IMG/VR virus record: IMGVR_UViG_3300032213_001974
Span: 1 to 61,885 of that record
DNA length: 61,885 bases
Strand: one strand, 5' to 3'
DNA from: a virus
The notes under the pieces are model-generated. The model was not told where the DNA came from. It ran no database searches and saw only the letters and a list, made by a program, of their open reading frames with translations. Position 1 is the first letter of the stretch, and each line of letters begins with the position of its first letter. Below, in pieces: positions 1-61,885 of this stretch. The position numbers and the translations under genes were made by a program.

Positions 1-117
1 GTCGTGCCAGTCGTGCCAGTCGTGCCAGTCGTGCCAGTCGTGCCAGTCGTGCCAGTCGTGCCAGTCGTGCCAGTCGTGCCAGTCGTGCCAGTCGTGCCAG
101 TCGTGCCAGTCGTGCCA
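1..117. repeat. 9-bp tandem repeat, 13 copies, at left window end
   Basis: Thirteen perfect copies of gtcgtgcca fill the first 117 bases, and the identical 117 bases close the window (61769-61885). On the minus strand the unit reads GGC ACG ACT (Gly-Thr-Thr), in frame with flanking coding sequence on both sides. The array therefore lies inside one leftward gene that crosses the window ends. The true copy number is unknown, because an assembler can collapse such an array. Confidence 0.97.
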
Positions 118-398
118 GCATTACGGGCTTGGCGAAGGATCTCCGCCTTCTGGGCGTTGGCCTCGGCAACGGATCGCTGCAAAAGGCGCTCCGAGTTGAC
201 TTCGTCTTCAGCAGAACGAATCCCGGAACCACGAGTCGCTTTCTCGTTCACACCTGCCTGAGCCCCGACTAAGTAAAGCTGCTCTGCGGCCCTGTCAAAG
301 CCAGCGCGCCTAGCGCGGCGAGCTTCCCGCTTCAAAGTCTGCGACTGCGATGAAAGTTGTCGCGGCGGGGTAGATAGGTTACCAGTCATCAACGGCAT
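1..398 (-). CDS. N-terminal part of junction-spanning Gly-Thr-Thr repeat protein
   Basis: This is the 5' part of a leftward gene that continues at the other end of the window (61885 down to 61039). It opens at ATG 398 (MPLMTGNLS); ATG 389 in the same frame is the alternative. About 94 residues rich in Arg, Gln, Glu and Ala and probably helical come first, followed by (Gly-Thr-Thr)n from position 117 outward. No family is recognised. It precedes a coiled-coil protein and the giant virion protein in the same direction, which suggests a virion-internal or ejected protein. The start has no convincing Shine-Dalgarno sequence. Function is inferred only from position. Confidence 0.8.
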   Translation of the reverse strand, partial: MPLMTGNLSTPPRQLSSQSQTLKREARRARRAGFDRAAEQLYLVGAQAGVNEKATRGSGIRSAEDEVNSERLLQRSVAEANAQKAEILRQARNAGTTGTTGTTGTTGTTGTTGTTGTTGTTGTTGTTGTTGT

Positions 399-453
399 TC
401 CGGAATAGTAACGGGGATTCCGGATTCATTCAATAGCCAAGTCAATCTAAATC

Positions 454-762
454 TTAGTTGAACTGGGCGTTTCTAGCTGCGTGATAGTCTGCGTGGTAGT
501 GGCGAAGGGCGTGGCAGTTGGCGCATAGCGGTATGCACTTTTCGATCTCCGCCATAATCGCTTCTCGCCCGAAGCCTTTGTTTACCATCGTGGCGATGGT
601 GGCTACCTTGTCCCGCAAGTGGTGGAAGTGGATCGCCGCGCCGTGTGAGTAGCCGCAGTCAGTGCAAGACAGCGTGTTCTTGTACTCGAAGAACCAGTCC
701 TTGTTCCGCCTCGCCGAGTTGCGACGGGCTTCGCGGTGCTTGTCTGGGTCTACGTAAGGCAT
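454..762 (-). CDS. HNH endonuclease-like protein (102 aa)
   Basis: This is a small nuclease-like protein with a treble-clef layout. CxxC at about residues 33-36 (SCTDCGY) is followed by IHFHHL near 45-50, the expected active-site His pair, and then CANCH near 80-84 completes the zinc site. The basic N-terminus (HREARRNSARR) could contact DNA. HNH proteins of about 100 residues are common in tailed phages, either as packaging partners of terminase or as free-standing nicking enzymes. This one lies downstream of TerL in the same leftward block, separated from it by a membrane-protein gene, tRNAs and a small basic protein, so a packaging role is possible but not shown. Start ATG 762 is the only good one. 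Confidence 0.8.
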   Translation of the reverse strand: MPYVDPDKHREARRNSARRNKDWFFEYKNTLSCTDCGYSHGAAIHFHHLRDKVATIATMVNKGFGREAIMAEIEKCIPLCANCHALRHYHADYHAARNAQFN

Positions 763-781
763 ATTAATGTCTTACAATTAA

Positions 782-1063
782 CTACCACTTAATTTTGTCA
801 GCCCACCATGCCGCGCTAAGTTTTCCCTTGGCGATGTTCTTCATGTGGCGCGCTCGGAAGGCTTCCCGGCGTTTGCGGTAAGAGGCAGACTCGCCTTCTT
901 TCTTGGGGGACCCAGACACGCCCTGCTGGCCAAAGCGGATCGTTTTTACGGTTTCGCCTGCCTTGGCGACCACTACGTGGGACTTGGTAGGGTGGCTCGG
1001 AGTTCGCTTCGGCTTGTTGTAGCCGGAAACTCCAGCGCGTTCTAGGCGAGGGTCTTTGCTCAT
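782..1063 (-). CDS. Small basic conserved phage protein (93 aa)
   Basis: The protein is Lys/Arg-rich, with SKDPRLERAGVSGYNKPKR at the N-terminus, a central IRFGQQGVSGSP segment, a basic stretch (YRKRREAFRARHMKN) and the C-terminal AAWWADKIKW. I recall similar small basic proteins in other phages, including marine podoviruses, but I cannot name the family with certainty. It has no catalytic motif. The composition suggests nucleic-acid binding. It lies 19 bp upstream of the HNH gene and downstream of the tRNA cluster on the same strand. ATG 1063 is the first in-frame ATG. Confidence 0.75.
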   Translation of the reverse strand: MSKDPRLERAGVSGYNKPKRTPSHPTKSHVVVAKAGETVKTIRFGQQGVSGSPKKEGESASYRKRREAFRARHMKNIAKGKLSAAWWADKIKW

Positions 1064-1232
1064 AGGCAGGAAAGTATATCCGGTTACCGCGTCCGGAGCA
1101 AGCCTTTCGTACTTGCGGCTTCAGCCCGCCCAGTTTGAGTCCAAAGACTTGGCTGGGCTCTTGCTGCGTCTATCACGTTCTCTGAGCCTGTGCGCTCCTC
1201 CAGATTCTCCAGAAGCAGGCCATTGAAATAGG

Positions 1233-1304
1233 TGCTCTCTGAAGGAATCGAACCTCCATTAGCCGGGTAGAAACCGGGAGTCCTATCCGTTGAACGAAGA
1301 GAGC
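1233..1304 (-). tRNA. tRNA-Arg (UCU)
   Basis: This is a good cloverleaf on the minus strand. The acceptor pairs GCUCUCU/AGAGAGC, the D stem is GUUC/GGAC with GG in the loop, and the anticodon loop UUUCUAC gives anticodon UCU. The T arm is GGAGG-UUCGAUU-CCUUC. The anticodon stem has one outer C-C mismatch. CCA is not encoded (discriminator A is followed by CCU), so host CCA addition would be needed. It would read AGA, a rare codon in many G+C-rich hosts. Confidence 0.9.
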
Positions 1305-1310
1305 TTAAAG

Positions 1311-1385
1311 TGGTCGCGGGGGCGAGAATCGAACTCGCGTCACGACGGCTTATGAGACCTCGGGAGAACCAGCACTCTCCCCGCA
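1311..1385 (-). tRNA. tRNA-Met (CAU), CCA encoded
   Basis: The acceptor is UGCGGGG/CCCCGCG with a weak U-G first pair, discriminator A and an encoded CCA. The anticodon loop is CUCAUAA, and the T arm GCGAG-UUCGAUU-CUCGC is textbook. The anticodon stem is imperfect, with a bulge or mismatch. The CAU anticodon is compatible with elongator Met, initiator Met or lysidine-modified Ile2. The weak 1-72 pair recalls initiators, but the three G-C pairs of the initiator anticodon stem are absent. It lies 6 bp upstream of tRNA-Arg in the reading direction. Confidence 0.85.
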
Positions 1386-1394
1386 GTTGAAAGT

Positions 1395-1465
1395 TGGGGC
1401 CGAAGTGGGGTTCCACACCCACATTTCCCAGTCAAAACTGGGGTCCTAGTGTTGGACGATTCGGC
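1395..1465 (-). tRNA. tRNA-like cloverleaf, possibly Gln (UUG), atypical
   Basis: A cloverleaf-like fold can be drawn. The acceptor is GCCGAA/UUCGGC followed by C and an encoded CCA, and the D stem is UCC/GGA. The anticodon arm CCCAG-UUUUGA-CUGGG has only a 6-nt loop, and the T arm GUGGG-UGUGGAAC-CCCAC has an 8-nt non-consensus loop. The D loop lacks GG. It may be a decayed or highly divergent tRNA, with UUG the likeliest anticodon. It lies directly upstream of two genuine tRNAs. A 68-codon ORF overlaps it. Confidence 0.42.
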
Positions 1466-1542
1466 GTTGAAGTCGTCTCTCCGACTGTCACGGTGGTCGC
1501 TGTTTGCGGCCCAAGCCCACACCGTTTGCATCAGGCGCAAAA

Positions 1543-1953
1543 TCATTTTCCGATGGAGTCAACGAAGCGCCAAGCTTCTTTCTCCTGCTCGCGCACCCAC
1601 TTGTTCGGGTCACGAAAATCAGGGGCGACATACATTCGCCGCTCAGGCCAGTAGCGGTCAACACGGGGAGGACGCTCCGCTACTAGCGTGTGCTGTGTTG
1701 GGGTGGCGACAGGTGCCGGGCGCTGGGACAAAATCACTCTCTGCGCTTCGCATGCAGGCAGTGGTGCAGGAGGCTCGCTGCGTTTTGTGGCGGGTTCCGC
1801 CGATAGCGTCAAAGACACCAAAGCCAAGGTGAGCAGCCCGCGGAGGAGAAAGCCAAAGGCAAAGCTGAACAAGCAGGCGAGAGGTATGAGGGCATCGACA
1901 AGGCGGAGAGGTTCGCCAAAAGATGGGAGGAACTTGGAGCGCGTTACAGGCAT
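1543..1953 (-). CDS. Single-pass membrane protein of unknown function (136 aa)
   Basis: A hydrophobic stretch at about residues 18-48 (LVDALIPLACLFSFAFGFLL, then LLTLALVSLTL) forms one long or two short membrane segments. A Pro-rich, Arg-rich soluble tail of about 85 residues follows, ending WRFVDSIGK. No family is recognised. An inner-membrane spanin-like or host-membrane role is possible, but the tail has no coiled coil. ATG 1953 is preferred over an upstream ATG at 1992 because the extra residues are unlike coding sequence. The duplicated structured element (2041-2145) lies directly upstream in the reading direction and could control it. Confidence 0.6.
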   Translation of the reverse strand: MPVTRSKFLPSFGEPLRLVDALIPLACLFSFAFGFLLRGLLTLALVSLTLSAEPATKRSEPPAPLPACEAQRVILSQRPAPVATPTQHTLVAERPPRVDRYWPERRMYVAPDFRDPNKWVREQEKEAWRFVDSIGK

Positions 1954-2040
1954 GGCGGGACTATCGCACGAAAACCGCGGAGCCGTCAACACAAAAGTTG
2001 CGCCCGCTCCGCCGACAAAACCTAGTAGAACTGCGCTACT

Positions 2041-2145
2041 AAACCGCTACACTACTATAGAGGAAGGAAAAAGTTTACGTTCCCCCTGCATACATGTGCG
2101 TAGTCTCTTATTCTTTTTAGGCGGAGCCCTGTAGTGTAGCGGTTT
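2041..2145. repeat. Duplicated structured element, copy A
   Basis: The 105-bp element is bounded by a perfect 15-bp inverted repeat (AAACCGCTACACTAC at 2041-2055 and its complement at 2131-2145). The interior shares long identical blocks with copy B at 36730-36833, including ggaaaaagttta and catgtgcgtagtctcttatt. The outer stem bases differ from copy B but stay paired on both sides. It lies directly upstream of a leftward gene. It could be an RNA element, a promoter or operator, or a replication or packaging site. Nothing in it identifies which. Confidence 0.8.
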
Positions 2146-2204
2146 CGTCGATCGACTCGCTTACCCGCTACGCCCCGCCGCTCTAGGCGAAACCCGGATT
2201 CAAA

Positions 2205-2293
2205 ACTAATCAGGAATCCCTTTGAAACGATTGTTGGAGACACGAATCCGTTATTAGGAATTCCTAATTCGTGACTCGTGATTCCTGATTAGT
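2205..2293 (-). terminator. Nested inverted repeats downstream of TerL
   Basis: Perfect 14-bp arms (ACTAATCAGGAATC at 2205-2218 and its complement at 2280-2293) enclose a perfect 16-bp palindrome, ATTAGGAATTCCTAAT, at 2253-2268. Read leftward, the far arm is followed by TTTT, so it could end the terL transcript. The large loop makes it an unusual intrinsic terminator. A processing or protein-binding site is an alternative. It belongs to a dispersed family of GANTC-rich motifs in this genome. Confidence 0.5.
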
Positions 2294-2303
2294 ACTTCTC
2301 AGG

Positions 2304-4061
2304 TCATTCATCCAGCAGCATGCTGTGGTGTGACTGGCTAATGACATCCAGTTTTTTGTAAGTATAATTTTTCCTAAGCACGGCCATCCCGTCGTCATTT
2401 TTTATCGGTTCCACAGCCAGAAAACTGAACCGTTCGCGGGCCAATTCGAGCATGATGAAGCCAGCATCCGCCAAGTCGGGCGAGTGTCCCATTCGCTTTT
2501 TGAAGTCCGCCTTGCTCTCTACCTTCATCCTCAATCCGCTGCTCCCCTTTACTGTTTCGTAATTCCGGGCGCACATGTCCTTCGCCATTTCGTTGGGGAT
2601 TCCCCGTAGCTGGCGGCAGCGGATCAGCTCCTTGCCTACGAACCAAAGCTCGCTGACACGGTTGGCGTAGAGTTCTTTCGCCTCGCGCCTGTCATTCATC
2701 GAGACGCGCTTGGAAGAGGCAGACCCTTGGAAGTTCACGCGCAGGATCTGAGGCGACCACTCTGTTGCCAGTACGTCACAGAAGGGATTGCCCGCACTGG
2801 TGGCGTCAACTGCGAGGTTCTCTGGCAGGATGCCCCGCTTCTCGCAGTGCGCCTTGACCTGCTGGACAATCTGGAAAGTTCGCGGCACTGCCTTGTTGTT
2901 GGCGTCGTCAAATAGCTTGACGTACTCCTTGAACTGCAAGACGAACTGTCCAAGGTTGTCGTAGCCCAGCTCGCCGAACATCAGCATCGTGTCGTCCCCG
3001 CCGTTTGTGAAAGACGGGTCGAGTGCTGCGACCTTCACGATTCCGGTCAGTTGCTCGGACGAGCAGGCGCTGGATCGGTTCAGCTCTGATTCGGTGTAGA
3101 TGCCTTCCGCCTCGTCAGAGTCGAAAAAGATGGCGCGATACATTCGCATGTAGCCGCGACTGTTCGGACCCATCTGTTCCTTGCTGACTTCCACGCCCTC
3201 GCGGGTAGGGAGGTAGGGATACGGTGGTTCGTCAAAGTCGAAGTTGGGCGACTGCTCCGCGTCAAAGCGTAAGAAAAGCCCACCGTACTTGGTGCGCCAT
3301 TGCAGCGCGACGTGCGGGTCCACGCTGTCCCAGCCGCCTACTGGCTCCGACCACACACCGAAGGCATCAAAGCGGGAGTTCGGGTTGGACGCGGCGCGGA
3401 GGCGGAAGTACGGATTCTGCGTCATGTTGGACAGACCCGCCTGCACGATCGCCTCGGACAATTCTGAAAGCTCGTCGGCGATCAGGATGACACGCTCATT
3501 GTGCATCCCGATCAACTTACCCACGGCATCGCGGGTCTGCTTCTTTTCCGCGGCGATCAGGCGAATGCCTGCCGTTTCAAGGATGGTTCCGTCCGGCGTG
3601 ACGTAGGCAGCTGACCCGATAGAGTCTCGAACCTTGATCGGGATTCCGTCAACGGCATCCAGAAGCTTGATAATCGCACCCCAGATACGGGTTCGTGATG
3701 CCTGAAGCGTGGTGGAGGTAACCAGAACCAGCGTCTCGGAAGGAGCGCAAAGCCATTCCACAATCGCGTAGGCGGCAAGGGTGTAGGACTTGCCCGAACC
3801 AGCAGACCCTCCAAGGGCTAGATACTTCTCACGAACGCAGGCGCGGACTGTCTGCTCCGCCCACTTGTGCTTGACGCAAAGCGGTTTCTCCTGATCGTTG
3901 TTCCAGAGAATGTCAGCGATTTCCCAGAAGCAGTGTTCCCGGACTCCGGGGAACTCGTGGTGGCGAAAAGCGTAGAGATAGGCGGTCAGCACGTTGCATG
4001 GTGCGATGGACAGTCCGCTGATTTCCCAGCTGCCGTCCACTTGAAGTTGAAGTCGGGCCAT
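2304..4061 (-). CDS. terL: Terminase large subunit
   Basis: This is the DNA-packaging motor with ATPase and headful or cos nuclease. With start ATG 4061 (585 aa), Walker A GGSAGSGKS is at about 84-92 and Walker B VILIADE ends at about 197. An RNase H-like nuclease follows, with VAALDPSF (first Asp), LAVDATSAGNPF and the C-terminal acidic HSPDLADAG. The length is typical. ATG 4094 and a non-ATG start at 4172 are in frame, but the added residues are Arg/Lys-rich and not TerL-like. It starts the leftward block, divergently from the rightward early block, and is on the opposite strand from the TerS candidate (4594-5136). Confidence 0.95.
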   Translation of the reverse strand: MARLQLQVDGSWEISGLSIAPCNVLTAYLYAFRHHEFPGVREHCFWEIADILWNNDQEKPLCVKHKWAEQTVRACVREKYLALGGSAGSGKSYTLAAYAIVEWLCAPSETLVLVTSTTLQASRTRIWGAIIKLLDAVDGIPIKVRDSIGSAAYVTPDGTILETAGIRLIAAEKKQTRDAVGKLIGMHNERVILIADELSELSEAIVQAGLSNMTQNPYFRLRAASNPNSRFDAFGVWSEPVGGWDSVDPHVALQWRTKYGGLFLRFDAEQSPNFDFDEPPYPYLPTREGVEVSKEQMGPNSRGYMRMYRAIFFDSDEAEGIYTESELNRSSACSSEQLTGIVKVAALDPSFTNGGDDTMLMFGELGYDNLGQFVLQFKEYVKLFDDANNKAVPRTFQIVQQVKAHCEKRGILPENLAVDATSAGNPFCDVLATEWSPQILRVNFQGSASSKRVSMNDRREAKELYANRVSELWFVGKELIRCRQLRGIPNEMAKDMCARNYETVKGSSGLRMKVESKADFKKRMGHSPDLADAGFIMLELARERFSFLAVEPIKNDDGMAVLRKNYTYKKLDVISQSHHSMLLDE

Positions 4062-4086
4062 ATTTTTCTTGCAAGGGTCCCGTGAA

Positions 4087-4125
4087 TTGTGCATGTTTCG
4101 AGCTGTCAATACCAGCCTATACAAT
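4087..4125 (+). promoter_or_regulatory. Candidate sigma70-type promoter for rightward early block
   Basis: TACAAT at 4120-4125 resembles a -10 box just before ATG 4131. The upstream TTGTGC at 4087-4092 is too far and TTCGAG at 4097-4102 is a poor -35, so the match is partial. A promoter is expected here because genes diverge from this gap. Confidence 0.3.
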
Positions 4126-4130
4126 GACGT

Positions 4131-4307
4131 ATGAATGAAGAACGCTTCCTTACGTGGTTCATCGCGAACCAATCCGACCTCGAAGAAGCCCGCGCCGATG
4201 TCGAGGAAATCCTAGAGAACGTCTACCGCAGGTTGAAACTCACCGAGGATTCTCCGCAAGTGGAACTGCTTCACGAATACCTGTTCAACGGATACGAACC
4301 GCTGTGA
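4131..4307 (+). CDS. Small acidic protein (58 aa), first gene of rightward block
   Basis: The ORF opens at ATG 4131 (MNEERFLTWFIANQSD) and ends at TGA 4307. It is helical and acidic, with DLEEARADVEEILENVYRR, and no family is recognised. Its stop overlaps the GTG start of the HAD-like gene (gTGA), which supports translation by coupling. It is the first gene after the divergent promoter gap, a position where early phage genes often encode small host-takeover proteins. That role is inference only. Confidence 0.65.
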   Translation: MNEERFLTWFIANQSDLEEARADVEEILENVYRRLKLTEDSPQVELLHEYLFNGYEPL

Positions 4308-4597
4308 TCATCGCAATCGACTACGACCGGACTTGGTCAGCAGACCCCACTACTTGGAATGCAGTCTACAAGCTTCTGCGGGAGCGGGGCCACCAAGTGA
4401 TCATGGTAACCGGGCGCAAACAGTGGTCCGACGACATGAAGTACGGCAACCTCCCCGCCGATCTGAGAATCTACTACACGAACGGACAACTTAAAGAGTG
4501 GTCGCTTAGAACCCAGCGGGGACCCAAAGTAGACATCTGGATCGACGACATGCCCGGCATGATCCAAAACTGCAAGATCCTCCAAGGAGACCTATGA
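4304..4597 (+). CDS. HAD-like phosphatase-type hydrolase (97 aa)
   Basis: It begins at GTG 4304, overlapping the previous stop. The N-terminal IIAIDYDRTWS carries the HAD motif I pattern DxD followed by T. GHQVIMVTGRKQ supplies a motif II-like Thr/Ser position, and the C-terminal VDIWIDDMPGMI is the acidic motif IV. At about 97 residues there is no cap domain. Short HAD proteins in phages may act on nucleotides or on phosphorylated nucleic-acid ends. With an RNA ligase 1 kb downstream, an end-processing role is attractive but unproven. It overlaps the next gene by ATGA. Confidence 0.75.
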   Translation: MIIAIDYDRTWSADPTTWNAVYKLLRERGHQVIMVTGRKQWSDDMKYGNLPADLRIYYTNGQLKEWSLRTQRGPKVDIWIDDMPGMIQNCKILQGDL

Positions 4598-5136
4598 GCA
4601 CCGCCCACCCCACCGCAGTAAAGAAGAAGGCCTTGAAGCTCTGGCGCGACGGGCACAAGACCGCGTCCATCTCCAGAGCGGTAGGCGTATCAGTCGCCAC
4701 GATCACGCGTTGGGCGAGGGAAGCCAAAGCAGTTCGCCGAGGTTCCGTGGAGGAACTGGTGGACGATACCGACTTCGTCCTGCCAATCGAAAAGGACGAG
4801 TCCATCCCGCTGGTACGCATCCAAGAGTCGGAGAAACGTGACGCCGTTTTGGCGACTGCGGTTCAGACTGCGGCTACTCCCGCCGACCAGTACAACGCCT
4901 TTGTCGCGGCGAAAGGAACCGAGATTCTCCAGCAGGCACTCAACAGCGGCGTCCTCGTCCCGAAGACCTACAGCGATATCCAGAAGCTGGACGCCATGAT
5001 TCGGGATAGTCTTGGCCTGAACAACAAGAAAGGTGGCGGAATCGGGGGCCGGATCAGCATTGACCTGAAGGTCCTCCAAGCCCAGCCCGCCAAGGGAACC
5101 ATCGAGGCCGAAGTCGTTGATCCGGAAGAGGACTAA
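4594..5136 (+). CDS. Helix-turn-helix protein, candidate terminase small subunit (180 aa)
   Basis: An N-terminal helix-turn-helix (residues 8-40, LKLWRDGHKTASISRAVGV then TITRWAREAKA) is followed by a helical region with DQYNAFVAAKGTEILQQ and LDAMIRDSLGLNNKKGGG. The tail contains IEAEVV. HTH, oligomerising helices and an acidic tail is the general plan of terminase small subunits, which recognise the packaging site. An early transcription regulator with a resolvase-type HTH is the alternative. It is on the opposite strand from TerL and about 530 bp away. It is coupled to the HAD gene by ATGA. Confidence 0.55.
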   Translation: MSTAHPTAVKKKALKLWRDGHKTASISRAVGVSVATITRWAREAKAVRRGSVEELVDDTDFVLPIEKDESIPLVRIQESEKRDAVLATAVQTAATPADQYNAFVAAKGTEILQQALNSGVLVPKTYSDIQKLDAMIRDSLGLNNKKGGGIGGRISIDLKVLQAQPAKGTIEAEVVDPEED

Positions 5137-5191
5137 AATTTCTGAGATTTTTATTGACCCGGAGTCCGGATTCTGGGATACGTGGTTCGTG

Positions 5192-5350
5192 ATGAACAAA
5201 GACGAACTAAAAATGCTGGTGGGCGGAATCACCGCCGCCGCTGAAGCCCTAGACCTGACCTTTGAAGAAGTGATGGAAGCTTTGGAAGACGGACAAGCCC
5301 TGAACTGCAAGCAGCTCGACCAGCTACTGGATTACCGCGAAACCCTCTGA
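5192..5350 (+). CDS. Small acidic helical protein (52 aa)
   Basis: The sequence MNKDELKMLVGGITAAAEAL is followed by two acidic helices (FEEVMEALEDGQ and CKQLDQLLDYRE). No family is recognised. ATG 5192 is preferred. The frame is open upstream to a TTG at 5117 inside the previous gene, so a longer 77-residue form cannot be excluded. It is followed 4 bp later by the next gene. Neither start has a clear Shine-Dalgarno sequence. Confidence 0.55.
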   Translation: MNKDELKMLVGGITAAAEALDLTFEEVMEALEDGQALNCKQLDQLLDYRETL

Positions 5351-5353
5351 ACC

Positions 5354-5599
5354 ATGCAATTCGTAACTACCCCCATCCCGCCCTCGCGAGCAGGTCGCCG
5401 GAAAGGTTCCTACTCGGAACTCGGCAAGGCGATCCGTGGACTGGAAGTAGGACAAGCAGTCCTCGTTCCGGTCGCCGGGCCAGCCCATATCGGAAACATC
5501 CGCCGCCATGCGGCGAGAGTCGGAAGCGAAACCGGAAAGAAGTTCTCGGTGCGATTGGATGAAGCAGCTAACAAAGTAGGAGTCTGGAGGAAATCATGA
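5354..5599 (+). CDS. Small basic conserved-type phage protein (81 aa)
   Basis: The sequence contains YSELGKAIRGLEVGQAVLVP near residue 20 and then IGNIRRHAARVGSETGKKFS and a C-terminal VGVWRKS. The pattern of a short beta segment, basic helix and strand is seen in small phage DNA-binding proteins of unknown role. I do not recognise a named family with certainty. Its TGA overlaps the ATG of the RNA ligase (ATGA), so the two are probably translated together. Confidence 0.7.
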   Translation: MQFVTTPIPPSRAGRRKGSYSELGKAIRGLEVGQAVLVPVAGPAHIGNIRRHAARVGSETGKKFSVRLDEAANKVGVWRKS

Positions 5600-6198
5600 G
5601 TGACATCAAGTTTGCAGAGTTCCCCAAGATGGCTAGGCTGTCTAGGGAAGCCATCATCACGGAAAAGATTGACGGCACGAATGCCCAGATCCTGATTACG
5701 CCGGAAGGCGAGATCAGGGCGGGATCTCGTAACCGCTGGATCACGCCGCAGTCTGACAATTACGGCTTCGCCTCATGGGTAGAAGCCCACAAGGAAGAGC
5801 TACTACAGCTCGGACCCGGTCGCCACTTTGGCGAGTGGTGGGGTGCTGGCATTCAACGACGCTACGACCTTAAAGAAAAGCGACTTAGCCTGTTCAATGT
5901 GACCCGGTGGTGCTTGCACGGCGAAGAGCCGCAGCAAATCCCAACAGGCAATCCGCTTGTCGAGAAGTTCCAAGATGTTCTTCCGCCCTGCGTTGGCCTT
6001 GTCCCGATTCTCTATCGCGGAATCTTCTCGACTGAAATCGTGGACTCAGTACTCAGCGATCTAGCGGAGGCTGGCAGCGTAGCGGCTCCGGGATTCCGGA
6101 ATCCGGAAGGCGTTGTCGTCTTCCACACAGCAGGACAGGTCGGGTTCAAGAAGACCCTTGAGAACGACGGAATCCCTAAATCACTTGTCAAGCCATGA
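5596..6198 (+). CDS. RNA ligase, T4 Rnl2-like nucleotidyltransferase (200 aa)
   Basis: The nucleotidyltransferase signature EKIDGTN at residues 23-29 supplies the adenylated Lys24. HFGEWWGAGIQ, PEGVVVFH (motif IV) and GFKKTLEND (motif V) follow in the expected order. At 200 residues it is essentially the catalytic core, shorter than T4 RNA ligase 2 (334 aa), without the C-terminal domain. RNA ligases in phages repair tRNAs cut by host anticodon nucleases. The tRNA cluster and a nearby HAD phosphatase-like gene fit that role. The position in the early block is consistent with a counter-defence function. It overlaps the next gene by ATGA. Confidence 0.88.
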   Translation: MSDIKFAEFPKMARLSREAIITEKIDGTNAQILITPEGEIRAGSRNRWITPQSDNYGFASWVEAHKEELLQLGPGRHFGEWWGAGIQRRYDLKEKRLSLFNVTRWCLHGEEPQQIPTGNPLVEKFQDVLPPCVGLVPILYRGIFSTEIVDSVLSDLAEAGSVAAPGFRNPEGVVVFHTAGQVGFKKTLENDGIPKSLVKP

Positions 6199-6398
6199 GC
6201 CACAAAGGAAGCTGGTCCCGCGTAAACGATCGTAAAGCGTTCGCGAACAACTACGATGCGATCTTCCGTAAGAAGGAGCCCTACACGGTTGACGAACTCA
6301 AAGGCGTCAACAGCTATGACTTCTACAATCAGCGGTATAGCGAAGCTTGCCCATGCCACGAGTCACTTGAAACCGTACTCGACGACCCGGATACCTGA
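6195..6398 (+). CDS. Hypothetical protein (67 aa)
   Basis: MSHKGSWSRVNDRKAFANNYDAIFRKK resembles the N-terminus of small phage proteins often found near replication genes, but I cannot assign a family. The C-terminus is acidic with a CPCH cluster (EACPCHESLE). It starts inside the RNA ligase stop (ATGA), so it is co-translated with that gene. Twenty-one bases separate it from the next start. Confidence 0.65.
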   Translation: MSHKGSWSRVNDRKAFANNYDAIFRKKEPYTVDELKGVNSYDFYNQRYSEACPCHESLETVLDDPDT

Positions 6399-6419
6399 AT
6401 CGTTTATCCCTTTGATTTT

Positions 6420-7052
6420 ATGAGAAACGTAAACTGCCCCAAGACAAGAGTCTTCGTCCGCTGCGATGCGTTCGGAGGTTCAGCCGACCGTTTCGAACCA
6501 GCGTGGCTCGTCTCGGTTAGGGCGATGCGGAACCGCCCGCTCTGCTTCCAAGTGTGGGTTGATAGGTTTGCAGCTTGCTTCGACAAAATCCCGCCGCAAT
6601 GCTTGTTCTGGTTTGAACCAGAAGACGGAGAATCTGCTCTGCCCCTGCACAAAGTACAGATGTGGGAATGTCTGTCTGGTTCGATAGAGTTGTGGCGCAA
6701 AGACCAACTCAACGACGTACCCGTACTGGTCAACCTTGGCAAGGGCATTCCTCCTATCGGTGGCCACTACTGGTTCACACTCGACTACCTACCGGAAGGT
6801 CAGGCACAAGGGATCTTCGATGTCGGTGACTCCGAACTTCTTGAAGAACACAAAGAAGGAAACGTAATCCGTCTGTCCAATGGACAGATCGCTATTTACC
6901 CGAACAACCGGATCAAGTGGCTGCCTGTTTCGCTCACTGGTAAAGACGCCGCCGCGGCAATCCCGGACTGGGACGTGGCAACTAACGCCCAGTGGGACGA
7001 GTGGTGGTCTGACTCGGACGAGATCCTTGGAGATGCAAAATGGGCCTACTAA
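6420..7052 (+). CDS. Hypothetical protein (210 aa)
   Basis: This is a soluble protein rich in Trp and acidic residues. The N-terminal half has four Cys residues (NCPK, RCDA, LCFQ, ACFD) without zinc spacing. A central GHYWFTLDYLPEGQAQGIFD is followed by GQIAIYPNNRIKWLP, which looks like a small beta-barrel. The C-terminus WDVATNAQWDEWWSDSDEI is strongly acidic. No family is recognised. It sits in the early rightward block between RNA ligase and nuclease genes. Confidence 0.7.
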   Translation: MRNVNCPKTRVFVRCDAFGGSADRFEPAWLVSVRAMRNRPLCFQVWVDRFAACFDKIPPQCLFWFEPEDGESALPLHKVQMWECLSGSIELWRKDQLNDVPVLVNLGKGIPPIGGHYWFTLDYLPEGQAQGIFDVGDSELLEEHKEGNVIRLSNGQIAIYPNNRIKWLPVSLTGKDAAAAIPDWDVATNAQWDEWWSDSDEILGDAKWAY

Positions 7053-7064
7053 GCTATTACAACT

Positions 7065-7253
7065 ATGACCGCAACTTACACCTACCCTCCCGCCGTTACC
7101 CAGCGCTTCGCCAAGTTGCTTGACCTAGTCAACGACGAACGCAAGAAGCGCAAGGACATCATCGAACGCCTGAAGCTGATCGTCCAGAACCCCATGGCGG
7201 ATGAACACTCAGTCTCTGAACTCGAACGCCTGATCGCTGCCAACGAAAAATGA
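7065..7253 (+). CDS. Small helical protein (62 aa)
   Basis: The protein begins MTATYTYPPAVTQRFAKLLD and has a basic central helix (NDERKKRKDIIERLKLIVQN) and an acidic end (SVSELERLIAANEK). It is probably an all-helical or coiled-coil protein. No family is recognised. Its stop overlaps the start of the next, membrane peptide gene. Confidence 0.6.
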   Translation: MTATYTYPPAVTQRFAKLLDLVNDERKKRKDIIERLKLIVQNPMADEHSVSELERLIAANEK

Positions 7254-7357
7254 TCTACTACGCGCTGTTTCTCCTTGTGCTGCTGGTGCTCGCTCTGTAC
7301 GATCCCGGCGATGACTCCGACAATTTCGGAGGTCCTGACAACATCCACTCCTACTAA
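7250..7357 (+). CDS. Tiny membrane peptide (35 aa)
   Basis: MIYYALFLLVLLVLALYDPG is a single membrane segment, followed by a short acidic Gly/Asn tail (DDSDNFGGPDNIHSY). ATG 7250 overlaps the previous stop, and its TAA overlaps the next ATG (TAATG), so the context strongly supports translation. Many phages carry such membrane peptides in early operons. The role is unknown. Confidence 0.6.
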   Translation: MIYYALFLLVLLVLALYDPGDDSDNFGGPDNIHSY

Positions 7358-7674
7358 TGGCCAGCCCATCAAAAGCAAAAGGCAACCGCGCCGAAGTCAA
7401 GCTCGTCAAGTATCTCGAATCTGAAGGACTTGACGCGAAACGCGCGTGGGGTTCCAACGGTCGGGCGATGGGCGAGCATGAAGAGGTGGACGTGAAATCC
7501 GCTGGATGTCGCATCCAAGTCAAGGCGCGCAAGGCTTTGCCCGCAATCATCACCAGCGCCTTAACCGAACATGTGGATGCAGCAGTCCTCATGGAAGACA
7601 GGCGGACTCCAGTGGTGGTGATTCGGTTGGCGTCCTTCGCTAAGATTCTTAAAGATCATGGCTGGAACTTCTAA
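7357..7674 (+). CDS. Holliday-junction-resolvase-like PD-(D/E)XK nuclease (105 aa)
   Basis: The N-terminus SKAKGNRAEVKLVKYLESEG contributes the catalytic Glu of motif I. EEVDVKSAG gives the Asp of motif II, and RIQVKARK gives QxK of motif III at about residues 53-57. This order and the 105-residue size match archaeal Hjc-like and related phage resolvase folds, which resolve branched DNA before packaging or during recombination. It is translated through a TAATG overlap with the membrane peptide. Confidence 0.75.
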   Translation: MASPSKAKGNRAEVKLVKYLESEGLDAKRAWGSNGRAMGEHEEVDVKSAGCRIQVKARKALPAIITSALTEHVDAAVLMEDRRTPVVVIRLASFAKILKDHGWNF

Positions 7675-7861
7675 GAGGCGATACCGCCACCCGAAAGCTA
7701 CAGTCGGGTTCCGCGAACCCGCGCGTGGTGATGACCACAACTTTTCGGACGTGGACCGGGCACTGCACAAGTGGCTCATGGCTCATGATTCCGGATACCG
7801 GAAGCAGAGATATCTCACTAATCAACGTGAAGACGAAGGCGACGGAATTCCCCCAGCGTGA
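7658..7861 (+). CDS. Hypothetical protein (67 aa)
   Basis: It starts at ATG 7658, 17 bases before the nuclease gene stops, in a different frame. The sequence is basic at the N-terminus (MAGTSKRRYRHPKATVGFRE), with VDRALHKWLMAHDSGYRKQRY in the middle. A second frame (7827-8015) overlaps its end. Both could be expressed, since short overlaps are normal in this block. No family is recognised. Confidence 0.5.
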   Translation: MAGTSKRRYRHPKATVGFREPARGDDHNFSDVDRALHKWLMAHDSGYRKQRYLTNQREDEGDGIPPA

Positions 7862-8015
7862 CGGGACTGTTCTCTACGGCATCCAAATCAGGCGACCAAT
7901 CGCCCGCTGGGTGGATTTCACCCGTAACGGAAAGATTGATCTTTACAAAGACCCCCGAGCGCGGGATGACATGCGCGAGTACTTGAGAAAGCTACCAGAT
8001 CCCAAGAGATCATGA
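7827..8015 (+). CDS. Hypothetical protein (62 aa), GTG start
   Basis: The reading frame is open from 7725, but upstream codons overlap the preceding gene. GTG 7827 gives MKTKATEFPQRDGTVLYGIQ followed by VDFTRNGKIDLYKDPRARDD and MREYLRKLPDP. The alternation of strands and charged turns looks like a small folded protein. Its stop overlaps the start of the Nmad1/DUF1599-like gene (ATGA), which supports this frame being translated. Function is unknown. Confidence 0.5.
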   Translation: MKTKATEFPQRDGTVLYGIQIRRPIARWVDFTRNGKIDLYKDPRARDDMREYLRKLPDPKRS

Positions 8016-8578
8016 AACTAGACAACCTCCTTTCTCTCCACGAAGAGACCACCACCCGATGCCGCGAGATCATGCGGCAGAAAAACATGGACTACTCCGG
8101 AGGCGACGGCGACCCGTTCGCCAACTTCCGAATCGCGGAATCCTTTGGCTTGCATCCTGTTACCGGAATCATTCTCCGGATGACGGACAAGCTCCAGCGC
8201 GTGCGCGCCTTCATCAAGAACGGAGTCTGTGCCGTGGATGGCGAATCCGTGGACGACGCTTGCGATGACTTGGTCAACTATGCGATCCTCATGAAGGGGT
8301 TGCTTAGGGAAGAGCGCGCCAGCAAAGCAGTCCCCGGACACGAGACCCTCGAAGCTTCCTATGAAACGGTTACCGGGAACCCACCGGAAGAAAAGTGGTT
8401 CAATATTCCTAACGAAGTAGAACCCCAATACAGGCGTCTGAACTCTGGAGAAAGAATCAAAACGGGAGATCAGTTCAAGACGGACCTCAGACCAGAGTGG
8501 TCTGCCGTAAGCGCTTTCCTCGTGGGGAGTCCGTTTGATTACTGGGATGGTAAACTTGAAGTACGTCGCCCACTATGA
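8012..8578 (+). CDS. Nucleotide modification associated domain 1 (DUF1599-like) protein (188 aa)
   Basis: KNMDYSGGDGDPFANFRIAE near residue 24 and GIILRMTDKLQRVRAFIKNG followed by SVDDACDDLVNYAILMKGLL match the phage domain called Nmad1/DUF1599, a MazG/dUTPase-like all-alpha fold. Acidic metal-ligand helices (DDACDDLVNY) are present. The family is linked by gene neighbourhood to modified nucleotides and nucleotide pool control. The C-terminal 75 residues (KWFNIPNEVEPQYRRLNSGE and onward) look like a separate small domain. The substrate is not known. Confidence 0.8.
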   Translation: MKLDNLLSLHEETTTRCREIMRQKNMDYSGGDGDPFANFRIAESFGLHPVTGIILRMTDKLQRVRAFIKNGVCAVDGESVDDACDDLVNYAILMKGLLREERASKAVPGHETLEASYETVTGNPPEEKWFNIPNEVEPQYRRLNSGERIKTGDQFKTDLRPEWSAVSAFLVGSPFDYWDGKLEVRRPL

Positions 8579-8856
8579 ACTCCTACCCAGTCAAAGGTCG
8601 CCACGGCCCATCCATGACCTTCCACGAACAGGAAGATGGGACCTATTATGTCGAGCTGGTCGGTGAGTGCCGCGAGTACTCCAGATGCGGTTTCGAGGAT
8701 ACCCCGGAAGGGCGCGTCTATCGGTTCATTGATCCTCCGGGTGGGCCGTTCGTTCATGTGGGCCACCATCTGGACGACTTCAACCGCGAAGCACCCAAGA
8801 AGAAAATCACGGCAATCATCAGCGAGAACGATCGCTGGATACTCGAAGTAGAATGA
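8575..8856 (+). CDS. Hypothetical protein (93 aa)
   Basis: This is a small beta-rich protein: MTFHEQEDGTYYVELVGECR, then EGRVYRFIDPPGGPFVHVGH and ITAIISENDRWILEVE. No family is recognised. It is ATGA-coupled to both neighbours, the DUF1599-like protein and the helicase, so it is certainly within the replication operon. Confidence 0.65.
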   Translation: MNSYPVKGRHGPSMTFHEQEDGTYYVELVGECREYSRCGFEDTPEGRVYRFIDPPGGPFVHVGHHLDDFNREAPKKKITAIISENDRWILEVE

Positions 8857-10205
8857 AGACCCTATTCCCGGCGCAGGAGAAAGCAGTCAAGCTGCTGGTA
8901 TCCTCAATCATCGAACGCGGAAGCGCGTTGAATTCTTCTTGTACTGGTTCAGGCAAGACGGTCATGGCGTGCGCCGTAGCCCGCAAGCTCCACTGCCCGG
9001 TTGCTGTGATCGCCCCCAAGGCGACCCTCACCAGCTGGAAGCGTGAACTGGCTGAGTGGGGCATTGATCCGGTGTTCGTGACGAACTACGAGAAGATCCG
9101 TAATGGGTCGGCGCATCTGAAGAAGCCCTCGAAGAAGATCATGAAGTGGGTGTTGCCGGAAGGCACACTGGTGATCTTCGACGAGTGCCAACGCGCCAAG
9201 TCGCCATGGACCCAGAGTAGTCAGCTTCTGATCTCCGCGAAGATGCAGGGCATACGCACGCTGCTGCTTTCTGCCACTGCGGCGGAAGACCCGACTGAGA
9301 TGCGAGCGATCGGCTATGCCTTGGACTTGCATGGCTTGAACCGCGGCACTGAACTGCTGCCCAGCTGGGACAAGTGGATGAAGTCTTTCGGCTGCTTCCA
9401 AGATCAGTGGAAGAACTGGAGGCCCGGACCAGCCAAGAAACTTGAGCCACTGCACGAGCGCCTCTACCGGGACCGTGCAGTGCGAATCACTGAGCGCGAC
9501 CTGCCGGAAGCCTTCCGCGAGAACTGGGTGCTTGAAGACCCGATCGAGTTCGGTGCGGTCTCGAAGATCAAGAAGTTCTACGACGACGCGGGCGTTACCA
9601 CGGAAGTCATCGACGAGTTGATGGACCACATGGACGCATTCGAGAAAGAAGACCGCGCCAAGGCAAGAGACAAAGATGCGAAGGTCACCATGATGCTCAC
9701 CCGCATGCTCCGTGCCCGCCAGCTCACTGAGGCCCTCAAGGTTCCCGACATTGTCGAGATGACCAAGGACATGATCGAGGAGCACAAGTCAGTGGTGATC
9801 TTCGTGAACTTCCGCGAAACTCTTGACGCTTTGGTCCCGGCTATTGAAGCCACTCTCAAGATGGAAGTGGGCTACGTCTGCGGTGGGCAGAACGCGGAAG
9901 AGCGGCAGGATTACGTGGACCGCTTCCGTGATGACAAGCTCCGCGTCATTGTCCTGAACTCTGAAGCCGGGGGCACTGGAATCGACGGATTGCAGGACAC
10001 TCACGGAGTGTACCCCCGAGTATCGCTGATCTCCCTCTCCTTTAACGCCAAGACTTTCAAACAAGTGTTGGGCCGAATCCACCGGGCAAACTCAAAAAGT
10101 GACGCTCTCCAGAAGATTTTGGTTGCCAGCGGCACGATTGAGGAATATGTCTTGAAAGCGATCCACAAGAAGCTCTCCAATCTGGAGGCTTTGCACGGCG
10201 CGTAG
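8853..10205 (+). CDS. Superfamily 2 DNA helicase (450 aa)
   Basis: Motif I SSCTGSGKTVMA (GSGKT at 32-36), motif II VIFDECQRAK near residue 109 (a DEAH-box variant DECQ), motif III LSATAAED and motif VI-like VLGRIHRANSK are all visible in order. It resembles the Snf2/DEXH type of phage helicase. It probably unwinds or remodels DNA at forks or recombination intermediates. It is ATGA-coupled to the upstream gene and precedes an acidic protein by 8 bp. Confidence 0.93.
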   Translation: MKTLFPAQEKAVKLLVSSIIERGSALNSSCTGSGKTVMACAVARKLHCPVAVIAPKATLTSWKRELAEWGIDPVFVTNYEKIRNGSAHLKKPSKKIMKWVLPEGTLVIFDECQRAKSPWTQSSQLLISAKMQGIRTLLLSATAAEDPTEMRAIGYALDLHGLNRGTELLPSWDKWMKSFGCFQDQWKNWRPGPAKKLEPLHERLYRDRAVRITERDLPEAFRENWVLEDPIEFGAVSKIKKFYDDAGVTTEVIDELMDHMDAFEKEDRAKARDKDAKVTMMLTRMLRARQLTEALKVPDIVEMTKDMIEEHKSVVIFVNFRETLDALVPAIEATLKMEVGYVCGGQNAEERQDYVDRFRDDKLRVIVLNSEAGGTGIDGLQDTHGVYPRVSLISLSFNAKTFKQVLGRIHRANSKSDALQKILVASGTIEEYVLKAIHKKLSNLEALHGA

Positions 10206-10213
10206 AATCTACC

Positions 10214-10615
10214 ATGAACAACACAACCGAATGCCTATTCATCGGCGGACCCCGCGAGGGTGCCACACTCCAGATTCCGGATCTCGTGAACAGCGTCTTC
10301 GCCATCTCGGCGGAGGAAGCTGTCACAGAATCTGAGAGTCCCACACAGAGCGCTTCGCTCCAGAAGGACTATGGCTATCGCCGGATTGGTGAGACCAACG
10401 TCTTCGCCCACTCATCCCTCAATGACGAGCAGGTCGAAGCGATCATTGCCAACGAGACCGAACTGGATGACGAAGAAGAGTTTGACGACGAGTTTGAGGA
10501 AAAGCTTCTTGGCATCCGCGAACTGGTAACTGCTGCTCTCGCCCTGACGCAGCCTGACAGCGAGGCGACTCCGCTCCTCTTCGAAGCTATCGGAGAACTC
10601 AACGACATCCTCTAA
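10214..10615 (+). CDS. Acidic protein of unknown function (133 aa)
   Basis: The N-terminal NNTTECLFIGGPREGATLQIP and DYGYRRIGETNVFAHSSL resemble a small beta domain seen in other phage hypotheticals. The middle is strongly acidic (ETELDDEEEFDDEFEEKLLG), and the C-terminus is helical. The acidic segment could mimic nucleic acid or bind the replication machinery, but that is speculation. It directly follows the helicase. Confidence 0.7.
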   Translation: MNNTTECLFIGGPREGATLQIPDLVNSVFAISAEEAVTESESPTQSASLQKDYGYRRIGETNVFAHSSLNDEQVEAIIANETELDDEEEFDDEFEEKLLGIRELVTAALALTQPDSEATPLLFEAIGELNDIL

Positions 10616-10651
10616 CGCTGAGGCCACCCACGGCAAGAAAGGAGCACCGAA

Positions 10652-10810
10652 ATGAAGAAAGAAGCTGACCGACGTTGGATACGCCGGATTGTTCTCTGGT
10701 TGTGCGAGCCTGACCGACCATCTCTCGCGTGGCACTTAGAAGTCCCGCGCTGGAAATCCTGCCTCATCGACTGGGGGCGGATTTTTACTTTTGGAATATG
10801 GAAACCGTGA
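10652..10810 (+). CDS. Small basic Trp-rich protein (52 aa) with strong RBS
   Basis: ATG 10652 is preceded by AAGAAAGGAG, one of the few strong Shine-Dalgarno sequences in this genome. The product is basic and Trp-rich (RRWIRRIVLWLCEPDRPS, then WHLEVPRWKSC). Its end overlaps the start of the metallophosphoesterase gene by 13 bases. No family is recognised. A membrane-active or DNA-binding peptide is possible. Confidence 0.6.
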   Translation: MKKEADRRWIRRIVLWLCEPDRPSLAWHLEVPRWKSCLIDWGRIFTFGIWKP

Positions 10811-11346
10811 TTCCACCTGACATGTCCTGCTGGTTTATTTCGGACGCCCACTTTGGGCATGAGAACATCGCAAACTTTGCCGATCGCCCGATTGTTTCGG
10901 AGGCCGACAACGTGCGGTGGATCACTGAATGCTGGACCAGCGTCGTTAGCAAGAAAACCTCCGGGGACAGATCAGACATTGTCTTCTGCCTCGGCGACAT
11001 GGCCTTCAATGAGCGCAGCCTCGGCATTGTCCACGCAATGCCGGGGCGGAAGGTCCTGATCAAGGGCAACCACGATGTCCACAGCCCACAAGAACTGGAA
11101 GTCTACAAGCAGATCCACGGACTCCTGAAGTACAAGGGCATGTGGCTCAGTCACCCGCCCATCCACGATCAGGAACTCCGGGGCAAGCCCAACATTCACG
11201 GGCACGTCCACAGCGCCACGCTTGGTGACCCGCGTTATTTCAACATCTGCCCTGAAAACATCTACCCCAAGTTCGGCAGGCCGATGATCAACCTTGACGA
11301 ACTCCGGGCTTGGGTATCTCAATACTACTCACCATTACACGCATGA
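10798..11346 (+). CDS. Calcineurin-like metallophosphoesterase (182 aa)
   Basis: All the family metal-binding motifs are present: ISDAHFGHEN (DxH), FCLGDMAF (GD), LIKGNHDVHS (GNHD) and IHGHVHS (GHxH). ATG 10798 (METVIPPDMS) is chosen over 10729 because the longer form would lie inside the previous gene. Phage enzymes of this type hydrolyse phosphodiesters in nucleotides or act as nucleases, so a substrate cannot be named. It is ATGA-coupled to the following nuclease gene. Confidence 0.92.
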   Translation: METVIPPDMSCWFISDAHFGHENIANFADRPIVSEADNVRWITECWTSVVSKKTSGDRSDIVFCLGDMAFNERSLGIVHAMPGRKVLIKGNHDVHSPQELEVYKQIHGLLKYKGMWLSHPPIHDQELRGKPNIHGHVHSATLGDPRYFNICPENIYPKFGRPMINLDELRAWVSQYYSPLHA

Positions 11347-12473
11347 ACCAAGTAGACCACGCCTCACGAGGGCACCACGATTTCGGACCCTCCTCCCTGA
11401 AGTACGTCTCGGCGTGCCGGGGATGGAAGTCCCGTAACGTCTCCAACCCCGCCGCTGAGAAGGGAACCCGGATTCACGAAGCAGTAGAGATGCGTGACGC
11501 ATCAGGACTCCACGATGAAGACGAAGTCGCGATCTATGACAAGCTGATCGAAGGCGAGGAGCGCTGGATCCAGAACATCTTCGGCGACACTCCTGTGGAG
11601 ATCCACAAGGAAGTCGCGTTGGACATGGAACTCCCCTACGAGTCCAGCAACTACGGCACCTCCGATCTGGTGGTCATTGGCGGAAACACCTGCCTCAACC
11701 TAGACCACAAAACCGGGATCGGCGAGATCGACCCGGTCGAGGAAAACTGGCAGGCGTTCAATTACGCCATTGGAGTCTTTCAGCGTTGGCCGGAAGTGGA
11801 AACCATCCACAGCGTGTTCCTGATTCCGCAGCGAGGCGAGGAGCTTCATGGAACCTTCACCCGTTCCCAGCTTGAAGAGCTGGAGGACAAGGTGGCGACC
11901 GTGATTCTGGAAGGCAAGATCACCCGCCTCCGCTGGGAGAAGGGCCAGCCTCCGCTGGAGGAACTCAACCCGAACAACGGATGCACTTACTGCATGTTCG
12001 CTGATCGGTGCCCAGCCCTCGGCCACATCGCCTTGGAGATCGCCACCAAGTATGAACCGGAATGGCTTCCCGAAGGACCGATCAGGTCTTCCGAAGTCGA
12101 AGATCCGGAGATGCTGGGCAAGCTCTACACCATCGCCTCCATCGTGGAGAAGTGGGCGGAAGGCATCAAGCGCAAGGGAGTCCTGTCTGCTCTCGACGGA
12201 TTAGTGCCTACGGGATTCAAGATTCGGTCAATGGGATGCACCCGCAAGGTGACGAACCCTGCTGATTTCTTGGATGTCGCCGAGAAGCTCGGGCTGGCTC
12301 GCGAACAAATTTTGGCCTTGGCTGATTTTCCTGTTGCCAAAGTCCGGGATCTGTATTCTTCTACCGCCAAGCGAGGACAGAAGACCGCCTACGCTGAACA
12401 GTTCGAGGAGGCGATGGTCGCTTCCGGAGCTGTCGAGATTGGGTCTGAACGAGTAACCCTCACCAAAGAGTAA
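11343..12473 (+). CDS. DUF2800-like PD-(D/E)XK nuclease (376 aa)
   Basis: RHFGPSSLKYV-type N-terminus (HDFGPSSLKYVSACRGWK) and TRIHEAVEMRD are followed by the core: YGTSDLVVIGGNTCLNLDHK (Asp and DHK of the active site) and WQAFNYAIGVFQRW (Q motif). A cysteine cluster GCTYCMFADRC may bind Fe-S or zinc, as in RecB/Cas4-type nucleases. This architecture matches phage DUF2800 proteins, which appear in recombination and replication operons. ATG 11343 overlaps the stop of the phosphoesterase gene. Confidence 0.85.
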   Translation: MNQVDHASRGHHDFGPSSLKYVSACRGWKSRNVSNPAAEKGTRIHEAVEMRDASGLHDEDEVAIYDKLIEGEERWIQNIFGDTPVEIHKEVALDMELPYESSNYGTSDLVVIGGNTCLNLDHKTGIGEIDPVEENWQAFNYAIGVFQRWPEVETIHSVFLIPQRGEELHGTFTRSQLEELEDKVATVILEGKITRLRWEKGQPPLEELNPNNGCTYCMFADRCPALGHIALEIATKYEPEWLPEGPIRSSEVEDPEMLGKLYTIASIVEKWAEGIKRKGVLSALDGLVPTGFKIRSMGCTRKVTNPADFLDVAEKLGLAREQILALADFPVAKVRDLYSSTAKRGQKTAYAEQFEEAMVASGAVEIGSERVTLTKE

Positions 12474-12475
12474 TC

Positions 12476-12784
12476 ATGGACATCGAACAACTAAAACTGG
12501 TCCTCCAATCCGTGGATGGAGTCACTGAAGGCGCGAAGCAGATTGGTATTGGGTGGCTCGCGCTGGATTTCTTGAAAGACCTGCTAGGCTACGGCTTGGG
12601 GTTCTACGGGATTAGCAAAGCCACCAAGCTTATTTACACCATCGTAGAAGGCATGATCGCTACGTCCCGCTTGGGAGAAATCCGAGACATAGTAGTGCCG
12701 GGTCAAAGAGGCACAAGTGTGTCCCGAGGCGAACTCAACAGAATCTTTGAAGCCTGCCGCGCGGGCGTTACGCGAGGCGAGTAA
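12476..12784 (+). CDS. Hypothetical protein with hydrophobic segment (102 aa)
   Basis: A hydrophobic Gly-rich stretch (FLKDLLGYGLGFYGISKATK, then LIYTIVEGMIA) could be amphipathic or a membrane segment. The C-terminus is basic (RGELNRIFEACRAG). No family is recognised. It starts 2 bp after the DUF2800-like gene. An 83-bp gap with only weak hairpins follows. Confidence 0.6.
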   Translation: MDIEQLKLVLQSVDGVTEGAKQIGIGWLALDFLKDLLGYGLGFYGISKATKLIYTIVEGMIATSRLGEIRDIVVPGQRGTSVSRGELNRIFEACRAGVTRGE

Positions 12785-12867
12785 CTTTCCCTGACAGGGC
12801 CTCCTCGGAGCAGGTCCTACCCAAGCCACCCGGCAAAGCTCCCTCTCACAAACCGTTACACAACAAT

Positions 12868-13548
12868 ATGGCTACCAAATCATTCGTATCAACCACCGAA
12901 GCCCCTGAAGAAACCACTGCGCTCGCAGCAGCTCCGGCCCCCGCCGCAGCCTACGCGGCCAGTGACATCGAGTTGCCGCGCCTCCAGTTCGTTCAGAAGA
13001 TGACCGACCTCGACTTCGAAGCCCCAGTGGGTTCCGTAGTCCTGAATCGGGAAAGCGTTCTCTACCGTCCCGGAGTCAAGGTTCCGGCGATCGTGGTTGC
13101 CGCACAGAAGTTCTGGAAGCAGGACATCCCGTTCGACAGCGACCAGCAACCTGTGTTCCTCGGTTCGCAGGAAGCAGCGGATCAGTTCCTCCGTGAGGAG
13201 AGCAATGAGTTCAGCTTCATCACCTGCGCTTACATCTCGCTCCTCATTCAGAAGACTACTGATGCCGTGGATCCTGATGCGTTTCCGTTTGACCTCGACG
13301 GTGAACAGTGGGCTATCGGAAAGTTCTTCGCCCAGAAGAAGTCGTACGATACCACGTTCAAGCGTCTCGCTACCTTCGAGGCGTTCAACCCCGGCAAGCA
13401 GATCGCCGACGTGGTGTGGAACCTGTCAAGTGACCTCGTCACCAAGGGTTCGTATAAGTGGTACGTTCCGGGGCTGTCGCCCACCAAGGGAATCGTCGGA
13501 CCCGAAACCGCGGCCTTCGTTGGCCGTCTCTCGGGAGGTGCCCAGTAA
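12868..13548 (+). CDS. Conserved-type phage protein upstream of polymerase (226 aa)
   Basis: A low-complexity Ala/Pro N-terminus (residues 10-32) leads to IELPRLQFVQKMTDLDFEAP, VGSVVLNRESVLYRPG and a C-terminal KGSYKWYVPGLSP. The composition (beta-rich, acidic, aromatic) and the location just before the DNA polymerase suggest a single-stranded-DNA-binding protein or a processivity or recombination partner. I do not recognise a defined family. A protein of this type is expected here because no SSB is otherwise evident. Confidence 0.7.
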   Translation: MATKSFVSTTEAPEETTALAAAPAPAAAYAASDIELPRLQFVQKMTDLDFEAPVGSVVLNRESVLYRPGVKVPAIVVAAQKFWKQDIPFDSDQQPVFLGSQEAADQFLREESNEFSFITCAYISLLIQKTTDAVDPDAFPFDLDGEQWAIGKFFAQKKSYDTTFKRLATFEAFNPGKQIADVVWNLSSDLVTKGSYKWYVPGLSPTKGIVGPETAAFVGRLSGGAQ

Positions 13549-13853
13549 TGAGTACCTTTGTTCCACCATCCCCGAAGGAGCTGCTGTCGGCCTACATCGT
13601 GGAGATCGACCAGCACATCAATGAGATGGACGACAGTATCGTTCAGATCAACCATGCGCTGGCTGCTACGCAGGCACGACTTCACGCGCTGCTGTGCGCC
13701 AAGAGCGTACTGGAGGACAAACTGGTTGACTGGGATAATCTTCCCGAGACCAGCGACACTCCTAGCCTACAAGAGGAGCAGCTCGAATTCCCGTTTCCCC
13801 AAACGGACGAGCTACCCGACAATATCGTACCGTTCACTCACGGGGTAAACTGA
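13548..13853 (+). CDS. Coiled-coil protein (101 aa)
   Basis: The ORF starts at ATG 13548 in the preceding stop (TAATG). A heptad-rich helix (IVEIDQHINEMDDSIVQINH, then ALLCAKSVLEDKLVDW) predicts a coiled coil. The C-terminus LEFPFPQTDELPDNIVPF is acidic, and the QLEFPF segment resembles a clamp-binding peptide. This is a speculative reading. It ends the first transcription segment before a strong terminator. Confidence 0.65.
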   Translation: MSTFVPPSPKELLSAYIVEIDQHINEMDDSIVQINHALAATQARLHALLCAKSVLEDKLVDWDNLPETSDTPSLQEEQLEFPFPQTDELPDNIVPFTHGVN

Positions 13854-13864
13854 GTCACCAAAGG

Positions 13865-13897
13865 CGGGTGGGTAGCAGGTCGCTATCCACCCGTTTT
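13865..13897 (+). terminator. Rho-independent terminator
   Basis: The 12-bp stem CGGGTGGGTAGC/GCTATCCACCCG has one G-T pair, a 5-nt loop and a TTTT tail. It separates the helicase/nuclease gene set from the polymerase genes, which would allow graded expression. Confidence 0.85.
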
Positions 13898-13920
13898 ACT
13901 TCCTACAGACCACTCAAATC

Positions 13921-15666
13921 ATGATCAACTACGCAGTAGACTTTGAAACTTTCTACTCGGACGAATGCTCTGTCCGAATCCTCGGAAACCGAGGTTACTT
14001 TTCTCACCCCGAGTTTGACGCCTACATGGTGTCCGTTGTCGGCAGCGATGGCTACGAATACTGTGGTCACCCGAAGCTGTTTGACTGGAGCCTGCTTGCA
14101 GGCAACCGGGTTCTCTCACACAACGCCTCCTTCGACGAGAGTCTCTACCTGTTCGGCGTGGAGCAAGGCTGGTATCCCGCTGTAGACTTCGCCGAGTGGC
14201 ACTGCACTGCGGACTTGTGCGCCTACTTCAACATCCCCCGCTCGCTGAAAGGCGCAGTTAAGTGGATCTGGAAAGAGGAAATGCCGAAGACCACCCGCGA
14301 TAACATGAAGAATCGACGCTGGGAACTCATGTCGCCCGAGTTCAAAGCAGAGGTCACCGAATACGCCCTCAAGGATTCGCGTTACTGTCTCCGTGTGTGG
14401 GATGAACTCGAAGGCAGCTGGCCAGAGCAGGAGCGCTGGGTATCCAAGCACACCCGCGACATGATGCGCCGCGGCCTTCCGATGGACCTCGACCTCCTCC
14501 GCCAGAACCTGATCAACGCGAAGCGTGTTCTATTCGACGCCGAGAACATGATCCCATGGGCTGGGGAAAAGCCCCTCCTGTCGCCCAAGGCGTTCGCAGA
14601 AGAGTGCAAGAAGTACGGCATTGATCCCCCGGCGAGCCTCGCCATCGACAGTGAAGAAGCGGATAGCTGGATCGAGACCTATGGAGAGATTCTTCCATGG
14701 GCGACGGCAGTGCGCAGTTGGCGCAGCGTCAACTCTCTCGTGAAGAAGCTTGAGAGTTTCGACAATGGCACGCTCGACGGACGCTACTACGGCGGCATGA
14801 TGTACTGCGGGGCACACACGAAGCGATTCAGTGGGTCTGGAGGTAACGGGAACATGCAGAATCTACCAAAAAAGGTCATGCACGGTGCGAACATCCGGAA
14901 CATGATCAAGGCGAATCCGGGGCACAAGCTGGTGGTAGTTGATCTTTCGCAGATCGAGGTTCGCACAGTCCTGTGGCTGGCGCAGGACTACAAGGCGATG
15001 GTGATGCTTCGAAAGATTCCGGACATTTACACGGCATTCGCCATCATGTTCGGCCAGTGGTCTGAAGAGCAAGGCGACCTCAAGAAGGTGAATCCGGCAC
15101 TGCGTGATCGGTTCAAGACTGTTGGTCTCGGAGTTCAGTTCGGGGCGTCCGCTGGCAAAGTGGCGTCAATCACCGGGCAACCAGAGTCAGAAGCAGCAGC
15201 GTTTATTAACGCCTATCTGAAGGCTCTGCCGTCTGTGCCGCGCCTGTGGAAGTCCCTGAAGTCATCTCTTGCCGCAGCCCGGAAGGACGGGGTCCTCGAA
15301 TTCCTGCTCCCATCGGGCAACCGCCTGATTTACCGCGACGTGAAAGCGTGCGGAGCGCGTAGCACTACGGCGACGATCGTCAAGAACGGCAGTCCGATGA
15401 CTGTCCGGCTGTGGCACGGCTCACTGATCGAGAATCTGGCGCAGTCTCTGGCCCGAGACATCTTCGTGGACGCCGTTCGCCGGGTGGAGGCGCGGGGTTA
15501 CAAGCTGATCCTACACGTCCACGACGAACTTGTGGTAGAGATTCCTGAAGAGGAGTCTCAGAAATGTCTGGACGATTGCCTAGAAATCCTGTCTACTCCC
15601 CCCAGTTGGATTCCTGATATCCCTCTCTCCGCCGAAGGAAAAATCCTAGACCGCTACGAAAAGTAA
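13921..15666 (+). CDS. DNA polymerase, family A (581 aa)
   Basis: The N-terminal 3'-5' exonuclease carries ExoI VDFETFY (D7, E9), ExoII LSHNASFDESL (N68, D72) and ExoIII YALKDSRYC, so proofreading should be active. Polymerase motif A VVVDLSQIEVRT is near 340, motif B DRFKTVGLGVQFG follows, and motif C LHVHDELVVEI is near 537. The protein is compact (T7 DNA polymerase is 704 aa). The gene follows a terminator and lies 1 bp before the prim-pol gene, so the two are probably translated together as the fork module. Confidence 0.95.
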   Translation: MINYAVDFETFYSDECSVRILGNRGYFSHPEFDAYMVSVVGSDGYEYCGHPKLFDWSLLAGNRVLSHNASFDESLYLFGVEQGWYPAVDFAEWHCTADLCAYFNIPRSLKGAVKWIWKEEMPKTTRDNMKNRRWELMSPEFKAEVTEYALKDSRYCLRVWDELEGSWPEQERWVSKHTRDMMRRGLPMDLDLLRQNLINAKRVLFDAENMIPWAGEKPLLSPKAFAEECKKYGIDPPASLAIDSEEADSWIETYGEILPWATAVRSWRSVNSLVKKLESFDNGTLDGRYYGGMMYCGAHTKRFSGSGGNGNMQNLPKKVMHGANIRNMIKANPGHKLVVVDLSQIEVRTVLWLAQDYKAMVMLRKIPDIYTAFAIMFGQWSEEQGDLKKVNPALRDRFKTVGLGVQFGASAGKVASITGQPESEAAAFINAYLKALPSVPRLWKSLKSSLAAARKDGVLEFLLPSGNRLIYRDVKACGARSTTATIVKNGSPMTVRLWHGSLIENLAQSLARDIFVDAVRRVEARGYKLILHVHDELVVEIPEEESQKCLDDCLEILSTPPSWIPDIPLSAEGKILDRYEK

Positions 15667-15667
15667 A

Positions 15668-17803
15668 ATGTTCCGCTGCATCAAGAACCATCGAAGCGAT
15701 CGGGCAGACCTGATTCCCGATCCCTTCAATTTCAAGGGCGATTGCCCTGCCTTAAACAAGGAAGACCTGCGCAAGTGGCAGGGTAACGAAGACACGAATC
15801 ACCTTTTCTACTCGCTCTGCGAGGGGGTGAACCCGAACATCCGAATCAAGATCGACAACCCGGTAGCCCGGATCGCTGGATTCATCGCGGACTACGACGT
15901 TCCTGCACCAGACGACTTCGAGCTGCGCTTGAACGAAAACAAGCGGGTGGTCCTCATGCCGACCTACGCCCACCGCACGCGCAGCGGCAACTTCCGCCTG
16001 ATCTGGCTATTCCCCGAGCCGCTGGTCATTGCGGAGGATTACGTGAAGCCATTCATTGCGGAGTTCGCCAAGGACATCAATGCCCCGGCGATGTCTGCGG
16101 GCTTCGACAAGTGCTCGTTGAACCCGGCGCAGTACTACGAAGTAGGCTACGACTGGAAGCACACCGGGGACACCGTCCCACCGGAGTTCATTACCCGCGC
16201 CCTGTTCAATACCACGGCTCGGAAGACCATCGGCACCGACATCAACGTGCCGATCGAGTCTGTGGAGGAAGAATGCCTCCGCCGCTGGGCGAATCGCCTG
16301 CCAGTCGGCCTGAAGATCGGCCAGCGCGTCCCACTATTCTGGATTGACGACGGCGTGGAGCGCGAAGGAGGTATGGTAGGCGAACACGGCATCATCTGCT
16401 TCAGCGACCGGGCCGGGAAAGGCTTCGTGAGTTGGGCTGAGATTCTCGGAAGCGCCTTCGTCTCCTCTTTCGAGCAGAAGAAAGTGACCACGGCAGTCTC
16501 GGACGTATGGTACGACGGCAAACGCTACTACCGCTTCACTTCAAACGGTCTGTTTGATTTCCCCAAGGAGGACTTGACCATGGAACTGCGGTCCATCGGC
16601 CTCGCTGCCGAGAAAAAGAAGGGTCAGAGGGTCTCAGAAGTAGAACAAGCCTTACTCTACATTCAAGCGCACAACCGAATCCACGGCTGCGCTCCGATCC
16701 TGCACGAGAAAGACCGGATCGTGAAAGTCAACGGCTCCGTAGTACTCAACAGCAACCGCAACAAGTGCGTTGTTCCGGCTGAAGCCGCCACTGAGAAAGA
16801 CTTCCCGTTCCTTTCCAGCTTCTTCCAGCACTTCTTGGACGATCCAGACAGCTCTAACCCAACGGACTATTTGTTCGCGTGGATGAAGCGGGCGTATGAG
16901 TCGCTTCACCACGGGCACTTGTTCCAAGGACAGGCGGTGATCCTCGTTGGACCTACTGGCATGGGTAAGACCCTGTTCAGCAACAGGATTCTGGCGGGTC
17001 TACTGGGCGGCGCTGCTACGGCGAGTGACTACCTGCAAGCTCGGACGCAGTTCAACAAGGAACTCGCTGAGAATCCGGTGTGGTCAATCGACGATACGGC
17101 ATCTGCCACCAATGCTGCGGATCACCGCAAGTTCACCGAGCTTCTCAAGGCGCGAATCGCCAACCCGATGATCGACGTGATGGCGAAGTACCAAGACAGC
17201 GTTCGTATTCCTTGGGCTGGGCGAATCATCATCTCGCTCAACGAAGACGTGCAGTCCCTCGCCGTAGTTCCGTCACTCGACGTGAGCAACGCGGATAAGT
17301 TGCTCGGATTCCGGGTGAGCACGCTGCACAAGCCGAAGTTCCCACCCAACCACGAGCTTGAGAAGATCATCTCAGCCGAGTTGCCCTACTTCGCCCGCTT
17401 CCTGCTGGACTGGGACGTTCCTGAGCGTGTCGTGGGCAATGCCCGCTTCGGCGTGGATCACTACATGCACCCGTTCATCATGAACGCGGCTCGTGATAAC
17501 GGAAGCCGGGCTCCCGCCATCGAAGCGATCGAAATGTTCGCCCGCGTCCACCGCGAGGCGACTGGACATTCCGAATGGAGGGGCACTGCCACCATGCTGC
17601 GCTCGTTGTTCAACGACTACGCGGATCTCAGCGGACTCAGCTTCAGCCGCGACCAGTACGCACTGGCTCGTGGGCTGGCCTCCGCCGAGGAAGCCTACAA
17701 CACTGGCATGCCGAATGCCCGCCCTGTGACTTCCGAGTCACGCGGCAAGGGCAAGCGGTACACGATCGACCTCGACAAGAAATACGACGACGAAGAAGAC
17801 TGA
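15668..17803 (+). CDS. Primase-polymerase with AAA+/SF3-type helicase domain (711 aa)
   Basis: The N-terminal archaeo-eukaryotic-primase-like domain has GFIADYDVP (DxD at 75/77), the basic RTRSGNFRLIW and GFDKCSLNPAQYYEVG in the order seen in NrS-1-type prim-pols. The usual motif II His is not obvious. The C-terminal helicase has Walker A GPTGMGKT at 428-435, and NPVWSIDDTAS is consistent with Walker B. IIISLNED is consistent with sensor I. One protein would prime and unwind, which explains the lack of DnaG or DnaB genes. It sits next to PolA, so the replisome is PolA plus prim-pol. Confidence 0.88.
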   Translation: MFRCIKNHRSDRADLIPDPFNFKGDCPALNKEDLRKWQGNEDTNHLFYSLCEGVNPNIRIKIDNPVARIAGFIADYDVPAPDDFELRLNENKRVVLMPTYAHRTRSGNFRLIWLFPEPLVIAEDYVKPFIAEFAKDINAPAMSAGFDKCSLNPAQYYEVGYDWKHTGDTVPPEFITRALFNTTARKTIGTDINVPIESVEEECLRRWANRLPVGLKIGQRVPLFWIDDGVEREGGMVGEHGIICFSDRAGKGFVSWAEILGSAFVSSFEQKKVTTAVSDVWYDGKRYYRFTSNGLFDFPKEDLTMELRSIGLAAEKKKGQRVSEVEQALLYIQAHNRIHGCAPILHEKDRIVKVNGSVVLNSNRNKCVVPAEAATEKDFPFLSSFFQHFLDDPDSSNPTDYLFAWMKRAYESLHHGHLFQGQAVILVGPTGMGKTLFSNRILAGLLGGAATASDYLQARTQFNKELAENPVWSIDDTASATNAADHRKFTELLKARIANPMIDVMAKYQDSVRIPWAGRIIISLNEDVQSLAVVPSLDVSNADKLLGFRVSTLHKPKFPPNHELEKIISAELPYFARFLLDWDVPERVVGNARFGVDHYMHPFIMNAARDNGSRAPAIEAIEMFARVHREATGHSEWRGTATMLRSLFNDYADLSGLSFSRDQYALARGLASAEEAYNTGMPNARPVTSESRGKGKRYTIDLDKKYDDEED

Positions 17804-17804
17804 C

Positions 17805-18071
17805 ATGCTAGCCCAACCCCGCATCTCACAGGCTGCCTTTTCGGGAACCCCGAAGAGGCGGCTGTACTTCATCTCCTACGAAGCCTCCTTCGTGGAAATC
17901 TCAATTACAGAGAAAGGCGAAGTGCAGATGGACGCCAACTTGCTACAAGACCCTCCACCGGGCGTCTTGGGTGAGTGGATCGAGCAGGTCGCAAAGGACG
18001 CAGCAGAGTCCTATGGAGGCGATGCCAACCAACTGAGCGACACAATCGTCAAAGCCCTCGCTGACACATGA
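17805..18071 (+). CDS. Hypothetical protein (88 aa)
   Basis: The sequence has a beta-type N-terminus (RRLYFISYEASFVEISITE) and an acidic helical C-terminus (VLGEWIEQVAKDAAESYGG). No family is recognised. It starts 1 bp after the prim-pol stop, and its own stop overlaps the start of the next gene (ATGA), so it is part of the replication operon. Confidence 0.65.
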   Translation: MLAQPRISQAAFSGTPKRRLYFISYEASFVEISITEKGEVQMDANLLQDPPPGVLGEWIEQVAKDAAESYGGDANQLSDTIVKALADT

Positions 18072-18496
18072 AGCATGCAAGAAAAGTTCGCGTGTTCGAC
18101 GCCTGTTGGAACGCCACGATTGACGTGGTGTGGAACCTTGACTACGACAAGTTTCTAGTCCTCCTCGGCAGGACCTACGAAACTTTTCTCCTCGATGACA
18201 CGCCTACTGATGGCCAGTGCATCCAGTTTGACGGACCCAAAGGTGGAGCAGACGTTCTGATTTACCTCAGAACGTGGGATTCCAACCCGTCAAGCTGGGG
18301 CGCACTCGCCCATGAGTGTTTCCACGCCTGCAATATCCTGCTCGCAGAGCGCGGACAGAAGTTCGACGCGTCCAATGACGAGGCGTACGCATACTTCTTC
18401 AGCTCAACGATCGAAAGGATCGGAGAGCTGATAGAGAAAAAGGAGCGCCTGCTTAACCAAGCGGCGCAGCGACGTAAGCGCGCACGGAGCCGCTAG
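18068..18496 (+). CDS. HExxH zinc-metallopeptidase-like protein (142 aa)
   Basis: LAHECFHACNI at about residues 80-90 is an HExxH zinc motif. NDEAYAYFF, about 21 residues downstream, supplies a candidate third ligand Glu, as in gluzincins. The protein is small and single-domain, with a basic C-terminus (RRKRARSR). Similar proteins occur in tailed phages with unknown substrates. It is the last gene of the rightward early block, and its end overlaps the convergent leftward gene by 44 bp. Confidence 0.75.
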   Translation: MKHARKVRVFDACWNATIDVVWNLDYDKFLVLLGRTYETFLLDDTPTDGQCIQFDGPKGGADVLIYLRTWDSNPSSWGALAHECFHACNILLAERGQKFDASNDEAYAYFFSSTIERIGELIEKKERLLNQAAQRRKRARSR

Positions 18497-18704
18497 TCAG
18501 CGTGAAAGCCGTGAAGTTGCCGTACAGGACAAAGTTCGCTGGGTAAGCAAATCCTGTAGCGGCATCACCAGATCCGGTCAGATCGGTGAGCGTCGAGAAA
18601 GTTGTGGCAGTGATACAGTGAATCGCGGCGAACTGCCCGGTGACTGCGGTAGTTCCGGTTTCAGTGACAGATCCGCTAAGGAAGATGGGTTGCTTGACTA
18701 ACAT
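18453..18704 (-). CDS. Small structural-type protein (83 aa)
   Basis: The start is ATG 18704 (MLVKQPIFLSGSVTETG). It is Thr/Ser/Gly/Ala-rich and beta-type (ITATTFSTLTDLTGSGDAAT), like decoration or fibre-tip proteins. A GTG or upstream ATG at 18740 would overlap the preceding gene. It is the last gene of the leftward structural block and overlaps the convergent metallopeptidase gene. No specific family is recognised. Confidence 0.6.
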   Translation of the reverse strand: MLVKQPIFLSGSVTETGTTAVTGQFAAIHCITATTFSTLTDLTGSGDAATGFAYPANFVLYGNFTAFTLTSGSVRAYVAAPLG

Positions 18705-18705
18705 A

Positions 18706-19662
18706 TTAGTAGATGTTGTAGGGGTGGGAGGCTCCTTCACCGAAGCCGGACATTTGAATCATCGGTCGGGCGGAACCGCGAGAAGCATCAAGCTCGTCTT
18801 CGAGCATCTGCCTGCATACGCCCCAGTGGTAATTGGCTCGCTGCACGTCTGCATTGTCCTCGGCGATCCGGCCAAGCAGCGCGTGCTTGATGGCGTTGAT
18901 GTTTGCGAGGTGGATGATTTCGTCACCAGAGGTGAGGAACGGAGCCTTCCGCTTGACGAGAAGAGTAACTACAGAATCCGTCTGAGCACCAGTCACCTTG
19001 AATCGGCGGAACTGGGTAGTGCCACTCCCCGCAGGGGCAGTAGCGATTTCCATTCGGGTATCTCCATCTACTCTAAAGGATACTGCGAATGGAAGGTTAT
19101 CGAAAGTAATGGACGTGATTGTGTTTATCGCCTGACTAAACTCAACAGTAACTCCCGAGATAGAAGCGCTAATTTGCTGACCGCCTGAAGTCTGTGTGCC
19201 AGTAATCGTGATTGTCACTCCTTCCAAGTCTTCAGCAGCCACTGAGGAACCCGTCGTAAGATTGTACAGGAACACTTGGTCGATCCCCGGCGAAATGTCC
19301 TCTGGATCTGTTACTTCAAAAACGGTTGTGAGGTCCTTGGTGACCGGGTGGTAGCCCAAGTCAATCAGTCCGTAGAATCCCGGAATCTGGTCTTGCCTGC
19401 CGATCTGGCGAATGTCGTGCCACATGTTCCGCACTGGGCGAGGGAGATCGTCCACGGTAGCAGACAGCACCGCTTCGGTGTCCTCTGGCAAGCTGATGTA
19501 CCCGTTACCAGCGTCCAGCTGGATCTCGTACACGGTATCACGCCACATGCCCATAGAATAAACCCTTGGTAGGACCTGATTCAATGCGGCAAGGAAATCT
19601 CCATCCGGCTCAATGTATTGGCCGAGCTGCTGGGAAATCTGGGCTGCTGTCAGGGCGGGCAT
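18706..19662 (-). CDS. Head-tail connector/tail structural protein candidate (318 aa)
   Basis: The N-terminus YIEPDGDFLAALNQVLPRVY and WRDTVYEIQL and the C-terminal helical region HALLGRIAEDNADVQRANYH resemble head-tail adaptor-like proteins of podoviruses in layout. In between are Thr/Ser-rich beta segments (EGVTITITGTQTSGGQQISA). The identity is not certain. It lies among tail genes in the leftward block. It is 1 bp before the 83-residue gene. Confidence 0.6.
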   Translation of the reverse strand: MPALTAAQISQQLGQYIEPDGDFLAALNQVLPRVYSMGMWRDTVYEIQLDAGNGYISLPEDTEAVLSATVDDLPRPVRNMWHDIRQIGRQDQIPGFYGLIDLGYHPVTKDLTTVFEVTDPEDISPGIDQVFLYNLTTGSSVAAEDLEGVTITITGTQTSGGQQISASISGVTVEFSQAINTITSITFDNLPFAVSFRVDGDTRMEIATAPAGSGTTQFRRFKVTGAQTDSVVTLLVKRKAPFLTSGDEIIHLANINAIKHALLGRIAEDNADVQRANYHWGVCRQMLEDELDASRGSARPMIQMSGFGEGASHPYNIY

Positions 19663-19703
19663 GGCTCAAGAATACTGGTAAATGGTAAGGGATTCAAGAT
19701 TCG

Positions 19704-19889
19704 TTACACGGGCTTCGGTGAATTTCCACCACACGTGAGACACGGAACAACCAAGGTTTGACCCTGAAAAGTATTCCCATCCGGCTTGCCTTTCACTCGA
19801 AACCGAATTTTTGCCGCTTTTGCCAGCTGACCCTCTGTTGGTCGCGGCAGTCGAATTCCTTCTTTAGGGAGAGCAAATGGATCATTCAT
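19704..19889 (-). CDS. Small basic protein with CxxC (61 aa)
   Basis: MNDPFALPKEGIRLPRPTEG is followed by a Lys-rich helix and the CLTCGGNSPKPV C-terminus with one CxxC pair. ATG 19889 overlaps the stop of the upstream gene (ATGA), which argues that it is translated. No family is recognised. A role in tail assembly is only inferred from position. Confidence 0.6.
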   Translation of the reverse strand: MNDPFALPKEGIRLPRPTEGQLAKAAKIRFRVKGKPDGNTFQGQTLVVPCLTCGGNSPKPV

Positions 19890-21049
19890 GCTGGTGGGAT
19901 GTATGTAGAACCAGAGTATTGGGGCTTATTTCCATAGGGTCCATTTCCGCGACAGGTAAACCGAAAATTGCGGATTTCAACCACGCCAACGATACCAGCG
20001 GGCACAGTCACTTCGGTGCTCCAAGGAGAAAACCAACTTGCGTCATCGGGATCTTCCGCATTTCCGGGGCCTGACCACGTGTATGACTTTGCCGTAACCG
20101 TGGGAGCGTCACCCGAATAGCCTTCCTCAGCGTACCCATCGGGGAAGAAAACCTCGTCCCATTCAAGCGAGAAGGTAGTTCCAGTGTGGTCCGAGGGAAT
20201 CCTGAAGCGATAGCGCCCCTTGGTTTCGGTCTCTGCCTCGGGGCAATCCAAGGCTGGCTCATACACCACGGGATCAGCATCAGGATCCACCGGGCAAAGA
20301 GTGTATACAATAGAGCGACCAGCCAAATAGGTGCCTCCGGGAGTCCACGTGGCATCAGCCATGACAATGTCCACCTCAGACTGAAGGTCTCCCACGGTCC
20401 ACCGATTCGAGTAAGTATCCGTAGCTGACCAAGTCTGGGTTCCCGCTGTTTCTGAGTAGGTGATCGTAGACCCACTGCCAACCGGATTAGAGAAATTGCA
20501 TGCGCTCGACGGGCAAGCTGTTCCCGGCGTCGTGACAGCAGGAAGACCTTCGTAAGTAGTTGTAGTGGAGCTCGTGCAAACTACCGGGGGCGTGTCCGAA
20601 TCGTAAGTGGAGCTCGCGGTGTAAACCTGAGAAAGGATAGCGCCTTCATCTGGCGGATCATCGTAAGTAGTCGTTGTTGTCGAGGTCTCGCTTGAATTGG
20701 AAGTGATATGCTGGCGACAAATCCGACCACCTTCAGTGGTGACCATTTCCTTCGTCCAGTTTTCGTTTGAAGACCGACTGGTTGAAAAGCTCGTGGTCCG
20801 GTCACTGTAGTCCGTGCTGAAGCTGTTCGAGTAGTTGCAGGAACGATCAAGGTTTTTCCAACGGGCGTACTGCATATTGCAGTCGAAGCCATCCAAAAAT
20901 GCGTTTATGAAAAAGTAGCAGTCGATGGCGAAGAACGCTTCCTTATTCTCGATTTCAATCTCGGGAGTAGGGCAATCAGGCATCCCGCAGCACCCGCAGT
21001 ATCCGAGGCGGGTATTCCAGTCTTCAAGAGTTTCAATGGTGTCTGGCAT
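19886..21049 (-). CDS. Large Thr/Ser/Cys-rich virion protein (387 aa)
   Basis: ATG 21049 (MPDTIETLEDWN) overlaps the stop of the upstream gene. A Cys-rich N-terminus (LGYCGCCGMPDCP) is followed by long Thr/Ser/Tyr-rich stretches (SSETSTTTTTYDD, VCTSSTTTTYEG) and a beta-rich C-terminus. The composition fits a surface-exposed tail, receptor-binding or appendage protein. The Cys pattern is unusual for a virion protein. No named family is recognised. Confidence 0.6.
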   Translation of the reverse strand: MPDTIETLEDWNTRLGYCGCCGMPDCPTPEIEIENKEAFFAIDCYFFINAFLDGFDCNMQYARWKNLDRSCNYSNSFSTDYSDRTTSFSTSRSSNENWTKEMVTTEGGRICRQHITSNSSETSTTTTTYDDPPDEGAILSQVYTASSTYDSDTPPVVCTSSTTTTYEGLPAVTTPGTACPSSACNFSNPVGSGSTITYSETAGTQTWSATDTYSNRWTVGDLQSEVDIVMADATWTPGGTYLAGRSIVYTLCPVDPDADPVVYEPALDCPEAETETKGRYRFRIPSDHTGTTFSLEWDEVFFPDGYAEEGYSGDAPTVTAKSYTWSGPGNAEDPDDASWFSPWSTEVTVPAGIVGVVEIRNFRFTCRGNGPYGNKPQYSGSTYIPPA

Positions 21050-21564
21050 CAACCGCGAGTGTAAGAGAGAGAACCGGGACAGTGACTTACTTGAAAGTTT
21101 CCACAACCTGCCGAGCGGAAAGTATCATCGAGGAAATCACCTAAGTCAATGTAAAGCTTGCCGTCTTCATTTGTCGCAGTAGGGATATCATTGGAGGGTA
21201 TTGCAGCCCCGTAGCGTACGTTAGCCCCTGTGACGTTTCCTCCGGGCAGGAGCACGCCGTCTATCAGCGTGGCGGTGAAATCAACTTCAAGATATAGGTG
21301 GCTTTCGTCAGTCGGCGATGACGGGATAGAGAAGTCAGGAACAGTTTCATTTCCTGTGCCTCCGGATACGGTTCCGCCGCGGAGCATAGTAGCAGACCCA
21401 TCGGTGTATGTCGTGCCAAATGGGCAGGTTGAATTCCCACTAGAGCTCCCACTGGGATCGCGCTCTTGAATCTCAGATCCCGGACCTACTTCGTAGCTGT
21501 AGGCGGGGGCCTGAAATCCGGAAAATGCAGGAGTGCTATTTACTGGAGCTACGTCGTAGATCAT
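21049..21564 (-). CDS. Structural-type protein (171 aa)
   Basis: The start ATG 21564 (MIYDVAPVNSTPAFSG) overlaps the stop of the upstream gene (ATGA). The 21771 ATG would overlap that gene by 200 bases in another frame. The protein is Gly/Ser/Thr-rich and beta-type (FSIPSSPTDESHLYLEVDFT), with a C-terminal SAGCGNFQVSHCPG. It is probably a tail or appendage component. No family is recognised. Confidence 0.6.
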   Translation of the reverse strand: MIYDVAPVNSTPAFSGFQAPAYSYEVGPGSEIQERDPSGSSSGNSTCPFGTTYTDGSATMLRGGTVSGGTGNETVPDFSIPSSPTDESHLYLEVDFTATLIDGVLLPGGNVTGANVRYGAAIPSNDIPTATNEDGKLYIDLGDFLDDTFRSAGCGNFQVSHCPGSLSYTRG

Positions 21565-22766
21565 GGTACCGCAGTCGTAGGTCGGTAGACAGTGAGAGTT
21601 TTTCGGAGATACCCGCCGCGGAACGGCTGCTGCTCGTCCGAGGCAATAATAGAAGCTGGCCAGTCTGTAGGAATAGTAGCAGCAAACGTGCGCTCCGATC
21701 CAGCATTCTGGTCGAAGACAGGGTCCGTGTTTCCGGTATTCGCACTGACTGTCACAGAACCATGGAGACACGCTCCAACTGACAAGCCATACAACGGCGA
21801 GTTGTACACGATCGGAAGCGGGCGCATCGTCTGAGGGTCAGACAGCGTGTGCGGCGCTATGCTCCACGCTTCAACCACTTGAGCCTTGCACGGACCACTG
21901 TATCCCTCGCGCAAGTAGTACGGGCGAGAGTAGTATCTCGAAGACCCATCCCGTAGCAACCAGTCCATGGTCTCGATTCCTTCGAGAACCGGGGGCCAGC
22001 TGTAGTCCGCAGTAGTGTAGTAAGTTCGGCCACTTGTGACGAAGTCGCTTGGCAGCACGTCTCGGACAGAAACGGCGAACCAGTTCGCGCTCAGAGCGCG
22101 ACCCTCGCGGAAAGTTCCGTTCGACTGTAGCCCCCAAAAGGAATTTGTCTTGGAGGCGAACAGGTTCTCGATGGTCGAACCGCCAACGCTCTCGCCACGG
22201 TAGTAAAGTGTTTGAGTCGTGGACAGATTCCTTCCGCTGAACTCGTCGAAGTCATTCTGGATCAAGTCAACACGCTTAACGAATACCTGTTGGTCTATGA
22301 TGAAAATGGAATCGAGTTCCTTATCCCCGGTTCGGATTTCCTTGCGCTCGGCGAGCACGTAGCTACTAGAGAAAAGATCGACAGGAACATTCGGTTGGGC
22401 TGTTCCCATGGCTGGGGAAGCGCTGTCGAAGTCATCGCGAAGCGTGATGTAGGTTCGTGATACCGCGTCAAAGCGGGTGCCGCCGATGTCGGCCTGAGTA
22501 AACTCCCAGTTGTAGTCATCCTGATTCTCGCGGGGTGCTGCCCAATAGAAGCGGAACATCAAGCCCTGCTCATCCACTGCTGGCTGGGCGTAGCAAAAAA
22601 GATGGTTCGGGTACTTGTTAGAATCCGGATGCGGAGTTCCGTATTCCGGAATCGTGATCTTGGAAGTGTCTACGGTCTGCGAAATAACAGTATCCGCAAC
22701 TTTCGGAGATACGAAGTTGCGGAGCTTCTGTCTTACTGGAGACAAATCTGAAACAGAGATAGGCAT
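21561..22766 (-). CDS. Virion/tail protein of unknown function (401 aa)
   Basis: This is a soluble beta-rich protein with aromatic residues throughout (LMFRFYWAAPRENQDDYNWE, SSRYYSRPYYLREGYSG) and no enzymatic motif. The N-terminus MPISVSDLSPVRQKL overlaps the upstream gene end. It lies downstream of a fibre-like gene. It could be a baseplate, nozzle or tail appendage component. I cannot assign a family. Confidence 0.6.
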   Translation of the reverse strand: MPISVSDLSPVRQKLRNFVSPKVADTVISQTVDTSKITIPEYGTPHPDSNKYPNHLFCYAQPAVDEQGLMFRFYWAAPRENQDDYNWEFTQADIGGTRFDAVSRTYITLRDDFDSASPAMGTAQPNVPVDLFSSSYVLAERKEIRTGDKELDSIFIIDQQVFVKRVDLIQNDFDEFSGRNLSTTQTLYYRGESVGGSTIENLFASKTNSFWGLQSNGTFREGRALSANWFAVSVRDVLPSDFVTSGRTYYTTADYSWPPVLEGIETMDWLLRDGSSRYYSRPYYLREGYSGPCKAQVVEAWSIAPHTLSDPQTMRPLPIVYNSPLYGLSVGACLHGSVTVSANTGNTDPVFDQNAGSERTFAATIPTDWPASIIASDEQQPFRGGYLRKTLTVYRPTTAVP

Positions 22767-23935
22767 TAGGTTAGGCGAATTTTGACTGCTCCTGCTGCGG
22801 TGTAGTACAGAGATCCTACAGCGATGCCGCCGCTGGCTGCACCCGCGTCGTCAGCATACGGGCCGAGCGGAGAAGATAGAACTGCAATCGTGCCAAGCCC
22901 AAGAGTTGTGCGCTGAGCGCTCGCGCTCACGTCGTCGAGGAGGGCGCGGCCTGCGGCGGTGCAGGTAATCTCTTCCACATTACCAGATCCTGAAGAAGAC
23001 CTGCCAAGAAGCTTGTCAGTCGCGGACACGTTCTGCATCTTTGCGTACGTGACAGCGTCATTTGCGATCGTAGCAACAAACGAGCTTGTTCCAGAACCAG
23101 TCACGTCTCCAGTCAGTGTGATAGCCGCAGAAGTGGCGACTGCGCCGAGTCCAAGAGTAGCGCGTTGGGCGCTCGCATCAGCGTCGTCAAGAATAGCGCG
23201 GCCTGCGGCAGTGCAGGTGATTTCTTCCACGTTGCCTGTGCTCGCGGATCTACCAAGCAGGCAGTTGGCGGAAGCGGTCTGAAGCTTGCCATACGTCACT
23301 ACGTTCGCAGAGATTGTCGCGGAGAATGTTCCAGTGCCCGATCCAGTGATGTCTCCAGTAAGGGAGATCGTTTGATCTCCGGTGTTGCTGCCCGAGCTGG
23401 TGCCGCTGAATGTCCCGCTTTGAGTGGCGAGAGTCCCGAGTCCAAGAGTAGACCGGGCACTCGAAGCAGTGGTGTCATCCAGCAGCGTGAGGGCGAACGA
23501 GGTGATCGTTCCGAGAGACGCGGCTGACGAGCTGGTGTAATAGACAAACTTGTCAGCGGCTGGAGTCAGTCCGTCAAAAGCGTCGATGATCGCAGGGACT
23601 GACGACAAGTCGGTGTACGGGACTGAAGAAGTAGGTGAATAGGTTCCGGAGCCAGTACGCTTTACGTAGCCATTGGAGGACAAGCCTGATAGGCCAGTTA
23701 GCTCTGTTCCCACAGTTAGAGTGGAAGAAGAGAAGACGAGACCAGTGCCAAGGGAGATTGTCTGGGCGACTCCGGTTCCAGAACTATAGCGACCCAGTAG
23801 GCGAGCAGTCGGGACACTCGCAACCTGTGCAAACGACACAGTGATTTCGTCCGTGCCACCGGAAGCGTGAGAAGATGCGTGCAGTGCTGGGAATCCAGTG
23901 TCAGATACAATGAGAGTGACTCGGTCGATTGGCAT
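22766..23935 (-). CDS. Tail-fibre-like repeat protein (389 aa)
   Basis: The sequence is Ser/Thr/Gly/Ala-rich with internal imperfect repeats. VEEITCTAAGRAILDDADAS is repeated about 85 residues later with small changes, each followed by QRATLGLG-type text. The N-terminus MPIDRVTLIVSDTGFPALHA is the likely attachment end. These features are typical of trimeric fibre shafts. It lies between the collagen-like fibre and the 401-residue protein, with overlapping stop and start codons. Confidence 0.75.
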   Translation of the reverse strand: MPIDRVTLIVSDTGFPALHASSHASGGTDEITVSFAQVASVPTARLLGRYSSGTGVAQTISLGTGLVFSSSTLTVGTELTGLSGLSSNGYVKRTGSGTYSPTSSVPYTDLSSVPAIIDAFDGLTPAADKFVYYTSSSAASLGTITSFALTLLDDTTASSARSTLGLGTLATQSGTFSGTSSGSNTGDQTISLTGDITGSGTGTFSATISANVVTYGKLQTASANCLLGRSASTGNVEEITCTAAGRAILDDADASAQRATLGLGAVATSAAITLTGDVTGSGTSSFVATIANDAVTYAKMQNVSATDKLLGRSSSGSGNVEEITCTAAGRALLDDVSASAQRTTLGLGTIAVLSSPLGPYADDAGAASGGIAVGSLYYTAAGAVKIRLT

Positions 23936-23938
23936 GGT

Positions 23939-24256
23939 TCAGGGCTCTGAAGGAGCAGTGTAGCTGAAAGCAGCGCCATCGAAGGCATATCCCTCGGGCA
24001 TCTCGACAATACAGCGTTCAGGGAATGTGGTCTTGGCGAGCTGGGTGTTGACCGCGATGCCCAGAGCGGTGTTGCCTGTGAAGCGATCAAGGTTGAGCGG
24101 CACGTTGGCGTTGAGGCTGACCACGATCTCCTGTGGATCGCGGTCCCAGAACTGGTGGTAGCACTCAGCTTGGGTGACGGCGTAATGCCTCGCCGCCTTG
24201 GTCTGCTTGAGTGCCAGTTCGCGGTTGAATTCGACGGGTGTGAGTGGTTCGATCAT
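23939..24256 (-). CDS. Hypothetical structural-region protein (105 aa)
   Basis: MIEPLTPVEFNRELALKQTK, then HYAVTQAECYHQFWDRDPQE, and a beta-rich C-terminus. No family is recognised. It lies between two fibre genes (8 bp and 3 bp spacing), so it is possibly a fibre-assembly or chaperone-type protein. That idea is inference. Confidence 0.6.
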   Translation of the reverse strand: MIEPLTPVEFNRELALKQTKAARHYAVTQAECYHQFWDRDPQEIVVSLNANVPLNLDRFTGNTALGIAVNTQLAKTTFPERCIVEMPEGYAFDGAAFSYTAPSEP

Positions 24257-24264
24257 GGCAGTAG

Positions 24265-26298
24265 TTATCCGTTTACCCAGTTGGTTCCGTTGTAGAAAAC
24301 TTTTGTGACAGTTGATCCGCCTCCAGCTGCGTTTGCCATGAAGACAGGTATTGCAACTCCATCCGTAATAAATGCGGTGTCGCCTTGGGTTGCTGCTGGA
24401 AGAGTGGCGAAGGTGTATCCTTTGAGTCGAACTGTGTTGCCTGAAATGATCTTACCTGCCGTTTGGATTCCGCCAGCACCTGGATCAGATGTCGTCCCAA
24501 ATCCGACACCTCCAGAGGTGGACATGTAAAACGAGTTGGTGGCAGCGTCGTTTGCAAAGCTGAAAGGCGTTGCAGTAATGGACGTATTCGCGTCGTTGAG
24601 TCGCTGGATTTGAAACCTGTTTGAAAGATTACCAAACCGCATCACACGTTGCCCGGAAGTATTGTTTAGGGCGTTGACATACACAAACGCCTCATTGTTG
24701 GCGGTCGCAGTTACGTAAGATCCAGTGATTCCGCTTGATGTCAGGAAGTTCCTCCCGGAGCTGTCCGTCACCATGGTCAAATTACAGGTGGCATCGGTCG
24801 CGGTGAAGACTGTGCCTGAGCCTGAGCGGGACAATGTCGGAGTGGTCAGCGTCGGACTTGTTGCGAAAACAAGCGATCCTGATCCTGTCTCGTTGGTGAT
24901 GGCAGCGGCGAGGTTCGCGCTGGTCGGAGTGGCAAGGAATGTTGCAACTCCGGTTCCGAGTGATGTCAGCCCGGTTCCGCCTTTGGTGGCAGGAAGCGCG
25001 GTCGTCAAAGCCGTGGCAAGATTTTCGCCAGATGGAGTCCCGAGGAATATGCCAACTCCTGTGCCTAAACCTGAGAATTGGCTGACTGATGGCGTTTGCC
25101 AGTCTCCAGTCTCCACGCCATTTGCATAGAGTAAACTTCCTGGACTCCTTTGAAATGCAAGTTGACCTGCAAAATCTGGAGTTGCCGCTAGCTTTTCGGT
25201 TTCGTCATTGAAAACACGGGTCAATTTTCCACCCGTAACCGCCGTCATAAAATTCGCGCTGGTCGGAGTTGCGAGAAATGTAGCAACTCCGGTTCCGAGT
25301 CCGCTCACGCCTGTTGAGATAGGCAGTCCTGTCCCGTTTGTCAGCGTGATCGAAGATGGTGTGCCTGCTGCTCCTCCAGTCCGAATGAGTGTTGCCGCGC
25401 TTCCCGTGCCGTTGCGGAACGACGGGTTGCCGGATGAGTCAGAATACCATGCGGAACGTCCAGCGATGACAGTCGGTGCGGTGCCGTTGAGGGTGACGAA
25501 ATGACCTGCTTGGCCTCCTGTCGGGACGCTGGCAAAGTGGCCGTTATTGACTGCGTCACCTGAGACGTTGGCAGTTCCGTCGAAGGAAATGCCGAAGATG
25601 TTTCGGGCGGTTGCAAGCGCGGTGGCAGTGGCGGCGTTTCCAGTTACGTCGCCAGTTGAGGTTATGTTAGATGCTGCAATAGTTGAGCAGGAAATACTCC
25701 CAGCGCAGGCAATTCCATTCACTCCGACATCAATTCCATCGAAATTAAAACCTGACGACCATTCTCCCACATTTGTTCCAATACCTTTGAGAAGATTGCC
25801 AGTATCAAGGTCGACTCCGAGTTGACCGATAAAATCCGGCGTTGCTGCATCCACGGCGGCTTGGTTTGCAAACGCGCGGGTGACTTTCAAGCCCGTCAAT
25901 CCGCTGCCGTTTCCTGTCGGGGTCAGGTAATCCGTGCCAGCAGTTGCAACCGCTACGTCCGTGCCGTTGCCTTTCAGCAGGCCGTTCAGCGTCGTCGTGG
26001 TCGAGGTGCTGATGGAGTTCGGGCCTGCGGGTCCAGTGGCTCCCGTAGCTCCCGTAGCTCCCGTAGCTCCCGTAGCTCCCGTAGCTCCCGTAGCTCCCGT
26101 AGCTCCCGTAGCTCCGCGAGGAATACCAAAGTTGAAGACCGCCGCAGTGGACGTGCCACTGTTAGTCACAGTGGCGTTCGACCCGGCAGACAACGTGGTA
26201 GTAGTCCCAATCGAGATGGTTCCAGACGGACCAGTAGCGCCGACATCCGACAGGACCAGCGTTACATCGTCACCAACAGAATCTACAAGAAGTGGCAT
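24265..26298 (-). CDS. Collagen-like tail fibre (677 aa)
   Basis: An N-terminal attachment region (MPLLVDSVGDDVTLVLSDVG) is followed by an (Ala-Thr-Gly)n collagen-like run encoded by 26036-26116. Long imperfect repeats follow, with VFNDETEKLAATPDFAGQLA and LGTGVATFLATPTSAN at least four times. The C-terminal part (FATLPAATQGDTAFITDGVA) resembles fibre tips. Gly-X-Y runs form a triple helix in trimeric fibres. The gene is 26 bases from the next ORF and is transcribed leftward with it. Confidence 0.88.
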   Translation of the reverse strand: MPLLVDSVGDDVTLVLSDVGATGPSGTISIGTTTTLSAGSNATVTNSGTSTAAVFNFGIPRGATGATGATGATGATGATGATGATGATGPAGPNSISTSTTTTLNGLLKGNGTDVAVATAGTDYLTPTGNGSGLTGLKVTRAFANQAAVDAATPDFIGQLGVDLDTGNLLKGIGTNVGEWSSGFNFDGIDVGVNGIACAGSISCSTIAASNITSTGDVTGNAATATALATARNIFGISFDGTANVSGDAVNNGHFASVPTGGQAGHFVTLNGTAPTVIAGRSAWYSDSSGNPSFRNGTGSAATLIRTGGAAGTPSSITLTNGTGLPISTGVSGLGTGVATFLATPTSANFMTAVTGGKLTRVFNDETEKLAATPDFAGQLAFQRSPGSLLYANGVETGDWQTPSVSQFSGLGTGVGIFLGTPSGENLATALTTALPATKGGTGLTSLGTGVATFLATPTSANLAAAITNETGSGSLVFATSPTLTTPTLSRSGSGTVFTATDATCNLTMVTDSSGRNFLTSSGITGSYVTATANNEAFVYVNALNNTSGQRVMRFGNLSNRFQIQRLNDANTSITATPFSFANDAATNSFYMSTSGGVGFGTTSDPGAGGIQTAGKIISGNTVRLKGYTFATLPAATQGDTAFITDGVAIPVFMANAAGGGSTVTKVFYNGTNWVNG
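26036..26116. repeat. 9-bp coding minisatellite in fibre gene (9 units)
   Basis: Nine 9-bp units of gtagctccc (first and last slightly changed) encode Gly-Ala-Thr on the minus strand, the collagen-like run of the fibre. Like the terminal array, it is an expandable tandem repeat. Confidence 0.95.
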
Positions 26299-26624
26299 TA
26301 GTCGATTGGGGAAATATCTCCGATAATAGTCAGCTCGCCGTAGATGGGGCGATTGATGTTCGAGTTTCGGCTATACGCTACGTCGTAGACGTAGGTGAGA
26401 TTCGGGGAAAGGAGGCGAGTCTTGGTGCGGTTGAGTACGAACGTATAGACGCCCGGCGCATCCTCGGCGACTTCAAAACTGGTGACGACTGGGGTCTTGT
26501 ACTTCAGGCGAACGGCGCAAGTGAAATCGACCCCGGTTACAGGATCGTCATTATCGTCCAAGAAGGTGATCGCGAATCCGTAATCACTATCCCGGCTAAT
26601 AGTTCTGTTGATATTAGTTGCCAT
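26298..26624 (-). CDS. Small beta-rich structural protein (108 aa)
   Basis: MATNINRTISRDSDYGFAIT, then VTGVDFTCAVRLKYKTP and VYTFVLNRTKTRLLS is the alternating strand pattern of a beta-sandwich resembling the N-terminal domains of baseplate or receptor-binding proteins such as BppU. This similarity is by pattern only. Its start overlaps the amidase gene end by 11 bp, and its stop touches the fibre gene start. Confidence 0.65.
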   Translation of the reverse strand: MATNINRTISRDSDYGFAITFLDDNDDPVTGVDFTCAVRLKYKTPVVTSFEVAEDAPGVYTFVLNRTKTRLLSPNLTYVYDVAYSRNSNINRPIYGELTIIGDISPID

Positions 26625-27171
26625 CGTTGTAAGCGGCGATTGCGTCGGCGTAAATCTCGGCGAGCTTGGCGTAGTTAAGCGAGTAGAAACTCCATTCGCG
26701 CTCGTTAGAGCCGAAGAAAGGTTCGCAGATTACTGCGGGGCATCCGGTAAGGCGAAGGAAAGAACCTCCGCGGTCGTTCGCGTCGATGGGCTTTGGTCCA
26801 CGGTTCTTGAAACCGGACAAGCCCTTGGTGTGCGCGGAGATCAGAGCAGAAGCGAGGCGGGCACCCTTGTTCGAGCTATGCCAGAACAAATACTCAAAGC
26901 CATTGGCGCTGGAGTCGGCGCTATTGAAGTGGAGTTCAATGGCGATGTCAGCGTCATAACTGGCGATCTGAGCCGCAACGTCACGCATGGCAGCCGTGTA
27001 TCCGTTGCCCTTGTAGTGATCAATGATCTCGGATTCAATGCCGCGAATGCGGAGAGCTTCCTTCAGGAAGCCAGCAAGAGTGTGGTTGTAAGACCATTCC
27101 GTGATTCCTGATACGGATTCGGCTCCGTCGTCTCCATCTCGGCTATGACCTACGCAGATTGCGACTTTCAT
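26614..27171 (-). CDS. N-acetylmuramoyl-L-alanine amidase (endolysin, Amidase_3 type) (185 aa)
   Basis: The zinc ligands of the Amidase_3 fold are visible: VGHSRDG (His), ITEWSYN (Glu), IAIELHFNSA (His) and the catalytic CEPFFGSN Glu near the C-terminus. ATG 27171 (MKVAICVGHS) starts the domain, and the upstream 27279 start would add unrelated sequence. It hydrolyses the peptidoglycan amide bond and is the likely endolysin. It is a single-domain enzyme without a cell-wall-binding extension, typical of Gram-negative phages. It is near the DUF1353-like protein, holin and lipoprotein. Confidence 0.92.
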   Translation of the reverse strand: MKVAICVGHSRDGDDGAESVSGITEWSYNHTLAGFLKEALRIRGIESEIIDHYKGNGYTAAMRDVAAQIASYDADIAIELHFNSADSSANGFEYLFWHSSNKGARLASALISAHTKGLSGFKNRGPKPIDANDRGGSFLRLTGCPAVICEPFFGSNEREWSFYSLNYAKLAEIYADAIAAYNDGN

Positions 27172-27208
27172 AGGCGAATGATACCGCAATGCCTTGACTA
27201 ATACAACC

Positions 27209-27700
27209 TCAATCCCCGTGGTAGTAGCATTCCGGAGTCTTCTTGAAGAAGTCTCCGAAGAACTTCCATGGATAGCCAAGAGTCGCCACAGCGCCGAAGT
27301 AGACGCCGGACAGGGCGAAGCCTTCCAGCTTCATCAGGTTGTAGAAGATCGCGTTGGCGTCTTCCTGACTAAGTGGAAAGCAGTCGGCGCTCAGATACTG
27401 GTAGAGCGCGTCGTGGACAACGGACCCACCAAGATTCGTTGGAGTGTCCGGAGTTCCAAACCACTTGCCAGCAACGGCGATCTTGGGCGAGGATCCGTTC
27501 CAGTTGTAGAACTTACGAACGGTAATCGTGTTGCCATTCAGGTTGAGCCACTCGGTTCCGCGATCGTCGCGAAAAGAATGGTTACCAAGCTGGCGGTCCA
27601 CGCGCACAGAAAAATCTTCGAGCAACTCAAAGCGGTACTTGCTACCAAACTTGGCAGGCAGTTCGCGGTAGGCGAGCTTACTTACTGATTCTATTATCAT
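27209..27700 (-). CDS. DUF1353-like protein (163 aa)
   Basis: FYNWNGSSPKIAVAGKWFGT, DTPTNLGGSVVHDALYQYLS and the C-terminal LEGFALSGVYFGAVATLG match the DUF1353 pattern of phage lysis regions. The HD-like VVHDALYQY is conserved in the family. Its biochemical role is unknown. Thirty-seven bases separate it from the amidase start, and it overlaps the frameshift protein by ATGA. Confidence 0.8.
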   Translation of the reverse strand: MIIESVSKLAYRELPAKFGSKYRFELLEDFSVRVDRQLGNHSFRDDRGTEWLNLNGNTITVRKFYNWNGSSPKIAVAGKWFGTPDTPTNLGGSVVHDALYQYLSADCFPLSQEDANAIFYNLMKLEGFALSGVYFGAVATLGYPWKFFGDFFKKTPECYYHGD

Positions 27701-28439
27701 TTAGCTGGAGCGAATCTGCCGAAGAATTTAGAAGCCGCTTTAATATCTTGTTCACGAGTATCCCCCATCTTTACCTCTGGAACTGGGCCTCGCGCTTGTA
27801 GGATCTGCCTTTGCGCCAAAGCTAAAGCATTCCGGCGTAATTTTATTTCCTCTTCTGCGGCGCGTTGATCTAAATAAGCGTCCGATATGTTTTCAGCAAG
27901 CGCGGATAAAGTAGAGGTGGGCCTTTGAATTGCCGAGGATACTACATCCCCTAGGGCAGAAAGGTAGTTTCCGGGTTCCGCGGCGGTTTCTAGCTTTTCT
28001 TTAGTGGCTTCTTTTGTTTGCCTCCTTAACTCGGGGTCTGAAACAGCCCTTACGGCATCTACTCCCCAAAGAATTGCTGGGACCTCTGCGGCAACTCCCA
28101 ATGCGCTTCCTGCTGTACCCAAGCTGCGAGCAACTTGTGGTAGTGCAGCAGGGACACTCTTGCCCAAAGAAGCGAGCACGCTTGGCACAACGCGTGAAGC
28201 GGCTACCTCACCGATCTTTGCCCCTAAAGCTAATTGAGAGGCGGCATCGGCAACACTTTCGCTATTTTGTACTGCAGATTCTACTTTAGAGTACTTGGGC
28301 ACCACAGCGTTTCCTGTATCAGGCTCCCCTCCGGGACCCCCAAGAACTTTTTTGGTATCCTCGGACGGGGTTCTTTAGCTAGTCGAACTAGGCCCCCTTC
28401 CACGGCCTCAACAAAGCTTTTTGCAGGAACGCTTGGCAT
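27697..28439 (-). CDS. Protein made by probable -1 frameshift (31 + 216 aa)
   Basis: The zero frame opens at ATG 28439 in a TAATG overlap with the holin gene and reads MPSVPAKSFVEAVEGGLVRL to Lys31. There the heptamer A-AAA-AAG occurs (28353-28347). Without slippage it ends after 52 residues at 28281. A -1 shift enters the long frame (VLGGPGGEPDTGNAVVPKYS and on), which has no ATG of its own nearby and continues to 27697. The long part has a hydrophobic middle (VVPSVLASLGKSVPAALPQ) and a charged helical C-terminus. A single-base homopolymer error would produce the same picture. Function is unknown. Confidence 0.65.
28347..28353 (-). promoter_or_regulatory. A-AAA-AAG slippery heptamer
   Basis: The heptamer lies in the zero-frame phase CCA-AAA-AAG and exactly matches the dnaX-type -1 slippery site. 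The -1 frame is open immediately after it. G+C-rich sequence downstream could form a stimulatory hairpin, but I see no certain stem. Confidence 0.6.
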
Positions 28440-28780
28440 TACTTGTTAGTTCTACTAGCACGAATCTCAGCGATCAGGTTGTTGAGGGCTTCCGTGTACG
28501 CCTCACGACTTTCGTGGGACTTCAGAAGCTCTCCGTGCTGGTTCTCGATCTGGTTCTGAAGCGAGATGCGAACCTCTTTTTGGAGATCCTGAACGCCCTT
28601 CCACAGGGTCACTACAGCGAAAGAGAGAATCCCCACGACTGTGAGTTGTCCCCCATTCGTGATAAGTTGCTGGGATTCGCCCGTAGCGATCTCAGTAGCA
28701 ATATTGGAAAAAGCAGAAGCCGCATACAGCACGGCGGCAAGTATGAAAGATCCCACTGATTTTACAAGCCACTCGTTCAT
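28439..28780 (-). CDS. Holin candidate (113 aa)
   Basis: Two hydrophobic segments (SVGSFILAAVLYAASAF and QLTVVGILSFAVVTLW) are followed by a charged coiled-coil C-terminus (VQDLQKEVRISLQNQIENQH). The size, topology and neighbourhood (amidase, lipoprotein) fit a class II-like holin. It overlaps the lipoprotein upstream (ATGA) and the frameshift gene downstream (TAATG). Confidence 0.75.
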   Translation of the reverse strand: MNEWLVKSVGSFILAAVLYAASAFSNIATEIATGESQQLITNGGQLTVVGILSFAVVTLWKGVQDLQKEVRISLQNQIENQHGELLKSHESREAYTEALNNLIAEIRASRTNK

Positions 28781-28914
28781 TTGGATGGAAGCACAGCCCG
28801 TGGAGCTGAAATTGTAACGTCGTAACGAAGACCAGTGTATGGCCCGTCAAAGCTGACCTTAGTCCCGCAGGAGGTGAGGGACAGGGCGATCAGGAGGCAG
28901 GCAAGGAATTTCAC
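28777..28914 (-). CDS. Small lipoprotein, o-spanin-like (45 aa)
   Basis: GTG 28914 starts MKFLACLLIALSLTSCG, a lipoprotein signal with lipobox LTSC cleaved before Cys16. The mature part is short (GTKVSFDGPYTG and on). Such outer-membrane lipoproteins near a holin are typical o-spanins that help disrupt the Gram-negative outer membrane. The start overlaps the previous stop (GTGA) and its TGA overlaps the holin ATG. No i-spanin is clearly identified; the membrane protein at 1543-1953 is too far away to pair with confidence. Confidence 0.7.
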   Translation of the reverse strand: MKFLACLLIALSLTSCGTKVSFDGPYTGLRYDVTISAPRAVLPSK

Positions 28915-29138
28915 GACATGCCTCCCATACGCTTCTCGACAGCGGAGCCGAAGTCAGCCTCCTCTTCAGGCGCTTCCTGTTCAGCTTCTTCAGATTCCGT
29001 GATCGGGTTGTTCTCGACAGAAAGCGGAATCAACATTCCTTCAGACACCGCGTAGGTCGTCATGAAGTCAATGGTTTCGCCCTCGGCAAGTTCCGGGACA
29101 TCGAGCCCGGCAGGGATTGGAAAGGAAGGATCAGGCAT
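28911..29138 (-). CDS. Small acidic protein (75 aa)
   Basis: MPDPSFPIPAGLDVPELAEG and a strongly acidic C-terminus (ESEEAEQEAPEEEADFG). No family is recognised. It is the first gene of the lysis cluster after a hairpin, coupled to the lipoprotein start by GTGA. Confidence 0.65.
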   Translation of the reverse strand: MPDPSFPIPAGLDVPELAEGETIDFMTTYAVSEGMLIPLSVENNPITESEEAEQEAPEEEADFGSAVEKRMGGMS

Positions 29139-29157
29139 GGGAGTGGGAAAGGGGGTG

Positions 29158-29200
29158 AACTATGAGCCCCAGTAAGGTAGCGCGTCTGAGGCTCATAGTT
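29158..29200. terminator. Perfect 11-bp hairpin between decoration-like and lysis genes
   Basis: AACTATGAGCC at 29158-29168 pairs perfectly with 29190-29200 across a 21-nt loop. There is no clean T-run on either side. It may attenuate or process the leftward transcript between structural and lysis genes. Confidence 0.5.
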
Positions 29201-29223
29201 CTTTGTAGTCCGAAGACCGGGGA

Positions 29224-29658
29224 TTAGGCGTCGTTGGAGACGTGGTACCAGCGGGTTCCGTTCGACAGGAGCCAAGCGGACTTACCAGTAGCGACAACAA
29301 GAGTGTCCGCCTCGGCAGTGCCCGTCAGAATCTTCTCAGATCCGGGGGTATCCAGAGTCAGGTTTCCTGATGCGGTGTTGAGTACAATCACTTCACGGAG
29401 CGTGCCAGCAACAGCGGGCAGCGTGACCGTAGGAGTGGTGCCAGTGACAACCGACATCTTCGTGTTGATTGTCTCCGTGGTGGCGACAGCGTCATCAACT
29501 TCGGAGGCGAGTAGCCCAACGGAGCGGAGGGAACCCAGCGTGGTTGTCTTAGCGCCAACAGGCTGCGCCGAGATGTCATAGACATGAAGCAAGTCGCCAG
29601 CGAGCAGGGCGGAAGTAGCCAGCGTGCTTAGAATAGGGGCGTCGTCGAGAGTAGGCAT
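29224..29658 (-). CDS. Head decoration-like protein (144 aa)
   Basis: Thr/Ala/Val/Leu-rich beta pattern (KMSVVTGTTPTVTLPAVAG, then REVIVLNTASGNLTLDTPGS, KSAWLLSNGTRWYHVSN). It lies between the major capsid gene and the lysis genes, the usual position for a decoration or minor capsid protein. I do not recognise a specific family. Confidence 0.65.
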   Translation of the reverse strand: MPTLDDAPILSTLATSALLAGDLLHVYDISAQPVGAKTTTLGSLRSVGLLASEVDDAVATTETINTKMSVVTGTTPTVTLPAVAGTLREVIVLNTASGNLTLDTPGSEKILTGTAEADTLVVATGKSAWLLSNGTRWYHVSNDA

Positions 29659-29674
29659 AGGAAGGAAAGGGAAA

Positions 29675-29709
29675 GAGCCCGGCCCACTTGTTTAGAGTGA
29701 ACCGGGCTC
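29675..29709 (-). terminator. Terminator after major capsid gene
   Basis: GAGCCCGG and CCGGGCTC (29675-29682 and 29702-29709) form an 8-bp stem. Read leftward, it is followed by TTTCCCTTTCC. Partial termination would keep capsid transcripts highest. Confidence 0.65.
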
Positions 29710-29715
29710 GGGTGA

Positions 29716-31050
29716 TTAGGCAGCAGGGGTGGTGCTGGTGCGCTTGAACAGGATGACGTAACCGAAGTTCGTCTTGATCGGCTTGGAGGCAGAGGCGAGG
29801 ACACCGCGGAAGAAACCGATGGTTCCGTCTGGGTTGATGGTCTCGTTCTGGATGTTCAGCCAGTTGAACTTGCCCTTGTAGTCGGTAGGCAGGAAGCTGA
29901 CACCAGCGCCGCCCGAGGAGATCGGGTTGGGGATCTGGATTTCCATGACTTCCTCGTGGAGCACGTAAGCCGCTTCGTAGTCAGCGGTATCGTACGAGGC
30001 ATTCATGATCAGCACACCGTTGGAGTAGACCTCTGGGCGAACCCGAGTGATCGTAGCACCAGAGATGCTGTAGCGCGGGGCGAAGTCATCGACCAAGTGG
30101 TAGTAGCCGCGGAAGGACTTTTCGATGCCAAGCGGGGCGAGGAGGTCGGAGACCTTCGCGCTGTTGTAGCGAGCGTCATCCCGGAATCCTGCTTCGGTCA
30201 TCAGCGAGTAGCTGGCTTCCGAGCTGAGAACCAGACCGAAGACCGGGCGGGCGTTTTCACGACCGTAGGCTTTGGCACCAGCACCTTGGCGAACGGCCTG
30301 ATAGTAAATCTTATCAAGGACCTTGTTCGAGATGTTGGCGGTTGGAGTGACATCCGCGTTGGAAGCACCGGAAGTCGTGATCTTAACATCAGTGACCTGC
30401 ACACCTTCGAAGAGGTCGTCCGCGGTGGAGTCACCATCGGAGTTGACCGTGGTGAGGATCGGTGTCGCAGCCGAAAGGCAGGGAACGAAGTTGGCGGAGA
30501 GGCGCTCGTACTCGTCGCGGTCGCGCTCGATCCAGCTGCGCATGGTGGAATCCTTGAGGATGTCCATGATAGCGCCGAGCTGCTCTTGGCGGTAGGCGGC
30601 GAAGCGGAGGTCTTCCACGTTGATGCGCGGGGACTGCACCGTGGCGCGCTGAAGGTTGAAGGTCTTCAGCTTGCGAGTAAAGTCAATGCGAGCGGTCTTG
30701 TTGAACGGACCGACGTTGTCGATGGACGAACCAGCGATAAGGGCCGAGCTGTTGAGCGCGGTGTTATCGGAGGTAAGAGCCGAGGAAGCCATGTTCGCCC
30801 AGTTAAGGCCGAGCACGTCAAAGGTTCCAGTGTTGCTTCCGTCGTTGAGCGGAAGGGCGCGGTCATAGATCAGCACGTTGCGCTGATAACCGAGGCCATC
30901 GACGAACTCAGACTTGCGGATAAGATCCATCCAAGGCGACATGCCGAGGGTCTGGCGGTGAATGTCGCTGCCGATACGGTTAGCCTCCTGAGTGAGGATT
31001 TCGTTGATCGCAGCGGTAGAAGAAGAACCGGGTGGGAATGAACCAGCCAT
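29716..31050 (-). CDS. Major capsid protein (444 aa)
   Basis: The protein is soluble, with MAGSFPPGSSSTAAINEILT, a helix LRFAAYRQEQLGAIMDILK and DEYERLSANFVPCL. The C-terminal KGKFNWLNIQNETINPDGT and AYVLHEEVMEIQ are consistent with an HK97-like fold seen in podovirus capsids. Its place after the scaffold gene, the size of about 440 aa and the strong terminators around it support the call. No motif is diagnostic. Confidence 0.8.
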   Translation of the reverse strand: MAGSFPPGSSSTAAINEILTQEANRIGSDIHRQTLGMSPWMDLIRKSEFVDGLGYQRNVLIYDRALPLNDGSNTGTFDVLGLNWANMASSALTSDNTALNSSALIAGSSIDNVGPFNKTARIDFTRKLKTFNLQRATVQSPRINVEDLRFAAYRQEQLGAIMDILKDSTMRSWIERDRDEYERLSANFVPCLSAATPILTTVNSDGDSTADDLFEGVQVTDVKITTSGASNADVTPTANISNKVLDKIYYQAVRQGAGAKAYGRENARPVFGLVLSSEASYSLMTEAGFRDDARYNSAKVSDLLAPLGIEKSFRGYYHLVDDFAPRYSISGATITRVRPEVYSNGVLIMNASYDTADYEAAYVLHEEVMEIQIPNPISSGGAGVSFLPTDYKGKFNWLNIQNETINPDGTIGFFRGVLASASKPIKTNFGYVILFKRTSTTPAA

Positions 31051-31228
31051 TGTAGTAAGTAGTAGGGGGTGTTAGAAACAGAATCGCGGTAACACTCGTT
31101 ATCGCAGTGATCTTTGTTGCTGGAGAAACACAACAGCGGCACAAGTGCCTATCTCCGATTCTGCTTTCCTGACTACTTATAGAAGGGTTGCCTACCCAGC
31201 GAAGGAATTTCGTCGTTCAGCTGCGGGT

Positions 31229-31258
31229 AAGATACCCGATAACCGATAAAACATTCAA
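31229..31258 (-). promoter_or_regulatory. Candidate promoter before major capsid gene
   Basis: Read leftward, TTGAAT (31253-31258) is followed by an 18-bp spacer and TATCTT (31229-31234). It lies in the 294-bp gap between a terminator and the capsid gene, where a dedicated promoter would be expected. The -10 match is moderate. Confidence 0.4.
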
Positions 31259-31280
31259 TGATAAAGTGCGGCAGGGCACG

Positions 31281-31319
31281 AAATAAAAAGTCCTGACCCG
31301 CGGTAAGCGGATCAGGACT
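31281..31319 (-). terminator. Rho-independent terminator after scaffold gene
   Basis: AGTCCTGA at 31289-31296 pairs with TCAGGACT at 31312-31319. Read leftward, the stem is followed by TTTTTATTT. This is a clear intrinsic terminator separating scaffold from capsid transcription. Confidence 0.88.
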
Positions 31320-31344
31320 ATGGAATAGTGGTTCGTGATAAGTG

Positions 31345-32496
31345 TTACCTGATTCCGGCAAAGGCGCGCTCGACAGCGTCAGCGAAGTTCACTCCGGGAT
31401 CGGCGGAAGGGGTTGCCGATGGCTGGTTTCCTCGTGCGCCCACGCCGGGATTGGCGTTGCGGTAGGCGTCCAGATCGTTCGTGAGCTGTTCGATCTCGTC
31501 CAGTGCAGCCTTATACGCCGCGGCTACCTTGGGTAGCGCCCGGCCAGAGAAAGCGTTATAGGACTTGTTGGCAACATCAAGTGATTCCAGATCGGTCTCG
31601 ACAACCGCGGCCTTGATGGCTGCCAAGTCTACGCCACCGATCGTCTTGAGGAACGGCAGCTTTGCTTCGACACGGCGGAAGACCAGATCGGTTGCTTCCT
31701 TGCGAGCAGTAGCACGGGTGGCGGCAGCTTCTTGTTCGGACTCGGCCTTACGGGCTTCCAGCTCGGCAAGCGCCTGCTCCTTGTTGTCGTGAAGCAGTTG
31801 ACGCTGTTCGAAAATCGCTGGAAGCTTTTCGGCGAGAGCGTAAATCTTGAGTTTGTCGCGCTCGTTGACGCCAGCAAGAAGGATCTCGAAAGCCTCGTCC
31901 TGTTCGGTCTGGTCAGTGAGGGCGAGGGCGTCGAGGATCTCGTCGGCGTTGATCTCGTACTTCGCGGCGATAGCGTCGGCGGTGAGGGCGACTTCCTTGA
32001 GGGGCTCGGTCACCACAGTGCGGTAAGCTTCGGTCGCCTCCAAGCGGGAAAGCTGAAGCTCAGACTCATAGCTGGCGATCTTCGCCTTGAGTTCCTCGGA
32101 GATGTTTCCACTGCCTTCAAGTTCCTTGAGGCGTGCTTCGGCCTGTGCCGCTTTCTGTTCGATGGCAATGCGCGCCTGCTTCTCGGCTTTCAGTTCGGTG
32201 CGGAGTTCCTTGAACCGGAGACCAGCGGACTTGGACATGCCGCTGGTGTCAGCGGGCTCATCTTCCTCGACAGGAGTCTCGGTCTCTTCGTCAAGCGGGA
32301 GAACGACAGCAGCTTCTTCGGGAGTCTCTTCGACCTCGGATACGGGTTCGGTTTCTGGAACCCCTACCTCGACAACTTCAGGAGTCTCGACTTCGGCTTC
32401 GGAGGGTTCGAATGATTGACTCTCGCTACCGAAAGCAGCGGCAAGGGCTTCTTCAAAGGAGCTACCAAAGGCTCCGGATTCGTTTGGATCAGGCAT
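31345..32496 (-). CDS. Scaffold-like protein (383 aa)
   Basis: The N-terminus is acidic and Pro/Glu-rich (EAEVETPEVVEVGVPETEPV), followed by long charged coiled-coil helices (LRFKELRTELKAEKQARI, KIASYESELQLSRLEATEA) and a helical C-terminus (NFADAVERAFAGIR). It lies directly upstream of the capsid gene. The composition, coiled coils and position are those of a capsid-scaffolding protein. A second possibility is a head-completion protein. Confidence 0.8.
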   Translation of the reverse strand: MPDPNESGAFGSSFEEALAAAFGSESQSFEPSEAEVETPEVVEVGVPETEPVSEVEETPEEAAVVLPLDEETETPVEEDEPADTSGMSKSAGLRFKELRTELKAEKQARIAIEQKAAQAEARLKELEGSGNISEELKAKIASYESELQLSRLEATEAYRTVVTEPLKEVALTADAIAAKYEINADEILDALALTDQTEQDEAFEILLAGVNERDKLKIYALAEKLPAIFEQRQLLHDNKEQALAELEARKAESEQEAAATRATARKEATDLVFRRVEAKLPFLKTIGGVDLAAIKAAVVETDLESLDVANKSYNAFSGRALPKVAAAYKAALDEIEQLTNDLDAYRNANPGVGARGNQPSATPSADPGVNFADAVERAFAGIR

Positions 32497-32501
32497 ATGT
32501 G

Positions 32502-32852
32502 TTAGTCTTCGGATTCATCCATTCCGATGTGGGACCATTCGTCCGGCAGCGTAGGATTGAAATTCTCTGGGGCGCGCGTTAGCTTTTCCAAATCAAGGTA
32601 AAAATCGTTGTAGCCTGCAACAGTTGCCGCACGGAGTGGGATCATGGCGGGGACCTTGAACAGGTCCGCAGAGGTCAGGCGGGAGGAGTTCAGCAGCAGA
32701 TTGACCGCCGCAGAGAACACTGGGTCTGTTAGGATTTCCCTGAGTCTTTCGATGTTGCCGATGTTTTGGAACCACTGGGCGTGGCTTGGGGCCTTGAGCA
32801 ATCGGGATGGTGGGGCTTCCGCTTTTTCCGCGGGCTTCTTGCGAGCTGCCAT
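32502..32852 (-). CDS. Hypothetical protein between portal and scaffold (116 aa)
   Basis: The N-terminus is basic (AARKKPAEKAEAPPSRLLKA), followed by a helical body (IGNIERLREILTDPVFSAAV). It lies between portal and scaffold genes, a position often held by small head-assembly proteins. No family is recognised. Confidence 0.65.
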   Translation of the reverse strand: MAARKKPAEKAEAPPSRLLKAPSHAQWFQNIGNIERLREILTDPVFSAAVNLLLNSSRLTSADLFKVPAMIPLRAATVAGYNDFYLDLEKLTRAPENFNPTLPDEWSHIGMDESED

Positions 32853-32890
32853 GAGTGGACCTTACCCGAATAGGGCATAAAGATTCAAGG

Positions 32891-35110
32891 TTAAAGCGCG
32901 GGCGGCTGCAACTTTGCGGCTTGCGCTGCGTCCTTGAGGGCGAGAGACTGCTGGAACTTCATCTCCTCGCGGCGCTCCTTGGCCTCTGCCTGCTGCTGGA
33001 GCAGCTGCATGCGGAGCTGGAGTTCCTGATTCTTGAGGAGCTGCTGCTGGAGCTTGGGGTCTTCCTGCGGCGCGGCCTGTCCTTCTTGGGCGGGGGCTTC
33101 GCGCTGCATCTTCTGCTGCTGGCGGAGGAGGTTGTTGAGGACCATCCCAGCGTTCGCCATGACCTCGCGGGCGCTGGCGGCGAAGGACTGCGCGGCTGGG
33201 TCTTCCGAGATAAACTCGGTGTGCGCCCCGCTGTGGTCGGTAATGAGCTGCATGACTGGCAGGACCTGCATCGGGTCCGCCTGCCCGGCGTCAAGGGCAG
33301 CCATGAACTGCTGAAGGAGCGGGAGGTGCGCGCGAAGATGGGTCTCGTGCATCTCGGTCGGGAGAACCTCAATCGGCCTGCCCATCTCCATGATGGCGTT
33401 CTCCAGATCGGCGGTCTTCGCCTCGCTGTTGGGCCGAGCAACGTCTGCCGGGCTTGCGTAGCGGGCGGCGCTGTCATACCCGACACGGGCGGCAACCCTA
33501 TCAAATACAAGGTTTTTCCGCCCGGTCTCGTCGAAAAGTGGCATCAGCTGCTCTAGGTCATTTAGAGCAGCCGAGCGCGCAGAGGCATTACCGGAACCGA
33601 TTGCCTTGACTGCGGTGGTTGATGCGAAGTCGATCGCCTTGACGATCTCGGCGGGAACACCGCGAGCTTCGCAACGATCGAAGAAATCTCTTACGGCGCG
33701 ATCATCGCGCGGGCCGTTGATCAGGCGCTTGACAACCTCGCGGAGCAGGCGTCTCCAGCTCGAATAGAAAAGGTTCAGGTTGCTGGCGGTCAGGCGGGTG
33801 GCGGCTTCAAGCTCGGCTTCCACCTGAAGCTTGGTGCGGTAAGGCGAGCCAGCTGCCGCACCGCGGGTCGTGAAGAAGTCCAAGTTCTGCGACATCTGCT
33901 CGGTCACATCGTTGATGACCGGGATGACTGCTTGGCTGATGTTCGGCATTGCCTTCTCGACCAGCTGGATGTTGGGCGAGAGGACCGTGTAAGGTCCGTA
34001 GTAGGTGAGGCTGAGTTCGTCCAGAGCGCGCTGGCTGTCCGGCTGGATCATCACCGAAGAGGCGAGCATCGCCCCATCAACCGCTTGGCTGCGCAGGCGA
34101 TTGCTGACTTGGACGTGGGGGAAAATCTTCTGGCCCAACCCGCGAACGCTGTGGTAGGTGCCGTTGGTTCCGACTCCGTTCGTGAAGAACACAAAGGCTT
34201 CTTCAGGGGCGGCGAAACGCTCAACCGCCTTGAACATGAACTCCTTGGGCTGGACTTCGGTGACGATGAAGTGGCTGACAGATCCCTTGAACTCGCGAAC
34301 GAGGACATGCAGGATCGGGACCGAGGTGGCTTGGATCCCGTTGTAGAGGTCGTTGTTCTTCAGCTGGGATTCGAGGCGTTCCCACTCGCCCATCGCTTGG
34401 CCCATGACGCTGCCAGTGGAAGCGGTCAGCATAGCGCGCTTGACTTCGGCGACATTCCATCCGAGCTGCTCGGCCTTCTTCTCGTCGCGGATGAAGCTGT
34501 ACAGCTCGTGGAGCATGTAGTTGCGGCGGAACACGGCGACCTCGACGCTGCTTTCGGAGGCGAGGGTTTGGCGAGGGATCAGGCAGTCGCCGAATCCGCA
34601 GACGCGGAAGCGCCAGTCCTGTGTGTTCTCGAAGTAGGTGATGCCAACACCGTGCATCACGAATTCGTTGACGAGGCGGAGGTAGCTGGTGTGGAACTCA
34701 GGCCAGTCGCGCAGGGATCGGGAAAGCTCTTCCGCGATTACTGTTTCGTCGTGCATCTTGTCGGCTTCTTCGCCAACAGTGCTCGTCACGTTGACGAGGG
34801 TTTGGACCGCGTTGATCAGGTCCACGTAGCCGGATACGGCGACATCGAGGTAGCGACCTGCTTCACCGAAGTTCAGGTTGGTGCGCTGGCCTTGGCCAGT
34901 GGAGCGGAGCAAGGCGGGGTCGTAGGGCGGGGCTCCGTCGAAGACGGCTTGCACACGGGCGCGGTTGACGCTGGAACGCTCGTCGGCTTTCTTGAGGACG
35001 GTGAAGATGGCGGCGGCGGAGGCTGCGTCCTTCAGGCGTGATTCGACCGGAGGCTTCCCCTTTTCATCGAGGTTCAGCAGTTCGAGTTCGTTCAGTCCGG
35101 TCATCGACAT
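32891..35110 (-). CDS. Portal protein (739 aa)
   Basis: It is large for a portal, with an N-terminal helical region (AASAAAIFTVLKKADERSSV), central beta segments (SHFIVTEVQPKEFMFKAVER) and a long C-terminal helical, Gln-rich barrel (QQLLKNQELQLRMQLLQQQA). The size, about 740 residues, is like podovirus portals such as P22 (725 aa). It lies upstream of the scaffold and capsid genes. The N-terminus MSMTGLNELELLNLDE begins at ATG 35110. Confidence 0.9.
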   Translation of the reverse strand: MSMTGLNELELLNLDEKGKPPVESRLKDAASAAAIFTVLKKADERSSVNRARVQAVFDGAPPYDPALLRSTGQGQRTNLNFGEAGRYLDVAVSGYVDLINAVQTLVNVTSTVGEEADKMHDETVIAEELSRSLRDWPEFHTSYLRLVNEFVMHGVGITYFENTQDWRFRVCGFGDCLIPRQTLASESSVEVAVFRRNYMLHELYSFIRDEKKAEQLGWNVAEVKRAMLTASTGSVMGQAMGEWERLESQLKNNDLYNGIQATSVPILHVLVREFKGSVSHFIVTEVQPKEFMFKAVERFAAPEEAFVFFTNGVGTNGTYHSVRGLGQKIFPHVQVSNRLRSQAVDGAMLASSVMIQPDSQRALDELSLTYYGPYTVLSPNIQLVEKAMPNISQAVIPVINDVTEQMSQNLDFFTTRGAAAGSPYRTKLQVEAELEAATRLTASNLNLFYSSWRRLLREVVKRLINGPRDDRAVRDFFDRCEARGVPAEIVKAIDFASTTAVKAIGSGNASARSAALNDLEQLMPLFDETGRKNLVFDRVAARVGYDSAARYASPADVARPNSEAKTADLENAIMEMGRPIEVLPTEMHETHLRAHLPLLQQFMAALDAGQADPMQVLPVMQLITDHSGAHTEFISEDPAAQSFAASAREVMANAGMVLNNLLRQQQKMQREAPAQEGQAAPQEDPKLQQQLLKNQELQLRMQLLQQQAEAKERREEMKFQQSLALKDAAQAAKLQPPAL

Positions 35111-35157
35111 CGGGCGAAGTATCGGGGGATAAGCCGCTTCAATGCAAGACGAATCAC

Positions 35158-35190
35158 GAATCAGGTATCATTTTTCGTGATACCTGATTC
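35158..35190. repeat. Perfect 13-bp inverted repeat upstream of portal
   Basis: GAATCAGGTATCA at 35158-35170 pairs perfectly with 35178-35190 across TTTTTCG. The same 13-mer recurs at 37363-37375 in the divergent control region, so it is probably a dispersed regulatory motif. It could be a terminator for the 69-residue gene, or an operator. Confidence 0.75.
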
Positions 35191-35195
35191 CGGGT

Positions 35196-35405
35196 TCACG
35201 GTCGGGCGAGGATCTTGAGTTCGAAATCGTAGTGGTAGCGGGAGTTGTTGTCGCCCCAAGCCACCTCAAGGAGGGAGCCAGTAGGGCGGACTGCGAAGCC
35301 GTAAACGATGCCCTTGGTGTGCGGGTTGGTCAGCATGGTGACCTGAGTCCCGAAAGGGAATCGGGATACAAGGTTGTGGAACGTGGTAAGTGATTCGGGG
35401 TTCAT
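35196..35405 (-). CDS. Small protein, MNPESL start (69 aa)
   Basis: ATG 35405 reads MNPESLTTFHNLVSRFPFGT, then HTKGIVYGFAVRPTGSLLEV and a beta-rich end. It is SH3-like by pattern. Its start sequence is shared in shape with the gene at 35413-35700 (MNPKSVTRYH) and with a 9-codon ORF at 48823. Function is unknown. Confidence 0.6.
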   Translation of the reverse strand: MNPESLTTFHNLVSRFPFGTQVTMLTNPHTKGIVYGFAVRPTGSLLEVAWGDNNSRYHYDFELKILARP

Positions 35406-35412
35406 GGACGTG

Positions 35413-35700
35413 TCAGAATGGCAACCCGTTCGGGCAATAGATGACTTGGAAAGCTGGTTTGGCTTTGGGCTTCGGAGGCCGCGGCGGCGGGTCACCTTTG
35501 TACTCTTTGTACCAGTAGGTACGGGCACTTGCCTCTTCACGGTCTGCGCGGTCAAGGAACGACTGCCGTTGTTCTGGTGTTTTGCAGATAGCTGCGCAGT
35601 CACGGAGGTAGGAAGCGTGGTCACGAAGACTTTTCTTTGCTGCCGGTGAGTGGTAACGGGTAACTGATTTGGGATTCATGATGAGTTGCTGGGATGCCAT
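35413..35700 (-). CDS. Small basic protein (95 aa)
   Basis: MASQQLIMNPKSVTRYHSPA, a helical body (YLRDCAAICKTPEQRQSFLD) and a Pro/Lys-rich C-terminus (PPPRPPKPKAKPAF). The start at 35700 is used. ATG 35679 would begin MNPKSV, resembling the start of the neighbouring gene. No family is recognised. Confidence 0.6.
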   Translation of the reverse strand: MASQQLIMNPKSVTRYHSPAAKKSLRDHASYLRDCAAICKTPEQRQSFLDRADREEASARTYWYKEYKGDPPPRPPKPKAKPAFQVIYCPNGLPF

Positions 35701-35770
35701 TTGCTGGGCCTAGGATGACCCTGTAGCGCGTTTGTGGGTGCGGGTGAGGATGCAAGTGCCAAAAACGAGG

Positions 35771-36670
35771 TTATCGAAGGTGTGGAGGCCATGTCGGTTT
35801 CGGGGGTGCTCCGCCCGCAGCAAGGCGGGCTTGCTCGGCGTCATAGGCTGGCACATGCTGCGGGAGGAGAAGGTCGCGGGGATCTGTCGAACGCTCGAAT
35901 TTGACGGGGCATACCGAGATCGGCTCGGGCTCTGGAGCGTAGGCGCTTTCGTAGTTGCCCGCGAGTTCGGCGATCTGGCGCTTGTTGAGGCGGACCTTTC
36001 GCCCGAGATTGTCGGTCACGACGATGCTCCAGTCGTTGCTGAACTTCAGCTCCCGTACTTGCGCTATGTGGCGGTAGTTTGAGAAGTACCGCACTACGGA
36101 GTCGCCAGAGACGTGGAACCCGTAGCCGAGGAAGTCGTCGTGAGACCTGTAGCCGTCATCCGCAGGAAGGTGAGCACCGATAAGGTCGCACCGCCCGTTG
36201 AAGTAGTGAACGATGGCCGTGTTGGTGAGATGGGTGTAGTAGCCCTTCTTCGCGTGCCACACGCGATACCGCCTCTCGTTTGGCATGCTGGCTTCCGTGT
36301 ACGCCACAGGCTTGAGGTTGCTGCGGCGATAACAGTTCCCCGCTCGGTCGAACAAGTTCTTCGGGAATTCGGGGATCTCAAGGAAGGAAATCTCTGAGGT
36401 GCCGAAGCCGAACAGCTTGCCTCGCAAGGTTTGCTGTGACACGACGCGGTTGGCTCCGCTGGCGTGCAGGAGGCGAAACCATTTGTTGTTGGCCGTTTGG
36501 CGAATGGGTTCCTCGGGACCGAGCTTGGCTTTTGGCCCGCGTTTTGACTGCTTCACCCGAATGGGGTGCCCCAGCTCTGTGAAGCGATGGGCGGGGAACT
36601 CGGCGAGTTCGTAAGTCTGAGCGGAGTGTGATCCTTGGGCGACTGTCGGGTCGGTTACAATTTCGAACAT
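35771..36670 (-). CDS. Hypothetical protein, first gene of leftward structural block (299 aa)
   Basis: The protein starts MFEIVTDPTVAQGSHSAQT. A basic region (RVKQSKRGPKAKLGPEEPIR) is followed by an RVWHAKKGYYTHLTNTAIVH segment and a Pro-rich tail. No family is recognised. It is the first leftward gene beside copy B of the structured element and the AT-rich divergent region, so it may be expressed early in that transcript and could be regulatory. Confidence 0.65.
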   Translation of the reverse strand: MFEIVTDPTVAQGSHSAQTYELAEFPAHRFTELGHPIRVKQSKRGPKAKLGPEEPIRQTANNKWFRLLHASGANRVVSQQTLRGKLFGFGTSEISFLEIPEFPKNLFDRAGNCYRRSNLKPVAYTEASMPNERRYRVWHAKKGYYTHLTNTAIVHYFNGRCDLIGAHLPADDGYRSHDDFLGYGFHVSGDSVVRYFSNYRHIAQVRELKFSNDWSIVVTDNLGRKVRLNKRQIAELAGNYESAYAPEPEPISVCPVKFERSTDPRDLLLPQHVPAYDAEQARLAAGGAPPKPTWPPHLR

Positions 36671-36729
36671 GGCGGGACTTTACCACGAGATCCGCTACCG
36701 CGTCAAGAAGAATTTAAAACAGATTGTCT

Positions 36730-36833
36730 CGAACAGTACACTACTATAAGAGAAGGAAAAAGTTTATATGCACGTGTACGCATGTGCGTAGTCTCTTATT
36801 CTTTTAAGGAGACAAGGAGTAGTGTACTGGTCG
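36730..36833. repeat. Duplicated structured element, copy B
   Basis: The 104-bp element is bounded by CGAACAGTACACTACT (36730-36745) and AGTAGTGTACTGGTCG (36818-36833), which pair at 15 of 16 positions with one A-G mismatch. The interior shares identical blocks with copy A (2041-2145). Four outer stem pairs differ from copy A on both sides and remain paired. It is upstream of the leftward structural block and in the same orientation as copy A. Confidence 0.8.
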
Positions 36834-37020
36834 CGAAAATCGACGCGGTAACCTGTTCGCCTAGGAGAATAAAACAATTCGCCAAAAATAAACCGAGTCG
36901 TATAGACTCTAGCTAGTTACTATTAAATTATGGTCGCGGTGTATTGCGGTAGAAAAAACTTAGTTACTTGCAGGACAAAATAAACGGGGCTCTGTCTGTC
37001 ATACATTTTACTAGTATAGA

Positions 37021-37049
37021 TTGACCTCTCATTTCTATATGAGTACTAT
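37021..37049 (+). promoter_or_regulatory. Sigma70-type promoter, rightward accessory block
   Basis: TTGACC (37021-37026), a 17-bp spacer and TACTAT (37044-37049) match the bacterial consensus well. It faces the gene at 37492. A second, weaker pair, TTACAG (37271) and TATATA (37295) with an 18-bp spacer, lies further downstream. Confidence 0.6.
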
Positions 37050-37402
37050 TTAAGGTATCACTTTGGGTTCTCTAAACGGGGCAAAAATGATCCCTAAAAT
37101 AGGCCCTAAGAGGGGAAAAAACGAACCCGGAATCCCGCCTGACGGACCCCGGATTTCGCCCTCACTTTGTAAGCCAAAGCCATCGCCTACCCGCGCCAAG
37201 CCGATCTGAAATTTGCTCGACGATTTTCGCCCGGAACTAAGCAAATCTTACCACAAAAATTATCCAGAAATTACAGAGAAAATTTTTTGTGACCTATATA
37301 CACAACACAACACAACGCCCACGAAAAACTACCTACCCCACCGCCGCCCCATCAGGAACCACGAATCAGGTATCACTTATCACTTACCCTGTATCCTGAT
37401 TC

Positions 37403-37424
37403 CTTATTAGTGATTCCTGATAAG
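37403..37424 (+). repeat. 8-6-8 inverted repeat, copy 1
   Basis: CTTATTAG, six bases and CTGATAAG, in the gap before the gene at 37492. Confidence 0.8.
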
Positions 37425-37491
37425 ACCCCCGTCCCTCCCCCCTATGTGAAGGGCGACGATGCCTTTCTTCCAACAAACCAACAAAAGAAAA

Positions 37492-37944
37492 ATGAAAACT
37501 GAAATCGTAATCGACAAGGCAATCCTTGCCAACCTCTGCAGCGTAATGAATGCATCCATGGATGCGTTCGTCCGCTTGGAAAACAAATGGATTGTCACGC
37601 TTGGCAAAGTGTGGAATGCCTTCCTATCGTCGAAAGACGGCGGGGTAAACCACTGGACTTACTTCGACGAAGGGGGATTCGCGACGAAAGGGGCAGCGCG
37701 GGAATTCCGCGCATACGTAAAACTTGCAGCGGAGAAGGGGGGATGGAATCCCGTCTATGTCGCAAGTTTCTTGCCTAGCGTGGATGAATTATTCGTCATG
37801 CGCAAGCGGGAGGCTGGAGAGAAGCGCACCGTTAAGGTAAAGTTCTCTGATGCGCAGATTGCCGCTGTCAAAAAGATGGCAAAGGCCTGCGACCTATCGA
37901 AGGAAGACATCAAAAAGCTGATTGTTGCAATGCGCGCCAAGTGA
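37492..37944 (+). CDS. Hypothetical protein (150 aa), first gene of accessory block
   Basis: The start ATG 37492 (MKTEIVIDKAILANLCSVMN) is preferred over 37459. The sequence has ENKWIVTLGKVWNAFLSSKD and a C-terminal region (VKFSDAQIAAVKKMAKACDL) that is basic and helix-turn-helix-like. It is followed by a terminator, so it may be a separate transcript. No family is recognised. Confidence 0.65.
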   Translation: MKTEIVIDKAILANLCSVMNASMDAFVRLENKWIVTLGKVWNAFLSSKDGGVNHWTYFDEGGFATKGAAREFRAYVKLAAEKGGWNPVYVASFLPSVDELFVMRKREAGEKRTVKVKFSDAQIAAVKKMAKACDLSKEDIKKLIVAMRAK

Positions 37945-37953
37945 TTGAAAGAC

Positions 37954-37990
37954 GGGAGGTGTGACACTTTGTCGCACCTCCCTCTTTCGT
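37954..37990 (+). terminator. Rho-independent terminator
   Basis: A 12-bp stem (GGGAGGTGTGAC with GTCGCACCTCCC, one T-G pair) has a 5-nt loop and is followed by TCTTTCGTT. Confidence 0.78.
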
Positions 37991-37999
37991 TGTCCTACC

Positions 38000-38021
38000 C
38001 TTATTAGAAAAATCTAATAAG
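38000..38021 (+). repeat. 8-6-8 inverted repeat, copy 2
   Basis: CTTATTAG, six bases and CTAATAAG; perfect arms. It is directly followed by the GAATCAC array. Confidence 0.9.
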
Positions 38022-38023
38022 AT

Positions 38024-38063
38024 GAATCACGAATCACGAATCACGAATCACTTACCCTGATTC
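38024..38063. repeat. GAATCAC tandem array
   Basis: Four copies of the 7-bp GAATCAC unit are followed by CTTACCCTGATTC. All contain GANTC. Similar text recurs at 38114-38128, 37363-37430, 2200-2295 and 35150-35190. Confidence 0.9.
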
Positions 38064-38080
38064 GTGGTTCCCTTTTCCCA

Positions 38081-38101
38081 TTACTAGAAATACCTAATAA
38101 G
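38081..38101 (+). repeat. 8-6-8 inverted repeat, copy 3
   Basis: TTACTAG, six bases and CTAATAAG, 28 bases before the gene at 38129. Confidence 0.85.
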
Positions 38102-38128
38102 CCTCGCCTTATTCACGAATCACGAATC

Positions 38129-38374
38129 ATGAAAACATCACACATCGCTGACCCTATCCTCGCCGCCGAACTCGAAGCAGACTTCCCGGACGTGGACTAT
38201 CTCGCCAAGGAAACCCTTGCTGCTTGCGAGGAAGACTTCGCCAACCCGGATCTTCCGTTTGAAGTCGTCGCCTTCCGCGAAAGCTGTTGCGACACTATCC
38301 GACACAACCTCGGCGACGGGGAAGACGGGGATTCCATCGCCCTCGCCGCAATCCGCCGTTTCTGGGATGTCTAA
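38129..38374 (+). CDS. Small acidic protein (81 aa)
   Basis: MKTSHIADPILAAELEADFP, then LAACEEDFANPDLPFEVVAF and LGDGEDGDSIALAAIRRFWD. It is acidic and helical. It resembles no family I can name. It follows two inverted repeats and GAATCAC units, and is probably expressed early in the accessory transcript. Confidence 0.65.
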   Translation: MKTSHIADPILAAELEADFPDVDYLAKETLAACEEDFANPDLPFEVVAFRESCCDTIRHNLGDGEDGDSIALAAIRRFWDV

Positions 38375-38386
38375 TCTCAACCATCC

Positions 38387-38408
38387 CTTATTAGGTTTTC
38401 CTGATAAG
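38387..38408 (+). repeat. 8-6-8 inverted repeat, copy 4
   Basis: CTTATTAG, six bases and CTGATAAG, before the gene at 38427. Confidence 0.85.
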
Positions 38409-38426
38409 GGATTCTCCTATTCCACC

Positions 38427-38744
38427 ATGAAATCAAAACCATCGCCAGTCAAAGGCCAGAAGCTCTACCGTTTCTGGGGCAAGCTCGAAACCGGAACCTT
38501 TATCGAGGAGTCAATCGCCGAGGGCGCAAGCGCCCCGACGTGGCTTGTTCGAAACGACACCCGACGAATCCGCTGCGCTGTGGGCTCGTGGTTCCTGACA
38601 GAGAAGGAGGCTCTTCAAGATGAACTCGACGCTGTCAAGAGCAGCACCAAGTTTCAGCGGGAATCCATCGCCATCGCCAAGCAGCAGATCGCGGAGAACC
38701 GTGAGAACGCCAAGCAACTCCGTGCCCGTATCGCCAAACTCTAA
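38427..38744 (+). CDS. Hypothetical protein with C-terminal coiled coil (105 aa)
   Basis: ATG 38427 (MKSKPSPVKGQKLYRFWGKL) follows the inverted repeat. ATG 38367 is in frame and overlaps the previous stop. The N-terminal half is beta-type (RCAVGSWFLTEKEALQDELD), and the C-terminus is a coiled coil (IAKQQIAENRENAKQLRARI). No family is recognised. Confidence 0.6.
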   Translation: MKSKPSPVKGQKLYRFWGKLETGTFIEESIAEGASAPTWLVRNDTRRIRCAVGSWFLTEKEALQDELDAVKSSTKFQRESIAIAKQQIAENRENAKQLRARIAKL

Positions 38745-38746
38745 CC

Positions 38747-38768
38747 TTTATTAGATTTATCTAGTATG
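38747..38768 (+). repeat. 8-6-8 inverted repeat, copy 5
   Basis: TTTATTAG, six bases and CTAGTATG; the final bases are the start codon of the gene at 38766. Confidence 0.7.
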
Positions 38769-38948
38769 AACCACCCGAAAGCAATCGACCCAAGGGACAG
38801 GCATACCGCACCTGATCCCAAGGCAGCCCGCCGGGAGATGAACCGGATCGCCCGCGCCAAGCGCGAGACTCCGGAAGAGTATGCCGCCCGCGTGATCCGC
38901 GATCTCGAGATAAAGGAGGAATACTCCGAAGACTACGAAGAACTGTGA
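38766..38948 (+). CDS. Small charged protein (60 aa)
   Basis: MNHPKAIDPRDRHTAPDPKA is followed by a basic helix (RREMNRIARAKRETPEEYAA) and an acidic end. No family is recognised. Its start codon is formed by the right arm of an inverted repeat. Confidence 0.6.
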   Translation: MNHPKAIDPRDRHTAPDPKAARREMNRIARAKRETPEEYAARVIRDLEIKEEYSEDYEEL

Positions 38949-38950
38949 CT

Positions 38951-38972
38951 CTTACTAGGTTTTTCTAAAAAC
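38951..38972 (+). repeat. 8-6-8 inverted repeat, copy 6 (degenerate right arm)
   Basis: CTTACTAG, six bases and CTAAAAAC, 50 bases before the pentapeptide gene. Confidence 0.6.
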
Positions 38973-39021
38973 AGAAGCTATCGCCCATAGCAGCAGAAAG
39001 CGGGGCACCCAATCAAACCAT

Positions 39022-39684
39022 ATGAAAACATACACGTCTAAAAAATTGAAGCAGATCCTCGCCGACCACGCTGCCTATCTCCGTGAACCGGCACAAGGCA
39101 AACGAGCCAACCTCTCCAGAGCCAACCTCTACGGAGCCGGCCTCTCCAGAGCCAACCTCTCCAGAGCCAACCTCTACGGAGCCGGCCTCTCCAGAGCCAA
39201 CCTCTACGGGGCCGACCTCTCCAGAGCCGGCCTCTCCAGAGCCAACCTCTCCGGAGCCGACCTCTCCAGAGCCGACCTCTCCGGAGCCAACCTCTCCGGA
39301 GCCAACCTCTCCGGAGCCGACCTCTCCGGAGCCGACCTCTCCAGAGCCGACCTCTCCGGAGCCAACCTCTCCGGAGCCAAGCTTCCGGTATTCCAGATCC
39401 CCCAAGGGGAAACACTTACCGTGTTCAAGAAACTTTCAAGTGGGGTCATAGCCAAGCTGCTGGTTCCTGCCGAGGCGCGCCGCACGGCTACTCCGATCGG
39501 GCGCAAGTGTCGGGCGGAGTGGGTAGAAGTGCTCGAAGGAACTGGTGTCTCCGGTCACGACAACACGACAGCTTACTCGCCCGGCACGATTGTCAGACCA
39601 GACAAGTATGACGATGACATCCGTGTGGAATGTACAAGCGGGATTCATTTCTTCCTGACTCGTGAGGAAGCCGAAGCCTACTGA
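39022..39684 (+). CDS. Pentapeptide-repeat protein with C-terminal DUF5758-like domain (220 aa)
   Basis: After [20 protein letters not shown], residues 30-118 are about 18 tandem pentapeptides A(N/D/G)L(S/Y)(R/G), encoded by near-identical 15-bp units. They form a right-handed beta-helix. The C-terminal domain ([20 protein letters not shown], then [14 protein letters not shown]) matches the DUF5758 pattern often fused to such repeats in phages. Pentapeptide proteins can mimic DNA (for example Qnr, MfpA), but this call is structural only. Confidence 0.88.
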
Positions 39685-39713
39685 TTCTCCCTGAACCAAA
39701 CTGAAATAAACCA

Positions 39714-39878
39714 ATGAGCACCAACCGATTCATCCGCACGCTTCTCGCAGGCGGAACCCTCGCCATCCCGGAAGCGGACCCGCTTCATATTCTCCGGGAT
39801 CCTCGCCTATCCCGCTACACGCTGAAGACTCGTGGCAACGGTGGGATTGTGTATGTTTTCGTCATCCCTAACAACTGA
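39714..39878 (+). CDS. Small protein (54 aa)
   Basis: ATG 39714 opens MSTNRFIRTLLAGGTLAIPE, then HILRDPRLSRYTLKTRGNGG and a hydrophobic end. Its N-terminus is similar in shape to the small gene at 47922 (LLYRLAGGSLPCPAEV). No family is recognised. Confidence 0.5.
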   Translation: MSTNRFIRTLLAGGTLAIPEADPLHILRDPRLSRYTLKTRGNGGIVYVFVIPNN

Positions 39879-39885
39879 TCTCACC

Positions 39886-40014
39886 ATGAACCAAACCACT
39901 GCCGCAGTTGACGCTGCACTCCGTTACCTTGCGTCACGCAAGGCGCTCCAAAAACTCGCCACTCCCTGCCCGGTGATCGGGCGGGATGTGGTTCTCTACA
40001 AACCAACCAAGTAA
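39886..40014 (+). CDS. Small protein (42 aa)
   Basis: MNQTTAAVDAALRYLASRKA, then LATPCPVIGRDVVLYKPTK. ATG 39886 is 7 bp after the previous stop, and an inverted repeat follows the stop. No family is recognised. Confidence 0.5.
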   Translation: MNQTTAAVDAALRYLASRKALQKLATPCPVIGRDVVLYKPTK

Positions 40015-40017
40015 CCC

Positions 40018-40039
40018 CTTATTAGATTTATCTATTATT
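40018..40039 (+). repeat. 8-6-8 inverted repeat, copy 7
   Basis: CTTATTAG, six bases and CTATTATT; the next base begins ATG 40040. Confidence 0.7.
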
Positions 40040-40441
40040 ATGAAACAACACTACGAAAAAGTCATGCGGGATATCGAATCCCGCCTCGCCGTCACCAAGG
40101 AAGCCCTCGACCTGCTCGACAAGGAGCATGAGCAGCTCGCCGCTAAGCGTGTCCACTTGCAATCCGACAGAGGCATCATGGAAAGCGTGCTCTACGATCT
40201 GGAGCACATCTGCTACAACGCCGGATACCTGCGCGCACCAACCCCTGAACCAGAGTGGGAGTTCTTTCAAGAGGGTACCGATTACTTCTGGGCGTACCCC
40301 AAGGACGGCGTCGAAGGGTTGTTTTACGTCAGAGGCAACCCGTCGTGGGTTGACTCTGCGCAGACCAAAGACGAGACTATCCGCTATTCGGATTCGGCCC
40401 AGCGAATCACGAATCTCCCACCCGGAATCCCGATGCCATGA
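40040..40441 (+). CDS. Hypothetical protein with N-terminal coiled coil (133 aa)
   Basis: A heptad helix (IESRLAVTKEALDLLDKEHE) is followed by a small aromatic domain (EFFQEGTDYFWAYPKDGVEG). The related text DFFWKFR occurs in the 125-residue gene downstream. No family is recognised. ATG 40040 directly follows an inverted repeat. Confidence 0.65.
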   Translation: MKQHYEKVMRDIESRLAVTKEALDLLDKEHEQLAAKRVHLQSDRGIMESVLYDLEHICYNAGYLRAPTPEPEWEFFQEGTDYFWAYPKDGVEGLFYVRGNPSWVDSAQTKDETIRYSDSAQRITNLPPGIPMP

Positions 40442-40599
40442 GCTACGCAATCGAAACCGCAATCCTCTTCTCCATCGGAACCCCTGCCGCGTTCATCGCC
40501 GGGGGTTTCCCGATTCGTCAGGCGTTCATCGCCGGGCTGCTCGCCCTCGTGATGCTTGCCTTGTTCTATCTAGCATCCTTCATCGGGTGCTGCCTGTAA
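40438..40599 (+). CDS. Small membrane protein (53 aa)
   Basis: MSYAIETAILFSIGTPAAFI and FIAGLLALVMLALFYLASFI form two membrane segments with a short charged linker (PIRQ). It is ATGA-coupled to the preceding gene. The role is unknown. It could be a host-envelope protein expressed with the amidoligase genes. Confidence 0.6.
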   Translation: MSYAIETAILFSIGTPAAFIAGGFPIRQAFIAGLLALVMLALFYLASFIGCCL

Positions 40600-40617
40600 T
40601 TAGAAATACCTAGTAAG
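40597..40617 (+). repeat. 8-6-8 inverted repeat, copy 8
   Basis: TAATTAG, six bases and CTAGTAAG, ending 3 bases before ATG 40621. Confidence 0.8.
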
Positions 40618-40620
40618 ACA

Positions 40621-40998
40621 ATGTGCAAACACTGCAAACCAAAAGAAGCCACGCCTGCGGCAGAAGCAGGCACCCCCGAGTACGCCGTCTATGCGGCACT
40701 CAAGAACATTGTGGATCGTCGGCTCCTGTCCCCATTGGATGACGCCAACGATGAAGCCATGGAAGCACTTGCCGCTTACGAGGAATCCCGAACCCGGAAT
40801 CCGGAATCTCCGACACCGGAGTTCAGGTATTTCACCCCCAAGATGGGGCGTGACTTCTTCTGGAAGTTTCGAACAATAGATGGGAAGGCATGGTGCCGCC
40901 CAGATATGGAGCCTTATTGGAGCGACTCGGTGTGCAAATTGAGAGACATGGACAACGACGAGACCATCGAAATCCCTAACCCCGATCAGGAACCATGA
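40621..40998 (+). CDS. Hypothetical protein with N-terminal CxxC (125 aa)
   Basis: MCKHCKPKEATPAAEAG carries a CxxC pair. It is followed by a helical region (VYAALKNIVDRRLLSPLDDA) and an acidic-aromatic C-terminal part (GRDFFWKFRTIDGKAWCRPD). No family is recognised. It is ATGA-coupled to the next gene. Confidence 0.6.
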   Translation: MCKHCKPKEATPAAEAGTPEYAVYAALKNIVDRRLLSPLDDANDEAMEALAAYEESRTRNPESPTPEFRYFTPKMGRDFFWKFRTIDGKAWCRPDMEPYWSDSVCKLRDMDNDETIEIPNPDQEP

Positions 40999-41447
40999 AT
41001 CTGGAATACGGAAAGCGATACATTCGCAGGGATGGCGAGGTGACTGGGCCACTGGTAGTGGGTGGCTCCCACCGTGTGCCATTCGTAGACTCACTAACGG
41101 AACACGCGTATCCAGCAAACGGACGGTGGTTCATCTCATGCGATGAATCACGCCTCGACCTAGTGTCAGAATACAATAGCCCCTCCGGAGGCTCGCTATC
41201 CGGAAAACCTAATAAGATGAAAACCAACATTGAACTATCCTTGGTCGTTCTCGACCAGTCCGCCCCTGCCTCGCCAATCCTCGGTCGCGTCTACCGCAAC
41301 CGCCAAGGCGAGACAATTACCATCACCGCCAGCTCCACCTATGGAGGGTTGACCACCTTCCTCGGCAGCAATGGCTGCTGGTATAACAGCGACGGAACCC
41401 AGTGCGGCGCGCCTGTTGAGTCACGCCACACCCTCATTGAACTCTAA
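40995..41447 (+). CDS. Two-domain small beta protein (150 aa)
   Basis: It looks like two versions of one small domain. MNLEYGKRYIRRDGEVTGPL and DLVSEYN in the first half resemble LGRVYRNRQGETITITASST and SRHTLIEL in the second. The half-boundary (41209-41219) contains an inverted-repeat arm CTAATAAG followed by an in-frame ATG, so the second half may also be made separately. The same domain recurs in the gene at 41459. An SH3-like fold is my guess. Confidence 0.6.
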   Translation: MNLEYGKRYIRRDGEVTGPLVVGGSHRVPFVDSLTEHAYPANGRWFISCDESRLDLVSEYNSPSGGSLSGKPNKMKTNIELSLVVLDQSAPASPILGRVYRNRQGETITITASSTYGGLTTFLGSNGCWYNSDGTQCGAPVESRHTLIEL

Positions 41448-41458
41448 CTCCTACGACA

Positions 41459-42055
41459 ATGACAAGACGACAATGGTTTGAAACTTTGCCCGCCCCCTAT
41501 GCCGAGCGGGCTATCAGGAACGCCGAAAGATACGGCGCGCCACTTGAGGCACCACAGGACAACCTGAGTGGGGCCATAGCCGGGTCCTTTGATTGGTCGG
41601 ATACCCCGGAAGGGAATATCTTCTGGAGAGACGTACATCGCGGAGAACTCCCACCCATCCCCGACGTAACGGAACCTGCGACAGCAGCTTCCGGGCTTCA
41701 GGTCCGCGTGGGTTACAGATACCGGACTCGGGATGGCATGACTACTGGCTACGTCGAACCATCCGGCTGCATAGGCCAACCGTTCCTGTACAGAGTCCCT
41801 GTCGATACCTACCACCTCGTTCGTTTCGTCAGCCCGAACGGAAACTGGATGGGCGATGGGTCACCAAGCGATTACGACCTAGTCGAAGAGATCCCCCCTA
41901 CCAAGAAGATGAAGTATCGCATCACTGAGGTGCGCCACTTCTTCCTCGAAGCAGAGGATGAGATCGAGGCAGACCGGATGTTCCGGGTTGCCAGCAACCC
42001 GGAGCGCAAGTTCCGGATGCACACAGAGGATCGCACGATCCATGATGACGCCTGA
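41459..42055 (+). CDS. Hypothetical protein with YR-x-R-DG domain (198 aa)
   Basis: The protein has a helical N-terminus (MTRRQWFETLPAPYAERAIR) and, at about residues 80-147, VRVGYRYRTRDGMTTGYVEP with DYDLVEE. This is the domain found twice in the upstream gene. The C-terminal 45 residues (KYRITEVRHFFLEAEDEIEA) form a separate charged part. It lies directly upstream of the first amidoligase. Confidence 0.6.
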   Translation: MTRRQWFETLPAPYAERAIRNAERYGAPLEAPQDNLSGAIAGSFDWSDTPEGNIFWRDVHRGELPPIPDVTEPATAASGLQVRVGYRYRTRDGMTTGYVEPSGCIGQPFLYRVPVDTYHLVRFVSPNGNWMGDGSPSDYDLVEEIPPTKKMKYRITEVRHFFLEAEDEIEADRMFRVASNPERKFRMHTEDRTIHDDA

Positions 42056-42104
42056 CTTGTGGCAGAAACAGGAACTGACAACACTAAAAGAAAAAACTAA
42101 TAAG

Positions 42105-43427
42105 ATGAACGTTATTACATACACCACAACCGGAAAGCTTGTCGCCGTTGGTGACACAGTGGAGTTCGACTACCTCACGAAAAGAGAAGCCTACCCCGGC
42201 GACGTGATCGACGACAAGGTCTGCCTAGGCGGAACATGGATTCCGGTATCCGGAACCGTGATTGCCCATAACGGAATCCGGATTCCGTTGTCTGAAGCTG
42301 TTGAAATTACAATCGAAGGAGAAACCAAATACGCCATGAGCACAGAAACAATCGAGATTGATGGAGAGTTGTACCTGAAGCGGGATTGCTTCCGCCTTGT
42401 TGATCACTACCGTGATCGCCGCAGCGGCGGTGATTGGGTAGCGGAGGAACCGGAATACGGCTACGTCTACATGGAAGACTTCGACTGCTGGGCAAACGAC
42501 GAATTGGTTCACGACTGCTACGGCAATAGCTGTGCCTACTGGGACGAAGACGGCGAGTGGTGGCACGGCTGCTGGTACTCGTACGACTGGCTCAACGAGG
42601 AGACCTTCATCTGCGACTGCTGTGGTGACCGCTACAGCAATGAGGAATACGCTGAGGACGGCAACTGCAATAACTGTCACGAACCAGAGACCGGGTTGCG
42701 TTCTTACAACGACAAGACCAGTACGACCTTCCGCCCGGAGAAGGACATCCCCCTGAAGTTCGGCATCGAGCTGGAGGTGGAGTGCTACGACGCAGACGAA
42801 GGAGTCGAACTCTGCGAGTCCATCTTCCCGGACCAGTATGTGGTCTACAAGGAAGACGGTTCACTGGAAGAAGGGGGCTTCGAGATCGTGACCCGGCCCG
42901 ACGCACCCGAGGTTCACAAGCGTATCTTCGCCAAGTTCCTAGGCGACAACCGTGTCCGGCACAATTTGACCAGCTGGAACGGCGGTCGCTGCGGGGTCCA
43001 TATCCATGTCAGCCGCGCGCCGCTCAGTCCTCTGTGGATCGGTCGCATCCTTGTCATGATCAACTCGCCTTCCATGAAGTCGATTGTCGGCAAGGTGTCA
43101 GGTCGGTACAACACGACCTATGCCGAGATCAAGAACAAGAAGCTGATCCACGGCAAGAAGGGCAAGGACGAGCGCAAGTACGACGCAGTCAACAACTCGC
43201 CCCGCCACACGATCGAGTTCCGTCTGTTCCGTGGCACGCTGGTGAAGGAGTCCTTCCTGCGCTACATCGAGTTCGTCGAGTCGGTGCTGGCCTTCACCAG
43301 TCCCGCCACCACCAGCAACCGCGACGTGGCGGAGCCGAAAAAGTATCTTGACTTTGTGTCCTCGCGGCGCAAGGATTACAAGAACTTGTATGAGTTCCTC
43401 AAGGTCAAGTGCTTCTACGAAGCCTGA
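42105..43427 (+). CDS. Amidoligase (COOH-NH2 ligase), paralog 1 (440 aa)
   Basis: An N-terminal beta region (VAVGDTVEFDYL, TWIPVSGTVIAH) leads to a Trp/Tyr-rich part and a zinc-ribbon-like cluster (FICDCCGDRYSNEEYAEDGN, CNNCHEPE). The amidoligase core follows, with FGIELEVECYD, DGSLEEGGFEIVTRPDAP, RCGVHIHVSRAP and HTIEFRLFRGTL. This is the glutamine-synthetase-like fold of PF12224-type enzymes, which form amide bonds using ATP. The start is ATG 42105, directly after CTAATAAG. It is adjacent to a glutamine amidotransferase, its usual partner. Confidence 0.9.
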   Translation: MNVITYTTTGKLVAVGDTVEFDYLTKREAYPGDVIDDKVCLGGTWIPVSGTVIAHNGIRIPLSEAVEITIEGETKYAMSTETIEIDGELYLKRDCFRLVDHYRDRRSGGDWVAEEPEYGYVYMEDFDCWANDELVHDCYGNSCAYWDEDGEWWHGCWYSYDWLNEETFICDCCGDRYSNEEYAEDGNCNNCHEPETGLRSYNDKTSTTFRPEKDIPLKFGIELEVECYDADEGVELCESIFPDQYVVYKEDGSLEEGGFEIVTRPDAPEVHKRIFAKFLGDNRVRHNLTSWNGGRCGVHIHVSRAPLSPLWIGRILVMINSPSMKSIVGKVSGRYNTTYAEIKNKKLIHGKKGKDERKYDAVNNSPRHTIEFRLFRGTLVKESFLRYIEFVESVLAFTSPATTSNRDVAEPKKYLDFVSSRRKDYKNLYEFLKVKCFYEA

Positions 43428-43430
43428 TCC

Positions 43431-43452
43431 CTTACTAGAAATAACTGATAAG
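43431..43452 (+). repeat. 8-6-8 inverted repeat, copy 9
   Basis: CTTACTAG, six bases and CTGATAAG, between amidoligase 1 and the amidotransferase. Confidence 0.85.
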
Positions 43453-43516
43453 ACGCTGCGGGTGCAGCAGAAAACACCCACCAACATCTGAACTAAAACA
43501 AACTACTACTACTACT

Positions 43517-44572
43517 ATGTGTCTTGCACTCTACAAACCTGCCGGTATCGCCCCTGATTGGAACGCCCTCGAAACGGGAATGATGTACAACTCAGACGGA
43601 GCTGGCTTCGCTGTCGCCGTCGACGGTCAACTCATTGTCGAGAAGGGCTTCTTCAAGTTCGAGCATTTCAAGAAAGCGCTCGAACCATTCGGCGAACACG
43701 CAGCGATCATCCACTTCCGCATCTCCACCCACGGCAAGGTCAATCAGGCCAACTGCCATCCGTTTGACATGCGCACCTTCGGTGACTCGGGCGGCACCCC
43801 GCTTGCTGTCATCCACAACGGCATGTTCTTCGAGGCGTCCAACGACAACCCGGCGTTCAGCGATACGTGGCACATCTGCCGTGACATCCTCCACCCGATG
43901 TGGCTCAATGACGAGGGCTACTTCAAGCGCCCCGAGTTCATTCAGATGGGCGACATGATGGTCGGTCGTTCCAACAAGCTGGTGTTCCTCAATGCCAATG
44001 GCGACTTCGCCATCTGGGGCGAGGGCAACGGTCACTGGAACGGTGGCGCGTGGTGGTCCAACCGCAGCTACGAGGACTGGTCTGTCGCCGATCCGCGTGG
44101 TGCTTATGGCTCGCGCAAGAAGCAGTCTTGGACAAGCGTCAAGAATCCAGATGGCTCTTGGAGCTACAAGGCTATCAAGGACGAGGCTGAGTCTCCACTT
44201 GTAACCGAGGACCGAAAGGTTATCGGGTATGCCCCAGCATCCAAGACCCTGTCCGAGCAGGACATCGACCTCATGGAAGAGGACGAGTGGAGAGACTACC
44301 TGTCTGCGAGGACACTCAAGGAATCCGAAGGTGGTTGGGGCGTGGACGACGAACCGGAAGAAGAGGATATCTACAACTTGATCCTTGCTGAGATCGGCGA
44401 GGAGAACGAGTGGATTATCGAAGAGCTGTCCGAGTGTGGCTACACGATCAGTGATCTGGAGATGATGGCTTCCCGCAAGGACGGAGTCGGAGCATTGAAG
44501 GACGAGCTGGAAAGCATCTACGGAATCGCAATCCCGAACAAGGAAACCCTGAAGCGTATCTCGCACGTATGA
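43517..44572 (+). CDS. Class II glutamine amidotransferase (351 aa)
   Basis: MCLALYKP puts the catalytic Cys at residue 2, as in Ntn amidotransferases. NSDGAGFAVAVDG, IIHFRISTHG and IHNGMFFE carry the glutamine-binding Arg and Asn-Gly of the family. The C-terminal 150 residues (LSEQDIDLMEEDEWRDYLSA and onward) are acidic and separate. It would release ammonia from glutamine for transfer, presumably to the product of the neighbouring amidoligases. It lies between the two amidoligase genes and is ATGA-coupled to the following membrane peptide. Confidence 0.9.
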   Translation: MCLALYKPAGIAPDWNALETGMMYNSDGAGFAVAVDGQLIVEKGFFKFEHFKKALEPFGEHAAIIHFRISTHGKVNQANCHPFDMRTFGDSGGTPLAVIHNGMFFEASNDNPAFSDTWHICRDILHPMWLNDEGYFKRPEFIQMGDMMVGRSNKLVFLNANGDFAIWGEGNGHWNGGAWWSNRSYEDWSVADPRGAYGSRKKQSWTSVKNPDGSWSYKAIKDEAESPLVTEDRKVIGYAPASKTLSEQDIDLMEEDEWRDYLSARTLKESEGGWGVDDEPEEEDIYNLILAEIGEENEWIIEELSECGYTISDLEMMASRKDGVGALKDELESIYGIAIPNKETLKRISHV

Positions 44573-44691
44573 AAACAATCCTAACCGCATGGCTGGTCAT
44601 CTGTGTCCTGCTGGTCCTCGTCACCGGGGACCTGCGGGCGCTGCTCCCAGCGGGTGTATCACTCGCCATTATCCTGATAACCAAAGCATGA
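44569..44691 (+). CDS. Small membrane peptide (40 aa)
   Basis: MKTILTAWLVICVLLVLVTG and ALLPAGVSLAIILITK form two membrane segments. It starts inside the amidotransferase stop (ATGA), and its own stop overlaps the next start. The role is unknown. Its coupling to the amidotransferase is of interest. Confidence 0.6.
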   Translation: MKTILTAWLVICVLLVLVTGDLRALLPAGVSLAIILITKA

Positions 44692-44888
44692 TCTATCACA
44701 TCATCCCAATCAACGACATCAAACCACACACTCCATCACCTGACTGTTTCTGCCAACCAGTTCAATCAGCAACGGAACCCTTCGTCTCCTTCGACCACAA
44801 TGCGGCGGATGGGCGAGAGGCTACCGAGCGACGAACCGGGAAAGCAGTGAAGGGAAAAGGTTGGACCATTACAAAACAGACACCATGA
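44688..44888 (+). CDS. Small conserved-type phage protein (66 aa)
   Basis: MIYHIIPINDIKPHTPSPDC, then FCQPVQSATEPFVSFDHNAA and a basic end. I recall similar short proteins in phages, but I cannot name a family. It is ATGA-coupled on both sides. Confidence 0.6.
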   Translation: MIYHIIPINDIKPHTPSPDCFCQPVQSATEPFVSFDHNAADGREATERRTGKAVKGKGWTITKQTP

Positions 44889-45145
44889 ACCTGAAAGGTA
44901 TACCAACTCCTGTAACCAATCGCAATAAAGGGCGCATCAACCTTCACTACGTATTAATCAAGGACCCCAAGGACGGGACTTTTGTTGGGGCCGACGTATG
45001 TGCTGACCTAGAACGACGCGCCGCAGTATGGCGATCTATGGCAGCGCGTGGGTACGCTATCGCCATGGGGGACGCTGACCCGCCTGACATTGATGACTAC
45101 ATCACCGACTACAACGAGCTGACACTACAACTTGACACACCATGA
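44885..45145 (+). CDS. Hypothetical protein (86 aa)
   Basis: MNLKGIPTPVTNRNKGRINL, then YVLIKDPKDGTFVGADVCAD and an acidic C-terminus (DPPDIDDYITDYNELTLQLD). ATG 44885 overlaps the upstream stop. No family is recognised. Confidence 0.6.
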   Translation: MNLKGIPTPVTNRNKGRINLHYVLIKDPKDGTFVGADVCADLERRAAVWRSMAARGYAIAMGDADPPDIDDYITDYNELTLQLDTP

Positions 45146-45399
45146 AATACGAAACGCTAGACGCGATTGTCGTCACCACTCCAGACAAGCGGGAATCCCT
45201 GCGCCTCTCACTCACCGAATCCGTTGCCGGGCATCGGGCGCTGGTGTGGTCTTTCCCATTCGGGAAGACCACCTCGTTCGAAGCGGCACATGATCCGGAG
45301 AAAGCATCAGCTGTCAACTACGCCATGGCTTCCATGCTCGGGGATGACGGGTCCATGCTTGAGGATCTCGATACGTTCACCAACCACCACTGCAACTGA
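45142..45399 (+). CDS. Hypothetical protein (85 aa)
   Basis: MKYETLDAIVVTTPDKRESL, then SVAGHRALVWSFPFGKTTSF and an acidic C-terminal region. No family is recognised. It is 1 bp before the second amidoligase gene. Confidence 0.6.
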   Translation: MKYETLDAIVVTTPDKRESLRLSLTESVAGHRALVWSFPFGKTTSFEAAHDPEKASAVNYAMASMLGDDGSMLEDLDTFTNHHCN

Positions 45400-45400
45400 T

Positions 45401-47647
45401 ATGCCAGAAGAACCTACAATATCTCTACTCAGAGCGAGTGCGGTGTACGATAGGCTGATAGCGGATTCTTGCAATGCCATACTTACTGGCATTGGTAGTT
45501 CGTTTGCTAGCACATTGGAGCCACGGCAGCAAGAAATCCTCGACCCCGCACCTGTAATCAACTACGACGTATGGGAAGAGTTTGAATGCAATGACAATGC
45601 ATACTTTTATGCAGCCCATGTCCCTGTGGTATCTGACAGGTGCCTTGTGGTATCTGATGATGGCCCTATGGTATCTGACGAGTACCTTGTGGTATCTGAT
45701 GATGGCCCTACGGTCTATGATCCAAGTTTCAATGCAGTAAGAGCCGACACAACAACACCAGCAACCGCAATGCTAACTATGAAATACATATACGAATACG
45801 AAGGCCGACCAGTCATCATTGGTGACCGGATCGGGGAATACACAATCGCGGATTTCAGCGGAGACCTAGTTCGTGTAGAAGAAGTCTTGCCGGAATCTGT
45901 TCGTTACGAAAAGTACACAAACTGGGCGTGGGCGCGCCTTCTAGGCGTCATACCAAACCCTATCCCGGAATCCGGAATCTTTAATCGCATTACAGGTGAG
46001 AGGATTTCCTGCGAAGCTGGGACTGTACTGCCTGACGGAAGTACCATCCAGTGGTTTGACGAGAGTAGCAAAAACATCTACTGCGGAATCATGAATCATT
46101 CCGGACTCGTAAGTAGCACGTTCACTGCTGACTCTCTGACCAAGATGGGCTTGGAGATCCGCCACAACATGACTGCGGATATTATCAAGCAGGTACCACG
46201 ATTCCTGCGCAAGGGAGTTACCTGTATCAAGGTGGGTAGATCGTTCGTGCCAGCCGAGCAGGCAGTCTGGAGTCGCGGAGAGAAGAAATACATTCGCCTC
46301 GACAACGCAGTGCAGATCGACCTGACTTGGATGTCCAAGGATAACCCGAAGCTGGTCCAGTTTCTGGATGGGAGTTACGGGATGCCGGGTTCCGGGTACG
46401 CGATTACCGGAGGTCCGAACGCCGGGCAATTCGTTCGTAACCGGGCAGAGCGTGCGCAATGCGGCGATAGGTGGTACCCAGTCGTAGAACTGATTCCGGT
46501 TTACTACCGGGATGTTGAGCCTTGGGATTACCGCTTGACTGAGCCTGTCAATGACGACGGCTTTGAAAAGGTCAATGGTGAGTGGTGCTTGGCTGGTTAC
46601 TCGGTAACCCTAGCAGACGGGTCCGTGTGCGCTCGCCACCGCGCGTACCGGGTGCTCACTGGTTTTCGACCAGAGCCGCTAAGCGGTTGCACGGAAGAGT
46701 GGATTCTTCGCGAGACACTTGAAGACGTGGCGCGGTACTGCCCGGAGTGTGGGGCTTGGTCATTGCTCTCCTTTATGGCGGGTAGCGAGTGCAGGAGCTG
46801 CGCCGCCCGTAGTCGCACCCGCATCCGCAACTACTCGAACAACTACGCCAATAGTCTGATTCCTGAAGAGGACATCCCGATCAAGTTCGGCATCGAACTC
46901 GAAGTGGGGACCGACAAGGGAACCGGCATTGAACAGTGTGCGACCACCATGGCGGACGCACTCAGCGATCGTGAGGACTTTGCGAATTACGGAGTCTTCA
47001 AGATGGACGGGTCGATTCAGTGTGGCGGATTCGAGGTGGTGACAAGACCGGACTCGCCTGCCGTCCACAAGCGGATCTGGTCCAAGGCTCTCGCCGTGCC
47101 GAAAGTCCGCGAGCAGATGTCCAGCTGGAGCAACCGTTACTGCGGCATGCACATCCACGTCAGCCGCGCACCGCTAAGTACTCTGTGGATCGGGCGTATC
47201 TTGGTGACGATCAACTCCCCGGACATGTCCTCCTTGGTGACGGCAGTCGCCGGGCGCGGGTCAATGAATTACGCGCAGCGTGAAGACAAGCGCCTAACCA
47301 GTGGCAAGAGCCGCTACGGCGACAGGTACGAAGCGGTCAACACTACTGGGCAACATACCATCGAGTTCCGGATCTTCCGTGGCACGTTGGACCCCAAGGG
47401 GTTTGTCCGCAACGTGGAGTTCGTTGAAGCGGTGCTCGACTTCACCCGCCCTGCGAGCACCAGCCTGCGGGACATCGGCAAGGTCGAGAGCTTCGTGGAG
47501 TTCATCAAGAAGTCCCGCAAGGCTTACCCAGTCTTGTTCGACTTCCTGACCACCAAGGGATTCATCGACGACCCTAAAGTGGAATACAGGGCGGGCAAGA
47601 AATCAGTGCGTGTCCAGCGACATATGGATGAGCCTACCCCGTTCTAA
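45401..47647 (+). CDS. Amidoligase, paralog 2, with long N-terminal region (748 aa)
   Basis: ATG 45401 begins MPEEPTISLLRASAVYDRLI. An N-terminal segment with a 21-bp repeat (VVSD units, residues 76-103) is followed by beta domains (KYIYEYEGRPVIIGDRIGEY) and a zinc-ribbon-like CPECGAWSLLSFMAGSECRS with a further Cys. The core repeats paralog 1: FGIELEVGTD, DGSIQCGGFEVVTRPDSP, YCGMHIHVSRAP, HTIEFRIFRGTL. An internal start at 45772-45779 (MLTMKYIYEY) is possible. Together with paralog 1 and the amidotransferase it suggests synthesis of an amide-linked modification. Confidence 0.9.
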   Translation: MPEEPTISLLRASAVYDRLIADSCNAILTGIGSSFASTLEPRQQEILDPAPVINYDVWEEFECNDNAYFYAAHVPVVSDRCLVVSDDGPMVSDEYLVVSDDGPTVYDPSFNAVRADTTTPATAMLTMKYIYEYEGRPVIIGDRIGEYTIADFSGDLVRVEEVLPESVRYEKYTNWAWARLLGVIPNPIPESGIFNRITGERISCEAGTVLPDGSTIQWFDESSKNIYCGIMNHSGLVSSTFTADSLTKMGLEIRHNMTADIIKQVPRFLRKGVTCIKVGRSFVPAEQAVWSRGEKKYIRLDNAVQIDLTWMSKDNPKLVQFLDGSYGMPGSGYAITGGPNAGQFVRNRAERAQCGDRWYPVVELIPVYYRDVEPWDYRLTEPVNDDGFEKVNGEWCLAGYSVTLADGSVCARHRAYRVLTGFRPEPLSGCTEEWILRETLEDVARYCPECGAWSLLSFMAGSECRSCAARSRTRIRNYSNNYANSLIPEEDIPIKFGIELEVGTDKGTGIEQCATTMADALSDREDFANYGVFKMDGSIQCGGFEVVTRPDSPAVHKRIWSKALAVPKVREQMSSWSNRYCGMHIHVSRAPLSTLWIGRILVTINSPDMSSLVTAVAGRGSMNYAQREDKRLTSGKSRYGDRYEAVNTTGQHTIEFRIFRGTLDPKGFVRNVEFVEAVLDFTRPASTSLRDIGKVESFVEFIKKSRKAYPVLFDFLTTKGFIDDPKVEYRAGKKSVRVQRHMDEPTPF
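45626..45709. repeat. 21-bp coding repeats in amidoligase 2 (4 units)
   Basis: Four 21-bp units (gtggtatctgac... type) alternate in a 42-bp higher-order pattern and encode VVSD-containing heptads. Confidence 0.9.
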
Positions 47648-47649
47648 GC

Positions 47650-47925
47650 ATGATCGAGTTCCTGCTTACCTGCTCCAGACTTGGGGCGACACGCTGCTCC
47701 ACCTTCGCCGTGCTGGTCGCGGCGGGGGTGGATGGGGTCAACTCGAAAGAGCTGGCCGAAGTGCTCAAGGTCCCTGTCCGCTTTGCCAAGTCGGCACTGA
47801 GGCGGGCAGAGACCGAGGGCTTGCTTAACAAAACAAACTGGCTCCGCAACGGTTTCGTGGTTTACCGCTTGACCGGACTCGGAGGATCCAGAGTGACAGA
47901 ATTGAAGAAAGCATTTACACCATGA
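47650..47925 (+). CDS. Winged-helix DNA-binding protein (91 aa)
   Basis: The sequence GVNSKELAEVLKVPVRFAKS and ALRRAETEGLLNKTNW is a winged helix of MarR/Rrf2-like type, with the wing in FVVYRLTGLGG. It is a candidate transcription regulator for the accessory block. It begins 2 bp after amidoligase 2 and overlaps the following gene by ATGA. Confidence 0.75.
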   Translation: MIEFLLTCSRLGATRCSTFAVLVAAGVDGVNSKELAEVLKVPVRFAKSALRRAETEGLLNKTNWLRNGFVVYRLTGLGGSRVTELKKAFTP

Positions 47926-48080
47926 ACAAACAACTGCTATACCGACTGGCAGGGGGCTCGCTCCCCTGCCCTGCTGAAGTAAGGGCTGCCTCCCACCGAC
48001 TGGTGGTTGGCGGTTCCGACAGCGACGACATCAAGATCGTCTCCGACTACATCAAAACACTAGACACACAAGACACATGA
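47922..48080 (+). CDS. Small protein (52 aa)
   Basis: MNKQLLYRLAGGSLPCPAEV, then VVGGSDSDDIKIVSDYIKTL. The LAGGxLxxP text resembles the gene at 39714. No family is recognised. It is ATGA-coupled to both regulators. Confidence 0.55.
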   Translation: MNKQLLYRLAGGSLPCPAEVRAASHRLVVGGSDSDDIKIVSDYIKTLDTQDT

Positions 48081-48826
48081 AACACGCACAAGAACTGAAG
48101 ACCCTACTCGATTCCGGAATCACGATTCAGGAAGTCGCATCCCGGTTGGGGATCAAGGTAAGCTACGCTAACATGATCCGAAGCAGGATGAAGATCGAAG
48201 CCCCTGCCTGCTCCGAAACCAGCAAGGCCCGCCGCATCATGGACATCGCCAAGTTGATGGGCGAGGGCAAGTCGGACTGGGAAATCGCGAACGCCTTGGA
48301 CATCTCCGCCCAGAGGTTGGCCTACCTCCAGCTGGGCGGTGGGTTGCGTGAACCACGCAAGCGTGGACGAAAGCCCAACAGCGCACAGCGCCCGGAGCAG
48401 ATCAAGAAACTGCTGGGCGAGGGCAAGTCGGCACCTGAAGTAGCCAAGGAACTCGGCATCAAACCGAACACCATCTATCAGGTGTGCAGCCGCAACAAGA
48501 TTCCGATCCCCAAGTCCTCGTCAGCGAGGAAGAAAGCCCTCGATGCGGAGATCATCCGCCTGCGGGAACTTGGAATCAATGACGCGGGAGTGGCGCACAT
48601 CACTGGCCTCAACCCGGATCTGCTCTACACCTACCAGCCGAAGGGCAGAGGCCGACCCAAGAACAGCAACGATGAACTGGTGATCGAGGCGCTACGTCGA
48701 GGCGATAGCGTGGACGAGATCAGTCTTTCGTTGAACCTGATGCCGGGAACGGTGATCAATTATGGGCGAAGACACGGGTTCTCGTTCAAGAAGAGTTATG
48801 TCCTTAAAGAAGGAGGTGTGGCATGA
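48077..48826 (+). CDS. Multi-HTH DNA-binding protein with AT-hook-like motifs (249 aa)
   Basis: At least four resolvase-like helix-turn-helix units are visible: TIQEVASRLGIKVSYANMIR, SDWEIANALDISAQRLAYLQ, APEVAKELGIKPNTIYQVCS and VDEISLSLNLMPGTVINYGR. Between them are KRGRKPNS and KGRGRPKNS, AT-hook-like. This is an array-binding design, suitable for recognising repeated DNA sites such as the inverted repeats in this block. The gene ends with AAGGAGGTG, a perfect Shine-Dalgarno sequence in front of a 9-codon ORF. Confidence 0.8.
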   Translation: MKHAQELKTLLDSGITIQEVASRLGIKVSYANMIRSRMKIEAPACSETSKARRIMDIAKLMGEGKSDWEIANALDISAQRLAYLQLGGGLREPRKRGRKPNSAQRPEQIKKLLGEGKSAPEVAKELGIKPNTIYQVCSRNKIPIPKSSSARKKALDAEIIRLRELGINDAGVAHITGLNPDLLYTYQPKGRGRPKNSNDELVIEALRRGDSVDEISLSLNLMPGTVINYGRRHGFSFKKSYVLKEGGVA

Positions 48827-48852
48827 ACCCGGAATCACTTACCCCGCACTAG
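48823..48852 (+). CDS. Nine-codon ORF with perfect Shine-Dalgarno (possible remnant)
   Basis: ATG 48823 encodes MNPESLTPH and stops. AAGGAGGTG lies a few bases upstream. The residues match the start of the 35196-35405 gene. It is probably a 5' gene remnant left by recombination. Confidence 0.35.
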   Translation: MNPESLTPH

Positions 48853-48869
48853 ACGAATAACCACACATC

Positions 48870-48907
48870 AAAAGCGGCACCTGCTTCACGGCGGGTGCCG
48901 CTTTTTT
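48870..48907. terminator. Bidirectional terminator between convergent blocks
   Basis: AAAAGCGGCACC pairs perfectly with GGTGCCGCTTTT over a short loop, with T runs on both strands. It separates the rightward accessory block from the leftward giant gene. Confidence 0.92.
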
Positions 48908-48911
48908 GCGT

Positions 48912-51900
48912 TCACGGCTTCAGCACTTGAACTGCCGGGTACTTGAGCGACTCCGCTACGATCAGTTTCAGGCGACCTGCGCCATTGCCATCCGCCTTCT
49001 GGCCTGCGTCGTAGTAATCCTTGAGGTCATCGCGGGATGGAGTCCAGCGGTCAGTGACGTTATTCAGCGCCTTATTCAGTCGGTCCTTGGAGAATCCGGC
49101 CTCATTACTTGTGCTGAACAGCTGACCTCGGGTCATGCCCATATTCTCGTATGACCGCATCATTTCAGCAGCACGCCCGAATGCAGCGACTCGCGCGCGG
49201 TTGGCTTTCTGAACTGCTTCGGTAATCTGGTCTCCATCAAGCGGAGATCGGGATTTCAGGATTCCAGTTGCTCGGCGGGACTGCGAGTAGGTCAAGGCTG
49301 CACTGCGGATCGCCCGATTGTGGTAGGTGCTGACATCTTCAACGCGGGGGCGAACTCCGAGCAGTTCTCCAGCGAAGATCTCAAGGCGATTGCTGGCCTT
49401 GTCGTCCTCGGTTACTGGCTTCTTAGAACCCTTCTCGCCCGACATCAAGTTCTCCACGAAGCTAGCTACGGGTGGTTTGTACCCTTGGCTTAGCGCATAT
49501 GTAGTGCGGGTAATCAGCGCCTCAAGGAAAGGAGTGTCTCCCGTGGTGATCGGATTGCCCTTCTCGTCCTTGTTGTTGAGTGATTCCATCGCCGCTCCAA
49601 TCGCGATTTGGTCGCCAATCAGCTGGCCAGTCACCCATTTCGCGGCTACCGCGGGTATCTCCGCTTCCTTACCAGTGCGAATCAGTTCATATGACCGCAT
49701 GATCAGGTCAGTGTAGATCGCAGTCGGGTTGATGAAGGTCATGTCCAGCGAGCGGATCTTGTCACCTACCTGCGTGAAGTAAACCGTGTTGCCCTTCTGC
49801 CAGTCGGCGAGGCCCTCGCGCAGGGCTTGGTCGCGGCGAAGCTCGTCGCCGTTGCGCGGCAGGAAGTAGTTCAAGATGCTGTCCGCTGTTACGTCCTCGT
49901 CGTCTCCGAAAGCGGCGGCGAAAGCGAGGCTGACTACGCCTGCCACAGTAAGCGGCATCAGCGTGAGCGTGGTCAGGAAACCAGCAAGGCGCTGGTTTCC
50001 TCGCTTGCGGATGACCTCGTTATCGCTGGCGCGTTCCTCGCTGGAGAGCTTAACTGTCTCGATCATGACGCGGGCGACTTCCGCCTTGAAGCGTGCGAAC
50101 GGCGCGATCAGGGAACCGAGGCCGGACTTGGTGAAGCTGGTGACTACCGGGAAAACCTGCGAGTGAGTCTGCGTGGTGCGCAGGACTTTGGCCGCGGCTT
50201 CCTTCTTGAGGCGGGCTTCCGTCCAAGTCTCATCACCTTTGTAGGCTTCACGCAGGACTGCAAGTTCGTTCTCGAACATACCGATGCGGAGGTTGGACGA
50301 GATCGTGTTGTTCAAGTTCGCACCGAAGGCGAGGGTCTTGGGCACGACCCCAACGGCTTTCTTCCAGTAGGCTTCGCCCTGTGCGGCGAGCGCGCTGCGC
50401 TCCACCTTGTTGAGTGCGGCTTCCGCGTCCGTGGCGAGGCCAGCAATCTGATCGCGCAGCGCCTGCGTGCTGGACTCGTCACCGAGTACGCCGAGTTCGA
50501 TAAGCTCGCGGATGTACGCCTCGTGCTCCCCCGGAGTCTTGGCGAAAGACGATCCCTTCGACTGGAACCACCGCTTAAAGTTGAGTGGGTTTAGCAGTAC
50601 ACCTTGGAGCGGAGCAAAGAATGCAAAATCGGACACGGCATTTCTGGTGTAGAATCCGACCGACAGCAGTGTCTTTGCCGCCATCGCGCCTCCCGCAGCT
50701 GCCCGCAGGACCTTGATACCGTTACGCACCGCCTGATCGGCAGTGTCTTCCAGCTCGGGGGAGCTTTTTGAGAAGATCGTATCGAAGGCTTTCTTGAACT
50801 CTGGTGGGCCATAAGCTCCATCGAGCGGTGCGTCGTACGCTGGGTTCGCCCCGGAGAGTTTGACGTAGCCCTTCTGGTTGGCGACGACCGGGTCCTTGGT
50901 GATCCATCCGCCGTCAAGCCCAGCCTCAAGCGTGCTTGTCAGCAGGTCCTGATTGGCGGCGAGCTTGGAGACGCTGATCAGCGAACGAGTTGCCGCTTCA
51001 ATAGGGTCGGTGATTTCTCCGAGAGCGGCGCGTAGCCAAGCCGGGAGTTCGCTCTTCTCCATGAAGCGACCAAGCTCCTGACGCAGCTCATTGGCGCGAG
51101 CAGAGCGGACTACTGGTTCCGTAGCTCCTTCCTCGAACAACGCCTTCTCGACATCCACTGCGAGAATTTGCCCAGTGGCGAGACTCGCCGCGTTTTTGTC
51201 CATGCTGGCGACGAACTCGTCGAACATGACTTGAGCCCGAGCAGGCGTGTCACGCAGGACCGCAGCCTTGATCTCTGCTGGCGAGAACTCCGGATGCTCC
51301 TTCTTGATTTCAGCTTCCAGTGTCTTGCTGGCCTTGTTGGTGTAGTGCCTGAGTGCGTCGTCGCGGATCTTCTGGAAGTCGATCATGGAGTTGCCGACCT
51401 GCGCGATACCAGCGGACTTCAGCAGCTTGGTCCAGCCAGTCTGCGTAAAGGCATAGTAGGAGCGTGTCAGGTAGATCCCCATGTTGGCGTCGATCACGGC
51501 GCGGATATCATCCGGCGTGAACGGGTTGGTGGCGATCTTTCCGGAAGCCTTGTCGATTGCGGCGCGTGCGTCCTCGATTACCTTGACTACCTTCGGTGGC
51601 AGCTTGGCTTTCGCTTCGGCGGCTGCGGCGCGGGCCTTGTCGGCGATCAGCTGATATTCCTTGACCACGCGACTCTTATGGCGTGCAACCGAATCAGCGA
51701 TCCCCTTATCATGAATCAGCTTGTCCGATTCAGTCTTTGCGGAATCCTCGAATGTCTTCTCAATGTTCGCGATCTCGCCGTCCAGCACCGCTTCGATCTG
51801 GGCCATGCGCGCCTTGGAGATCACCAGTCCGGTGTCGCCCATCGCGTTGCGGACCAGTGTCAGGTTCTCATCGTTGATGACTCCGGACTTGATGAACGCC

Positions 51901-54900
51901 TGCATCTGGTTGTTGAACTGTTCGGCGATGCGGGCTACCAGACGCAGCTGGCTGTCACGACTTCCAACCAGCGCCTTGACGGAGCTTGGCAGGTCGCCCT
52001 TGAACAGGCGGCTGAACTTGCCACCCACGTCGTAGGAGTTGTCGCCGTAGTTCTTCACAGGCAGGCTGAAGCGTCCGGTGACATCGTCACGGCGAAGCAC
52101 GTTGAGCTGCTCCTCGAAACCAGTCGGCTCGGCAGGCGACACCAACTGGTCATAGACGCGGGTGGCACGCTGCACTGAAGCGGCGATCTGGCTGTCTTCG
52201 ATACCGCGGATGCGGGTAGTCAGCTTGGCAATGAACGCTTCGAGCGCACGCAGCATGCGGGAAAGTATGCCGGGGTTGCGGCGATAGAACGAGTAGTCGC
52301 TTTCGCTGATGAAACCGCTGCGGGCCTTCTCGATTTCCATGCGGACGAACTCGTCAGCGAGTTCGCGGATGCCGAGCTTTCCGGAGGCGCGGTCTTCCCG
52401 GATCCTTTCGAACCGGGCAGCTGCGTCCGGGATACTCGCCGAGTAGTAGCGATCCGCTACCTCCCACAGCTTGGCAGCTGGGAGGGTGGTGGCGATGTAG
52501 TCGATGTCCGCATCGCTCAGGGTGCTGAACGCGGCGAGGTGGGCGATCTCGTGGTTGACGGCAGCACGGACAAAGCGGCGGGCGTTGAAGTCATCCAGTC
52601 CAGCAATCGCGTTGGCGAGCAGCTGTGGATTCACGAACACGGTATCAGGAGAGCTGGGTCGGGCGACCATCATTCCTCTCGCTGATTCGTCATACTGAAT
52701 CGTGATTCCGGATGGGGATTCTTGGGTGAGCAGCTTGGACATCTCGTCCTGCTCGACCGTGGTGGCTGTGATTTCTGGAAGCTCCCTGCTTGTCTGCTGA
52801 TCCCGGGACATCGCCACATCTTCGCTGATGCGTGTGCCATAGGGGCGCATGTTCGCCATGCCAACCAGCTTGGTCAGATCGTTCAGCGCCTTGGAGAGCT
52901 GGTCGGTCGGGCTGCCGGTCAGGAAGCGGGTGAGGAAGTCGAGGAAGCGGCGGAAGAATCCACGCTCCGGAGCGGTTTCGTAGATCGCCTTCTGGAAGTC
53001 CGGGGAAGTGAAAGCGTAGCTGACAAATTCCTCAAGTGATGCGAGACCTGCGAGCACCTGCTGCGAGTTGCCGTTGTAGGCGGACTTGATCCGCCCACGC
53101 AAGGCGTCGAGTTTCGCCACCAGCGCACGGGCACCGGCGGAGTCCGGGCTCTTGATCACCGAGACGGTGACCGCGTGGAGCATCTCGTGAACCAGAACGT
53201 CCGCCAGCCCGCGACCGTTGGAAGCGGCGAGGTTGAGGAAGATCGTATTGGATTCAGGAGAGTACTTGCCTGCCCACCCGGTATTGGGGAGGTTGACGAT
53301 CTCGATGTTCGCCTTGGCTAGAATATCGCGCTTGGCCTTGAGGAGCGAAGCAACTTCCTTGAGGCGAAGCGGAACCTTGTCGAGGGCTTCGATGGCGGAC
53401 AGGATGCTACCGCCCCGGAGGCCGAGGTCTTCCGCGTCCAGCAGGTTGTTGCGGAGGTTGGTTGCCGGATCGCTTGGAACCGCAGCAGATTCAAAGACTG
53501 CCTTGATGTCCTCGCCCACCTTGAAGTTGCGCTTCTTGGAGGCCAGCAAGGTCTGAAGCGTGTCACCGAAACGACGGAACTGTGCCTGCTTCTCCTGCGT
53601 GTAGCGGTTGTCGATCTCGCCAGCGCGGGCCGCGGCAAGCATGGTGCGGAGAACCGGGCGGGTGTATGTTGCGCCAGAGGGCAGCGAAATGACGGAGCTG
53701 TCGCTGTCCTTAGCTTTGATGTCTCCGGACTCTACAAGGCTACGAAGTTCTGCTGCCTTCTTCTTGTACTTCCTGCGGGTAGAAGCAGAGTAATCCGGAT
53801 TAAGTGCGCGCTCGTTAAGCTCCGCGATGATGCTTCGTGCGTCTTCTAGGCTGACGAACTGACTGGGAAAAACTTCATAGCGCCCCGCTTTGGATTCTAC
53901 AGATACTCCTTGCGGCTCTTCTGGAGTGAAGAACCTTTCAGGAACTGGGCGTGAGACTACGGTGCGACTTGGCCCCGGTTCGGATGGGAAGAGGTACTTC
54001 TGCATCTCCACCATCTCGGGCGAGAGAGTCTTGGACTTAGCTGCGCGATCCGCTTCACGCTTGGAAGCAAGGTCCTGCTTCAGTCCGATCTGCGCAGCTT
54101 GTTCGCGAACAAAGGCTTCGAAGTCGGCGATTGGCTTGAGCGTGGCTTCCACGACGCGGCGCATTTCCAGACCCTTGTTGGAGAGCAGGAACTGCTTGGC
54201 GCGCTGGGCTGCGGCGCGCATGTCTGCGGACAACTCGTTGCGGAATACGTCAATGAGCGCTTCTGTTGGCAGTGACTCTGCTTTGGTTACACCAAACGTA
54301 GTAGCGGCACGCTCGAATGCTTTGCGAACCTGTGGATTGGAGTCGATGTTGCTAGTTACCGCAGTGATTACTTCATCTAGCGAGGTTGGCTTTTCAGACT
54401 CTTCAATCACGTCATAGATAGTGGCCACTGCTTCTACAGCAGCGTTGTCTACACCCATGTAGAGGGGCCTCGCAATAGCTGCGTACATACTCGCCGCAAG
54501 TTCATCAGCGTCTACCTGTGAAAGGATAGCTGGAGTATCCGCGGCTTCAACACGAGCAGTCGGATCAATGAAGCTGCCTTGCTCCTTGATACGGTTGAAG
54601 TACTTCTTCTCGACTTGGGCGATAGTAGTCTTCAGCGAATTCGGGCGGCGGATCGTGGTACCATCCGCCAGCTTCTTGAAGAAGCGGGTGTTTACCCCTT
54701 CGTCTGTGCCGTTGAGTTCTGACACAAGACGATCGGCGTAGACCTTCATCGCCTGATCGGCGTTGAGCTTGGTCTTGCCCTTGGTGCTGAAGGTCTTGAT
54801 AAGCTGCGCCTGAGCGGCAGGGCCTACCTGCTTCAGGAGAAACTTGACTGGGTCCCGGCCAGCAGCGAGTTGTTCTTCGACCCGGATAGCCAAGGCAAAC

Positions 54901-57900
54901 TCGCGGAGGTCGCGGTGATAGCGGGCAAGTACTGCGAAAGCAAAGTCGGACTCATCGAACCCGTTTGCCCGGAGCTTCTGGTTGGTAGACTCAAGGATGT
55001 TCGCGTAGTTGGAGACCTGCCCGCCAAGAAGCAGCAGGCTCGCGTCGTTCATCCACACTTCCTCACCAAGTGCAATTCCGCCAGAAGACTTCTGTCCACT
55101 TGGGGATTTACCAAATAGGCGGGTAAGACTGGGTGGAACCTTCGGAAGAGACTCTGTGAACTCCACGTAAGGGCGGCTCAAGTTGTCCGGTCCGCCGACA
55201 AACTGAATCTCTTCCGGCACATAGGCGGACATCGGAGCCTTGAGGTCTCCTGCGCGCCTGACAACAGTGCCGTCAGGCAGTTCAACCTTGGTCACATACC
55301 GAGAGCTGTTGACTTTGATGCTTGGATTACGCTGTTCCAACTGAGCTTTGGGCACTCTGATGGAGAAGCCATTGTTCAACAGCCATGCAGTCATCTGCGG
55401 CGAGTTGGTGTGGAACCCAACTAGCTCTCCGTTTTCGCGTGTTACTGCGAGCTCGATGTTTACAACTTCTCCGCCTTCACGCGCGCGAGCAACAAGTTCG
55501 CGTTTCGCCTGACGCACTTCTCCGGAATCTGGTTCGCGTTCAAACTGGTAGTCGCCATTAATCAGGCGGTCCGCAATCTGCCCTTCCACACGCAGAATGG
55601 CGTCCCGCACACGCTTCACTGCGGCGCGGGCTGCTGGCTTGCGCTTTGCATCCGCTTGCTCCAGTTCGTTCAGGCGGGTTTCAAGACTGGCTTCAAGAGC
55701 AATCTTGGAAGCTTGTAGTTTCTGGCCGATGGAACTGAGGCGCACAGCAAGCGGAAACGTGATGTCCAGATCCTCGCTCGTCACGTCTGTTGGCTGCACG
55801 GGCGCTTCGTATACTGGATAAGCCGCCTGCACGTCGCGCTTCAGCGAACGGTAGAACGGTCCAGTGTACCCGAGATAACCGTAAGACTGCGAAGACAGTG
55901 CTGACTGCAACTGGTTGAGCTTGGGAACTTCGCCTTTTTCCAGATATCCTTGGTAGAGGACGTAGTCCGCATGACTCAAGAACCCAGCGGGCGAAGACGT
56001 GTCCGCAAGAAACTCGCGGGTGCTACGCTGTCCTTTGCCAAGGGACTTCAGGGCACTGGTCTTGTCGAGCAGAGGCTCAACGTCAAGCATAGTGAACTTC
56101 GCTGCCGCTGCGGCAACTTTGTCAGCGGCGGCTTGGCGCAGTTTCTTCTTGCTCGCCTTTGCGGCGGCTTCCTCGGCGAGTACTTCGTCTAGGATTGAGC
56201 GGGGCGAGAGGTCTTCTTGATCTTCACTGTCCCTTGGTGCAACTCCTTCAGGAGCGTTGCTTTCTGCTGGTCGCTTAGAGGTGACACCTTTGACAGCAGG
56301 AGCTTTACCTGCTTTGCTGACTTCTGCTGGGGCATTTTCGGTAGTAGTTGGGGTTCCGGGCGGGCGCACCGAAGAACGGTAGCCAAAAGTTTTTGGTGCC
56401 GCTGCGGGTTCAACAGGGGCTGCGCTCACTGCTTCGACTGCCGCATCGAGTAGCGCCTTCGGATTCTCCGAAGTCTCAAGTACTTCGACAACTGCCTGCA
56501 CGGCACGGGCCTTGGCGACCTTGCGCTTGGTGGCAGTAGTTGCGGGCTTCTCAGTTGCAGAGGGCTCAGGCACTTCGACCATAGCTGCGGCGAGAACTTC
56601 TTCCACCGCTTCAGGAGTCACGATTGGGGAGACAATTTCCCCTACGGCGAATTCAAGGAGATCAGCCTTCTCGGATTCCAGTTCTGCCTTGGCCGCGTCA
56701 GCCTCGGCGATGACTCCAGTAGCCTCGTCAAGTTTCGCCTGATAGACGCCAGCGAGCGCTGCGTCCTTGGGAGTCTTGTCTTCCTTCGCATTGAGGTCGG
56801 CGAGTGCCTTAGTGTAGAAGTCAAAGCGCTGGCGGGCATCCGCAGTGGTGCTGTCGTACGCGGCGAGATCGTTGTCGATCTCCTCGACACGGGCTCCGAT
56901 CTGCTGGTACCTGCCCTGCCTTGCGAAGCTTCGCTGCTGGAAAGCAGCACGCTCTTCGGGAGTGGTGTTATCGAACAGCGTCTTGATCGAGCGCTCTGCT
57001 GGAGACAACTGCGCATCGCGGGAAGCTGCTTCGGCTTCAGGAACAAAGCCGAACTCCATCTGTGCCTTGTCGATCAGCTGCGAGTCTTCAGGCGCAAGTT
57101 CCACGTTGCCGCCAAGGCGGACGCCGAGATCGTTCCAGCGAGCCATGAACGGGAATTCAAACTGGCCAGCAGTTTCCACAACGTCGCCTTCAACGGGCGA
57201 GAGATTCTGCGGAGCTACGGTTGTGGCGGGATTAGGGGCGGCTTCGTAGCGACCGTAGTAAGTGCCAGAAGGTTCGGTGATTGCGGCGTTACCAGAAGTG
57301 ATCGTGCTGCCTACCTGCTTGATCTGGTCGTCGATTCCGGAACGACGAGCCCGGAGCTGGGCGAGTACTTCCTTCTGACTGTCCGTCTGTCCCTCTTCCG
57401 GGATTCCGGATTCCACTTTCGTGATAAGGGCGTCGAGGCGGGCAGCAGTAGTCTGAAGCTCGCGGGTGCGACGGATCTGGTCCGCGGTCTGGGCGTCAAC
57501 TTCCGGAACTGGAAGACCAAGCGGGCGAGTCTTGTTGACCTGACTGCGGGCAAACACGTCGAACTCTTCCGCGTCGGCAGCGGCTTGAGCCTGTGCGGCA
57601 GCTTCTTCGTCTGCGGCGAACTGAGTGAAGCGAGTGCGGATGGTCTCCTTGTTCTGCTGGGCAATGTCCAGCTGGCGCTGGAGGAACGCAGCGGTGGCTG
57701 GAGCGCCGTTCGCCTTGAGGTTCTCGATCGTTCGACCGAGATAGCTGGCTTCAAACTCAGCCTGCTTGTACGCCGGATCAGCAAGGTAACGCTGCTCTGC
57801 AAGAGAGACCACTTCGCCAGCGCTGCCGAGAGCAAACCCGAAGGAAGCTGCAAGGGCAGCAGAGCGGGTGCTGTCGGTCAGGTCAAAGTTCTTTCCAGTC

Positions 57901-60149
57901 ACTGCGGACTGGACCACGTCACTTGCGACGGTCTGGATGAACTCTTCCGCGCCTTCACCGATGGCTCCGAAGAGTACTTCCTTCGCGGGGGCGAGAGCAG
58001 TCTTGACCACGTCTTTGGCGAACGTGTCGAAGTCAGCGAGGCTGATCTGCGAACGTACTTCAGGCGAAAGCTTCTCTACGCCCTTGACTACGTCGTCGTA
58101 GTAGGACTTCAGCTTGCCGAGGCTGATGCCGCGACCAGTGGCGAGTGTTTCCACACCAGCCAGTTTACCTCCGCCAATGCGGTTGAAGCCGAGCGTTACG
58201 GCATTCGACCAGAACGCGGACAGCGCGGCGGCTTCAGTGGCGATGCTCTCCACCTGTTCAGGGGAGAACTTCTTGGAACCGTCCGGAGCCAGCTGCGCTT
58301 CAAGTGAACTACGAGTGCTGGAGTAGGTAGAGCCAAACTCGCGGGCTCCTTGGGAAGTGAGCCAGCCGATTTCGTTCGGGGCTGCCTTGAGGGCTTTCGC
58401 GAAACCATCTGCGGCGGACTTGCCGACAACTGACACGGTCCTGCCAGCAGCGCGTTTGGTGAAGTTGGCGAGTAACTCTGCGGTCTCTGCGCCTAGAAGG
58501 GTGCTGGCGGCAACGCGGCCACTGGTGGAGGCGAGCTTTCCTGCGGCTCCAGCTACGCGGCCCGCGCCACGAGAGATGAAGATGTCAGCGGCGAGCTGCG
58601 GGACCTGCTCGACGAGCTGCTGTGCCCATCCGAAGTCTTTGCCGAACACACCAGCAAGAGCCGCGTTTGCAGACTGCTCTTCGCTGATCTTTTCGCTGAT
58701 GCTGTATCCGAGGTCCTTGATCGGCTTCGAAAGCGGGCCGGGCAGGGTAGCCCCCACTGCCGGGATCAGGTCAGTTACTACGCGAAGGGTAGCCAAGCCA
58801 AGGCTCTCTGCTCGGTTGGCAGCGCCGTTGTACTTCCCGCTTGCGGCGATCTGTTCGATGATTTCGCCCTCGGACTTGCCAGCATCCTTGGCCTTCTGGT
58901 AGTCATCTGCAATGCTGCCGTCCGCTTGGATTAGCTGTGGAATAAGCTCCTTGGCATAGGCGTTCAGATTCGCCTCGCGCTCTTTGGACATGATCGCGCG
59001 CTGTTCTTTGGAAACAGGCAGCGCGTCCAAGGTCTTGTTGAAAAGCTCCTTGTTGACTTGGATCCTTTTCGGGATCGCGTACATGCCAGTGGACAGGCGA
59101 CGGGCGGACGCGGCGGGGTTCTTCTCGTCGAACTCTACAGAGTCGATGCCGCGGGCGACTGTGAAGTCCCGCACGGCGGAAAGGATTTCGTCAGGCGCAG
59201 CGTTGCGCCCAAGCTCGTCGCGGGACAGGCGATCGGCGATAGCTTCGACGGTCTGTGGAGCGGTCTCAAACTTCATTGGCCCACCACCAGCCACCTGATT
59301 GATCATGCCGCCGACTCCCTTGATCACCGTAGCAGGAATCCCGAATACGGTATCAACTACCGTCTTGCCGGTAGTGCGGTTGTCTGAGTTGAAGCCTTTG
59401 ACTGCTGCTTCCAGATCCTGCATGACACCCGGATCGCGGTTGGCGAGTGCCACGATCTGTGATTCCAGATCGCTCTTGCGCTCCAGCTGGGCAGGAGTCA
59501 CGTCGAGTCCGGGGATCTTGCGGAAAGAACGCTGCACTTCAAGAAGCGCGCGACTGTCAATCAAATCCGGATTCGCGGCAGCGTAGGAGGCGATGGTGTT
59601 GTCGTCCAGCTCGCCAAGAGCTGGATCAGCAATCACACGATACTTGCCGTCTTCGACCACCGTGGCGAACTTCGCCCTGCCCGACTTGATCGCGTAACGC
59701 TTGGCGTTGTTGAGGAAGTCTTCGCCAAGATACGGTTCTGCTTCCTTGCGGAGTCCTTCAAGGCGAGCGGCGTAGGCTTCCTGATCGGTGATGATTTCGG
59801 TGCCCGCCTGCTTCTTTGCGGCGAGGTAGCTCTTCACCTTCATCGCACCGTCGTTGTCTCCTTCGTCGGAGAGCTTGTCGCCAGCAAGGGCAAGAACGTT
59901 GTCGGGCTGCGGGCGCATCACGAATCCCTTATAGGATTCCTGAAACTCGGCATCATCAGCCGGGGCGGGAATTACACCTTTGTCCAAGGCATACTGGAAC
60001 GCATTGCGATCCATCTCGTCATTCAGCTCTGGCGTGAGCTGGCCTGCGCGAAGATACTCGGCGCGGCTGTAATCGTTGAAACGGCGAAGAGATTCAACTT
60101 GGTCGGCAATAGGATTCTTGGCGGACCAGTCGGAGTATGTATCGGGCAT
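48912..60149 (-). CDS. Giant virion (ejection) protein with two HExxH motifs (3745 aa)
   Basis: This 11.2-kb gene is about 18 percent of the genome. It is mostly helical and charged with long low-complexity Ala/Glu/Lys regions near residues 850-1300, and it has two metallopeptidase-like motifs: VLVHEMLHAV (His2321) and VNHEIAHLAA (His2533). LGSLIAPFARFKAEVARVMI near the C-terminus resembles the LPD38-type domain of large polyvalent phage proteins. Such proteins are packaged and injected with DNA. I see no polymerase motifs of the kind found in the N4 virion RNA polymerase, of similar size. It is the last gene of the leftward virion block. Confidence 0.88.
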   Translation of the reverse strand: MPDTYSDWSAKNPIADQVESLRRFNDYSRAEYLRAGQLTPELNDEMDRNAFQYALDKGVIPAPADDAEFQESYKGFVMRPQPDNVLALAGDKLSDEGDNDGAMKVKSYLAAKKQAGTEIITDQEAYAARLEGLRKEAEPYLGEDFLNNAKRYAIKSGRAKFATVVEDGKYRVIADPALGELDDNTIASYAAANPDLIDSRALLEVQRSFRKIPGLDVTPAQLERKSDLESQIVALANRDPGVMQDLEAAVKGFNSDNRTTGKTVVDTVFGIPATVIKGVGGMINQVAGGGPMKFETAPQTVEAIADRLSRDELGRNAAPDEILSAVRDFTVARGIDSVEFDEKNPAASARRLSTGMYAIPKRIQVNKELFNKTLDALPVSKEQRAIMSKEREANLNAYAKELIPQLIQADGSIADDYQKAKDAGKSEGEIIEQIAASGKYNGAANRAESLGLATLRVVTDLIPAVGATLPGPLSKPIKDLGYSISEKISEEQSANAALAGVFGKDFGWAQQLVEQVPQLAADIFISRGAGRVAGAAGKLASTSGRVAASTLLGAETAELLANFTKRAAGRTVSVVGKSAADGFAKALKAAPNEIGWLTSQGAREFGSTYSSTRSSLEAQLAPDGSKKFSPEQVESIATEAAALSAFWSNAVTLGFNRIGGGKLAGVETLATGRGISLGKLKSYYDDVVKGVEKLSPEVRSQISLADFDTFAKDVVKTALAPAKEVLFGAIGEGAEEFIQTVASDVVQSAVTGKNFDLTDSTRSAALAASFGFALGSAGEVVSLAEQRYLADPAYKQAEFEASYLGRTIENLKANGAPATAAFLQRQLDIAQQNKETIRTRFTQFAADEEAAAQAQAAADAEEFDVFARSQVNKTRPLGLPVPEVDAQTADQIRRTRELQTTAARLDALITKVESGIPEEGQTDSQKEVLAQLRARRSGIDDQIKQVGSTITSGNAAITEPSGTYYGRYEAAPNPATTVAPQNLSPVEGDVVETAGQFEFPFMARWNDLGVRLGGNVELAPEDSQLIDKAQMEFGFVPEAEAASRDAQLSPAERSIKTLFDNTTPEERAAFQQRSFARQGRYQQIGARVEEIDNDLAAYDSTTADARQRFDFYTKALADLNAKEDKTPKDAALAGVYQAKLDEATGVIAEADAAKAELESEKADLLEFAVGEIVSPIVTPEAVEEVLAAAMVEVPEPSATEKPATTATKRKVAKARAVQAVVEVLETSENPKALLDAAVEAVSAAPVEPAAAPKTFGYRSSVRPPGTPTTTENAPAEVSKAGKAPAVKGVTSKRPAESNAPEGVAPRDSEDQEDLSPRSILDEVLAEEAAAKASKKKLRQAAADKVAAAAAKFTMLDVEPLLDKTSALKSLGKGQRSTREFLADTSSPAGFLSHADYVLYQGYLEKGEVPKLNQLQSALSSQSYGYLGYTGPFYRSLKRDVQAAYPVYEAPVQPTDVTSEDLDITFPLAVRLSSIGQKLQASKIALEASLETRLNELEQADAKRKPAARAAVKRVRDAILRVEGQIADRLINGDYQFEREPDSGEVRQAKRELVARAREGGEVVNIELAVTRENGELVGFHTNSPQMTAWLLNNGFSIRVPKAQLEQRNPSIKVNSSRYVTKVELPDGTVVRRAGDLKAPMSAYVPEEIQFVGGPDNLSRPYVEFTESLPKVPPSLTRLFGKSPSGQKSSGGIALGEEVWMNDASLLLLGGQVSNYANILESTNQKLRANGFDESDFAFAVLARYHRDLREFALAIRVEEQLAAGRDPVKFLLKQVGPAAQAQLIKTFSTKGKTKLNADQAMKVYADRLVSELNGTDEGVNTRFFKKLADGTTIRRPNSLKTTIAQVEKKYFNRIKEQGSFIDPTARVEAADTPAILSQVDADELAASMYAAIARPLYMGVDNAAVEAVATIYDVIEESEKPTSLDEVITAVTSNIDSNPQVRKAFERAATTFGVTKAESLPTEALIDVFRNELSADMRAAAQRAKQFLLSNKGLEMRRVVEATLKPIADFEAFVREQAAQIGLKQDLASKREADRAAKSKTLSPEMVEMQKYLFPSEPGPSRTVVSRPVPERFFTPEEPQGVSVESKAGRYEVFPSQFVSLEDARSIIAELNERALNPDYSASTRRKYKKKAAELRSLVESGDIKAKDSDSSVISLPSGATYTRPVLRTMLAAARAGEIDNRYTQEKQAQFRRFGDTLQTLLASKKRNFKVGEDIKAVFESAAVPSDPATNLRNNLLDAEDLGLRGGSILSAIEALDKVPLRLKEVASLLKAKRDILAKANIEIVNLPNTGWAGKYSPESNTIFLNLAASNGRGLADVLVHEMLHAVTVSVIKSPDSAGARALVAKLDALRGRIKSAYNGNSQQVLAGLASLEEFVSYAFTSPDFQKAIYETAPERGFFRRFLDFLTRFLTGSPTDQLSKALNDLTKLVGMANMRPYGTRISEDVAMSRDQQTSRELPEITATTVEQDEMSKLLTQESPSGITIQYDESARGMMVARPSSPDTVFVNPQLLANAIAGLDDFNARRFVRAAVNHEIAHLAAFSTLSDADIDYIATTLPAAKLWEVADRYYSASIPDAAARFERIREDRASGKLGIRELADEFVRMEIEKARSGFISESDYSFYRRNPGILSRMLRALEAFIAKLTTRIRGIEDSQIAASVQRATRVYDQLVSPAEPTGFEEQLNVLRRDDVTGRFSLPVKNYGDNSYDVGGKFSRLFKGDLPSSVKALVGSRDSQLRLVARIAEQFNNQMQAFIKSGVINDENLTLVRNAMGDTGLVISKARMAQIEAVLDGEIANIEKTFEDSAKTESDKLIHDKGIADSVARHKSRVVKEYQLIADKARAAAAEAKAKLPPKVVKVIEDARAAIDKASGKIATNPFTPDDIRAVIDANMGIYLTRSYYAFTQTGWTKLLKSAGIAQVGNSMIDFQKIRDDALRHYTNKASKTLEAEIKKEHPEFSPAEIKAAVLRDTPARAQVMFDEFVASMDKNAASLATGQILAVDVEKALFEEGATEPVVRSARANELRQELGRFMEKSELPAWLRAALGEITDPIEAATRSLISVSKLAANQDLLTSTLEAGLDGGWITKDPVVANQKGYVKLSGANPAYDAPLDGAYGPPEFKKAFDTIFSKSSPELEDTADQAVRNGIKVLRAAAGGAMAAKTLLSVGFYTRNAVSDFAFFAPLQGVLLNPLNFKRWFQSKGSSFAKTPGEHEAYIRELIELGVLGDESSTQALRDQIAGLATDAEAALNKVERSALAAQGEAYWKKAVGVVPKTLAFGANLNNTISSNLRIGMFENELAVLREAYKGDETWTEARLKKEAAAKVLRTTQTHSQVFPVVTSFTKSGLGSLIAPFARFKAEVARVMIETVKLSSEERASDNEVIRKRGNQRLAGFLTTLTLMPLTVAGVVSLAFAAAFGDDEDVTADSILNYFLPRNGDELRRDQALREGLADWQKGNTVYFTQVGDKIRSLDMTFINPTAIYTDLIMRSYELIRTGKEAEIPAVAAKWVTGQLIGDQIAIGAAMESLNNKDEKGNPITTGDTPFLEALITRTTYALSQGYKPPVASFVENLMSGEKGSKKPVTEDDKASNRLEIFAGELLGVRPRVEDVSTYHNRAIRSAALTYSQSRRATGILKSRSPLDGDQITEAVQKANRARVAAFGRAAEMMRSYENMGMTRGQLFSTSNEAGFSKDRLNKALNNVTDRWTPSRDDLKDYYDAGQKADGNGAGRLKLIVAESLKYPAVQVLKP

Positions 60150-60180
60150 CGGGGTGCAGCTAGGTGGTTAGTGATTCCTG

Positions 60181-61035
60181 TTACCGGAATCGTGATTTGT
60201 CATCTACCTTGGGGGCTGTCGGGGCAGCGGTAGCAAAATTCTGTCGGAGAGCTTTGCGGCGGATCTCAGCCGCAGCGGAATAAATTTCGGTGTCGGACTT
60301 GCCGCTGTAGGCATCGGAAGTTGCAGGATCGTAACGATCAATCACGTCCAATGCAAGTTCCTTATCCTTCAAGTTCTTGAACACTACCGGATTCCCGACG
60401 ATGTCGCCTTCCGGTCCGATCTGGATGTCCTTGATCCGGTCGAGGAAATCCAACTCTGCCTTGGCGAGCTTTTCCTTTTCCTCTTTCTGTTCCTTGAGAA
60501 GCTTGTCTCTTTTTTCTAGATCCTTGTCTAGCCTGTCAAGTTCCTGATTTCTAAGTGACCTGATCTGGTATGTACTCATCGCGTCTTCAGCAGCGATTTC
60601 AGGCTCCGCGGCCTGCGCAGCGAAGCGATACCTCGCCTGAAGTTCCGGCGAGTAGATAAGGGAAGAGGCAAAGCCCATAGCTGCCCGGTTGATGCGGGCG
60701 CGCTTGGTCTTGGGATCGAGAGTGGTGTCATCGAGGATGCTTTCGAAGGACTGCATCGCAGCGGGCGCTTGGGCGATTGCATCCCGCTTGACCTGCGCGG
60801 CGCGACGGGCTTCTTCCAACGCAAGTCGGTCGCCTTCGAGGCGGACATTGTTGAGTTCCAACTGCTGGGCCTGCTGTTGCGCCTTGAAGCGCTTGTCCTG
60901 TACAGCCAGCTGCTCGTCAAGCACTCCCGAGGAAAGGAAGTTCTTTCGGCGCTGCGAGAGAAACGGGTTCGCCTGAATGTCGCCGAACAAGTTCGACGTA
61001 AAGGCGGCGGTATCTGGCTGGAAGGGGGCTGGCAT
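60181..61035 (-). CDS. Coiled-coil internal virion protein candidate (284 aa)
   Basis: MPAPFQPDTAAFTSNLFGDI is followed by long coiled-coil helices (LDEQLAVQDKRFKAQQQAQQ, LRNQELDRLDKDLEKRDKLL, KEQKEEKEKLAKAELDFLDR). It lies between the (Gly-Thr-Thr)n protein and the giant protein, all leftward. This cluster resembles the internal core or ejection genes of podoviruses. Function is inferred by position. Confidence 0.7.
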   Translation of the reverse strand: MPAPFQPDTAAFTSNLFGDIQANPFLSQRRKNFLSSGVLDEQLAVQDKRFKAQQQAQQLELNNVRLEGDRLALEEARRAAQVKRDAIAQAPAAMQSFESILDDTTLDPKTKRARINRAAMGFASSLIYSPELQARYRFAAQAAEPEIAAEDAMSTYQIRSLRNQELDRLDKDLEKRDKLLKEQKEEKEKLAKAELDFLDRIKDIQIGPEGDIVGNPVVFKNLKDKELALDVIDRYDPATSDAYSGKSDTEIYSAAAEIRRKALRQNFATAAPTAPKVDDKSRFR

Positions 61036-61038
61036 ATG

Positions 61039-61885
61039 TTATTGGCCTTGGAGTCCGCGGTTGAACTCACGAATAGATTCGCGCCCTCTTTTCAGGAAGG
61101 GGGCGAGCCTTTGCTGGATAGTCTTCTGGCGGTCTACTTCGTCAGGGTTGAATGAAGGAGGGTTCAACACTGGATCTTTAGCTAATGATTTTTTGATACC
61201 TTCAGCAGCTGTGTACAGAGCGATTTGGGTGGCGTCCCCAACCTGACCCGCTTTACGAATCAGGCGTCCGGTAACACGAGCCGGGTTGCTGGCGGAAATT
61301 TTCGGCTCAACTGGCACAGGGGCAGGCGGGACATAATCCTCAACCGGGGTACGTGGTCCCTGATACATGATTCGTGCTGCGCGTTGCTGGGCAGATTCGG
61401 CCTCGATAGCCTGCGGGGTAACCTTGGCTCCATAGCCGGGCGCTTGAGCGACTCCGCCGATAACGACTGGTTGCTTGGCTCTTTCGGCGTCTTGCTTGTC
61501 TGCTTCGCGTTTATCGAAGTAAGCGTTTAGCGGATCCAAAAGTTCCTTGAATGTCGGACCTTTCGCCGGGGCAGGTGCAGGAGCTGCCTGCTTTTTCAGG
61601 ACTTCCTTCGTGCTGCCCGGAATGCCAGTAGGATTGGCGAGCTTATTGTAGGCATCCTGCAAGGACTTGCGGCGAATGGCGTCTCCTTCTTCTCGCGTCT
61701 GCTCAACCTCGGGGTAGCGCAGCTTCAGGTAATCCATCTTGGGGGCTGAGGTTTCTGTCTTGGGCTTAGTCGTGCCAGTCGTGCCAGTCGTGCCAGTCGT
61801 GCCAGTCGTGCCAGTCGTGCCAGTCGTGCCAGTCGTGCCAGTCGTGCCAGTCGTGCCAGTCGTGCCAGTCGTGCCAGTCGTGCCA
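61039..61885 (-). CDS. C-terminal part of junction-spanning Gly-Thr-Thr repeat protein
   Basis: The (Gly-Thr-Thr)n run from 61885 to 61769 leads in frame to KPKTETSAPKMDYLKLRYPE and a helical, Ala/Pro-rich C-terminus (LKKQAAPAPAPAKGPTFKEL, DPLNAYFDKREADKQDAER). It ends FNRGLQGQ 4 bp before the coiled-coil gene. With the 5' part (1-398) the protein is at least about 375 residues, depending on copy number. An ATG at 61737 is only internal. It is a candidate internal virion protein. Confidence 0.8.
   Translation of the reverse strand, partial: GTTGTTGTTGTTGTTGTTGTTGTTGTTGTTGTTGTTGTTKPKTETSAPKMDYLKLRYPEVEQTREEGDAIRRKSLQDAYNKLANPTGIPGSTKEVLKKQAAPAPAPAKGPTFKELLDPLNAYFDKREADKQDAERAKQPVVIGGVAQAPGYGAKVTPQAIEAESAQQRAARIMYQGPRTPVEDYVPPAPVPVEPKISASNPARVTGRLIRKAGQVGDATQIALYTAAEGIKKSLAKDPVLNPPSFNPDEVDRQKTIQQRLAPFLKRGRESIREFNRGLQGQ
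61769..61885. repeat. 9-bp tandem repeat, 13 copies, at right window end
   Basis: These 117 bases are identical to 1-117, so the two ends overlap. The genome length would be about 61768 bp if the overlap is removed, plus any collapsed copies. Confidence 0.97.

Follow-up and report, generated by a model that had tools for sequence, protein, structure and literature searches.

Two differently armed paralogous amidoligases flank a class II glutamine amidotransferase in a phage gene block

The window, as the whole 61,885-nucleotide stretch of viral DNA is called here, carries a + strand block at positions 42105 to 47647 that opens and closes with an amidoligase gene. Amidoligase A (42105 to 43427, 440 amino acids) is followed by a class II glutamine amidotransferase (GATase; 43517 to 44572, 351 amino acids), by four small open reading frames (ORFs), including one for a hydrophobic peptide, and by amidoligase B (45401 to 47647), which has 748 amino acids, or 622 if counted from an alternative ATG at 45779. 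The catalytic domains of A and B are 45% identical over 302 amino acids, and with a BLASTP E value of 2e-80 this likeness is not due to chance. The original prediction of two paralogous amidoligases flanking a GATase thus holds, as do its coordinates. The four core motifs that it listed (FGIELE, DGS..GGFE.VTRPD, HIHVSR, and HTIEFR.FRGTL) occur in both proteins in the same order. All 14 invariant columns of a 15-member alignment are retained in both, and the alignment places the predicted catalytic motifs ExE, E, HxH, and ExR in the order seen in glutamine synthetase (GS).

In the Pfam protein scan, B matched PF12224 with 27.1 bits (cut-off, 22), and A scored 21.3 bits in hmmscan, marginally under the cut-off; both exceeded it in a six-frame search of the record. 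The AlphaFold2 (AF2) model of A has a mean pLDDT of 82.3, with most of residues 213 to 440 above 90. This segment superimposes on YbdK (1r8g) with a VIA Z score of 11.7 and an rmsd of 4.0 over 214 aligned residues, and on glutamine synthetases with Z scores of about 11.5. The AF2 model of B is mostly above 85 in the C-terminal domain and low at the N terminus, and its top Foldseek matches are glutamine synthetase, YbdK, and Dop. When the ligase profile was compared with the PDB by sequence alone, the best match was again YbdK, with co-linear motifs and an E value of 0.17 that is not significant by itself; it was the fold comparison that settled the ligase fold. The models present the GS-like core together with the expected ligand residues, and A and B are, as modeled, ligases of the glutamine-synthetase/YbdK fold with intact predicted catalytic residues.

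The ligase domain spans residues 213 to 440 in A and approximately 490 to 720 in B, and the two proteins differ in what precedes it. A has a short N-terminal arm that contains a degenerate zinc/LIM-like unit, and a CxCC..CxxC cluster lies at residues 170 to 191 (C170-x-C172-C173 ... C188-x2-C191). The arm of B is large and unlike that of A, comprising about 430 N-terminal residues, the first 150 or so modeled with low confidence, and a CxxC..CxxC cluster lies at residues 447 to 467 (C447-x2-C450 ... C464-x2-C467). These are the zinc-ribbon-like clusters that had been noticed earlier, and both are retained in the two closest relatives of the window, the IMG/VR phages L001/L016 and L002/L015. 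In the structure searches, in which the arms were folded only as parts of the larger proteins, no match was listed for them, a result that is silent on their novelty. Estimates of dN/dS are 0.26 to 0.32 for A and 0.21 to 0.29 for the ribbon and domain of B, values that place both ligase copies under purifying selection.

The GATase begins with Met-Cys, and its profile shows Cys2, Arg68, His100-Asn101-Gly102, and Asp116 as kept, invariant columns. A profile of ten homologs (A2) matches GlmS (1xff) with an E value of 9.3e-14; the window protein alone (P0002) scores 18.3 bits against Pfam GATase_4, under the cut-off of 23, and the GATase of the phage relative L045 passes it with 24.9 bits. Judged by these comparisons, the protein is a GlmS-like homolog of the characterized class II glutaminase domain, which bears out its earlier designation as a Cys2 glutamine amidotransferase; its N-terminal nucleophile (Ntn) glutaminase domain carries a lineage-specific C-terminal extension. 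It is 71 to 75% identical to its counterparts in L001 and L002, with a dN/dS of 0.19 to 0.28.

The small ORFs between the GATase and B, all on the + strand, are unequally conserved. The first encodes a 40-amino-acid peptide with two hydrophobic stretches (44569 to 44691), which in L001 and L002 retains its hydrophobicity at 65 to 70% identity and is only weakly constrained (dN/dS against the window, 0.43 to 0.62). The stop-start overlap proposed for the GATase and this peptide is real in the window, as an ATGA, and is absent from both close relatives, in which the peptide starts 4 nucleotides past the GATase stop. A second ATGA joins the peptide to a 66-amino-acid protein (MIYHIIPINDIKPH...DGREA..; 44688 to 44888) that is 73 to 79% identical in L001 and L002 (dN/dS, 0.1). 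The next ORF (44885 to 45145, 86 amino acids) is specific to the window, no counterpart having been found in L001 or L002, and the last, at 45142 to 45399, encodes the most conserved protein of the block (85 amino acids; 89 to 98% identity; dN/dS, 0.05 to 0.10). Single-ligase relatives such as L017 have no membrane peptide between GATase and ligase; in L017 these two genes overlap directly. The peptide is confined to the ligase-GATase-ligase lineage. As a general, coupled partner of the ligases it was rejected, since it is absent from L017 and its overlap is not conserved, and the functional link that had been suggested is not supported.

Related loci were retrieved with a profile built from a 6-member alignment, the 15-member alignment being too diverse to search with; querying IMG/VR with A alone gave no matches, owing to overly specific peptide patterns. 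Of 79 related viral loci, 78 have the GATase next to the ligase on the same strand, and the remaining locus is at a contig end. In 76 of the 79 the GATase shares the strand of the ligase and begins less than 1 kb downstream of it (median gap, 66 bp); in 2 it lies just upstream. Bacterial loci behave similarly: 71 of 79 are paired, 4 end with the contig and 4 have no GATase, so that 71 of the 75 assessable loci have the GATase beside the ligase. None of nine distant amidoligase relatives has one (0/9), and pairing is therefore a property of this ligase subfamily. Neighborhoods of this kind had been described beforehand as known, and by these counts the pair is indeed a known, nearly inseparable module; so constant an association indicates that the functional unit consists of the two genes. 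No third gene common to phage and bacterial loci was found among the neighbors, so ligase and GATase look sufficient.

Among the viral loci examined, the ligase-GATase-ligase order occurs only in the window and its two closest relatives, which share the block of ligase, GATase, small genes, and ligase; gene order in relatives is conserved, not random. With this order and the GS-like fold, neither of the outcomes named beforehand as refuting the prediction was seen. In the ligase tree, the A clade and the B clade each have 100% bootstrap support, and together (100/99) they are sister to the single-ligase L017/L018 (99/93). On this tree, the duplication, predicted along with its differing N-terminal regions, postdates the split from single-ligase relatives. 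With the pair itself known, what is unusual here is this duplication, which sets two differently armed ligases around one GATase. In the Ruminococcus locus L163, a tandem pair of ligases independently precedes a single GATase, so two ligases per glutaminase evolved more than once. The search for a close named relative of the phage itself came up empty: its terminase matches nothing in the phage collection, and its DNA polymerase is only about 24% identical to its match there.

Cassettes of the LUZ24, UFV-P2, and phiEco32 type combine a PF14395 ligase, a PF12224 ligase, a GATase, an ATP-grasp protein, and GGCT, and thus share with the window two GS-fold ligases and one GATase. The PF12224 ligase gp18 of LUZ24 is followed 12 bp downstream on the same strand by the class II GATase gp19, and ORF23 and ORF25 of UFV-P2 have the same order and strand (PMC3890496). 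The LUZ24 ligases belong to two families (PF14395 and PF12224), whereas those of the window are paralogs of one, and gp18 lacks the N-terminal zinc-ribbon arm that both window ligases possess. No match in the window was obtained for the PF14395 COOH-NH2 ligase, which matched the positive controls LUZ24 and phiEco32, or for the gamma-glutamyl cyclotransferase PF06094 (controls positive in 9 of 14 genomes). PF14398 and PF08443 (ATP-grasp) also gave none, but PF08443 misses LUZ24 gp21 as well; a direct tblastn of gp21 against the window was negative, and the LUZ24 cassette proteins gave chance-level matches only. Closer to the window are the Methylophilales phages MEP401 and MEP402, podovirus MW202733, and Mycobacterium phage Marvin, which have ligases of the same subfamily, followed by a GATase and preceded by cysteine clusters; they differ in having a single ligase, with ligase-domain identity below 36%. 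Bacterial loci of Ruminococcus and other Clostridia share the two-gene core and a LIM/zinc arm but differ in having DUF960 upstream (56/70) and a recombinase nearby (49/70), with no other widely recurring neighbor.

We favor, at a probability of roughly 0.55, an amidating system that depends on glutamine and has a single glutaminase supplying both ligases. The GATase would hydrolyze glutamine and release ammonia, each GS-fold amidoligase would use Mg-ATP to convert a substrate carboxylate to an acyl phosphate, and attack by ammonia would yield a carboxamide. The chemistry would be that of glutamine synthetase, except that the ammonia would come from a partner subunit. With the same catalytic residues and different arms, A and B probably catalyze one and the same reaction, each on its own substrate or site, and their different targets would be selected by the divergent N-terminal arms. 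We infer the direction of the reaction, the direct transfer of ammonia, the sharing of the glutaminase, and the recognition of substrates by the arms. There is precedent for a shared glutaminase in Bacillus subtilis, where PabA serves both TrpE and PabB. Only A directly adjoins the GATase; B is 0.8 kb away, behind the small genes, and might work without it. As for the target, our low-confidence guess is a host peptide or protein carboxylate whose masking benefits the phage. It is doubtful that the arrangement goes as far as a common glutaminase whose ligases redirect protein or peptide amidation through an arm swap, with the 66- and 85-amino-acid proteins as accessory factors or substrates.

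The GATase could also be an amidase or gamma-glutamyl hydrolase and not an ammonia donor. In a rival scheme, the amidoligases would attach an amino acid or amine (e.g., gamma-glutamyl) to a carboxylate, from which the Ntn hydrolase would remove it or on which it would edit it, on the model of PuuA/PuuD in putrescine catabolism or PafA/Dop in pupylation. This scheme is credible but unlikely. The nearest solved folds include the carboxylate-amine ligase YbdK as well as Dop and PafA, which act in pupylation. In PMC5498523, whose authors refer to Iyer et al. 2009 and Hardies et al. 2013, unusual peptide linkages are described as formed by the ligases of related cassettes and degraded by their GATase and cyclotransferase. 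The GATase of the window, however, retains the glutaminase residues of GlmS, and neither the window nor its relatives matched gamma-glutamyl cyclotransferase or COOH-NH2 ligase (PF14395 control positive).

A modification of the envelope or peptidoglycan that blocks superinfection is compatible with either amidating or ligase/hydrolase chemistry, and we consider it unlikely. Such a role has been proposed for phiEco32/LUZ24-type cassettes in PMC5498523, PMC10580990, and PMC11318856 (with reference to Iyer 2009 and Hardies 2013), peptidoglycan is rich in peptide carboxylates, and a membrane peptide gene is nearby. That peptide is lineage specific, however, and the haloarchaeal virus ChaoS9, whose host has no peptidoglycan, has a GATase and a possible amidoligase partner, the latter not confirmed by profile. 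No pointers to an envelope or virion protein as the target emerged in this analysis. Base modification of nucleic acid through amide formation, as in 7-amido-7-deazaguanine, is far less probable. Zinc-ribbon arms can bind nucleic acid, and positions 8012 to 8578 weakly match DUF1599 (“nucleotide modification associated”; 22.3 bits, cut-off 25), but the window proteins scanned gave no PHROGs or Pfam match to a deazaguanine or hypermodification enzyme, and mobile loci of bacteria carry the module too, with only DUF960 and recombinases recurring widely among its neighbors.

Phages and bacterial mobile elements commonly carry amidoligase-GATase pairs, and the searchable literature yielded neither an experimentally shown substrate nor a biochemical test of any PF12224/GATase pair. 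The natural duplication, with differing arms and unchanged active sites, allows a comparison through which the ligands of the arms could be sought, and a target, if found, would account for a pair of genes that is widespread in phages and mostly labeled just putative in annotations.

Promoter and terminator scans of the region returned no more sites than shuffled sequences, with terminator-like sites fewer than the shuffled mean. One such site from the consensus scan, a hairpin with a T run at positions 48890 to 48902 on the + strand, lies after the + strand gene block.

The plus-strand block at positions 42105 to 48826 contains ligase A (42105 to 43427, plus strand), a glutamine amidotransferase (GATase; 43517 to 44572, plus strand), four small ORFs, and ligase B (45401 to 47647, plus strand). 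The two ligases are paralogs, as the original prediction held, and are 45% identical across the zinc ribbon and ligase domain (E value of 2e-80). Searches against PF12224 placed B above the cut-off and A at its border in a protein scan, and both above it in a six-frame search. All 14 invariant columns of an alignment of 15 phage homologs (ExE, DxS, E, GxHxH, Y, N, and TxExR) are retained in A and B.

The AlphaFold model of A, run with a 43-sequence alignment, has a mean pLDDT of 82, with residues 213 to 440 mostly above 90. Structure comparison of the model (Foldseek was also run) aligned this domain with YbdK (Z of 11.7, 214 residues, rmsd of 4.0) and with glutamine synthetases (Z of about 11.5). 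The model of B is poor at the N terminus and confident in the ligase domain, whose predicted structure matches glutamine synthetase, YbdK, and Dop; a glutamine synthetase-like core is predicted for both. From established knowledge and the co-linear YbdK alignment, we take ExE, HxH, and ExR to correspond to the glutamine synthetase metal and nucleotide ligands.

The GATase alone scores under the Pfam cut-off; when it is combined with ten homologs in a profile, the GlmS glutaminase is matched (E value of 9e-14). It retains Cys2, Arg68, His100-Asn101-Gly102, and Asp116, in keeping with the class II assignment made previously. The earlier observation holds, as does its interpretation in general terms; glutamine-dependent amidation is the most likely chemistry (probability of roughly 0.55).

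The ligase-GATase pair is already known and widespread in bacteria and phages, as had been stated; what is new is that its near-obligate character can be put in numbers. A six-member alignment, used as query in two scans of sequence collections, gave 79 viral loci (from the best 80 of 414 confirmed matches) and 79 bacterial loci (from the best 80 of 296), in which pairing was scored with profiles of both proteins. In 76 of these 79 viral loci, a GATase on the same strand lies within 1 kb downstream of the ligase (median gap of 66 bp); the others have it upstream (n = 2) or meet a contig end (n = 1). The same arrangement, within 1 kb, occurs in 71 of these 79 bacterial loci; four meet a contig end, and four have no GATase near the ligase. 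No GATase lies beside any of the nine more distant ligase relatives checked. MEP401/402, MW202733, and Marvin, among phages of unrelated hosts, share the gene order, and clustering of neighboring ORFs retrieved no further gene that recurs in both the phage and the bacterial loci. Among the bacterial loci (L094 to L172), a DUF960 gene precedes the pair in 56 of 70 from Clostridia, and a serine or tyrosine recombinase is nearby in 49 of 70, often no more than 1 kb past the GATase; because of these neighbors, the clostridial pair looks like mobile-island cargo.

Also new is a lineage-specific duplication of the ligase, with divergent N-terminal arms and one glutaminase in between. Among the viral loci examined (best 80 of 414), the ligase-GATase-ligase order is found only in the window and its closest relatives, the IMG/VR phages L001/L016 and L002/L015, which bears out the conserved order anticipated. 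In a tree of 110 ligase domains, the A copies form one clade with 100% support and the B copies another; the two are joined at 100/99, and their sister (99/93) is the single-ligase pair L017/L018, where the GATase lies upstream of the ligase. Independent duplications occur in a Ruminococcus locus (L163), with two ligases before one GATase, and in another bacterial locus (L143), with two complete ligase-GATase pairs.

Ligase A (dN/dS of 0.26 to 0.32), the GATase (0.19 to 0.28), and B (0.21 to 0.29 for ribbon plus domain) are under purifying selection. The N-terminal arm of B shares only 46% identity with its L001 counterpart, so that B is diverging faster, chiefly in the arm. Ligase homologs bear zinc-ribbon or LIM-like units at the N terminus, and Pfam LIM scores above cut-off in one bacterial homolog. 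Ligase A has one zinc unit that keeps its cysteines and another that looks degenerate; B keeps one ribbon, preceded by a large arm unlike that of A. The start codon of B may be at 45401 or 45779, the segment upstream of 45779 being an open frame in all three related phages and of very low AlphaFold confidence. A 21-base in-frame tandem repeat at 45629 to 45712 encodes VVSDDGP-like units that were not seen in the B arms of the related phages.

Between the ligases, a membrane peptide translated by stop-start overlap had been proposed. This 40-amino-acid peptide has a hydrophobic sequence in each of the three phages and is under weak constraint; the overlap is a feature of the window and did not hold up as a conserved trait. 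Constraint is far stronger on a 66-amino-acid protein (44688 to 44888; dN/dS of about 0.1 against the window) and an 85-amino-acid protein (45142 to 45399; 0.05 to 0.10), both of which could be passengers. The former bears CxC and DGRE motifs and resembles a small protein type frequent in phages; the latter is about 90% identical in the relatives, where neighboring genes are about 70% identical.

The LUZ24 block unites a COOH-NH2 (PF14395) ligase, a PF12224 ligase, a GATase, an ATP-grasp protein, and GGCT, and UFV-P2 carries a cassette of this type (PMC3890496). In contrast, neither PF14395 (with LUZ24 and phiEco32 as positive controls) nor GGCT has a match in the window. An ATP-grasp protein may still be encoded there: PF14398 and PF08443 gave no match, but PF08443 also misses gp21 of LUZ24 itself. 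LUZ24-type cassettes have been proposed to change the cell wall and block superinfection (PMC5498523, PMC10580990, and PMC11318856); no experiment supporting this was found in the searchable literature.

A/C-rich leaders precede the start codons of ligase A (42075 to 42104) and the GATase (43485 to 43516), with no obvious Shine-Dalgarno motif in either; the GATase leader is of this kind in L001/L002 as well. The ORF upstream of the block (41459 to 42055) has counterparts in L001/L002 that are more than twice as long and match in several separate segments. A pentapeptide-repeat protein with a C-terminal DUF5758 domain is encoded at 39022 to 39684. On the minus strand, 48912 to 60149 is one ORF of 3745 amino acids without a PHROG match, about 90% identical to relatives over the part seen. 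Thirteen copies of the repeat GTCGTGCCA stand at each end of the 61,885-base window (1 to 117 and 61769 to 61885). Such ends would be expected of a circular or repeat-joined genome opened at this site, and the cut that made the contig probably fell within a single minisatellite.
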